64,000 nucleotides of DNA from Lota lota (Eukaryota > Chordata > Actinopteri > Gadiformes > Lotidae). The first letter of the stretch is position 1. Every line of letters begins with the position of its first letter. This document shows, in pieces, positions 1 to 64,000 of the stretch. Below the pieces are notes generated by a model. That model had not been told where the DNA came from and searched no databases. It saw nothing but the letters and a program-made list of their open reading frames with translations. The position numbers were made by a program, and so were the translations under genes. The DNA is taken from the NCBI GenBank assembly GCA_026745465.1, contig JACYXH010000517.1:1-64000 (forward strand), given 5' to 3'.

Positions 1-3000
1 GAGGAAGGATGGCGGACGAAGGAGGAGGGACGAAGGAGGAGGAGGAAGGAGGAAGGAGGAGGAGGAAGGACAGTGGACGAAGGAGGAGGAGGAAGGAGGA
101 AGGAGGAGGAGGAAGGACAGTGGACGAAGGAGGAGGACGAAGGAGGAGGAGGAAGGAAGGATGGCGGACGAAGGAGGAGGAGGAAGGACAGTGGACGAAG
201 GAGGAAGGACAGGGGACGAAGGAGGAAGGACAGGGGACGAAGGAGGAGGAGGAAGGACGGGGACGAAGGAGGAAGGACAGTGGGCAAAGGAAGAAGGACG
301 AAGGAGGAAGGACGGGGACGAAGGAGGAGGAGGAAGGACAGTGGACGAAGGAGGAAGGACAGAGAAGGAAGGACGGAGGATGAAGGAGGAAGGACAGTGG
401 ACGAAGGAGGAGGAGGAAGGAGGATGACGAAGGAGGAGGAGGAAGGAAGGATGGCGGACGAAGGAGGAGGAGGGAGGAAGGACGGGGGAGGAAGGATGGC
501 GGACGAAGGAGGAGGAGGAAGGATGGGGACGAAGGAGGAAGGACGGGGACGAAGGACGGGGACTAAGGAGGAAGGACAGTGGACGAAGGAGGAAGGACGG
601 GGACGAAGGAGGAGGAGGAAGGACGAAGTAGGAGGAGGAAGGAGGAGGAAGGAAGGAGGAAGGACTGGGGAGGAAGGACGGGGACGAAGGAGGAGGAGGA
701 AGGACGGGTACGAAGGAGGAAGGACAGTGGACGAAGGAGGAAGGACAGTGGACGAAGGAGGAAGGACAGAGGAGGAAGGACGGGGGATGAAGGAGGAAGG
801 ACAGTGGACGAAGGAGGCGGACGAAGGAGGAGGGACGAAGGAGGAGGAGGAAGGAAGGAGGAAGGACGGGGGAGGAAGGATGAAGGAGGAAGGACAGTGG
901 ACGAAGGACGAAGGAGGAAGGACGGGGACGAAGGACTGGGACGAAGGAGGAGGAGGAGGAGGAAGGACAGTGGACGAAGGAGGAAGGATGGGGGACGAAG
1001 GAGGAGGAGGAAGGAGGAGGAGGAAGGAAGGAAGAAGGACGGGGGAGGAAGGATGGCGGACGAAGGAGGAAGGACTGGGGACGGAGGAAGAAGGACGAAG
1101 GACGGGGACGAAGGAGGAGGAGGAGGAGGAAGGACGGGGAGGAGGAAGGACGGGGACGAAGGAGGAGGAGGAAGGACGGGGACGAAGGAGGAGGAGAAAG
1201 GACAGTGGACGGAGGAGGAAGGACGTGAACGAAGGAGGAAGGACGGGGACGAAGGAGGAAGGACGGGGACGAAGGAGGAAGGACGGGGACGAAGGACAGT
1301 GGACGAAGGAGGAAGGACGGGGACGAAGGAGGAGGAGGAAGGACGAAGGAGGAAGGAGGAGGAGGAAGGAAGGAGGAAGGACTGGGGAGGAAGGACGGGG
1401 ACGAAGGAGGAGGAGGAAGGACGGGGACGAAGGAGGAGGAGGAAGGAGGAAGGACGGGGGACGAAGGAGGAGGAGGAAGGACGGGGACGAAGGAGGAGGA
1501 GGATGGGGGAGGAAGGACGGGGACGAAGGAGGAGGAGGAAGGACGGGGACGAAGGAGGAGGAGAAAGGACAGTGGACGGAGGAGGAAGGACGTGAACGAA
1601 GGAGGAAGGACGGGGACGAAGGAGGAAGGAGGAGGAGGAAGGATGGCAGACGTAGAGGAGGGACGAAGGAGGAGGGGGGAAGGACTGGGGACGAAGGATG
1701 GCGGACGAAGGAGGAGGAGGAAGGACGGGGACGAAGGAGGAAGGACGGGGACGAAGGACAGTGGACGAAGGAGGAAGGACGGGGACGAAGGAGGAGGAGG
1801 AGGAAGGACGGGGGAGGAAGGAGGAAGGATGGGGGACGAAGGAGGAAGGACGGGGACGAAGGAGGAGGAGGAGGAAGGACAGTGAACGAAGGAGGAAGGA
1901 CGGGGACGAAGGATGAAGGAGGAAGGACGGGGACGAAGGAGGAGGAGGAAGGACGGGGGACGAAGGAGGAAGGAGGAGGAGGAAGGACGGGGACGAAGGA
2001 GGAGGAGGAGGACGGGGGAGGAAGGACAGGAGGAGGAGAAGGAAGGACAGTGGACGAAGGAGGAATGACGGGGACAAAGGAGGAAGGAGGAGGAGGAAGG
2101 ACGGGGACGAAGGAGGAGGAAGGAGGAAGGAGGAGGAGGAAGGAAGGACGCCGGACGAAGGAGGAAGGACAGTGGACGAAGGAGGAAGGACGGGGACGAA
2201 GGAGGAGGAGGAGGAAGGACGGGGAGGAAGGAGGAAGGATGGGGGACGAAGGAGGAAGGACGGGGACGAAGGAGGAGGAGGAGGAAGGACAGTGGACGAA
2301 GGAGGAAGGACGGTGGACGAAGGAAGAAGGACGGGGACGAAGGACGGGGACGAAGGACGGGGACGAAGGAGGAAGGACTGGGGACGGAGGAAGGACAGTG
2401 GACGAAGGAGGAAGGATGGGGACGAAGGAGGAGGAGGAGGAAGGACGGGGACGAAGGAGGAGGAGGAAGGACGGGGACGAAGGAGGAGGAGAAAGGACAG
2501 TGGACGGAGGAGGAAGGACGTGAACGAAGGAGGAAGGACGGGGACGAAGGAGGAAGGAGGAGGAGGAAGGACGGGGACGAAGGAGGAGGAGGAAGGATGG
2601 CGGACGAAGGAGGAGGGACGAAGGAGGAGGAGGGAGGAAGGACGGGGAGGAAGGATGGCGGACGAAGGAGGAGGAGGAAGGACGGGGACGAAGGAGGAAG
2701 GACGGGGACGAAGGACGGGGACGAAGGAGGAAGGACAGTAGACGAAGGAGGAAGGACGGGGACGAAGGAGGAGGAGGAAGGACGAAGGAGGAGGAGGAAG
2801 GAGGAGGAGGAAGGACGGGTACGAAGGAGGAAGGACAGTGGACGAAGGAGGAAGGACAGAGAAGGAAGGACGGGGGATGAAGGAGGAAGGACAGTGGACG
2901 AAGGAGGCGGACGAAGGAGGGACGAAGGAGGAGGAGGAAGGAAGGAGGAAGGACGGGGGAGGAAGGATGAAGGAGGAAGGACAGTGGACGAAGGATGGGG

Positions 3001-4440
3001 GACGAAGGAGGAGGAGGAAGGAAGGAGGAAGGACGGGGGGAGGAAGGATGGCGGACGAAGGAGGAAGGACTGGGGACGGAGGAAGAAGGACGAAGGACGG
3101 GGACGAAGGAGGAGGAGGAGGAAGGACGGGGAGGAGGAAGGACGGGGACGAAGGAGGAAGGACGGGGACGAAGGAGGAAGGACGGGGACGAAGGAGGAAG
3201 GACGGGGACGAAGGACAGTGGACGAAGGAGGAAGGACGGGGACGAAGGAGGAGGAGGAAGGACGAGGAGGAAGGAGGAGGAGGAAGGACGGGGACGAAGG
3301 AGGAGGAGGAAGGAGGAAGGACGGGGGACGAAGGAGGAAGGAGGAGGAGGAAGGACGGGGACGAAGGAGGAGGAGGATGGGGGAGGAAGGACGGGGACGA
3401 AGGAGGAGAAGGAAGGACAGTGGACGAAGGAGGAAGGACGGGGACGAAGGAGGAGGAGGAAGGAGGAAGGAGGAGGAGGAAGGAAGGAGGAAGGACGGGG
3501 GAGGAAGGACGGCGGACGAAGGAGGAAGGACAGTGGACGTAGGTGGAGGAGGATGGGGGAGGAAGGACGGGGACGAAGGAGGAGAAGGAAGGACAGTGGA
3601 CGAAGGAGGAAGGACGGGGACGAAGGAGGAGGAGGAAGGAGGAAGGAGGAAGGAGGAAGGAGGAAGGAGGAGGAGGAAGGAAGGAGGAAGGACGGGGGAG
3701 GAAGGACGGCGGACGAAGGAGGAAGGACAGTGGACGAAGGAGGAAGGACGGGGACGAAGGAGGAGGAGGAGGAAGGACGGGGGAGGAAGGAGGAAGGATG
3801 GGGGACGAAGGAGGAAGGACGGGGACGAAGGAGGAGGAGGAGGAAGGACAGTGAACGAAGGAGGAAGGACGGGGACGAAGGATGAAGGAGGAAGGACAGT
3901 GGACGAAGGAAGAAGGACGGGGACGAAGGACGGGGACGAAGGAGGAAGGACATTGGACGAAGGAGGAAGGACTGGGGAGGAAGGACGGAGGAGGAAGAAG
4001 GACGGGGACGAAGGAGGAAGGACAGTGGACGAAGGAGGAAGGACTGGGGACGAAGGAGGAGGAGGAAGGACAGTGGACGAAGGAGGAAGGACTGGGGAGG
4101 AAGGACGGAGGAATTAGGACAGTGGACGAAGGAGGAAGGACTGGGGAGGAAGGACGGAGGAGGAAGAAGGACGGGGGACAGGGGAGGAAGGACGGAGGAG
4201 GAAGAAGGAGGAAGGACGGGGACGAAGGAGGAGGAGGAAGGACGGAGAAGGAAGAAGGACGAAAGAGGAAGGACGGGGGACGAAGGAGGAGGAGGAGGAA
4301 GGACGGGGGAGGAAGGACGGGGACAAAGGAAGGACGGGGGAGGAAGGAGGAGGAAGAAGGACGAAGGAGGAGGAGCAAGGACGGGGACAAAGGTAGGACG
4401 GGGGACAAAGGAGGAAGGACGGGGACGAAGGAAGGAAGAA
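1..4440. repeat. Purine-rich GGA/GAC satellite, 4.4 kb
   Basis: Nearly the whole stretch is built from GAAGGA, GGACGAAGGAGG and AAGGACGGGG words. The plus strand is almost free of T, so no frame meets stop codons often; plus-strand frames of 816 and 506 codons read as K/R/D/E/G repeats and one minus-strand frame of 1335 codons reads as S/P/L/F/V repeats. None has domain structure or gene-like codon use. Larger blocks recur: a segment with the words GAGAAAGGACAGTGGACGG and GACGTGAACGAAGG occurs near 1190, 1560 and 2490, so there is higher-order duplication. The block decays into degenerate A-rich purine sequence between 4430 and 4600. Confidence 0.95.
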
Positions 4441-6088
4441 AATAAGGAGGAAAAAGCAACAAAAGCAAAGGAGGAGAATGAGGAGGAAAAGTAGAACGAG
4501 CACAACAGAGTAGGAAGGGGGGGTGGAGGAGGAACAGGATTAAAGGGAAACGAAAAAGACGATATAGCAAGAGGAGAAGGAAGAGAACAACAGCAACAAT
4601 GGGTTAGGTTATGAGAAAGGGGAACAAGAGGGGGACAAAGAAAGTAGGAGGATCAGAACAGGGGTGAGGAGCGGGTGGATTAGGAAAACGGGAAGAAGGA
4701 GCAAGACGAGATTGACGAGTGGCAAGAGAAAGAACACAACAGATGAAGAAAAGGAAGACCATGACCTGAGAATGCAGCAACAGCAGCAACAAGCATAACC
4801 GCATAAACAACCAGCAGCATTTATTGTTATGATTGGGAAGCATCTACAGGATGGAGGGTACAAAAACAGTGCACGGTTTAAGTCTGTGTCAATCATTTGT
4901 GTTAATCACGCTTCATTTGTTCACGGATCTCAGCAGATGTGGTTACTTTGTAAATACAGTTGTATAACAAAGTATAAATATTTTTTGTAACTTTAACCTT
5001 AGCTAATTAACTATTCTCTCAATATATACAATTGAAATAAATTATAAATGTCATGTCTCACACATCAGTAACATTGATTGCCGCATTCAATAACTGCTAT
5101 CAAATCACAGCAAACTAATAAATAAGAACAAAAAAACCAAGAACAAGAAAACAAATGGGCAGTTAGGAAGAAGGTGGGAAGGGGAGGAGGATGTACAACA
5201 CAAACGAGTCACTTCTGCAAAAGTCCACCCACCAGATCTAACCATAACAATATCTGTGGCAATATTTGAAATAAAGGTTTACTTACCTACAAAAGGTTGA
5301 TAATGTGAAACATTATTACCAGACAGATGAAATCAACAAATACGTTGACGATAGTTGAACTGCCAAAGTCATTAAATTCAATGATGTCATGTACTAGCTA
5401 TATTAACCAAAGTTATAGTTACATATGAAACTAAAAAATGGCAAAGTTTTCAAATGTCTTCATAAAAATATTTCATTTATCTAACGTTTCAAGTAATAGA
5501 TGTTGTTGTTGTTAAAACAACATTTGTATTAACTGTTGCTGTGAGTATTTTTCAAATTACCCTGCAATTTACCATTATGATTTATGCAGCTGAAAATTAC
5601 TGTTACTTTGGTAGTGTTTAGTACTTTTTGGGGTGAAGGGTCCACACACATTGATGTCTTGGCAAATGCCCTAAATGACATCCATTCACATTTGTACTTT
5701 CAGGGGAAATTTGTTGTGAGCTGTTGAGTAATTTTGGAGGTGAGGAAAAACTTGCATGGACTACAGATTTTGAAAGTGTCAAACAGTTCTAATAAATATA
5801 AATAAAAAACCAAAGCTTCAATTCATTCTTTTGCTTTAACAGCATTTGTAAAAGTAAAAGTTACCACATACATTTAATATCAGTGATTTTCTCAGAAGAT
5901 ATCTTACATCTTCCACCACTGCTAATAATTGAGGTGAACTGCAATAATTGCCTTCTTTCTCCTAGCTGTCAATTTTCATATCATAATTTTTGAACTAATT
6001 GATAAAAATAGTCTGGTAGGGGTGTGAAATGAAATTACTAACATTTATCAAGTTACAATGGCTGCAGTGGTTTTCTTTCATTTTAGAT

Positions 6089-6123
6089 CCTCCTCTGGCA
6101 CCACTAGGTGGCATCATTGGACT
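6089..6123. repeat. 35-bp direct repeat, copy 1
   Basis: This segment recurs at 6653-6687 with five mismatches and no gap. Both copies begin CCTCCTCTGGC and end ATTGGACT. The 564-bp spacing and good conservation suggest either an old tandem duplication or two pieces of a dispersed element. Confidence 0.7.
6101..6113 (+). promoter_or_regulatory. CTCF-like motif
   Basis: CCACTAGGTGGCA fits the core of the vertebrate CTCF consensus. It lies inside the 35-bp direct repeat; the second repeat copy (6653-6687) has diverged at the key G positions and would not be expected to bind. This rests on the motif match alone. Confidence 0.3.
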
Positions 6124-6153
6124 ATTTATCAATTCCATAAACATTGTCCTCAC

Positions 6154-6214
6154 CTGACTTTGGACTCCGTCATCATCTGTGTGGTCCTGCCTCTGATCCC
6201 ATCAACATGGTGCC
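6154..6214 (-). other. Exon-like segment (61 bp) with strong splice sites
   Basis: On the minus strand a pyrimidine-rich acceptor ending TTGTCTGCAG precedes 61 bp, followed by the donor GTGAGG. Only one reading frame is open across it (beginning HHVDGIRGRTTQ). No homologue is recognised. It lies downstream, in minus-strand terms, of the exon-cassette array at 11.5-27.8 kb and could belong to the same transcript. The evidence is splice-site quality alone. Confidence 0.3.
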
Positions 6215-6652
6215 CTGCAGACAACACATTTCATTATTTTTGGGGTAACATTTCACATTCTAGTTCATACCATATATTGTGCTCTACATTTTAATTAAAA
6301 AAATTACATACAACAATTACATCATACACTGATGTTATTACAAATGTTTGATTTTTTTTTAACAACATTATTATTTTCCCCTTCCACTATGATTCATTAC
6401 CTTTTTGTGCAGACATTTTTTGGTTATATTTAGTTTTAATCAAAAACCTAAACCTTATCGGCTCTTTATACCCATGTGATATTTCTTGCCTGACCATTTC
6501 ATTTCTAATAATTTTTTGGGTTATCTTTACATTCATTTAAATTGCTTATGCCTTTCCTTGCAATAACAATATTTTCAAACTCTTCTATTTTACATTGTCG
6601 TCCATATTGACATTTACTACATGTTGGTTAATTTAACAGATATGCCCGTACT

Positions 6653-6687
6653 CCTCCTCTGGCGCCACTAGATGACGCCATTGGACT
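6653..6687. repeat. 35-bp direct repeat, copy 2
   Basis: Partner of the copy at 6089-6123, 564 bp away, 30 of 35 positions identical. Confidence 0.7.
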
Positions 6688-7169
6688 TTGCTTTAAAACA
6701 CAATAGTAAACGATAATTATACGATGTTTCAAATAGGAAATTTAACACAATAATCTACATGTATTCAATAAAAGGTGACAATGGCACCTAATGCTTATTC
6801 TATTGGGATCAAATAAAACATATGTTATCTGGCATTCTGACACGGACATGTAGCCCTCCCAGTTAAACGTCAAATACTACTAAAATAGTGTTTCACTGGC
6901 TTTTCAATTACATTCAGGGATTACAACTTCAGATAGTCACATCCTTCGACAAAATGTGATACGATCGTTACAAGCATGTGTACAACAATGTAACGACTCA
7001 AACGTGACTACATTAAATGCGTAGTCACAAGCACTTGCGTTAAAAAGAACACGTAACGTTAGCCTATTCTTTCTCATGTGGCCACAGTAGCCTAGCCTTA
7101 GTCTTATCGTTTCATATAGAGATTGTGTACTTGTCTTTTTGTGAAACCGATATATTTACATCGACACAC

Positions 7170-7580
7170 ATCGTTCATTGTACAGCGCGACAACCAATGG
7201 AAATACAAATGGCGCTGGGCGCCAAAATTCAAATGACGCTCGGCACCTATGAAGACATGCATTACGTTTAAACTACATACCTCGTTCGATGAGCTTCTTC
7301 ATTCCTTAAAATCCCTTCAAAGTATCTTTACTGTCGTTCTTGGCCTCTGAAATCAACACTTATAACATAAGAGCGCCGTATTCTAAATGCAGTTTGACAT
7401 TTCCGAAGCACGTCAACAGCGGGCAAAAATTCAAATGCCTCTGGACGTTATTGTACAGCTACAACCAATCACAGCCACGACACTGGTGACGGACTAATAT
7501 GGACGTCCAATTAACAAGCATACCGTTTACAGCTTCAATTAAATACATCGTTGGCTTCTTCAATGCTTACAACTTTTGAT
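7170..7580. promoter_or_regulatory. Promoter-like region, duplicated CCAAT segment
   Basis: Two CCAAT boxes (7194-7198, 7465-7469) each follow a TTGTACAGC word. GGCGCCAAAA at 7218-7227 reads as an E2F-type site on the minus strand. The flanks of the two CCAAT boxes remain loosely alignable (an ACATGCATTACGTTTA-like word, then CTTCTTCA), suggesting an old tandem duplication of about 270 bp. CpG dinucleotides are more frequent than in the neighbouring AT-rich DNA. No transcript start or gene can be assigned. Confidence 0.3.
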
Positions 7581-7929
7581 TCAAAGACAGTGGACTGTCC
7601 AAGTGAAAATCTTTAATATCCCTAATAACTAACTACTTATAATGAGTGGATGTCAAGGATCACCAGGCTACGTTTCATACGCTATGCGCACAACTTAAAT
7701 TGAATTGATTAAATTGAATTGGTTGAATTAATGACAAAAAAGGTTCAAAAGGTTCTTAATGACAAAAATAAATGTTAGAAATATAACATGATTATGACAT
7801 TACGCTATTTCTATTAATACTGGATGGAACAACACTATGCTCTATGTCGTTCCTTTGCCATTTTAATATTACTCCTTAATAGACTGCAATAATCCACTGA
7901 AAGTGCTTCAGATTATTGCACAAAACACG

Positions 7930-8101
7930 CCAACGCCGGTGCCGACCAAGCTCCGCCGACAACGACGTCAGGAGCGGTGGCAGGGTTAGGTGTCTGGCTC
8001 AGGGACACTTCGACATAGCTATACTCAGTTGAAAGGTTGCCAGTTGGATCCTTGACTCCGACAGTCAACCCTCTCTACCTCCTGAGCTAATGTCGCCCCG
8101 A
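7930..8101 (-). mobile_element. tRNA-derived SINE relic, minus strand
   Basis: Read on the minus strand it begins CGGGGCGACATTAGCTCAGG, a tRNA-like box A region. It continues through a decayed box B, then GTGTCCCTGAGC and a CTCCTGACGTCGTTG-like body. The same body, in the same order, is seen at 27.90-28.07 kb. This is the layout of a tRNA-head SINE common in teleost genomes. The copy is diverged and 3' truncated. Confidence 0.7.
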
Positions 8102-10239
8102 GCTGCACAAAAAAATAAAATAAAATACAACTTAGCTGTGATCCTTCAGTCTACACATGCTGGGTTAGGTTAACCTAACCCTCGTGCTCTATTCCTGCAT
8201 CACAAAGTAAAAAATTATGAACAACAATCGAAATAATCAATAATTTTTTCGGATGACGTTAATACAATTCACTTGACTGTGATTTTCCCCAGACATCAGA
8301 AGAGGGTTAGGGGTAAATGTCAGGGCAGTAATACTAATAGGGCGCTTATTCTAATACCTACCTGATCTTTAATCATCTGGGATTACAAAACATAAGACTG
8401 CTACTGACCAAATACCTTTACAGAAATAAATATATTGCCATTATTTAAAAGTTACACATGTTTATGATAAATCAACACCACCATAGTCTTCATGCTGTAT
8501 TTAAATGAGCAGCAGCAACAACAAATCATACTATGCAACTAATAAATGTTGTGAAATTCATTATCCGGTTCTCCACCTTTATACTCCTTTCAACCTAGCG
8601 TCGTATCCATGACTTCACTCTAATGACAAGTAATCCAAACCTTACAGATCTGATGTCTACAAGCTCAGACAAAAACACTCTTACTGTTGGTTCTTTTAGG
8701 AGACCAACACCTGCTACAAACTGCATCTACGCTTCCACTGTCGGTTTCAGCAATGCACACCTTTGTGTTCTGATCTTATAAATTACTAAAGGGTACAAAC
8801 ATTGGACCGCAATGGCATTCGCTTTAGGGTTTCACGCTCTGTCAACAATTTCATTGTTTCAACACTCCATGAAACACTATGCTAACCTCACGGTGAATTC
8901 AGAGGCTCTGCACTTTCACTTGACCTCTGAACCCATTCATAATCATCATCTTTTAGCATTTTGTATTTAGCTCTCAAACTAAAGACAAACATCGACGCAT
9001 GCACAGATAGCCTGAGGGTCACAAAGCACAATGTGACGTGACTGTGCAGTTGGCCCGATTCCACATTACAAAAGCAAATACAACATGGGTAAAGAGAAAG
9101 CATGTTTATTTATCAAGCAACAAGTCTTCACATATACAAAGCACTTCAAGCCCGCGATTCTAAATCAACACCCTGATAGGGAAAAACTTTGAACAATAAA
9201 ACAGAGCAGCCGAGGGACAAGGCTGGTTTACAGTTTCACATTAAGGATGGTTAGCTTTGTATAACGTTTCAAATAGGATATACAGTTAGTTAGGATAAAG
9301 TTTAGGCCCTGTTTGGTATAGGCATTACTTTACCTTTATTATTATACCTTTATGCATTACGTTATTCATTACCTATGCGAGTCTAGGCATTTTAGATGTT
9401 TAGCTATTAGGTAAGACAGCTTGGGCATTGCACATGTTTAGGTTACATTGTCAAGTTTAGGTATTACATTAAACTTGTGGTTCAATTGAGGCATTAGGGT
9501 TACAAAGAAGATCAAGGATAACGTTTGCTTCCGGCTTGTCCCTTTAGTCGCTCCCTTAAAAAGAAGGTTCACAGCTACGGGGTTACATATACGAGGGCTT
9601 GGATCATAGCTATGGTTTACAGAAATAAAGTAGACAGATCAAAACATACTTCACCAAAACGTGGTGTGGCATCGTGTAGTTTGTTCTAAACGTTGAAACA
9701 GTACAGTCAATATGGTGTGCGGGTGTAGCCGGGGATCCTAAGGGAGGATGGGGAATAGGACGCTGGTGTACATCGACTCTCTTCAGTCATCACACTGTGA
9801 AGTGAATTGATGTCAAAAGTAAATTCAGTTTCACATTGGGGATTTAAGACATTTTCATGCCCATATATACATTAACAGCACCGACATGGGCTTTACCTGT
9901 GTCAAACCCGGGTCATTACGTTTAGCATTTCATTTAAATTAGACACAGGTGAAACACAACAACCTACGCATTAAATCATTACAGCAAAAAGAAACTCCAA
10001 ACACAAATTGCTGCCTCACCGGGTTTCTTCAATTAAATTATAATTACGTGCTCCTCCGGTTGTATTACAGTTACTGCATCTAAATAAACACTTTCCTTAA
10101 GAGCACACGAGTCAATGGACATGTTCCCAGAAAAAAAACGTGTTCGGACCTTTTACAAACATCACGAGGGATTATACTACTGCCGTTTGATCAGTTTTGT
10201 CTATTTAAGAAAACAGTATGTAATTATTAGCACTCTCAC

Positions 10240-10284
10240 CTGGGTCTCTGCAGCATCACCACCCATCTGATGCACATCTGGTGC
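10240..10284 (-). other. Exon-like segment (45 bp) with canonical splice sites
   Basis: On the minus strand the acceptor GATAAATAG is followed by 45 bp and the donor GTGAGA. One frame is fully open and reads APDVHQMGGDAAETQ. It lies between cassette B0 (11.53 kb) and the exon-like piece at 6.15 kb, so it may be another exon of the same minus-strand transcript. No homologue is recognised. Confidence 0.3.
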
Positions 10285-11532
10285 CTATTTATCCACAGAG
10301 TCACAAAAAGGGTAAAACATTAATCAAGGGTAAATATAGAAATTATCAACACAAGCATTGTCTAACATAGGCCTGGGCAATGTTCCTTCTTTACAACCCG
10401 TCCCAGAATGATTTGCCTTCCAAACATACAAAAGATTACAAATTACATTTACAACATTATTTCTTACATGAACCAATACAGCTACCAGGGATCTTGGATA
10501 TTAAATACCATCGTCTCATAAATAATCCAATAAAGCTACTAGGGATGTTTCAACAAAACATTGGCAATGATTAGGTTCTTCATAACTTTGTTACAACGCT
10601 AGGCCTATAAAACAAAAGGATAGACTGACATCATGTACCGGTGTTTTAGCGCCTCCGCCACATTGCCTCATGTACATGCACTGATTGGATGGACTCACAC
10701 GCTCTAGCGAGTATGGTTTCAGATGGGTCTGAGCAAAGTGTTAAAGCGACATACATGCAAACCAAAACTAACCCTGTTGAATAAATGCAAACCAAACCAA
10801 TTACATGTTCCATCCAGTATCTTACCCGGATCCACATGGTGTCTAGGCCGCTGTACTGCAAAACTTTGGTCCTTTAAACTCAGGAGTGCGGCCCGGAGTA
10901 GAGGATGCACCGTTTAGTCATCGAGCTGCTTGGTGGTTTTTATTTCATCCCTTAAAAAAGCAGATAAAAGTTGGACCACCCTAGCAACTACACATTCGTG
11001 ACAATTTAACAGCAAATATGCTTCAGAAGATTAAAAACATCAGCAGATTAGATCATTTTTAACATCAGATTTACTATAACTCAATATTAATTGTATGAAC
11101 AAATTATATTTCCTGGATAATGGACTTCAAGTTGCCAAAATAAATTCAACCATTAACATGGTCAATTTCAATGCATAGTCCAAGTTCACAGCACAGATTA
11201 AATGGAGAAAACTAGATTACTAACTAGAGGTGAAATCCACCAGCACAATTGCATTTACTGTACCAACTGACGGTGAGTTAAGACCGGCTTCAAATAAATG
11301 GCACTGCCAGAAAATGCATTTAATAAAACACTGCACATAATGACACATCACGCAGCAGTCACAATGAAGTAAAAAAAAATTAAAGACTAGACAATAATCA
11401 ACACTGTTAACAACTGTCATATCTGAAATATGTTGACCTATAAAAGTGCTTTAACACTAATATGTTGTATTTTCAACTATAGCCATCACAAAGATACTGT
11501 AAATCAAATATCAAGGAAGGTTAACAACTTAC
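10285..11532. other. Unique AT-rich sequence, no gene seen
   Basis: Only short open frames (up to 71 codons) without recognisable domains. This is the unamplified flank of the exon-cassette array. Confidence 0.5.
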
Positions 11533-11680
11533 TGTTGGTTGTGCAGCTTTCATGACATGACTGAGGTAGCTGTGAATCCGAGGCCAGGGTCAGGGAACAG
11601 TTTGTGGGATGAGAGTCGTCAGGAGTGCCAATCTCCTGGAGGTGCTGTCGGATCTGTCTGGGGCCGCTGTGGTTCTGGTC
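11533..11680 (-). other. Founder-like exon cassette B0 (148 bp)
   Basis: On the minus strand the acceptor ATTTTACAG is followed by 148 bp and the donor GTAAGT. One frame is open from end to end, starting DQNHSGPRQIRQHLQEIGTP and ending SCTTN. All other B copies (146 bp) have a 2-bp insertion after CAGACAG and a 2-bp deletion about 35 bp later, so they shift frame and shift back. They also end in a stop in this frame. B0 differs most from the others, lies at the array edge and keeps the open frame, so it is the best candidate for the ancestral state. No protein family is recognised. Confidence 0.5.
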
Positions 11681-12467
11681 CTGTAAAATAAAACCGTTTT
11701 TACTGTTTGGCTTCTGTGTAAAACTCTACCAAATACAAAGGATGCGTGTTTGGCCACATTCATTCACATGTATCCTACATTTTACAGACACAAACGGTGC
11801 CAGAAACACATGAGGGAGACCTAAGTCCTCATGTGTTTCAGCGCCACTTGCAGACTGTTGAAGTCCCAAAAGGACTTTAATCAAACCCGAGTAATACCTA
11901 TATATAAGTGAATGAATGTTGACCTATAACACCGCATTAACACACTTCTTATAAGAAATATGGTGAGTTTTAAACTATAGCCATCATAAAGAAATACTTA
12001 TCAGATAGATGACAGCAAGAACCTCCAGCTGACTACCACAAGGACCTCCAGCTGACCACCGCAAGGACCTCCAGCTGACCACCTCAAGAACCTCCAGCTG
12101 CATCGCCTCAGTCCTTCTGAAAGGTCAAACAGGTTTTATTTGCACACAACAGTTTTAAACTATAGCCATAAAGAAATACTTATCAAATAGCTAACATCAA
12201 GGAGCTCCAGCTGACATCCACCGCAAGGACCTCCAGCTGCATCGCCTCAGTCCTTCTGAAAGTTCAAACGGGTTTTATTTGCACACAGAACATTTGTTCT
12301 CCCCATTATGATACCAATATGTATTTTACTCCAGTAATGCTATAGCTCACTCAGATGGCTACACTTTATTTTACATGGACCTTCTTCCACACAGCGTAGC
12401 CTTGATTGAAGCTGGAATTACAATCGTTACTACTAAAATTAAAGAGATGTGCTGTTAAATGTCTTAC

Positions 12468-12880
12468 CTTCTTGGACTGCACCGCTCCGGGTCTTCCCTC
12501 CACCTGCAGCTCCCAGCGCCGGTCCTGCATCAGACAGCTCTGTACAACACCACCCTTGCCTAAAACATGAACATAAAATACTGTTCATTACTTTGCTAAT
12601 CCATGGAAACGTGTTGAGTACTGAGATATATCTGAATGAATGTTGACCTACACAACTGCATTAACACACTTAAACTAAAGCCTACACATAAGACACTAAA
12701 TCAAATGACCAGAAAAGTGACTATTCTAACTTACTGGTGGTTGTGTTGTACTCTGTTTTGACATTAGTGAACCGTCTCTGGATCAGAGGCCAGGGAATCG
12801 TTTGTGGGATGAGACGTCAGGAGTGCCAATCTCCTGGAGGTGCTGTCGGATCTCTGTCTGGGGCCGCTGTGGTTCCGCTC
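12468..12880 (-). other. Array unit 1: exon cassettes B and A
   Basis: Cassette B is 12735-12880 (acceptor TTTCACAG, donor GTAAGT, 146 bp). Cassette A is 12468-12559 (acceptor TTTTAG, donor GTAAGA, 92 bp). Cassette A has a frame reading KGGVVQSCLMQDRRWELQVE that stays open to the donor. Cassette B is closed in all three frames. A 13-bp-stem hairpin (13012-13048) lies 132 bp upstream of B. Confidence 0.5.
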
Positions 12881-13011
12881 CTGTGAAATAAAACAGTTTT
12901 TACTGTTTGGCTTATGTGTACAACTCAACCAAATACAAAGGATGCGTGTTCGGCTACATTCATTCACGTATATCCTCCATTATCCGGGCTTTACAGACAC
13001 AAGCGGAGCTA

Positions 13012-13048
13012 GAAACACATGAGGGAGTACTACGTCCTCATGTGTTTC
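13012..13048. repeat. Hairpin repeated in each array unit (representative)
   Basis: GAAACACATGAGG and CCTCATGTGTTTC form a perfect 13-bp stem around an 11-nt loop. The same hairpin is present about 130 bp from every B cassette, and in looser form beside B0 near 11.80-11.84 kb. Confidence 0.75.
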
Positions 13049-13511
13049 AGCGCCACTTGCATACTGTTGGCGTCCCTAAAGGACTTTAAACCAACCCGAG
13101 TAATAGCTAAATACATGAATGAATGTTGACCTATAACACCGCATTAACACACTTCTTATAAGAAATATGGTGGGTTTTAAACTATAGCCATCATAAAGAA
13201 ATACTTATCAGATAGCTGACAGCAAGGACCTCCAGCTGACCACCGCAAGGACCTCCAGCTGACCACCGCAAGGACCTCCAGCTGCAACGCCTCAGTCATT
13301 CTGAAAGTTCAAACGTCTTTTATTTGCACACAGAACATTTGTTCTCCCATCATGATAAAAATATGTATTTTACTCCAGTAATGCTATAGCTCATTCAGAT
13401 GGCTACACTTTATTTTACATGGACCTTCTTCCACACAGCGTAGCCTTGATTGAAGCTGGAATTACAATCATCAATACAAAAATTAAAGAGATGTGCTGAT
13501 CAATGTCTCAC

Positions 13512-13943
13512 CTTGTTGGACTGTACCGCTCCTGGTCTTCACTCCACCTGCAGCTCCAAGCGCCAGTCCTGCATCGGACAGCTCTGTAGAACCCTGCTCT
13601 AGACTACAACATGACCCAAAAATACAGTTCATTACTTTGCTAATCCATGGAAACGTGTTGAGTACTGTGAAATATCTGAATGAATGTTGACCTACACAAC
13701 TGCATTAACACTTACAATAAATAGGTCAGGTTTTAAACTAAAGCGTACACATAAAACACTAAATCAAATGACCAGAAAGGTGACTCTTCTATCTTACTGG
13801 TGGTTGTGTTGTACTCTGCTTTGACGTTAGTGAAGCCTCTCTGGATCAGAGGCCAGGGAACCGTTTGTGGGATGAGACGTCAGGAGTGCCATTCTCCTGG
13901 AGGTGCTGTCGGATCTCTGTCTGGGGCCGCTGTGGTTCCGCTC
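13512..13943 (-). other. Array unit 2: exon cassettes B and A
   Basis: B is 13798-13943 with an intact acceptor and donor. A is about 13512-13598 with donor GTGAGA. Its acceptor end differs from other A copies: it has a GTAGTCTAG-like acceptor and the word AGCAGGGTTCTACAGAG, shared only with the truncated A10 copy near 27.7 kb. That points to gene conversion or common descent between these two copies. Confidence 0.5.
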
Positions 13944-14280
13944 CTGTGAAATAAAACAGTTTTTACTGTTTGGCTTATGTGTACAACTCAACCAAATACA
14001 ATGGATGCGTGTTTGGCCACATTCATTCACGTATATCCTCCATTATCCGGGCTTTACAGACACAAGCGGAGCTAGAAACACATGAGGGAGTACTACGTCC
14101 TCATGTGTTTCAGCGCCACTTGCACACTGTTGGTGTCCCTAAAGGACTTTAAACCAACCCGAGTAATAGCTAAATACGTGAATGAATGTTGACCTATAAC
14201 ACTGCATTAACACACTTCTTATAAGAAATATGGTGGGTTTTAAACTATAGCCATCATAAAGAAATACTTATCAGATAGCT

Positions 14281-15605
14281 GACAGCAAGGACCTCCAGCT
14301 GACCACCACGAGGACCTCCAAATGCATAGCTTCAATCCTTCTGAAAGTTCAAACGTGTTTTATTTGCAACCAATAGTTTTAAACTACAGCCATAAAGAAA
14401 TACTTATCAAATAGCTGACATCAAGGACCTCCAGCTGACCACCGCAAGGACCTCCAGCTGACCACCGCAAGGACCTCCAGCTGACCACCGCAAGGACCTC
14501 CAGCTGCATCGCCTCAGTCCTGAAAGTTCAAACATATTCTATTTGCACACGGAACATTTGTACAACCGTTTTAAACTATAGCCATTAATCACATATCAAA
14601 TCATAAATCAAGTAGCTGACCTCCACTGAAAAGAGCTCCAGCTGACCAACACAAGGACCTCCAGCTGACCACCACAAGGACCTCCAGCTGCATCGCCTCA
14701 GTCCTTCTGAAAGTTCAAACGTGTTTTATTTGCACACAGAACATTTGTACACAACAGTTTTAAACTATAGCCATAAATCAAATCATAAATCAAATAGCTG
14801 ACCTCCACCGCAAACACCTCAGGCTGACCACCGCAAGGACCTCCAGCTGACCACCACAAGGACCTCCAGCCGCATAGCCTCAATCCTTCTGAAAGTTCAA
14901 ACGTGTTTTATTTGCACACAACAGTTTTAAACTACAGCCATAAAGAAATACTTATCAAATAGCTGACATCAAGGACCTCCATCTGACCACCGCAAGGACC
15001 TCCAGCTGACCACCGCAAGGACCTCCAGCTGACCACCGCAAGGACCTCCAGCTGCATCGCCTCAGTCGTTCTGAAAGTTCAAACGTGTTTTATTTGCACA
15101 CACACAAAACATTTGTACACAACAATTTTAAACTTTAGCCAAAAAGAAATATTTATTAAGTGGCTGAAAGCAAGGACCTCCAGCTAACCACAAGGACCTC
15201 CAGCTGACCACCGCAAGGACCTCAGCCTGACCACCGCAAGGACCTCCAGCTACATCGCCTCAGTCCTTCTGAAAGTTCAAATGTGTTTTATTTGCACACA
15301 GAAAATTTTTACACAAGTTTTAAACTATAGCCATTAATCACATATCAAATCCTAAATCAAATAGCTGACCTCCACCACAAAGACCTCCAGCTGACCAACG
15401 CAAGGACCTCAGGCTGACCACCGCAAGGACCTCCAGCTGCATCGCCTCAGTCCTTCTGAAACTTCAAACGAGTTTTATTTGCACTCACTGTTTTAAACTA
15501 CAGCCATAAAGAAATACTTATCAGATAGCTGACATCAAGGACCTCCAGCTGACCACCGCAAGGACCTCCATCTGACCACCGCAAGGACCTCCATCTGCAT
15601 CACCT
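14281..15605. repeat. Dense 23-bp minisatellite block in array
   Basis: Runs of the 23-mer containing AAGGACCTCCAGCTG alternate with a spacer holding TTTTAAACTATAGCC or its ACAGCC variant, about every 150-250 bp. Similar blocks occupy 16.6-17.2, 18.2-19.6, 20.6-22.0, 22.97-24.15 and 27.25-27.49 kb. Confidence 0.85.
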
Positions 15606-15822
15606 CAGCCCTTCTGAAAGTTCAAATGTGTATTATTTGCACACTGAACATTTGATCTCCCCGTCACGATGCAAATATGTATTTTACTCCAATAATGCTT
15701 ATAGCTCACTCAGATGGCTACACTTTATTTTACATGGACCTTCTTCCACACAGTGTAGTCTTGATTGAAGATGGAATTACATTAGTAATAAGAAATTAGA
15801 GACGTGTGGTTCCTTGTCACAC

Positions 15823-16264
15823 CCCTTCTGCATCTCTTGGACTGCACCGCTCCTGGCCTTCCCTCCACCTGCAGCTCCCAGCGCCGGTCCTGGATCGGAC
15901 AGCTCTGTACAACACAACTCTTGCCTAAAACATGAACATAAAATACTGTTCATTACTTTGCTAATCCATGGAAACGTCTTGAGTACTGTGATATATCTGA
16001 ATGAATGTTGACCTACACAACTGCATTAACACTTACAATAAATAGGTCAGGTTTTAAACTAAAGCGTACACATAAAACACTAAATCAAATGACCAGAAAG
16101 GTGACTCTTCTATCTTACTGGTGGTTGTGTTGTACTCTGCTTTGACGTTAGTGAAGCCTCTCTGGATCAGAGGCCAGGGAACCGTTTGTGGGATGAGACG
16201 TCAGGAGTGCCAATCTCCTGGAGGTGCTGTCGGATCTCTGTCTGGGGCCGCTGTGGTTCCGCTC
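15823..16264 (-). other. Array unit 3: exon cassettes B and A
   Basis: B is 16119-16264 with intact sites. A is about 15823-15924 with a weakened donor (GTGTGA instead of GTGAGA, with an extra G). This is the only clearly damaged splice donor among the full units. Unit 3 lies 2321 bp from unit 2 because of extra 23-mer blocks at 14.3-15.6 kb. Confidence 0.45.
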
Positions 16265-17415
16265 CTGTGAAATAAAACAGTTTTTACTGTTTTGCTTATG
16301 TGTAAAACTCAACCAAATACAAAGGATGCGTGTTTGGCCACATTCATTCACGTATATTTTCCATTATCTGGGCTTTACAGACACAAGCGGAGCTAGAAAC
16401 ACATGAGGGAGTACTACGTCCTCATGTGTTTCAGCGCCACTTGCATACTGTTGGCGTCCCTAAAGGACTTTAAACCAACCCGAGTAATAGCTAAATACGT
16501 GAATGAATGTTGACCTATAACACTGCATTAACACACTTCTTATAAGAAATATGGTGGGTTTTAAACTATAACCATCATAAAGAAATACTTATCAGATAGC
16601 TGACAGCAAGGACCTCCAGCTGACCAACACAAGGACCTCCAGCTGACCACCGCAAGGACCTCCAGCTGACCACCACAAGGACCTCCAAATGCATTGCCTC
16701 AATCCTTCTGAAAGTTCAAACGTGTTTTATGTGCAACCAACAGTTTTAAACTACAGCCATAAAGAAATACTTATCGAATAGCTGACATCAAGGACCTCCA
16801 GCTGACCACCGCAAGGACCTCCAGCTGACCACCACAAGGACCTCCAGCTGCATCGCCTCAGTCCTGAAAGTTCAAACATATTCTATTTGCACACGGAACA
16901 TTTGTACACAAGTTTTAAACTATAGCCATTAATCACATATCAAATCATAAATCAAGTAGCTGACCTCCACTGAAAAGAGCTCCAGCAGACCAACACAAGG
17001 ACCTCCAGCTGCATCACCTCAGTCCTGAAAGTTCAAACGTGTTTTATTTGCACACAACAGTTTTAAACTACAGCCATAAAGAAATACTTATCAAATAGCT
17101 GACATCAAGGACCTCCAGCTGACCACCGCAAGGACCTCCAGCTGACCACCACAAGGACCTCCATCTGACCACCGCAAGGAACTCCAGCTGCATCGCCTCA
17201 GTCCTTCTGAAAGTTCAAATGTGTATTATTTGCACACTGAACATTTGATCTCCCCGTCATGATGCAAATATGTATGTTACTCCAATAATGCTTATAGCTC
17301 ACTCAGATGGCTACACTTTATTTTACATGGACCTTCTTCCACACAGTGTAGTCTTGATTGAAGATGGAATTACATTAGTAATAAGAAATTAGAGACGTGT
17401 GGTTCATTGTCTCAC

Positions 17416-17856
17416 CCTTCTGCATCTCATGGACTGTACCGCTCCTGGCCTTCCCTCCACCTGCAGCTCCCAGCGCCGGTCCTGGATCGGACAGCTCTGT
17501 ACAACACCACTCTTGCCTAAAACATGAACATAAAATACTGTTCATTACTTTGCAAATCCATGGAAACGTCTTGAGTACTGTGATATATCTGAATGAATGT
17601 TGACCTACACAACTGCATTAACACTTACAATAAATAGGTCAGGTTTTAAACTAAAGCGTACACATAAAACACTAAATCAAATGACCAGAAAGGTGACTCT
17701 TCTATCTTACTGGTGGTTGTGTTGTACTCTGCTTTGACGTTAGTGAAGCCTCTCTGGATCAGAGGCCAGGGAACCGTTTGTGGGATGAGACGTCAGGAGT
17801 GCCATTCTCCTGGAGGTGCTGTCGGATCTCTGTCTGGGGCCGCTGTGGTTCCGCTC
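17416..17856 (-). other. Array unit 4: exon cassettes B and A
   Basis: B is 17711-17856 (GTAAGA donor). A is 17416-17516 (101 bp, donor GTGAGA, ending AGATGCAGAAGG before the donor). Unit 4 and unit 5 are offset by exactly 2418 bp in both cassettes and look almost identical. Confidence 0.5.
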
Positions 17857-19833
17857 CTGTGAAATAAAACAGTTTTTACTGTTTGGCTTATGTGTACAAC
17901 TCAACCAAATACAATGGATGCGTGTGTGGCCACATTCATTCACGTATATCCTCCATTATCCGGGTTTTACAGACACAAGCGGAGCTAGAAACACATGAGG
18001 GAGTACTACGTCCTCATGTGTTTCAGCGCCACTTGCATACTGTTGGCGTCCCTAAAGGACTTTAAACCAACCCGAGTAATAGCTAAATACGTGAATGAAT
18101 GTTGACCTATAACACTGCATTAACACACTTCTTATAAGAAATATGGTGGGTTTTAAACTATAGCCATCATAAAGAAATACTTATCAGATAGCTGACAGCA
18201 AGGACCTCCAGCTGAACACCGCAAGGACCTCCAGCTGCATCGCCTCAGTCCTGAAAGTTTAAACGTGTTTTATTTGCACACAGAACATTTGTACACAACA
18301 GTTTTTAACTATAGCCATAAATCAAATCATAAATCAAATAGCTGACCTCCACCGCAAAGACTTCGGGCTGACCACCGCAAGGACCTCCAGCTGACTACCA
18401 CAAGGACCTCCAAATGCATAGCTTCAATCCTTCTGAAAGTTCAAACGTGTTTTATTTGCAACCAACAGTTTTAAACTACAGCCATAAAGAAATACTTATC
18501 AAATAGCTGACATCAAGGACCTCCAGCTGACCACCGCAAGGACCTCCAGCTGACCACCGCAAGGACCTCCAGCTGACCACCGCAAGGACCTCCAGCTGAC
18601 CACCGCAAGGACCTCCAAATGCATAGCCTCAAGCCTTCTGAAAGTTCAAACGTGTTTTATTTGCAACCAACAGTTTTAAACTACAGCCATAAAGAAATAC
18701 TTATCAAATAGCTGACATCAAGGAGGTCCAGCTGCATCGCCTCAGTCCTGAAAGTTCAAACATGTTCTATTTGCACACAAGTTTTAAACTATAGCCATTA
18801 ATCACATATCAAATCATAAATCAAGTAGCTGACCTCCACTGAAAAGAGCTCCAGCTGACCAACACAAGGACCTCCAGCTGACCACCACAAGGACCTCCAG
18901 CTGCATCGCCTCAGTCCTGAAAGTTCAAACATGTTCGATTTGCACACATGAACATTTGTACACAAGTTTTAAACTATAGCCATTAATCCCATATCAAATC
19001 ATAAATCAAGTAGCTGACCTCCACTGAAAAGAGCTCCAGCTGACCAACACAAGGACCTCCAGCTGACCACCACAAGGACCTCCAGCTGACCACCACAAGG
19101 ACCTCCCGCTGCATCACCTCAGTCCTGAAAGTTCAAACGTGTTTTATTTGCACACAGAACATTTGTACACAACAGTTTTAAACTATAGCCAGAAATCAAA
19201 TCATAAATCAAATAGCTGACCTCCACCGCAAAGACTTCAGGCTGACCACCGCAAGGACCTCCAGCTGACCATCGCAAGGACCTCCAGCTGCATCGCCTCA
19301 GTCCTGAAAGTTCAAACATGTTCTATTTGCACACATGAACATTTATACACAAGTTTTAAACTATAGCCATTAATCACATATCAAATCATAAATCAAGTAG
19401 CTGACCTCCACTGAAAAGAGCTCCAGCAGACCAACACAAGGACCTCCAGCTGCATCACCTCAGTCCTGAAAGTTCAAACGTGTTTTATTTGCACACAACA
19501 GTTTTAAACTACAGCCATAAAGAAATACTTATCAAATAGCTGACATCAAGGACCTCCAGCTGACCACCGCAAGGACCTCCATCTGACCACCGCAAGGAAC
19601 TCCAGCTGCATCGCCTCAGTCCTTCTGAAAGTTCAAATGTGTATTATTTGCACACTGAACATTTGATCTCCCCGTCATGATGCAAATATGTATTTTACTC
19701 CAATAATGCTTATAGCTCACTCAGATGGCTACACTTTATTTTACATGGACCTTCTTCCACACAGTGTAGTCTTGATTGAAGATGGAATTACATTAGTAAT
19801 AAGAAATTAGAGACGTGTGGTTCATTGTCTCAC

Positions 19834-20274
19834 CCTTCTGCATCTCTTGGACTGTACCGCTCCTGGCCTTCCCTCCACCTGCAGCTCCCAGCGCCGGTCC
19901 TGGATCGGACAGCTCTGTACAACACCACTCTTGCCTAAAACATGAACATAAAATACTGTTCATTACTTTGCAAATCCATGGAAACGTCTTGAGTACTGTG
20001 ATATATCTGAATGAATGTTGACCTACACAACTGCATTAACACTTACAATAAATAGGTCAGGTTTTAAACTAAAGCGTACACATAAAACACTAAATCAAAT
20101 GACCAGAAAGGTGACTCTTCTATCTTACTGGTGGTTGTGTTGTACTCTGCTTTGACGTTAGTGAAGCCTCTCTGGATCAGAGGCCAGGGAACCGTTTGTG
20201 GGATGAGACGTCAGGAGTGCCATTCTCCTGGAGGTGCTGTCGGATCTCTGTCTGGGGCCGCTGTGGTTCCGCTC
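19834..20274 (-). other. Array unit 5: exon cassettes B and A
   Basis: B is 20129-20274 and A is 19834-19934. It is a near-perfect copy of unit 4, so it reflects a recent 2418-bp tandem duplication. Downstream the offset changes to 2395 bp because one 23-bp repeat is missing near 20.94-21.01 kb. Confidence 0.5.
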
Positions 20275-22209
20275 CTGTGAAATAAAACAGTTTTTACTGT
20301 TTGGCTTATGTGTACAACTCAACCAAATACAATGGATGCGTGTGTGGCCACATTCATTCACGTATATCCTCCATTATCCGGGTTTTACAGACACAAGCGG
20401 AGCTAGAAACACATGAGGGAGTACTACGTCCTCATGTGTTTCAGCGCCACTTGCATACTGTTGGCGTCCCTAAAGGACTTTAAACCAACCCGAGTAATAG
20501 CTAAATACGTGAATGAATGTTGACCTATAACACTGCATTAACACACTTCTTATAAGAAATATGGTGGGTTTTAAACTATAGCCATCATAAAGAAATACTT
20601 ATCAGATAGCTGACAGCAAGGACCTCCAGCTGAACACCGCAAGGACCTCCAGCTGCATCGCCTCAGTCCTGAAAGTTTAAACGTGTTTTATTTGCACACA
20701 GAACATTTGTACACAACAGTTTTTAACTATAGCCATAAATCAAATCATAAATCAAATAGCTGACCTCCACCGCAAAGACTTCGGGCTGACCACCGCAAGG
20801 ACCTCCAGCTGACTACCACAAGGACCTCCAAATGCATAGCTTCAATCCTTCTGAAAGTTCAAACGTGTTTTATTTGCAACCAACAGTTTTAAACTACAGC
20901 CATAAAGAAATACTTATCAAATAGCTGACATCAAGGACCTCCAGCTGACCACCGCAAGGACCTCCAGCTGACCACCGCAAGGACCTCCAGCTGACCACCG
21001 CAAGGACCTCCAAATGCATAGCCTCAAGCCTTCTGAAAGTTCAAACGTGTTTTATTTGCAACCAACAGTTTTAAACTACAGCCATAAAGAAATACTTATC
21101 AAATAGCTGACATCAAGGAGCTCCAGCTGCATCGCCTCAGTCCTGAAAGTTCAAACATGTTCTATTTGCACACAAGTTTTAAACTATAGCCATTAATCAC
21201 ATATCAAATCATAAATCAAGTAGCTGACCTCCACTGAAAAGAGCTCCAGCTGACCAACACAAGGACCTCCAGCTGACCACCACAAGGACCTCCAGCTGCA
21301 TCGCCTCAGTCCTGAAAGTTCAAACATGTTCGATTTGCACACATGAACATTTGTACACAAGTTTTAAACTATAGCCATTAATCCCATATCAAATCATAAA
21401 TCAAGTAGCTGACCTCCACTGAAAAGAGCTCCAGCTGACCAACACAAGGACCTCCAGCTGACCACCACAAGGACCTCCAGCTGACCACCACAAGGACCTC
21501 CCGCTGCATCACCTCAGTCCTGAAAGTTCAAACGTGTTTTATTTGCACACAGAACATTTGTACACAACAGTTTTAAACTATAGCCAGAAATCAAATCATA
21601 AATCAAATAGCTGACCTCCACCGCAAAGACTTCAGGCTGACCACCGCAAGGACCTCCAGCTGACCATCGCAAGGACCTCCAGCTGCATCGCCTCAGTCCT
21701 GAAAGTTCAAACATGTTCTATTTGCACACATGAACATTTATACACAAGTTTTAAACTATAGCCATTAATCACATATCAAATCATAAATCAAGTAGCTGAC
21801 CTCCACTGAAAAGAGCTCCAGCAGACCAACACAAGGACCTCCAGCTGCATCACCTCAGTCCTGAAAGTTCAAACGTGTTTTATTTGCACACAACAGTTTT
21901 AAACTATAGCCATAAAGAAATACTTATCAAATAGCTGACTTCAAGGACCTCCAGCTGACCACCGCAAGGACCTCCAGCTCCATCGCCTCAGTCCTTCTGA
22001 AAGTTCAAACGTGTTTTATTTGCACATTGAACATTTGTTCTCCCCGTCATGATGCAAATATATATTTTACTCAAGTAATGCTTATAACTCACTCAGATGG
22101 GTACACTTTATTTTACATTTACCTTCTTCCACACAGTGTAGCCTTGATTGAAGATGGAATTACAATCATTACTACTACAATTAAAGAGATGTGCTGTTCA
22201 TTGTCTCAC

Positions 22210-22641
22210 CTTGTTGGACTGTACCGCTCCTGGCCTTCCCTCCACCTGCAGCTCCCAGCGCCGGTCCTGGATCGGACAGCTCTGTACAACACCACTCTTG
22301 CCTAAAACATGAACATAAAATACTGTTCATTGCTTTGCTAATCCATGGAAACGTGTTGAGTACTGTGATATATCTGAATGAATGTTAACCTACACAACTG
22401 CATTGACACTTACAATAAATATGTCAGGTTTTAAACTAAAGCCAACACATAAAACACTAAATCAAATGACCAGAAAGTTGACTCTACTAACTTACTGGTG
22501 GTTGTGTTGTACTCTGCTTTGACGTTAGTGAAGCCTCTCTGGATCAGAGGCCAGGGAACAGTTTGTGGGATGAGACGTCAGGAGTGCCAATCTCCTGGAG
22601 GTGCTGTCAGATCTCTGTCTGGGGCCGCTGTGGTTCTGCTC
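22210..22641 (-). other. Array unit 6: exon cassettes B and A
   Basis: B is 22496-22641 and A is 22210-22301 (92 bp, short 3' end, donor GTGAGA). This A resembles units 1 and 2 in lacking the extra AGATGC segment, so long (101 bp) and short (92 bp) A versions are interspersed along the array. Confidence 0.5.
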
Positions 22642-24365
22642 CTGTGAAATAAAACAGTTTTTACTGTTTGGCTTATGTGTACAACTCAACCAAATACAAT
22701 GGATGCGTGTTTGGCCACATTCATTCACGTATATCCTCCATTATCCGGGCTTTACAGACACAAGCGGAGCTAGAAACACATGAGGGAGTACTACGTCCTC
22801 ATGTGTTTCAGCGCCACTTGCATACTGTTGGCGTCCCTAAAGGACTTTAAACCAACCCGAGTAATAGCTAAATACGTGAATGAATGTTGACCTATAACAC
22901 TGCATTAACACACTTCTTATAAGAAATATGGTGGGTTTTAAACTATAGCCATCATAAAGAAATACTTATCAGATAGATGACAGCAAGGACCTCCAGCTGA
23001 CCAACACAAGGACCTCCAGCTGACCACCGCAAGGACCTCCAGCTGCATCGCCTCAGTCCTTCTGAAAGTTTAAACGTGTTTTATTTGCAACCAAAAGTTT
23101 TAAACTACAGCCATAAAGAAATACTTATCAAATAGCTGACATCAAGGACCTCCAGCTGACCACCGCAAGGACCTCCAGCTGCATCGCCTCAGTCCTGAAA
23201 GTTCAAACATGTTCTATTTGCACACGGAACATTTGTACACAAGTTTTAAACTATAGCCATTAATACCATATCAAATCATAAATCAAGTAGCTGACCTCCA
23301 CTGAAAAGAGCTCCAACTGACCACCACAAGGACCTCCAGCTGACCACCACAAGGACCTCCAGCCGCATAGCCTCAACCCTTCTGAAAGTTCAAACGTGTT
23401 TTATTCGCAATCAACAGTTTTAAACTACAGCCATAAAGAAATACTTATCAAACAGCTGACATCAAGGACATCCAGCTGACCACCGCAAGGACCTCCATCT
23501 GACCACCGCAAGGAACTCCAGCTGACCACCGCAAGGAACTCCAGCTGCATCGCCTCAGTCCTTCTGAAAGTTCAAACGTGTTTTATTTGCACACACAACA
23601 TTTGTACACAACAATTTTAAACTATAGCCAAAAAGAAATATTTATTAAGTGGCTGAAAGCAAGGACCTCCAGCTGACCATAAGGACCTCCAGCTGACCAC
23701 CGCAAGGACCTCAGCCTGACCACCGCAAGGACCTCCATCTGCCCCCAGTAAGGACCTCCATCTGCATCGCCTCTGTCCTTCTGAAAGTTCAAATGTGTTT
23801 TATTTGCACACAAGTTTTAAACTATAGCCATTAATCAAATATCAAATCCTAAATCAAATAGCTGACCTCCACCACAAAGACCTCCAGCTGACCAACGCAA
23901 GGACCTCAGGCTGACCACCGCAAGGACCTCCAGCTGCATCGCCTCAGTCCTTCTGAAAGTTCAAACGAGTTTTATTTGCACTCACTGTTTTAAACTACAG
24001 CCATAAAGAAATACTTATCAGATAGCTGACATCAAGGAGCTCCAGCTGACCACCGCAAGGACCTCCAGCTGACCACCGCAAGGACCTCCATCTGACCACC
24101 GCAAGGACCTCCAGCTGACCACCACAAGGACCTCCATCTGCATCGCCTCAGTCCTTCTGAAAGTTCCAACGTGTTTTATTTGCACACTGAACATTTGTTC
24201 TCCCCGTCACGATGCAAATATGTATTTTACTCCAGTAATGCTTATGGCTCACTCAGATGGCTACACTTTATTTTACATGGACCTTCTTCCACACAGTGTA
24301 GTCTTGATTGAAGATGGAATTACATTAGTAATAAGAAATTAGAGACGTGTGGTTCATTGTCTCAC

Positions 24366-24806
24366 CCTTCTGCATCTCTTGGACTGCACCGCTCCTGGCC
24401 TTCCCTCCACCTGCAGCTCCCAGCGCCGGTCCTGGATCGGACAGCTCTGTACAACACCACTCTTGCCTAAAACATGAACATAAAATACTGTTCAGTACTT
24501 TGCTAATCCATGGAAACATCTTGAGTACTGTGATATATCTGAATGAATGTTGACCTACACAACTGCATTAACACTTACAATAAATAGGTCAGGTTTTAAA
24601 CTAAAGCGTACACATAAAACACTAAATCAAATGACCAGAAAGGTGACTCTTCTATCTTACTGGTGGTTGTGTTGTACTCTGCTTTGACGTTAGTGAAGCC
24701 TCTCTGGATCAGAGGCCAGGGAACCGTTTGTGGGATGAGACGTCAGGAGTGCCAATCTCCTGGAGGTGCTGTCGGATCTCTGTCTGGGGCCGCTGTGGTT
24801 CCGCTC
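24366..24806 (-). other. Array unit 7: exon cassettes B and A
   Basis: B is 24661-24806 and A is 24366-24466 with canonical sites. Units 7, 8 and 9 are compact (1067 and 1047 bp apart) and very similar to each other, suggesting recent expansion at this end of the array. Confidence 0.5.
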
Positions 24807-25432
24807 CTGTGAAATAAAACAGTTTTTACTGTTTGCCTTATGTGTAAAACACAACCAAATACAAAGGATGCGTGTTTGGCCACATTCATTCACGTATATC
24901 CTCCATTATCCGGGCTTTACAGACACAAGCGGAGCTAGAAACACATGAGGGAGTACTACGTCCTCATGTGTTTCAGCGCCACTTGCATACTGTTGGCGTC
25001 CCTAAAGGACTTTAAACCAACCCGAGTAATAGCTAAATACGTGAATGAATGTTGACCTATAACACTGCATTAACACACTTCTTATAAGAAATATGGTGGG
25101 TTTTAAACTATAGCCATCATAAAGAAATACTTATCAGATAGATGACAGCAAGGACCTCCAGCTGACCGCAAGGACCTCCAGCTGACCACCACAAGGACCT
25201 CCAGCTGCATCGCCTCAGTCCTTCTGAAAGTTCAAATGTGTATTATTTGCACACTGAACATTTGTTCTCCCCGTCACGATGCAAATATGTATTTTACTCC
25301 AGTAATGCTTATGGCTCACTCAGATGGCTACACTTTATTTTACATGGACCTTCTTCCACACAGTGTAGTCTTGATTGAAGATGGAATTACATTAGTAATA
25401 AGAAATTAGAGACGTGTGGTTCATTGTCTCAC

Positions 25433-25873
25433 CCTTCTGCATCTCTTGGACTGCACCGCTCCTGGCCTTCCCTCCACCTGCAGCTCCCAGCGCCGGTCCT
25501 GGATCGGACAGCTCTGTACAACACCACTCTTGCCTAAAACATGAACATAAAATACTGTTCAGTACTTTGCTAATCCATGGAAACATCTTGAGTACTGTGA
25601 TATATCTGAATGAATGTTGACCTACACAACTGCATTAACACTTACAATAAATAGGTCAGGTTTTAAACTAAAGCGTACACATAAAACACTAAATCAAATG
25701 ACCAGAAAGGGGACTCTTCTATCTTACTGGTGGTTGTGTTGTACTCTGCTTTGACGTTAGTGAAGCCTCTCTGGATCAGAGGCCAGGGAACCGTTTGTGG
25801 GATGAGACGTCAGGAGTGCCAATCTCCTGGAGGTGCTGTCGGATCTCTGTCTGGGGCCGCTGTGGTTCCGCTC
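25433..25873 (-). other. Array unit 8: exon cassettes B and A
   Basis: B is 25728-25873 and A is 25433-25533, both with intact AG and GT sites. The unit is 1067 bp from unit 7 and nearly identical to it. Confidence 0.5.
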
Positions 25874-26479
25874 CTGTGAAATAAAACAGTTTTTACTGTT
25901 TGGCTTATGTGTAAAACACAACCAAATACAAAGGATGCGTGTTTGGCCACATTCATTCACGTATATCCTCCATTATCCGGGCTTTACAGACACAAGCGGA
26001 GCTAGAAACACATGAGGGAGTACTACGTCCTCATGTGTTTCAGCGCCACTTGCATACTGTTGGCGTCCCTAAAGGACTTTAAACCAACCCGAGTAATAGC
26101 TAAATACGTGAATGAATGTTGACCTATAACACTGCATTAACACACTTCTTGTAAGAAATATGGTGGGTTTTAAACTATAGCCATCATAAAGAAATACTTA
26201 TCAGATAGATGACAGCAAGGACCTCCAGCTGACCACCACAAGGACCTCCAGCTGCATCGCCTCAGTCCTTCTGAAAGTTCAAATGTGTATTATTTGCACA
26301 CTGAACATTTGTTCTCCCCGTCACGATGCAAATATGTATTTTACTCCAGTAATGCTTATGGCTCACTCAGATGGCTACACTTTATTTTACATGGACCTTC
26401 TTCCACACAGTGTAGTCTTGATTGAAGATGGAATTACATTAGTAATAAGAAATTAGAGACGTGTGGTTCATTGTCTCAC

Positions 26480-26920
26480 CCTTCTGCATCTCTTGGACTG
26501 TACCGCTCCTGGCCTTCCCTCCACCTGCAGCTCCCAGCGCCGGTCCTGGATCGGACAGCTCTGTACAACACCACTCTTGCCTAAAACATGAACATAAAAT
26601 ACTGTTCAGTACTTTGCTAATCCATGGAAACATCTTGAGTACTGTGATATATCTGAATGAATGTTGACCTACACAACTGCATTAACACTTACAATAAATA
26701 GGTCAGGTTTTAAACTAAAGCGTACACATAAAACACTAAATCAAATGACCAGAAAGGTGACTATTCTAACTTACTGGTGGTTGTGTTGTACTCTGCTTTG
26801 ACGTTAGTGAAGCCTCTCTGGATCAGAGGCCAGGGAATCGTTTGTGGGATGAGACGTCAGGAGTGCCAATCTCCTGGAGGTGCTGTCGGATCTCTGTCTG
26901 GGGCCGCTGTGGTTCCGCTC
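26480..26920 (-). other. Array unit 9: exon cassettes B and A
   Basis: B is 26775-26920 and A is 26480-26580, with intact splice sites. It is the last complete unit at the high-coordinate end, 1047 bp from unit 8. Confidence 0.5.
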
Positions 26921-27666
26921 CTGTGAAATAAAACAGTTTTTACTGTTTTGCTTATGTGTAAAACACAACCAAATACAAAGGATGCGTGTTTGGCCACATT
27001 CATTCACGTATATCCTCCATTATCCGGGCTTTACAGACACAAGCGGAGCTAGAAACACATGAGGGAGTACTACGTCCTCATGTGTTTCAGCGCCACTTGC
27101 ATACTGTTGGCGTCCCTAAAGGACTTTAAACCAACCCGAGTAATAGCTAAATACGTGAATGAATGTTGACCTATAACACTGCATTAACACACTTCTTATA
27201 AGAAATATGGTGGGTTTTAAACTATAGCCATCATAAAGAAATACTTATCAGATAGATGACAGCAAGGACCTCCAGCTGACCACCACAAGGACCTCCAGCT
27301 GCATCGCCTCAGTCCTTCTGAAAGTTCAAACGTGTTTTATTTGCACACAACAGTTTTAAATTATAGCCATAAAGAAATACTTATCAAATAGCTGACATCA
27401 AGGACCTCCAGCTGACCACCGCAAGGACCTCCAGCTGACCACCGCAAGGACCTCCAGCTGACCACCGCAAGGACCTCCAGCTGCAGTCCTTCTGAAAGTT
27501 CAAACGTGTTTTATTTTTATTATTTATTTTACTCCAGTAATGCTATAGCTCACTCAGATGGCTATAGTTTATTTTACATGGACCTTCTTCCACACAGTGT
27601 AGTCTTGATTGAAGAGGGAATTACATTAGTAATAAGAAATTACAGATGTGTGGCTCATTGTCTCAC

Positions 27667-27725
27667 CTTTCTGCATCTCTTGGAATGTAGCGCTCCTGGA
27701 TCGGACAGCTCTGTAGAACCCTGCT
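27667..27725 (-). other. Truncated exon cassette A10 (59 bp)
   Basis: This copy keeps an acceptor (GTAGTCTAG) and a donor (GTGAGA) but lacks the central WELQVEGR-type segment. One frame is open across it (SRVLQSCPIQERYIPRDAE). It would be the first cassette met by transcription from the candidate exon at 28.86 kb, and the reading frame is compatible with that exon (phase 0). Confidence 0.4.
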
Positions 27726-27896
27726 CTAGACTACAACCTGACCCTGAAAAAGAAATCACTGTTCATTTAGAATTCTTAAGAAACATATGACTCATAAGTC
27801 ACACATTTGAGAGCAACTGTTTAATGCTTCAGTAAATATAATATAAATACAAAAAAATATATATATATATAAAATGTAAATATTAAAAAGGACTAT

Positions 27897-28073
27897 AAAA
27901 ACTACGCCAACGGCAGGTGTCAGCCATGCAAGGCGACAACACGTCGGGAGCGGTTAGGTTTCGGTGCTCAGGGACACCTCGACAACCAGCTAGGAGGAGC
28001 CGGGGATCGAACTAGCATCCTTCTGACTGCCAGTCAATCCGCTCTGCCTCCCGAGGAAATGTCGCCCCGATAA
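27897..28073 (-). mobile_element. tRNA-derived SINE, minus strand
   Basis: Minus-strand order is as follows. It starts CGGGGCGACATTTCCTCGGG with box A-like GGAGGCAGAGCGG. Next come box B-like AGTTCGATCCCC, CGGCTCCTCC and GTCGAGGTGTCCCTGAGC, then CGCTCCCGACGTG and a TTGTCGCCTTGCATGGC word. The RNA polymerase III box layout marks a tRNA-head SINE. It is better preserved than the copy at 7.93 kb and lies just beyond the array edge. Confidence 0.8.
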
Positions 28074-28859
28074 ATTAAAAAAAACAACCAAGCTGTGCTC
28101 CGCTCCTTCCTCGGACCCTCAGACCCCTGCGGCACAACTCAACAACGTATGAAGAACAAGAAAATAAATCCAACCAAAGGGCTGGACCCTCCTTTGGGTT
28201 TACATCTTTACTAAATAATTATCCTTCCCCTCCTCTCGTTCTTTACTACTAACCCTTTATAGAAATACTTAGACCATATCTAACCCTTCTTGGATTTTTC
28301 AAATGTCGGATATCTTCAGACATATCCATAAGACTAGTTTTCATCTGAACCCTTCGACGGCTTGGTCAAATCTATAATTAATTTGATTCAAGTGAATTTG
28401 CACTTTCAATAAGCGGTTCCAATTATATTCAAAGCACTACGGTGAAGGGGACAGATCCCTTCTAAGACGTTCCCTTAAAATAGTTTGGATTCACAAAGTA
28501 AGAGAAGCCACGGATTTCCTAACCCTAGTTACTGAATCAAAAACAATTGTCAGAAATGCTGTGAGAAATCACAACTGGTCTTTATGTGACCCAGGTACTA
28601 TCCGACACACAAAACCCAGAATAAACTGGAACCACAGACAGAAGATATATTAACTAAAGACATTCGTCAAATCAAGGATAAAGACACCAAGGAAGTCCAC
28701 AATGTGTGGCTACACTCAGGGAGGTTAGTCTACAAGAGAGAATCCTCACCACACACCCCAACATTTTCTAAAAGCTACGCAAAGTAAAGGGAAATAATAT
28801 AACTTGCTAGACTGGAACACAGTACCCTCACAATCCAAACCGCATCATTTTCTACTTAC
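28074..28859. other. Unique sequence, nothing recognised
   Basis: Mixed-composition single-copy sequence with no long open frame and no repeat structure. If the exon at 28.86 kb is real, this would be its first intron. Confidence 0.5.
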
Positions 28860-28960
28860 AAGGTACGCACTGTTGCTCACAGGACGCATACTGCGCAAGT
28901 GAAGGACCAGACCGGAGCGATTGGGCCCTATTTCAGGTGATTTCACTGATTAGCACACCT
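28860..28960 (-). other. Candidate first exon of the array transcript
   Basis: On the minus strand an ATG at 28889 opens ten codons (MRPVSNSAYL) and runs in phase 0 into a consensus donor GTAAGT at 28859-28854. The upstream limit is inferred from promoter motifs. Spliced in silico to A10 and then to the B of unit 9, the frame would end at a stop inside B after about 50 codons, so it could be a short peptide or the start of a noncoding RNA. This is a hypothesis from splice signals and position only. Confidence 0.3.
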
Positions 28961-28971
28961 GTGGGGCGAGT

Positions 28972-28983
28972 CCACGTGACGTC
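28972..28983 (-). promoter_or_regulatory. Overlapping E-box and CRE motifs
   Basis: CACGTG (28973-28978) overlaps TGACGTC (28977-28983). Such sites bind USF/MITF and CREB/ATF families in vertebrate promoters. They lie about 85 bp upstream of the candidate ATG on the minus strand. Confidence 0.35.
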
Positions 28984-28999
28984 TCTTGTAAAAAAACAT

Positions 29000-30350
29000 G
29001 CTGGCATAGTCATAGTTCAATTATAATATCAACCCCATCCAAACATAGTCATAGTTTTATTATATTATAAACCCCATCCAAACATAGTCATAGTTCAATT
29101 AAAATATAAACCCCATCCAAACATAGTCATCGTTTTATTATATTATAATATAAACCCCATCCAAACATAGTCATAGTTCAATTATAATATCAACCCCATC
29201 CAAACATAGTCATAGTTTTATTATATTATAATATAAACCCCACCCAAACATAGTCACGGTTTCATTATATTATAATATAAACCCCATCCAAACATAGTCA
29301 TAGTTTTATTATATTATAAACCCCACCCAAACATAGTCATGGTTTTATTATATTATAATATAAACCCCATCCAAACATAGTCATAGTTCAATTATAATAT
29401 AATATAAACCCCATCCAAACAGTCACAGTTCAATTATAATATCAACCCCACCCAAACATAGTCATAGTTTTATTATATTATAATATAAACCCCATCCAAA
29501 CATAGTCATAGTTCAATTAAAATATCAACCCCACCCAAGCATAGTCATAGTTCAATTATAATATAATATAAACCCCATCCAAACAGTCATAGTTCAATTA
29601 TAATATCAACCCCACCCAAACATAGTCAGTTTTATTATATTATAATATAAACCCCACCCAAACATAGTAATAGTTCAATTATAATATCAACCCCATCCAA
29701 ACATAGTCATAGTTCAATTATAATATCAACCCCACCCAAACATAGTCATAGTTTTATTATATTATAATATAAACCCCATCCAAACATAGTCATGGTTTTA
29801 TTATATTATATTTTAAACCCCATCCAAACAGTCATAGTTTTATTATATTATAATATAAACCCCATCCAAACAGTCATAGTTCAATTATAATATCAACCCC
29901 ACCCAAACATAGTCATAGTTTTATTATATTATAATATAAACCCCATCCAAACATAGTCATGGTTTTATTATATTATATTTTAAACCCCATCCAAACATAG
30001 TCATAGTTTTATTATATTATAAACCCCACCCAAACATAGTCATAGTTCAATTAAAATATAATATAAACCCCATCCAAACAGTCATAGTTCAATTATAATA
30101 TCAACCCCACCCAAACATAGTCAGTTTTATTATATTATAATATAAACCCCATCCAAACATAGTCATAGTTCAATTAAAATATCAACCCCACATAAACATA
30201 GTCAGTTGTATTATATTATGATATAAACCCCATCCAAACATAGTCATAGTTCAATTAAAATATCAACCCCACCCAAACATAGTCATAGTTCAATTAAAAT
30301 ATCAACCCCACACAAACATAGTCAGTCATAGTTAGATATCAACCCCTGCA
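29000..30350. repeat. AT-rich minisatellite, ~40-47 bp period
   Basis: About 30 copies of a unit with AACCCCATCCAAACATAGTC followed by either GTTTTATTATATTATAATATA or a GTTCAATTATAATATC variant. The two variants are interspersed. The AT part is self-complementary and could extrude small hairpins. Confidence 0.95.
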
Positions 30351-30640
30351 AAACACTATTGACACAAAGTGTGACTCCAATTTTCTAATTGAGTCATTCT
30401 GTCACTGTGGCGAAAGGATGAATAGGCTTTAACAAACCTACCTTGAATGAACCTTTCATGATGTCTTGTGTTCATTGAGTTGGGTTCGTGTTGGGTCTCT
30501 ATCTTCTGTACACTTGCTTGTGGTGTGTGCGTGTGTGTGTGGCACCAAAGGCTCTTCAATCATTCCAAACAACCTACACACACACTGCGTCTCCTTCACC
30601 ATAATCATGTGGGCCAGGTTAACAGCACCGTATGGATTCA

Positions 30641-30656
30641 CCGCCCCCTAGTGGCA
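30641..30656 (-). promoter_or_regulatory. Strong CTCF-like motif
   Basis: The minus strand reads TGCCACTAGGGGGCGG, an excellent match to the vertebrate CTCF core with the CTAG-GGGG spacing. It is the best such match in the window and lies between the exon-cassette array and pcbp3. Confidence 0.45.
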
Positions 30657-30721
30657 CCCCATGGAATAACAGAGTAATAAATCATGCCTTTGATAAACGG
30701 CCCCATATCTTATTATGTAAT

Positions 30722-30762
30722 CATTGATCAGACGCGTTCATCCAAAGCTACTTACAGTGAAT
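30722..30762 (-). mobile_element. SINE/LINE 3' tail fragment
   Basis: The minus strand reads CACTGTAAGTAGCTTTGGAT followed by GAACGCGTCTGATCAATG. This resembles the widespread teleost tail in which GTAAGTCGCTTTGGATAAA precedes AGCGTCTGCTAAATG. Only the tail is present. Confidence 0.55.
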
Positions 30763-31368
30763 AGGCGCTGAAAGTATGGTACCTCCGTTTGACTGAATGA
30801 AATAATTTCTGATTTATATTTATTATTATTCTTCTCAAGGCCCTTGTGTTAACATTATAAAGTATTAAAACAAAAAGAATCATCGGCTGAACACACAAGA
30901 ACAATCTGTTGAATCCACAGAGTTGTTTATTACCATTACCCTTAAACAAATACTACAGAAAATAGTCCCTTGCACAATCGACAGAAAGACTAAATGAATA
31001 AAAGTACAGACATTTCTAACCATAAGCAGGTGTGCACAGATCTTTAATAACAGCATCCCACAGACCACTTGCGTTTTGAATATATTATTACATCTGGTTC
31101 CATGTTAGACTTATTCAAATAAAAACTGATTTTGCAGCCATTTAATACAAAACTTTTAATATCTTAAAATGCACTAAACATTGTAATGTCATCTGTTTTG
31201 ATTTACAATCAATAAATGGCTGACCCTATGGAAGATCTTAAAAGTCACTTCCTTTCATGGTATATCCTGCTAAACTTTTCAGAAGCACAATCAAATGTAG
31301 CATTTGGAGTATAGTTGAGTATATATTTAAATCAACCACATTATTGACGAGAAATGATCAGATGATGG

Positions 31369-31880
<512 letters not shown>

Positions 31881-31899
31881 AGACATAAGAGAGGTTGGG

Positions 31900-32600
31900 A
31901 TGGTGTCTGGGGTCAAACCCATTGTTCAGCCTGAATTTATGATGGGGTATCAGACTCGGGCTGGAAAAGGTACAGCTGAACCGAAGCCGTCGATACCGAC
32001 AATGTTGACAGGCTGCTCGGGACATCCGTGCTAAGCGTTTGACCAATCACAACAGAGTAGGCCTATCCAGAGGGTGGGCCTTAAAGGGGCAGGTGATAAA
32101 ACCGACTGTTTGAACACCGTCTATAATAAGGTGTACTTATTACCTTTAAAGCATGTAAACCTAATCTAGTAATAATTAACCACAAAACGTGCATAATATC
32201 ACCCCTTTAATACAACTTCCTAAGCCGTTGTTTTCTCGATGGCAACACATGGTTCAACGTTGAGTGGCGATCACAGCACAGTAGCGCGCGGTTACCGTCC
32301 AATCACGAGTCGAGGTAACGAGTACTAGCCAATCCCAGCCCAGTAGGGTGGGACTTGCAGCAAATGCGGCAGGACAATCTAAAGAAAACTTTAAAAGTAA
32401 ATAGTCAGGTAGCTCGAAAACATTACAAGGCGAGTCCAACATATTGACCATTACTCCCATTGAATCTGTCCTTTCTGCCAAGTTTAAATTTGACTTGTAC
32501 TAACGTGCCTGTTACTGGCAACCAAAGTACACTGGTCTTTTGAACAGTGTCAAAATGTGCTAACTGATGGGTCCTCACGCAAAACAACCCTTTAGATGGG
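31900..32600. promoter_or_regulatory. CCAAT-rich, CpG-containing segment
   Basis: Three CCAAT boxes in the same orientation (in GACCAATCAC near 32042, GTCCAATCACG near 32300 and AGCCAATCCC near 32330) and a CGCGCGG patch occur within 300 bp. This suggests a promoter, but no adjacent exon can be supported on either strand. Confidence 0.25.
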
Positions 32601-32616
32601 CTTGTTGGGCACAGCG

Positions 32617-32935
32617 GTTAGGGTTAGGGTAACCCTGGACTGGGTTCGGGTTACCCTAACCCTGGACTGGGTTCGGGTTACCCTAACCCTGGACTGGGTT
32701 CGGGTTACTCTAACCCTGGACTGGGTAATCCTAACCCTGGACTGGGTTAGGGTAACCCTAACCCTGGACTGGGTTCGGGTTACCCTAACCCTGGACTGGG
32801 TAATCCTAACCCTGGACTGGGTTCGGGTTACCCTAACCCTGGACTGGGTAATCCTAACCCTGGACTGGGTTCGGGTTACCCTAACCCTGGACTGGGTTCG
32901 GGTTACCCTAACCCTAACCTTAACCCTGACCCTAA
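32617..32935. repeat. Telomere-like minisatellite (CCCTAA/TTAGGG-derived)
   Basis: About eleven copies of a roughly 27-bp unit (AACCCTGGACTGGGTTCGGG then TTACCCT) are flanked by true TTAGGGTTAGGG at 32620 and CCCTAACCCTAACC at 32907. The unit is a TTAGGG relative fused to GGACTGGG. The repeated frame RVTLTLDW on the plus strand is compositional. Confidence 0.9.
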
Positions 32936-32939
32936 TCCA

Positions 32940-35900
32940 CTCTCAATCATCAAAGGTAACAGTCAATTCGTGACGCCAAGGTGCCTGTCAGGATACTCAT
33001 CTACGTCACGACAAAGTGACACTAGCATTGAGATGAGTATGGATGTGTGGAGCTTGGTAGTGATTGATTGCTTCGTCTGAGAGAGGGTTAAGCTTCTCAG
33101 ACACTTATAGTATAACACCACGATGTGTGTGGAGCTCCGTCTGAGCAGCCATGTTTTGATGTCTGCGTCCCAGTGAAGGTTACGTTTCTAAGTATAACAC
33201 CACGGTGTGTGGCGTATTTTATATACAACTTTGCTCACTATTAAGCTCACTGACACTTCAAGGTCTGTAATCAAATGTCAGAAATGATTTAACCTGCTTT
33301 ATCCAACCTTTAATCAATACCTAAACTTCACTCGTATTGTTGAAATTTGACAAAATCAGAACAATATAGCGTAAATAAGGGTGGAATGTAAACACATGTG
33401 CATGCAGAGTTCTGCTAATGACTTCACAAGCACCTGTCTCTATATGATAATATGACACACTACAAGCACACAAGTTGATAAACACGCAATTTGTACTTAC
33501 TATTTATACTTCTCTTCTATTGCTTGAAATATATCTATTTATCCAAAAAGACACATTGTATTCAGATACAAGTCATTTAGGAGCAGGTATGAGGTTAAGG
33601 GCTATCTTGCTCAAAGATGCCTAGTTTGGCTGGAAATTGGGGATCCAGCCCAGTGCCTTTCAGCTGGGAGTCAGAAGACCTCAGCACCACTATAGGCAAC
33701 CCAGGAATGACGGGAATGAAAGACCAAAACCTTAAAGGTCACAGAAAGAAACAAATCTTTATTTTTAACAACACTTTTAAAATGTAAAACTATTAATTAC
33801 TTAATTACTCACAACTAATATAGATCTGCACATTCCAAACAAATAAAATAAAATTAGTTACCAAGCTCTACTACTTTTTCCTCAAACTGCAATGCACAAA
33901 AAAACGTCATCAGTAATTCTGATTTTGTATTAATTTGCTGCCATATAAATCAGTATGTGAGGGTATTTGTCTTGAACATTTGTTTTGATTAACAACACGA
34001 TTTCCCAGCAATCTAAGCTAATAATAAATTAACAACAATAAATAATTGCACATTGCACCCTATTATTGCATTTGTTGCAGTTCATTTTTAAGCAGTATAC
34101 TCAGACATACGCATACAAGTGTTTTCAAACACTGAGCAACACGTTAACATGATTGTTTTACCCTAACCCTAACCCTTCTTCTGAATAACACCGTCATCAC
34201 TACCAGATGTACATTATATCCATGCTTAGCCTAGATAGATCAAATGTGAGTTACAACAATGGTTTAGCTTGTTAGCAGAGTTTAAGTTTCCAAATGTTCT
34301 CATTTACTTTACATTTTGCACATTATTTATATTATATTAAACAAATTGTATTAAGTGGACGACTCCAGGTTAACAAAGTAAAAGTTGGGACATATTATTT
34401 TGTATCCATACAGTGATCCAGTGATTAGTTGAATTTCTTGGTTGTTCTTAAAATGACTAGAAAATAAAAATATTGACTTTGTTTATGAACAATGTTTCAT
34501 GTTTGAGTCTAAATATAACGACAGTCTTTTATATGTAAACCTTGGTCCACACTGCATTCCTATTAACATAGTTACGATTGGTATAACTGATGTATATTGA
34601 TGGTGATTGGTTCCCAGAAGAAATGCTAAATTAGCCCCAAAAAAACTAGTTTCATCTTGCTCATATGACAAATATCTCATAAAAGTACAACCTATTACAA
34701 TGTCTTTGATAAATGAAACAGATAACACGAAACCATAATTTCACCGCTAAGCACTAGTTCAGTTTTACATCTAAATGTTATTGCAGAATAAACCGTCGGC
34801 TATGCATCGTTCGGTATATCATTAGTACTGCGTTTTGGCCCTTTAACATTTCCCTCTGTTAATATCTTCAAAACTCTTAAGACCCAACGGTCAGCTTGGT
34901 ATGCAGAAAATATCTACTTCTGCGTGAACAAATTGAGACCCATACATCCAAACTATAGTACTACTATATCGTAACTGTAGAACTATGTTGAAAATGCAGT
35001 AATGTTTGCTGTGTTGGAAAAAGAATAGTTTGGGATGGTGTAACGATGGACATGTAAATAGACAATAACATTCAACAGCTGTTTGCTTGTGTCCATGCCA
35101 ACCACACCCAACCGTGTTTAGCTGATGCTAAGAAGTACCCAATACTCAAGCGCCCAGTGTTTCTGCAATTTTGCCTCGCAGATTCCCTCACTAAATCCCA
35201 TTGCTCGGGATTTGTAGTCAAACTTAATCCCTCTCAAAACCAATACTGTACATCGCAACAAACAAAAGTCCATTGAGTCCCATTAACCCACAAACAACAG
35301 TCATGTGCGCACAACTGTACCATGATTAAATATATACAGGTTTCGCCACTGTGCAACGCCAGCGATACAGGAAATTGTCATCGAACTTGTCTGTTTTCTT
35401 CTAAAAACAAAAACATGTACGTTGCCAACATAGCCGCGACAATGAAAGACATTCAAACCGAAAAGTGTTAAAATCTACGGCATGACGGAAATTAAAAATA
35501 CCGAACATAACAGATGAACAATCGTGAAAAAAGAGACTGAGTGGTCACGTCCGCCCAGATCCCACGGGTTCCTGCCAAAAAAACGAACCCAGAACATTCT
35601 ACGGCCTCGAAGGAAATACTGTTTGGCTTTGTCCAAAATGTTCAGGCCTGACTGCTTTCTTCTTTCTCTCCTTTTTGACACCCATTTGAAACAACCACAA
35701 CAATGTCCATCTAGAATTATCTTTCTAGAAATAAGAAGCAGCCTTTACGCCAGGGTCGTCCAGAGAAAAATGAGAGGAAGAAGAGCAGCTCTAGGTCATT
35801 TTTGTGGTCCAACTTCTTCCTCCCACTTCAGAGGCTGGTATAATAAAGTCAAGTATACTCTTACTATACTCTACTAGCATAGTACAGTAGTAGTACTAGT

Positions 35901-36890
35901 ATAGTAAAGAGTAAAGTCCTTAGTCGTGTATTGCATGAACGCCGCGTAGTTGACTATAGTGTGGAACCACAGTAGTCTGAGTACATATCAAAATCATATA
36001 ATACGTTAGCGAACAATCATTTCAATTCTTCAATCAATTGTGGATGGTAGTGCTTTTAAAAGTCACTGATTCTTAGCTAATTTCATTCATGCATCTATAC
36101 TAAGAATCGGTATCGATACAGGGACTCTATGCCAGAAACTTATTTTTATGTCGGGCAGTGAGTAGGACGAGACGTGAATGGTTCAAATGGTTGAAAAGTA
36201 TGCGGAAAAAGTAATGGAGCACAACGATAACAATAAACTTCAAAGGAACACAGATACAGAGCAGGTATACGCAAAAATACACAGCATTACTTCACAGAAT
36301 ACATGCAATATAATTAAGTATGTAAATAGTAAGGAAATTAACATGAGAAGGGAGGCTCTAGGAGCGGTACAATTGGCCTAAAAGGGATGCAGCAAAGCAT
36401 TATGGGTAGAAATTGGATGAAAGCATGAATACTAGAATGGAAGCAGAACAGTCTTTCCCCCAACAGACCACTGCACAATCCAATCGAAATAATCTGCTGT
36501 GTTATGTATTCATCTATATAATCTACGAAAATATCAATTGTATGCCATTACTTTTTTTATTTTAAATGGATACAGATGTTCTATATGAAGCAGCACTGAA
36601 AGAGAGTTACATAGAGAGATAGGAGTTAAAGAAAAAGAAAGATCAGAGAGCAGAAACGTTGTTCCTATAAAACATTCAACATGCTTTGACAGTTCTCTAA
36701 AAGAAGAAAATAAATAAAACTGAAATTAAAACTGGCTCCCTGAAAGTAAAAGTTTACCCCAGCCCTCCCCGATAAAGACTTGACGATGTCGGCCAAGGCT
36801 GTGTAAGGAGAATGGAGAGAATGGGGTTTATTCAAGTGTTTTTCTTATTTTGTACTTCTTTTCTTTATGTTGTTCATTTTCAGAGAGCCA
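32940..36890. other. Mostly unique AT-rich region downstream of pcbp3
   Basis: No coding exon is recognised. It might hold the last pcbp3 exon and 3' UTR, but no match to the expected C-terminal residues was found. A short telomere-like CCCTAACCCTAACCC lies near 34161-34175. A plus-strand frame at 35524-35877 (117 codons) has no recognisable domain. Confidence 0.45.
33525..33715 (-). mobile_element. Decayed SINE, minus strand
   Basis: The minus strand holds CTTCTGACTCCCAGCTG, then GGGCTGGATCCCCAAT, GAGCAAGATAGCCCTTAACC, TGCTCCTAAATGACT and TTTTTGGATAAA. This order (box-B-like area, AGCAAGGCACTTAACC-like body, GCTCCTAAATGAC, CTTTGGATAAA tail) is typical of teleost tRNA-SINEs with a LINE-type tail. 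Confidence 0.6.
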
Positions 36891-36896
36891 AAGTGC

Positions 36897-37808
36897 CAGT
36901 CTCCGCAGGGCTTAATCAGGGTGGTCCTCAGGGCTTAATCGGGGTGGTCCGCAGGGCTTAATCGGGGTGGTCCTCAGGGCTTAAGCGGGGTGGTCGTCAG
37001 GGCTTAATCGGGGTGGTCCGCAGGGCTTAATCGGGGTGGTCCTCAGGGCTTAATTGGGGTGGTCCGCAGGGCTTAATCGGGGTGGTCCTCAGGGCTTAAT
37101 CGGGGTGGTCCTCAGGGCTTAATCAGGGTGGTCCTCAGGGCTTAATTGGGGTGGTCCGCAGGGCTTAATCGGGGTGGTCCTCAGGGCTTAATCGGGGTGG
37201 TCCTCAGGGCTTAATCAGGGTGGTCCTCAGGGCTTAATCGGGGTGGTCCGCAGGGCTTACTTGGGGTGGTCCTCAGGGCTTACTTGGGGTGGTCCTCAGG
37301 GCTTAATCGGGGTGGTCCGCAGGGCTTAATCGGGGTGGTCCTCAGGGCTTAATCGGGGTGGTCCTCAGGGCTTAATCGGGGTGGTCCGCAGGGCTTACTT
37401 GGGGTGGTCCTCAGGGCTTAATCGGGGTGGTCCGCAGGGCTTAATCGGGGTGGTCCGCAGGGCTTAATCGGGGTGGTCCTCAGGGCTTAATTGGGGTGGT
37501 CCGCAGGGCTTAATCGGGGTGGTCCTCAGGGCTTAATCGGGGTGGTCCTCAGGGCTTACTCGGGGTGGTCCTCAGGGCTTAATAGGGGTGGTCCTCAGGG
37601 CTTAATCGGGGTGGTCCGCAGGGCTTACTTGGGGTGGTCCTCAGGGCTTAATCGGGGTGGTCCTCAGGGCTTAATTGGGTTGGTCCTCAGGGCTTAATTG
37701 GGGTGGTCCTCAGGGCTTAATTGGGTTGGTCCTCAGGGCTTAATTGGGGTGGTCCTCAGGGCTTAATTGGGTTGGTCCTCAGGGCTTAATCGGGGTGGTC
37801 CGCAGGGT
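36897..37808. repeat. 23-bp minisatellite, about 40 copies
   Basis: The unit is AGGGCTTAATCGGGGTGGTC plus CTC or CGC, 23 bp long, with few variants (TTGGGG, TCAGGG, ACTTGG). It lies just beyond the last pcbp3 exon found. Two degenerate copies of the same motif lie in pcbp3 intron 4 at 49826-49875. Confidence 0.95.
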
Positions 37809-38107
37809 AGTCGGTTAAACATTGGAGGGGGGGCGAAACGGAGACGCCAGCCATTGAACTCAGGAAGTGGTCATGGAGGAAGGGTCATTCCACATGGCCG
37901 CCACATCTCTGAACCTAAGACGGGTGAGGGGCATGAGGGTGATTGGGGTGGTGGTGGGGGAGAAACCGAGGAGGTGGGGTCGGTTACCAGACAGTTGGGT
38001 GTCGAAGCATAAAAAAAGTTATTTGCAACTTTTTTTGCGAAATGGTGGCACAAATGGCGGTCTGATTTTGACCAATGCCGCCTTTTTTGACAAGACCTAG
38101 TAAAACT

Positions 38108-38165
38108 AGTGGAGTCAAGTCAATTTTATTTGCATAGCTCTTAATCACAGTCACACTCTCAAACA
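38108..38165. mobile_element. Fragment of a dispersed fish repeat
   Basis: The word GTCAAGTCAATTTTATTTGC followed by ATAGCTCTTAATCAC resembles the AAGTCAATTTTATTTATATAGC tail found next to many teleost retroelements. Only this fragment is visible. Confidence 0.4.
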
Positions 38166-38187
38166 ACACACGTTGAGAAAAAATATG

Positions 38188-38332
38188 GGTCTGCAACACC
38201 AACTCTGTTTCCCTGAAAAAATGCTGGAAAAGTTACTGGTCTGTGATTTATGTACTCCAAATTGGACCAATAATGTCAAAGGTCCAAACTTTCAAGTATT
38301 TTTTCCCTAAAACAGAGTTGGCGTTGCAGACC
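38188..38332. mobile_element. MITE-like element with 23-bp terminal inverted repeats
   Basis: The left end GGTCTGCAACACCAACTCTG continues TTT (38188-38210). It is inverted at 38310-38332 with one mismatch. The interior is 99 bp and includes a smaller inverted pair around TTGGACC and GGTCCAA. There is no coding capacity and target duplications are not obvious. It lies about 190 bp downstream of pcbp3 exon 11. A related interior word (GGACCAATGATGTCAATAGTCC) occurs at the very end of the window. Confidence 0.65.
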
Positions 38333-38517
38333 ACAATGTTTCCCAACAGGCTTAGGAAGCAGAACTCTCTATGATTACATTAAAGCCAAGCTTCAACGCC
38401 CTTGGAAAATCTGTTTTTCCAAAACTGCTACACAAAGTTCTTATTCTTATTACACAAGTGGATTATTCCCAGCGTTCCCCCACCTCCCCAACCACCACCA
38501 CTGGCGGTGATCTCTCA

Positions 38518-50957
<12,440 letters not shown>

Positions 50958-51309
50958 GTTGGGATTGGATGTGAAGGAAGGGGCGTGGTCTCGTGAAAGA
51001 GTTCCAAGGGCCAATGAGAAGCGGCGACGGTAGAGTCAACAGCCAACCAGTCACCTTGAGAGAGAGAGAGAACGGAGGAGACATAAGCCATGCCACACTT
51101 TTTTCCCTGTGTCTAAAAACCAAAAGCCTTATATGTTGTCGCTTTGTTTTGTTGTAGGGCTAGCACATGATTAGCTTTAAAAAGAATATATATTTAATTT
51201 TTTGAAATTATAAAGAAAGTCCAAATTCAGAAGCAGAATGTGTTTCAACTTTGCATTGTCAACTCCAAATTTGTTATCGACTTAATTATGTCTAAATTCC
51301 CACCGTGAA

Positions 51310-51321
51310 CACTAGAGGGCA
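51310..51321 (+). promoter_or_regulatory. CTCF-like motif near pcbp3 exon 1
   Basis: CACTAGAGGGCA is a partial CTCF core match about 350 bp upstream of the start codon. Confidence 0.2.
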
Positions 51322-51366
51322 CAACAGCCTTTTCTAGCTTGGATGTATATTAAGCAAATCTAATGA

Positions 51367-51385
51367 GAATGAGGGAGGAGAGGTA

Positions 51386-51416
<31 letters not shown>

Positions 51417-51548
51417 GGGGCAAAATAGACTTTGGATGAGGTAATGTCTGCCAATATAACCCAATATAACCCTATATAGGGTTCCAAAGTCTATTTTGCC
51501 CCCTCTCCCTCTCTCTATCTCTCTCACCCTACCTCTCCTCCCTCATTC
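51367..51548. repeat. Long inverted repeat (stem about 66 bp)
   Basis: The left arm GAATGAGGGAGGAGAGGTAG through GGGGGCAAAATAGACTTTGG (51367-51436) pairs with the right arm 51483-51548 with few mismatches, mainly in the (GA)n part. The loop is about 46 nt. Either strand of RNA would form a long hairpin. Confidence 0.9.
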
Positions 51549-51575
51549 TGGGAAAAAAGACCCTTTTTAGAAAAT

Positions 51576-51629
51576 AAGTAGAAAAACACATGTATATATG
51601 TATATATATATACACATGTGTTTTTCTAC
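51576..51629. repeat. Palindrome with TA-rich centre
   Basis: AAGTAGAAAAACACATGT (51576-51593) is perfectly inverted at 51612-51629. The centre is alternating TA and extends the pairing. Confidence 0.9.
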
Positions 51630-51741
51630 TTTTTACTGGCTTTAGGTCATTCCACCTACTCACTACCTTACGTCCTCTAGAACAGTTTGAAAACCCACAA
51701 AATGTGATCATTTTCACTTTTTTAATCAGGTACCATGACTG

Positions 51742-51787
51742 GTGTTTTCCCAAACCTGAGGCTGAACAGCCAGGTTTGGGAAAACAC
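51742..51787. repeat. Hairpin, perfect 17-bp stem
   Basis: GTGTTTTCCCAAACCTG is followed by a 12-nt loop and its exact inverse, ending GGAAAACAC. It is the third hairpin within 420 bp. Confidence 0.9.
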
Positions 51788-51799
51788 ATCAAGGACCTT

Positions 51800-53910
51800 G
51801 AACATGATATTTTGGGTTGGAATGTAGCAGTGTGTGAAACCCACCAGAGGAACTATTTGATCAATTTGCTAATTACCTTTAAAAGAAAAAGAAAACGAGC
51901 ATTAATATCCTAACATTAGTGCTTTTTGAATGAACATAGAAGGTGGAAACGTTCACTGGAAGTGTTTTTGCCAAAAGGCAAAGCAGGGGTGGTCACGTAT
52001 CCTAGGTCGTTTGTAGCTTCAGTGCTAATAGCTCTCCTTTGGGTTGGAGAACCATGACCTTGCATGCCAAATCTAATGCTAATTTAGCCAGCACTTGATG
52101 GCTATCGGGTTTGATTCATTGGGAACCAAAACAATATATATAGCGATGTCTACAGCTAGCGGGGTTAGCCGAGAGAGAGAATGAGAATATCTGAGAAGGT
52201 AGATACAGTATTACTGCTACAGGAACTGAAAACGTCTTGTTGGACGATGTTTCATTCAGTCAATTCATTTCGGTCACGAGTTCAGAGTTTGTGGTTTCAG
52301 GGCTGTAGCCAGGAAAAGACTTCCAAGGGGGTCTAAACTGAACTAAGCACTCATCTCGGAGGAGTTCTCAACCGTTTTTATACAGTTGTATTTAGTTTCC
52401 AACCTCGGGACCCCATAGCCCTATTGTGTGGTTGGTTGCTAATTCATTTGTTTGGCATAATATCTTCTTAATGTATGACTCTCAAAGAGGTTCATGAAAT
52501 TATTACATTTCATTGATTAATTTATTTATAGAAAATCCAATCTTAACTATACCTTTTCAGAGAGGCTTGGTTGAGCAGTGGGCTTATTATTATTATTTGT
52601 GTATTTATATCTGTTCCCATCATAGCACAGCACATATTAGAGCACCTATTTATCAAGTACTATGAATATCATATAAGTATTAATTTATACCAATGGTGGT
52701 AGCCCGTCAATTAATTAAAAAAGATAGAAAAATGTTACAATGTGAAAATAAATTTCACGAATACATTTGTGAGAGAGATATGAGAGATAGAAGTGGAGGA
52801 GAGAAGGTGGAAGAGGGAGAAGGAGGATGAGGAGGGAGGAGGAGGAGGAAATGGAGGGGGAAGAAGAAAGGGTTTGTCAGCCAGGGGAGATTCTGGAGAT
52901 AAGGGAGCAGGGATTCAGTCGCCAGCTGTCTCCCACCAATCACCCAGCAGAGACCGGATTACATAAAAAGCTTTGATCTAATAATCTAATCTGCCTTTAA
53001 AATGCAGAGCCAGCGGTCTGGGCGCCACCAACAGAGAGAGAGAGTTTGTGTGAGTGAATTTACTCACTCCTATCTTGTATTTTCTAAACAAATTTCCCAT
53101 CTGGGATCAATCAAGATCTATATTTTCTCATATCTTATCTTATGTATTTGTGATTGAAATCCAAATGCATAAACTAGATCGAGAGCAAAGATAAATTCGG
53201 TGTCGCAGCATGCTTCATTTTCCAGAAGATATTTAGTGTTAACGGAATCAATGTGAACACATGTTGGCGTGTGTTTCTGTTTCTGTGTGCGTGTGCGTGT
53301 GCGTGTGTGTGTGCGTGTGTGTGCATGCAGTTGGGCTTTTAAGGTAAGAAGAAACCAACCCAAGCCAAATTGACCCGATTATATTCTCTGTATAAAAAAA
53401 ATATTTTTTACCAACAGATTGATTCTTCAGATGTCTTGAGAGAGAAATAAACCAGGGGACTCATGTGTGGATTTAGGTCAACAGCAATAAAAGATGGCTG
53501 AACGGGGTCAGAGCTAAGAGCCTGGGTTTGAATAGACTCAGACTGAGGTTTATTCATACAAGCTCATAGCGATAATAAGGTCATGGCCCCAGTGAATCAT
53601 GCTGCAGACTGCAACCAAACAGTAAGCAAATTCTACTTCTGTTTCAGGGCACTATGTGGCGGATATCGAGGTGGGCACCAGATCATTTATCTTGCCAAAA
53701 CCTCTGTCGTTGTTAAATAACGCTAGAAATGACTCAACGCTACTAATGCATTGACTGTCCCTTCCTCAAAGACATAGAAGGGATTTTTCAACTGCTTGGC
53801 AATGTACATGTTTATATTCCATCCCAAATAAAGCTCTAGGTGTGAATGCTTTGTTAAAAACACAAACTCTGGGGGGTCAGGGGTGCAGTGTTGGGGTGTT
53901 TGGCAGGGTG
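51800..53910. other. Unique sequence upstream of pcbp3 exon 1
   Basis: No exon recognised. It has a purine-rich patch at 52780-52870 and a GT-rich microsatellite at 53264-53320. Confidence 0.5.
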
Positions 53911-53911
53911 G

Positions 53912-53913
<2 letters not shown>

Positions 53914-53990
<77 letters not shown>

Positions 53991-54058
53991 GAGAGAGAGA
54001 GAGACAGACAGAGAGAGAGAGAGAGAGACAGACAGAGGGAGAGAGAGAGATACGGAGG

Positions 54059-54090
<32 letters not shown>

Positions 54091-54137
54091 CAGAGAGAGA
54101 GACACAGACAGAGAGAGAGAGAGAGAGAGAGAGACAA

Positions 54138-54174
<37 letters not shown>

Positions 54175-54188
54175 AAGCGAGAGAGAGA
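53914..54188. repeat. GA/GACA microsatellite
   Basis: (GA)n with GACAGACA and GACAAAGCGA interruptions over about 275 bp. Serine/leucine or R/E open frames on either strand are compositional. Confidence 0.95.
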
Positions 54189-54189
54189 T

Positions 54190-57100
54190 GACATCCGACA
54201 GGGGAAGTGGGTCAGGCCTGCCGTGGCGACGCTCCTAGCCCTCTCTTCTACGGGCGGCTATTGAATTAATCACGCTTTACGCATGGCTGGACAACACAGC
54301 CAACAAAATGGCTACCCCCATCTCCAACACACACACATACATACACACTCCTCTCCCTCCCTCCCCCCCTCCCTCACTATGTCTGGCCATCGCCTGCCAG
54401 AGAACTCCTGAAGGAAGCTCAACTTAAATCAAGACTCTCGGTTTTCTCTCGCTCTCTCTCTCTCACTCTCTCTTACTCTCTCTGTCCTCCACCCTTTATC
54501 CCTATCCCTCTCTACCCCCCCCTCCCCCCCATGCAAACAATGCAGAGATGCTCCTGTTATGCGCAGTCGCTGGTCTGTAAATGATGGAAAAACACTCACA
54601 GAGGAGGACAGGCAAATTGAAAGGCGGTTTGGAGAAAAGGAAAGTGCATTTCCTGAAATGGATGGGAATCAGTTGTCCAGGGGGCTTTGACTGTAGAGTG
54701 GGCTTTTTGAGTTTGAACACAACCCTCACCCATACATTTTTATGTATGCATTGTAAAAATGATATATATGGGATTTAATTTGAGAACTTTGGTATTAAGG
54801 TTTTGTATTGTTGTGTCTGGCATGAAGGCATTGATCTCCTGTCTGTCTTTTTTAACAATGGATGAATTAAGAAGAACAAAAAATATGTTTTACAATTTGT
54901 CGAACCAATAGGTCTATCAATATTTTGAATTGTTGTGTCATATGAACCACATATCTCCTGCCAGTCTGTTATATTTATTTTCTAATCTGCTCTGACAGCA
55001 GTCCAGCAAATAAGGTCAATGAGGGGGTGGATATAATCATAGTGGACATTTGGGCATTCACTTCATGGACTCTACGTATGTTTGTTTGTTTGGACACATT
55101 GGAAGGCTTTCCTAGCTCCTTAATGTTATACAACTCTCTTGAAGGTCTTGAAGCTATAGCTCCATGTTTACCGTAATGTGCCAACTTTGTGAATTTAGTC
55201 ATAGTTTGGTTAGAGGACTGCCTTAAGAAATTTGGGAAATCTTGCATTTGGTGCCATTGTATATCATCATTAAAGAGGATGGTTCACCAACTTGACATTT
55301 ATATTTCTATGTTTTAGGAAATGTGTTAATTATTTTATTACAAACAGGTTATTTAATATTATGTCTTTCCATTCTTGGAATATTGGGAATGGCATATCAA
55401 TAATGTCTGTTGATTGCGTTCCATTAAATGACATCATTAGGGCTAAAGGCTATCTCCAGCGAGATACGCTACTGTAGACAGCTCAGACCCCTCGCGGCCT
55501 CCAAGGTGGAGTCGAGGCAGCTATCCATACAACTCAAACATGGAATGGTTGAGGATATCTGTCAAATATATTTTTTATGTAATATCAAGAACAACACAAT
55601 TTTTAAGGCTCAATTGGTTCCTATCTGAAATGGGTCCAGAATTACGTCGTTAGAAATCGACTTTAACGTCAGTAAGTTTAAAATTGATTCGACGTTGAGT
55701 CCATTTGAAACTAACGGCATGCAACAGGAATCCGTAATGAGTCCAATCAAATTTTGATGGCATTTAGGTTAATTAATTTGGATCCTATCACAGTGGACTC
55801 TGTGACGGGATGAGCAAAATACATTGGTAGATACACTCCCTTTCTCTCTTTCTCTCTCGCTCAAATCTATCTCTCTGGGTTATTCACCTTCACCAACTGT
55901 AAAGTCATCCATCTTGCCAGTGGTAAACGTAGTTTGTGTTTGTCAGTGGGAGACAAACACAACAGGCAACTGCCACTAGTGTTTGGCACATATAAAATAA
56001 AACATATACTTTAGCTATTTTTATAACGACAAGCAATCATATAAAAACAGAATAGTATAACTACGAAGTTCAAATTCAATCATGTTAACAGTTAACAAAT
56101 ATTTGATAGAATCATGATGAAAAATAGATAGTTAAATGGTGACCTAGTGATATAATCTAGGCCAAAGCATAATCTGGTCCTCTTTAATCCACATATCCAT
56201 GGACATATTATCACGACAGTTTGATATAAACGTGCATCTTAATGCAGAGATCTTTAATGCAGACACTATTGCAGAAGGACTCTGATGGTTTGTAGGGAAT
56301 TCATCACGAAAAGATCTGTTCTGTTATGCAACAGGGATGAGATAAAGCAAAGCAATATCAAAGGGCTAGAAACAATGTTTTTGGTTGACGGCATACATTT
56401 CCCCTTTACATGCTGAAAATGCTATTATAATGAGATATATACCAAAAAAAACATTGTTTTTCCAGTAAGATTATATATAATTGTGAGCAAAAACAACAAC
56501 TCACAATTTTGTATATTTGGCCCTATTCCCAATATCATTTTTGGAAAAGGTTAATAACATGGGTCCTATTTCAAACCATACCGCATACCGCTGAACAGAA
56601 ATAACATCTCTACATTATGTTTTTCATTCTATGGATCATACTCATCCAATCAAATGTCGATAGATGATAGCAATGGGTTTATCAACTGAGGCTAGCATCT
56701 AATCTCCTTTGACAGATTCAGACATAATTGATTCTCTCTTTGCGGTTGGCCCGCCGGCACAATTATCGCGTGTGGGTGTTATGTTATGTTACCAATATTC
56801 ATGTATAAGCATTCTCTCACACAAAAATTAGCTTGATTTACTTGCTAGTCAGCTAGCTAGAATCCACAATTATTTTACATTATTTGATTGTAGTCATAAA
56901 GCATGTATAGGATGGTTTCACTCATGTGATCAAGTTCAAATTCCATAAAATAAGTTCATGCCCGCCATGTTTGGGGGCTTGGAATGCGCGTGACACTATA
57001 GACTATACACTATAACACAATGTCGTTTTTGAAACACAGACTTTGCTTACCAATAGGCCTTATTCACCAACTGACCATCTCAGTTCTAAACGCTAGCCAA

Positions 57101-57775
57101 GTTGTGGAACTGAATGATGAAATGTTCTATTGATAAGCAAAGTCTGTGCTATCCTCCCGCAACAAACTACTTTTGACCTTTCACCTGTTTCTTATGGGGT
57201 CATATCCAACACCTTGTAGTCGAAGGTGTTTATTTACCAGTACCGTGGAATGTCAGAGCATATCAACTTCAACATTATTGATAGCTGAAAAGCATCAACT
57301 ATTATATTTTGCAAAGCAGTAATCTCAATATGTCCTCAAACTGCTTAAATACTTTGTCATTGTGTCTATATTTTATTAGACGTGCAAACTAGTTAATAAG
57401 TTAGTACAACCCAAACCGCTAATTACAAATCATCATTATATATATCCAATGTTACTTTGAACGCCGGCCGTCGTCATCCAGCCACTAAAACCGGAGAAGT
57501 CGATACAGGAGGTGACCTCATTCCACCATATGTTTTCCTTTAAAGGCTCGTTCAAAACATTTCCTGTACGCATGGAGGAACCTGTCACAATCCCGCTCCA
57601 TCGTGGTCCACAACCTCCCCTTTCATCATTTTGAGCCAGTTATCTCAAAGCAACCGACCCCGTTGAGGAAGTAGAGATGGCGGCAGCGATGGATGGACAG
57701 ATGTGATTGGACGCTGCGATTGTAGTGACTTAAATCTGAATATTTTTGGGGAGGGAGGAGGAGGGAGGAGCTTAC
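54190..57775. other. Unique AT-rich sequence, no gene seen
   Basis: A CT-rich patch at 54340-54530 and an inverted repeat at 57.03-57.15 kb are the only structures noted. It would be intronic if the candidate 5' exon at 57.8 kb belongs to pcbp3. Confidence 0.5.
57035..57148. mobile_element. MITE-like inverted repeat (22-bp arms)
   Basis: CACAGACTTTGCTTACCAAT continues AG (57035-57056) and is inverted at 57127-57148 with one mismatch. A weaker inner pair (CAGTTC and GAACTG) extends the fold. The 114-bp size suggests a tiny nonautonomous element or a folded RNA. Confidence 0.6.
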
Positions 57776-57990
57776 AGACTATGATTATCAGAATGTGAGC
57801 AGCTTCCTTCTCGCCCATTCCGCTACTGCAGATCAGGGCGATGCAGAGGACAGTGGGGTGGGGGTGTTGGGAGGCTACAGCAGTATGACTGTACATTCAA
57901 AACCTGTCAGTCCACATCAGCGGCCCCTCGCACCGGCAGCTCGGCCGAGAGCACAATCAAATACTGCCGCAAATCGAATGGACGCTCGGA
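57776..57990 (-). other. Candidate untranslated 5' exon, minus strand
   Basis: A relatively GC- and CpG-rich stretch ends on the minus strand at a donor GTAAGC (57775-57770). It has no long frame in keeping with a 5' UTR exon, and lies upstream of pcbp3 in the correct orientation. The upstream end is not defined. Vertebrate PCBP3 genes often have noncoding first exons; linkage here is inference. Confidence 0.3.
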
Positions 57991-58089
57991 ACCAGCCGGA
58001 GAGGGCCCTGAACTGTTGCAAACGAGGGTGGACCCGACCTACTGCAAAGCACACCCTGATGCATTGGTCCAGATAGACATCCAATGTTA

Positions 58090-58275
58090 AAATATATACA
58101 GTATATATATATATATATGATTACGCTCCAAACAGATGATAATATAAATCAAACAACTGCAAAATGGGGGCCACATACAGCAAAGGTTCCCGATAGAAAT
58201 CCTACATGAAAAAACCTAACCCTAACCCTATATATATATACTGTATATATATATATATATATATGTATATACTGT
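58090..58275. repeat. TA microsatellite with telomere-like insert
   Basis: Two TA-rich runs (58095-58118 and 58228-58277) with ATATACTGTATATA palindromes flank unique sequence. AACCTAACCCTAACCCTA at 58212-58229 is a short telomere-like run. Confidence 0.8.
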
Positions 58276-58279
58276 ATAT

Positions 58280-59530
58280 ATGTGAACAAATTGTATGCTG
58301 CCACTGGAGAGGGGGAGGGTCTATTGCACCACAGCTGGCCTCATAGCAGTGTGAAGCCTTGTACAACTTGAGCACACATACACCATGTTGCGCTGCAATC
58401 GCGGGCGCTAAGAACTGAGCGTCAAGTCGGCCATTTTAGATTTGCCACAAATTGAAATGTGAGATCACTGCTTGTCACAAAGTCATGGCTTCCATATGCA
58501 CAGGGGGCTTTCAGTGAGCGGTCATTTGGAAAGAGAACCAGAGCCCCCACTTTCCGATGTTCGTCTTGCACAAGCTGCCGTCTATGACAAGCCAGCAGAC
58601 AAAATGTTTCTGTCAACCATACTGCATAATAATGGTATTTTCAGAGTGTATAATGTTTTCCACCACATTTCAGCCAGAAGGTATGACATGGAATTCCCAC
58701 ACTAGCCAAATGTTTCTTAAAAAAAATAACGAATTTAACAAAAGAGATAAGTTAGTAAGTTCCATGGCTAGCTTTTGAGATAATGACATGTGACATTATT
58801 GGACTGGACAGAAATGGGGCTAGCCAGGGCGTTAATACTAGGGTGACAATAATTGGGGTAAGGACATTGAGGGCACTCGGTAGATGACCCTATGTATATC
58901 AATGTCCCTCTCATCTTTAGTAGACGTTCTTACATTCAATCAGGTCATATTCACTCTCGATTTTTCTAATTAACGTTGGCAGTATTTTCGCTGCATTTTC
59001 AGCCATCCCCATTGCTGTCATTGTTGTAATTATCAAATGATATTAGAACAACAATGGTAATCGCTCATGCCCTCAAATGGGAGCAAGACAAAGCCTCACA
59101 AAGACAATTGGCCGTCCTCTCTTAAAAACGATCTCCACTAACCATGCCGTTCTTTATGGAATACTGTTTTGTTTTCACACCACATGCCGGCTTCACATTT
59201 TGGATTTGTTGGTTAAGTTCGAAAGAGGTAAACCGGACCTAACGTGTAAAATTGAGTGATAGGTCAGTAAGTCGTCCGGTTTTACTCGGTATTGTTGGTA
59301 TACGGATGACGCTTCAGAGGGGGGAAGTTCATTAATTATTGACATTTGTTGCTCAACTCAACCTGCAGTTAAAGTTTTTCACAGATTATTCCAATTATTA
59401 TAACATTTTATTTTATTTTTTTAAATACATTTACTGTTTGTGTAAGTATTAGTATCAGACATAGTGCCCCACATCAATGTCAAAATCTCACATGCACATG
59501 TTTTATAACCCCATAAATAAAAAAGATGAT
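58280..59530. other. Unique sequence, no gene recognised
   Basis: Short open frames (up to 77 codons) without known domains; no repeat structure seen. Confidence 0.5.
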
Positions 59531-59534
59531 TTAC

Positions 59535-59640
59535 CTTCACCGGTAATTGTGCGGGACTATCTCGATGGCGACCACTTTGGACGATGTGCAAAAGATGAAA
59601 AATCGCAGAGAGGAAGGTGATTTTCTTTCCTGCCGTTTTC
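59535..59640 (-). other. Candidate first exon, minus strand
   Basis: The minus strand runs from a CCAAT/E-box region to GTGAAG followed by the donor GTAAAT (59534-59529). It could be a distal noncoding first exon of pcbp3 or of another transcript. Start and linkage are not established. Confidence 0.25.
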
Positions 59641-59669
59641 CTTTTGGTCTGCCTAGCACAAACGGTGGC

Positions 59670-59720
59670 GTCCTATTGGTCGCGGCAACAGAGTCACGTG
59701 ACCCGATGACCACGTGAGCT
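59670..59720 (-). promoter_or_regulatory. CCAAT box and E-box/CLEAR motifs
   Basis: Inverted CCAAT at 59675-59679 (minus-strand sense), the palindrome GTCACGTGAC at 59693-59702 and a second CACGTG at 59711-59716 lie in a CpG-containing stretch. GTCACGTGAC is the core of the TFEB/TFE3 CLEAR element and also a USF site. Confidence 0.4.
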
Positions 59721-59899
59721 TATCTTGGAACTATACGACAAAATGACCCTGGCCGGCAAACATCCACAAGCTTAAAATAAAAATCGAGGTTTTTCGCTTG
59801 TTGCGGTGCGACGGAAAGCAAACTCACGAATGCACCAATAGCGTCCGGACACTTTGTAAATAGGCCGTAGTATGAGGCTGTGGGTGGGAGGGCATCACC

Positions 59900-60205
59900 C
59901 AACACCCCCCAATCAGAACAAAAGGAGTTGGAGGGTGAGCCCAGTCAGGCAAGCGGGCATTATGGGGGCAGGTCTATGGGGATAGGGTGGCCTGGATCAG
60001 AGCTGGAAACCCTCTAGGGCATTCATCTGTCTGGGGAGTCGGTCGAAACAACCCCCATCCGCCCTGCACCCCCAACCGGCCCGGCTAGCACCCCTCTAGG
60101 TCGGAAGAATGCAAAGAATGGGAATCTGGAGTTGTGGTCATTTGACAAACGTTTGATAAAAACCTTCATTAACCAAGCGAGAGCAGCCATATTCTCGGAG
60201 GGTTA
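59900..60205. other. Unique GC-richer sequence, nothing recognised
   Basis: No supported exon; only short frames. Confidence 0.4.
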
Positions 60206-60211
60206 CCGTGG

Positions 60212-60540
60212 ATGCTCATTAAGTGTGTGTCTGGGGTGGTGGATGTGATGGGTGGTGGTGGATGTGTTGGGTGGTGGTGGATGTGTTGGGTGGTGGTGGA
60301 TGTGTTGGGTGGTGGTGGATGTGTTGGGTGGTGGTGGATGCTCATTAAGTGTGTGTCTGGGGTGGTGGATGTGATGGGTGGTGGTGGATGTGATGGGTGG
60401 TGGTGGATGTGTTGGGTGGTGGTGGATGTGTTGGGTGGTGGTGGATGTGTTGGGTGGCGGTGGATGTGTTGGGTGGTGGTGGATGCTCATTAAGTGTGTG
60501 TCTGGGGTGGTGGATGTGATGGGTGGTGGTGGATGTGGCT
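60212..60540. repeat. GGTGGTGGATGTGTTGG minisatellite with higher-order repeat
   Basis: The 18-bp unit GATGTGTTGGGTGGTGGT is repeated. A longer segment starting TGCTCATTAAGTGTGTGTCT occurs three times (60213, 60339 and 60485), showing block duplication. Open frames rich in G, W, V, M or H, P, T are compositional. Confidence 0.93.
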
Positions 60541-60689
60541 GGATGGTGCAGCCCCCTAAGGCGAAGGGGGTCAGGGAAAGAAGATGATGCGCACGCACAT
60601 ACACACTACACACGTAACTCACTCGCACTGCCGCCAACACTTGGCCTTCACATCCTCTCTCACTGGCCGCCTCAGCTTTTTAATCTGCT

Positions 60690-60760
60690 TGTGTGTTTAT
60701 GTGTGTGTTTATGTGTGTGTTGACGTCTGTGTGTCCATGTGCATGTTGATTCGGCTTGCA

Positions 60761-60792
<32 letters not shown>

Positions 60793-60815
60793 GATGTGCG
60801 TGTTTTTTGTGTGTG
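60690..60815. repeat. GT-rich microsatellite
   Basis: Imperfect (TG)n with a pure run at about 60763-60790. Confidence 0.85.
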
Positions 60816-60899
60816 TCACCAGGAGCTTAGGCACTTCATCCAATCCAGTTTTTCCAATCCAGCGCAAATCCAGCCGCCCGCATGTCAGATGGACAGTTG

Positions 60900-62290
60900 T
60901 GCAGAGATTTTAATCTCAGGTCATTAAAGGGGATGCAGCCACAGAGTGGTGAGGTGGGGTTTAGGGGTGGGTGTTCATGGATGTAACCTTTGGATTAGGG
61001 CCACCAAAGACAAAGGCCAACGGTCCGTAGTCATTGTCGATTGTTCTCCTTGAGCACAGATGCTTGGCAAGCATCACATCTTATATTAATCACTGAGAAA
61101 AAAACACAAACCAAACAAACACAAAGCACAATGCAAAGGTTGTTTTAATGAGGCTGGGCAAACACCAGATAAGACAAACACGTTTGTCTTGATTTTGCAC
61201 CTGCTCATCGCCAAAATGACAAGCCCTGCCATTACCTAGCCACCCGACTGTGAAAATAGCCCATGGGATGAACTACAAATAGAGCATTAAATGTGCTCCA
61301 CATTGAATCATAAGAGGCGAGAGAACGAGAATACGTTTATATTGAAACAAGGCTTTGATAGGCTCTCTCGAAAGGGGAGTGGTGTTTATCCCAACCAGAG
61401 GGATATACACTTTCTCTTCAATTCCTTGGTTGTAGCACCATTCAATGCTGAATGTCAATGCCTTTGTAAGATAGTCTCACAAATCAGACAAGACTACCTT
61501 ACAAAGGCTAGGAGACAAGCTCAAATGTTGCTGGAGGCAGTGAGCTGTAAGCGGGTTATTGGTGAGCACAAACACAGCCAGCAATAGTAAACTTCCAAAA
61601 AGTGCCTATAAAGGTGTCAGAACAACACTGTGAGGACTGACCACTGTTGAAATACCCTTCTGAAATCTTCATCCACTCACTTGAATACGTTTTCTCTGGT
61701 AGAATATCTCCGTAACGAAACAGGAAACAAGGTGTAACTCCGGCTCTCTAATTGGTATGGTAACACCAGGTGTTGACATTGCACTAGCCTGCTGTTACTG
61801 ACACACTTACATGAACACAACAGGGGGGTTCACTTTCTTTCGCTTCATATTTGTTTTAACCTATCATGTTCGATCTGTAACTTTCTCTTACAGAATATCT
61901 TCGTAAGGAAACAGGAAACGGAACTCCGCACCTTTCAGTTTCCGGTTTCCGGCTCAGGCTCTGTGCTGTCTCCCCCCAGAAGTTCTGCTGTAAGATAGCT
62001 GGACTACTGGATCCCAGATTATTATATAGATATATATAAGTAAGATAAAGGATATAAGTAGGCGCTTGTACTACTCTGATAGGACTCAGCTGCTAGTTCT
62101 TGGCAGGTTATGAATGAACCTGAAACGGATATTAATGCGAATGCTTTGCGGTCCACTGGAGAGACACACAATGTCCAGGAGGTCTGTAGAGCAGATGTTC
62201 AAGGAGAGTAGTTTCATTGAAACACATAGGCGGCCATATTGGTATACTGCACCCAGTCCTCATTACATGGAATCAAAGGCCTGATGGGGG
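60900..62290. other. Unique sequence, no gene recognised
   Basis: Open frames reach 98 codons (61291-61587 plus) without a recognisable domain. The words GAATATCT-CGTAA-GAAACAGGAAAC occur twice (61700 and 61890), a short local repeat. Confidence 0.45.
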
Positions 62291-62295
62291 TTTGG

Positions 62296-62328
62296 TGTGT
62301 GTGGGTGTGTGTGAGTGTGTATGTGTGT

Positions 62329-62359
<31 letters not shown>

Positions 62360-62367
62360 GGGGGGGG
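62296..62367. repeat. GT microsatellite ending in a 25-G run
   Basis: (GT)n is followed by G at 62343-62367. A matching C run lies at 62576-62612, inverted and flanked by (CA)n. Confidence 0.95.
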
Positions 62368-62466
62368 ATAGCCAAGCTTGTATAAACATAACCCCCAGTC
62401 TATAACAACCCACCACCCACACACACAAAGATATTACCTACTCTCCCCCACTCAGTTATACTCATC

Positions 62467-62575
62467 ACACACACACACACACACTGCCCCTCTCTCTACA
62501 CACAGACATAAACATTTTACACGCCCATCACACACACACATACACACACACAAAACACACATAGTCCAGCCCCCG

Positions 62576-62612
<37 letters not shown>
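62467..62612. repeat. CA microsatellite and 37-C run
   Basis: (CA)n patches end in C at 62576-62612. Together with 62296-62367 it forms an imperfect inverted repeat (GT/G against CA/C). Confidence 0.9.
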
Positions 62613-62764
62613 TTCCCTTGCCACCACCAGAGCTCTATCCCCATGCTCAGCATCGGCCCCTGATCAGGGGCCAGGGCCCTAATGGAGCCAGAGAGGCGTG
62701 AAGGAGAGAGAGGACGGGGCGACTCCCTGCAGACCGTCTGATGGACACTGGAGGTAGCCACACA

Positions 62765-63400
62765 ATAAGTTACATTACATTACATTACATTACATTACAT
62801 TACTTTACATTACATTATATTATATTACATTACATTACATTACTTTACATTACATTACATTACATTACATTACATTATATTATATTATATTACATTATAT
62901 TACTTTACATTACATTACATTACATTACATTACTTTACATTACATTACATTACATTATATTACATAACATTTTATTACTTTACATTACATTACATTACAC
63001 TCCCTGCAGACCGTCTGATGGACACTGGAGGTAGCCACACAATAAGTTACATTACATTACATTACATTACATTACATTACATTACATTACTTTACATTAC
63101 ATTATATTACATTACATTACATTACATTACATTACATTACTTTACATTATATTACATTACATTACATTACATTATATTATATTACATTACATTACATTAC
63201 ATTACATTATATTATATTATATTACATTATATTACTTTACATTACATTACATTACATTACATTACATTACATTACTTTACATTACATTACATTACATTAT
63301 ATTACATAACATTATATTACTTTACATTACATTACATTACACTCCCTGCAGACCGTCTGATGGACACTGGAGGTAGCCACACAATAAGTTACATTACATT
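62765..63400. repeat. ATTAC pentanucleotide array with three unique-sequence copies
   Basis: (ACATT)n runs with ATATT and CTTTAC variants. The segment starting CTCCCTGCAGACCGTCTGAT and ending CACACAATAAGTTACATTAC occurs three times (62721, 63000 and 63342), so a block of about 280-340 bp was tandemly duplicated. Long I/T/L/H/Y frames are compositional. Confidence 0.95.
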
Positions 63401-63433
63401 ATCTTATTTATTTTATTATCTTATTATTATTAC

Positions 63434-63530
63434 ATATCTCTGTCTGTCTGTCTGTCTGTCTGCCTACATGTCAGTCTGTCTGTCTGTCTCTCTGTGTCTA
63501 TCGGTCTGTGTGTCTGTCTGTCTATCTGCC
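63434..63530. repeat. TCTG microsatellite
   Basis: Imperfect (TCTG)n directly after the pentanucleotide array. Confidence 0.9.
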
Positions 63531-63539
63531 TATATTTCG

Positions 63540-64000
63540 ACTCCTTTATTTTAGCTAATGAGGTTGAATAATACAATTCATAGAACTCCCTTTGGTGCTG
63601 ACGTGGGATCTAAGCCCTTGAAGTTCAAGCAGGTGTTGGTAGTGCGTTAGTGGTAAAGATCATCAGAAATGTCCCATTCAATGGAGGTCAAATAACAAGT
63701 TACATGATGAGAGGTTGTAAAGACGAGGAGTTTAGGTGAAATTAGAAACTCTGATGATCTGTGAGATCTGATCTGATGATCTGTCCGTAGCATCCTTATT
63801 CACTTTTTGCTTTTGATCTCATAGGAAAGAAGATAAAAGAGGGATTCAGGCTTAATGGGGAACCCTTTTATGCTGCTATTTTATTCAATTTCCCCAAATC
63901 TGTCAAAAGTTCAACCATTGACGTCTTTTTTCAGAATGTGACCAATCGAGAAGGAAAATACTGGACCAATGATGTCAATAGTCCATTTTCTTGTGTTTAT
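63540..64000. other. Unique sequence at window end
   Basis: No gene seen. The last 70 bp contain GGACCAATGATGTCAATAGTCC, related to the interior of the MITE-like element at 38.19 kb, and may be a second copy cut by the window edge. Confidence 0.4.

Follow-up and report, generated by a model that had tools for sequence, protein, structure and literature searches.

C19MC, the microRNA cluster of primate chromosome 19, consists of large Pol II transcripts built from tandem units of noncoding exons, with hairpins lying in their introns, SNORD115/116 host transcripts contain repeated noncoding exons with one intronic small RNA (a box C/D snoRNA) per unit, and the Sfmbt2 microRNA cluster occupies one locus within a coding gene. 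C19MC comprises 46 genes over 100 kb, with an expansion thought to be Alu-assisted (PMC5487532), the miR-430 hairpins of fish lie in tandem clusters, in some species at multiple sites or close to mobile elements, and have the seed AAGUGCU (PMC10417697), and intron 10 of rodent Sfmbt2 harbors a microRNA cluster of amplified hairpins (PMC3212979). The locus studied here lies in a 64,000-nucleotide stretch of Lota lota DNA (the window), the minus strand of which bears nine full pairs of exon-like segments, A and B, flanked on the low-coordinate side by a diverged A (A0) and on the high side by a B-like exon (B0), as found by BLAST and alignment. Within the intron upstream of each A lies a 26-pair hairpin, a new finding that is missing from the preliminary description of this DNA. 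Judging from the sequence, we give about an even chance to a spliced noncoding unit, present at several loci, with introns that would carry functional, perhaps microRNA-like, hairpins on a plan similar to that of C19MC.

The array has a regular anatomy, and the nine A/B units with AG acceptors and GT donors in one orientation, as described preliminarily, were all found again. In the numbering used here, which follows the minus-strand direction, unit 1 comprises a hairpin at 27028..27110, exon A at 26775..26920 and exon B at 26480..26580. Exons A and B lie at 25728..25873 and 25433..25533 in unit 2, 24661..24806 and 24366..24466 in unit 3, 22496..22641 and 22210..22301 in unit 4, 20129..20274 and 19834..19934 in unit 5, 17711..17856 and 17416..17516 in unit 6, 16119..16264 and 15823..15924 in unit 7, 13798..13943 and 13512..13603 (with a B0-like start) in unit 8, and 12735..12880 and 12468..12559 in unit 9, all on the minus strand. 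The minus-strand hairpins of units 2 to 9 start at 25981, 24914, 22749, 20382, 17964, 16372, 14051 and 12988, that of A0 lies at 11779..11861, and the distance from hairpin to A acceptor is about 117 bp in the nine units. The introns after the B copies contain 23-bp minisatellite blocks, many of them in repeats of about 182-205 bp (span 12007..27483, no strand assigned). B0 (27667..27730, minus strand), which has an internal deletion and is present too in the C321 and C379 arrays, agrees with the B-like end piece reported before, but the supposedly truncated A does not: A0 (11533..11680, minus strand), the last A-type exon, is 148 bp long with its own acceptor and donor and one open frame, and its 3' end is diverged rather than cut. 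TCACAG precedes and GTAAG follows all nine internal A copies of the window, and eight of the nine B donors are GTGAG or GTAAG; the other, in exon B of unit 7, reads GTGTG. Counted from the low end, this is the third unit, and its weakened donor is the one formerly assigned to unit 3. Across arrays, internal A copies keep the acceptor AG in 50/51 and the donor GT in 51/51 cases, and B copies keep the acceptor AG in 50/51. On its own, the persistence of splice signals is no proof of selection, because the units are 93.3-99.7% identical across about 1.05 kb, introns included.

At the upstream end, a putative first-exon and promoter island (E1) lies at 28860..28985 on the minus strand, with a donor GTAAG at 28859 and an ATG at 28889. 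Positions 28856-28961 are alignable in the C300, C453 and C566 arrays, whereas the adjoining intron is not; this contrast between array classes, together with sequence signals, backs the earlier placement of a first exon near 28.9 kb. C300, C453 and C566 are identical to each other across the island and therefore make one independent comparison. At the other end, a conserved terminal exon with AATAAA occupies 9.1-9.8 kb (E4, 9085..9794, minus strand; acceptor ending at 9795, AATAAA at 9110-9105, 3' end guessed), and an exon candidate (E3, 10826..10963, minus strand; 5' end placed only tentatively in the window) has a donor at 10825 that is kept in divergent copies. Among five divergent copies, E3, E4 and AATAAACAT are present in all five and B in four; GT is found at the B and E3 donors in all three aligned copies, and the E4 acceptor is kept in both aligned copies. 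The splice sites, the terminal exon and the poly(A) signal all lie on one strand, as in a spliced long noncoding RNA gene. These signals argue for the minus-strand spliced unit, noncoding in its amplified part, that had been proposed.

It is also evident that the array belongs to a genome-wide family. Exon A was found on at least 12 contigs, which shows that arrays of this kind exist elsewhere in the genome and leaves the suggestion of one single undescribed transcript unsupported; the splice-site pattern noted earlier is common to a dispersed family. All seven arrays examined in detail have one polarity. Both ends are visible in five of them (C379 stops at a contig end and C705 at the limit of the examined sequence), and all five show the order first-exon island, (hairpin-A-B)n, hairpin-A0 and terminal exon with AATAAA, where n = 7-9. 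The array copies are dispersed, and their boundaries differ between array classes. Some clustering of units by locus was seen in C517 (9 of 500 shuffles as low) and C321 (7 of 500) and none in the other five of the seven loci; homogenization within loci was rejected, as the units of a locus never group as a single clade in the unit tree and the changes total 36 versus a shuffled mean of 38.7. A literature search by titles, which is not proof of absence, found no earlier description of the family.

The hairpin shows a constraint on pairing that is specific to one strand. As minus-strand RNA it folds with -38.7 kcal/mol over 71 nt (z -7.5) and -55.1 over 122 nt (z -7.3), and with 26 pairs in 71 nt it corresponds to the stable 60-80-nt precursor of the microRNA type. 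Folding itself cannot name the strand, because z for the plus strand is as strong or stronger (-8.1; separately, -10.3 versus -7.5). Among 57 copies, deviants per column number 0.3-0.4 in the upper arms versus 5.9 in the loop, and all ten stem transitions keep pairing as minus-strand RNA; 8 of them are A>G or C>T and 2 go the opposite way, as compared with 49 and 50 in the background. There are 4 transversions on 51 stem sites versus 151 on 507 sites. When the stem is read as minus-strand RNA, 3 of 13 events break pairing, with 21.0 expected and none of 20,000 simulations as low, and this deficit has the same sign with six of six other backgrounds or row sets (P <= 0.00015). In the plus-strand reading, 11 of 13 events break pairing (21.1 expected, P = 0.0075; P = 0.006-0.12 in alternative runs), a far smaller deficit that arises because the stem as a whole changes less than its surroundings. 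In seven more copies from L004, L007 and L008, one of them partial, the tested pairs show no further break. Compensatory double changes show no excess, the covariation score being reached by 115 of 500 shuffles. The hairpin therefore resembles a microRNA precursor in its conserved arms, free loop and pairing kept on the transcribed strand, without an excess of double changes, and the changes in its sequence suggest that it acts as RNA. Another stretch of 24 columns, upstream of the hairpin, changes even less than the hairpin.

A scan of 284,586 bases detected 64 hairpins, every one in arrays; the hairpin is missing from all five divergent copies and is therefore young. Rfam returned no family at gathering score in the window and no snoRNA at threshold, and three sub-threshold matches near unit 1 were taken as chance. 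Pattern scans of IMG/VR gave zero hits for the hairpin and zero for the B core. Candidate small-RNA stretches of the hairpin are GCAAGTGGCGCTGAAACACATGAGG and CCTCATGTGTTTCTAGCTCCGCTTG.

Under the explanation that we favor, the window would be one copy of a multi-locus minus-strand transcription unit of Pol II type, spliced, starting near 28.98 kb and ending after the AATAAA at 9.1 kb, with an amplified part that would yield no protein. A cassette made up of the hairpin and the two exons A and B would have been amplified in tandem between constant ends, and the arrays may later have been copied elsewhere, at least partly as blocks. The hairpin would most likely be the selected product, released from the introns as a microRNA-like precursor, and exons A and B its carrier exons; since one hairpin lies in the intron before each A, we propose that array length sets the dose. 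We infer transcription, splicing, processing and target regulation of the unit from the DNA. More tentatively, the family may be lineage-specific, with perhaps at least a dozen spliced noncoding host loci, each with some 7-9 almost identical hairpins in its introns that are maintained as minus-strand RNA; a single small RNA would then come from around a hundred genomic copies (64 seen), their number shifting by unequal exchange. If true, a C19MC-like plan would have arisen recently and independently in a fish, at several loci and with copy number still changing, and dosage, array turnover and the birth of small-RNA genes would be measurable in one genome.

The main rival is a non-functional dispersed repeat (an unclassified mobile element or segmental duplication) with once-carried exons, which would grow by unequal exchange and retain splice signals as its copies are young; we regard this as a real but doubtful possibility. 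It accords with the spread of A and of the E4 region, the latter on at least 33 contigs, with the position of arrays near contig ends (no more than 30 kb away in seven of the ten array contigs whose length is known), with the lack of a single-clade locus in the unit tree, and with the lack of Pfam matches for nine candidate peptides and of exon-specific constraint, which was sought in three data sets, including the window units and three divergent copies. In fact, conservation in exons A and B does not exceed that in introns, the mean pairwise difference between window units being 0.017 in exon A, 0.055 in exon B, 0.012-0.077 in other non-hairpin parts and 0 in the hairpin. Such a repeat, however, would account poorly for the strand-specific pairing constraint and for constant ends with a first-exon island and a poly(A) signal. 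In a non-exhaustive look, neither a transposase nor terminal inverted repeats nor a target-site duplication was noticed, and ten scanned peptides included no transposase, reverse transcriptase or helicase. The preliminary description had set its reading against a known transposable element family spread across the genome; the spread, half of that condition, was found, whereas no match to a known element was identified.

Alternatively, the hairpin may stay uncut and act inside a noncoding transcript, as a protein-binding, editing or retention element. This reading draws on the same pairing-constraint evidence, and from its place some 117 bp ahead of the A acceptor the hairpin could steer splicing; near-fixed arms with a variable loop fit a precursor that is cut no less well, and we consider this reading improbable. 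Helitrons are known to contain minisatellites and captured exon-like pieces, which the minisatellites and exon-like pieces here recall. Selection of the hairpin as single-stranded DNA during element copying, as in rolling-circle transposition, would yield an identical one-strand pattern through G-T pairs in one DNA strand, but the hairpin recurs within the unit rather than lying at one end and the ten peptides scanned include no helicase or Rep; we consider this very improbable. A gene that encodes a protein through alternative repeated exons is hardly credible: B and A0 have open frames, and A0 and the short B are phase-compatible, but all three frames of A are closed in 9/9 internal copies of the window, the longest frame in four modelled transcripts (without E3 and the B of unit 7) is 71 codons, and none of the nine candidate peptides (A, several B frames, A0, the first exon fused with B0 and A, and two other frames) matches Pfam. 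It was A, not B, that proved closed, contrary to what had been stated, as at least two frames are open between the splice sites in all nine B copies of the window. Similarly, the short peptide suggested to start at 28889 is unlikely, because all five substitutions in its 10 codons relative to the other array class change the amino acid. The tenth scanned peptide, from an adjoining PCBP-like gene, matches the Pfam KH domain, and the sole match of a PDB sequence search, elastase (E = 0.87), was taken as chance.

Compared with known systems, the favored spliced noncoding unit with intronic hairpins differs from each in some respect. Fish hairpins in tandem clusters are shared with miR-430, but the seed AAGUGCU is absent from 57/57 hairpin copies on both strands, there is no Rfam match, and the available part of PMC10417697 mentions no spliced A-B exons. 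The Sfmbt2 cluster likewise has amplified hairpins inside an intron, but it is a single locus in a coding gene. SNORD115/116 transcripts share the repeated noncoding exons and an intronic small-RNA element per unit, but theirs are box C/D snoRNAs in place of the long hairpin seen here; no snoRNA reached the Rfam threshold in this DNA. The likeness to C19MC lies in tandem units of noncoding exons with intronic hairpins; here, in contrast, a single near-identical hairpin of other sequence recurs through arrays that comprise 7-9 units in the five complete cases and lie on several contigs.

A BLAST comparison of the window, which comprises bases 1–64000 of a contig of 704,151 bases (the assembly holds 575 Mb in 867 contigs), shows ten A-type and ten B-type exon-like segments from 11.5 to 27.8 kb, each of them in minus-strand orientation. 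Along this strand the order is a B-like piece (B0), nine units of hairpin, A and B, and a last hairpin with a diverged A (A0). The nine units of one orientation and the single weakened donor noted in the preliminary description are thus borne out. Exon A (146 bp) lies between an acceptor TCACAG and a donor GTAAG; for exon B (92–102 bp) the acceptor reads TTTTAG or TTGTAG, and the donor reads GTGAG or GTAAG in all copies but one, which has GTGTG. The claim that B copies are closed in all frames does not hold, as 9/9 copies of B have two or more open frames; 9/9 copies of A have none. The introns downstream of B are occupied by 23-bp minisatellites.

This array belongs to a family spread over the genome. 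Exon A as a query (201 bases) gave at least 40 matches on at least 12 contigs including its own (40 of 111 candidates scored), and the terminal region (1001 bases) gave at least 81 matches on at least 33 contigs (40 of 161 candidates scored), with at least 11 places, its own included, at 89–100% identity and others as low as 64%. We compared the window with six further array loci, some cut by contig ends. All seven arrays have a single polarity, and the five complete ones run from a first-exon island (28860–28985 in the window, minus strand) through B0 or a 5′-truncated A, the hairpin-A-B units and a hairpin with A0 to the putative terminal exon E4 (9085–9794, minus strand, with AATAAA). There are 9 units in the window, 8 in C321, 7 each in C300 and C453, 8 in C566 (one A being split by BLAST), at least 8 in C705 and at least 4 in C379. 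The first-exon island aligns across array classes and the adjoining intron does not; three second-class copies are identical in the island and count as one comparison. In a tree of 57 units, with good support on only 15 of 50 inner branches, no locus is a single clade, and some clustering by locus is seen for the window and C321 units. The six A0 units group together (support 100/100), as do the units adjoining A0 in six loci (99/95), and this grouping of sequences across loci suggests that arrays were copied as blocks. In seven of ten array contigs of known length the array is no more than 30 kb away from a contig end, and a purine-rich GAGGAAG array of 4.4 kb occupies the contig start in the window (1–4438). 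Given the nearness to contig ends, the family may have a subtelomeric location, or repeats like the GAGGAAG array may interrupt it.

Five divergent loci all carry E4, the exon candidate E3 (10826–10963, minus strand) and AATAAACAT, and four carry B; where aligned, GT is kept at the donors of B and E3 (3/3) and the E4 acceptor is kept (2/2). Neither exon A above chance nor the hairpin was found in these five loci. By eye, and with the splice join assumed, an ATG frame from the end of B into E3 has 23 codons in one divergent copy (L028) and 34 in another (L031), being preserved despite a 33-base deletion between them; it is shortened in a third (L032) and broken in the window. Part of E3 (10867–10912, 45–46 bases) also matches divergent copies in reverse orientation at 85–91%, which points to a palindrome-like stretch inside E3. 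Elsewhere in the window, homology to C321 and C379 stops near 32.4–32.6 kb, and positions 32616–32915 hold a degenerate repeat of 27 bp that includes telomere-like TAACCC pieces. Positions 27898–28174 match at 74% a stretch in the C300, C453 and C705 arrays that is placed where 7.9–8.2 kb lies in the window; the two were not paired in a filtered self-comparison of the window, and we take this stretch to resemble a tRNA-type SINE. A PCBP-type KH exon is found at 45092–45346 on the minus strand (Pfam KH_1, E = 5.8×10−6), the gene presumably being PCBP3; such an exon agrees with a vertebrate origin of the DNA.

Splice signals persist, as had been claimed: over the seven arrays, A keeps AG in 50 and GT in 51 of 51 internal copies, and B keeps its acceptor AG in 50 of 51. 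However, the exons are no more constrained than the introns. Invariant columns around A make up 51% of exon versus 48% of intron in these internal copies, and the window units are 93.3–99.7% identical over their full length, with exon differences equal to intron differences. Because units are alike throughout and exons vary like introns, much of this persistence is explained by youth, and the splice pattern is by itself weakly meaningful. In three divergent copies B is 94–96% identical and the following intron 88–94%.

The intronic hairpin, about 117 bp upstream of each A acceptor, has a 26-pair stem and an 11-nt loop, and its core of 63 columns shows zero variants across the nine window units. 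It folds at −38.7 kcal/mol over 71 nt (z = −7.5) and −55.1 kcal/mol over 122 nt (z = −7.3), and among 152 windows covering unit 1 and its neighbour on both strands, the seven lowest z values fall on the two hairpins. The plus-strand z is equal to or stronger than the minus, and folding leaves the strand unnamed. The hairpin matched no Rfam family, and identity with miR-430 by seed was rejected (AAGUGCU in 0 of 57 copies). A stretch that contains AGTGTGTTAATGCAGTGTTATAGGTCAACATTCATTCACG and lies on the upstream side of the hairpin (about 27130–27175, minus strand) includes the 24 columns that change least in the unit; diverged second and third copies of this stretch were seen by eye in the A-B intron (about 26650–26700, minus strand) and after A0 (about 11430–11470, minus strand).

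It is the pattern of changes in the stem that points to one strand. Among the 57 copies, deviants per column are 0.3–0.4 in the upper arms versus 5.9 in the loop, and transversions number 4 on 51 stem sites versus 151 on 507 other sites. Stem transitions are 8 of A>G or C>T and 2 of the reverse kinds, versus 49 and 50 in the rest of the unit. Counting each column variant once, with variants sharing ancestry, 25 tested pairs hold 13 events (10 transitions and 3 transversions). Read as minus-strand RNA, all 10 transitions keep pairing (8 give G-U pairs) and all 3 transversions break it; these 3 breaks compare with 21.0 expected from the unit's own substitution spectrum (0 of 20,000 simulations reach 3), and P ≤ 0.00015 in 7/7 runs, including those with the flanks only or exon A as background, those limited to internal units and those that took in the basal pair. 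Read as plus-strand RNA, 11 of 13 events break pairing versus 21.1 expected (P = 0.006 and 0.0075, two runs). Since these breaks are also below expectation, the stem changes slowly whichever strand is read, but the pairing rule fits one strand, the one that also carries the splice and poly(A) signals. A symmetric DNA palindrome would show no one-strand G-U preference. Speaking against the minus-strand RNA reading, an excess of two-sided compensation was not found (115 of 500 shuffles were as high).

The main rival, a non-functional dispersed repeat, could account for everything else described here, but it leaves the hairpin pattern and the constant array ends unexplained. What the sequences show is the anatomy of the array, its family and the constraint on the hairpin. 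We propose a processed transcript, in which a Pol II transcript would cross the array, exons A and B would be either spliced in or left out, and every intron removed would give a hairpin that may enter small-RNA processing and act on targets. Among known systems, fish miR-430 clusters have a similar plan (PMC10417697), though less closely so than the primate chromosome 19 microRNA cluster, C19MC, which has the same plan as the arrays here (PMC5487532).
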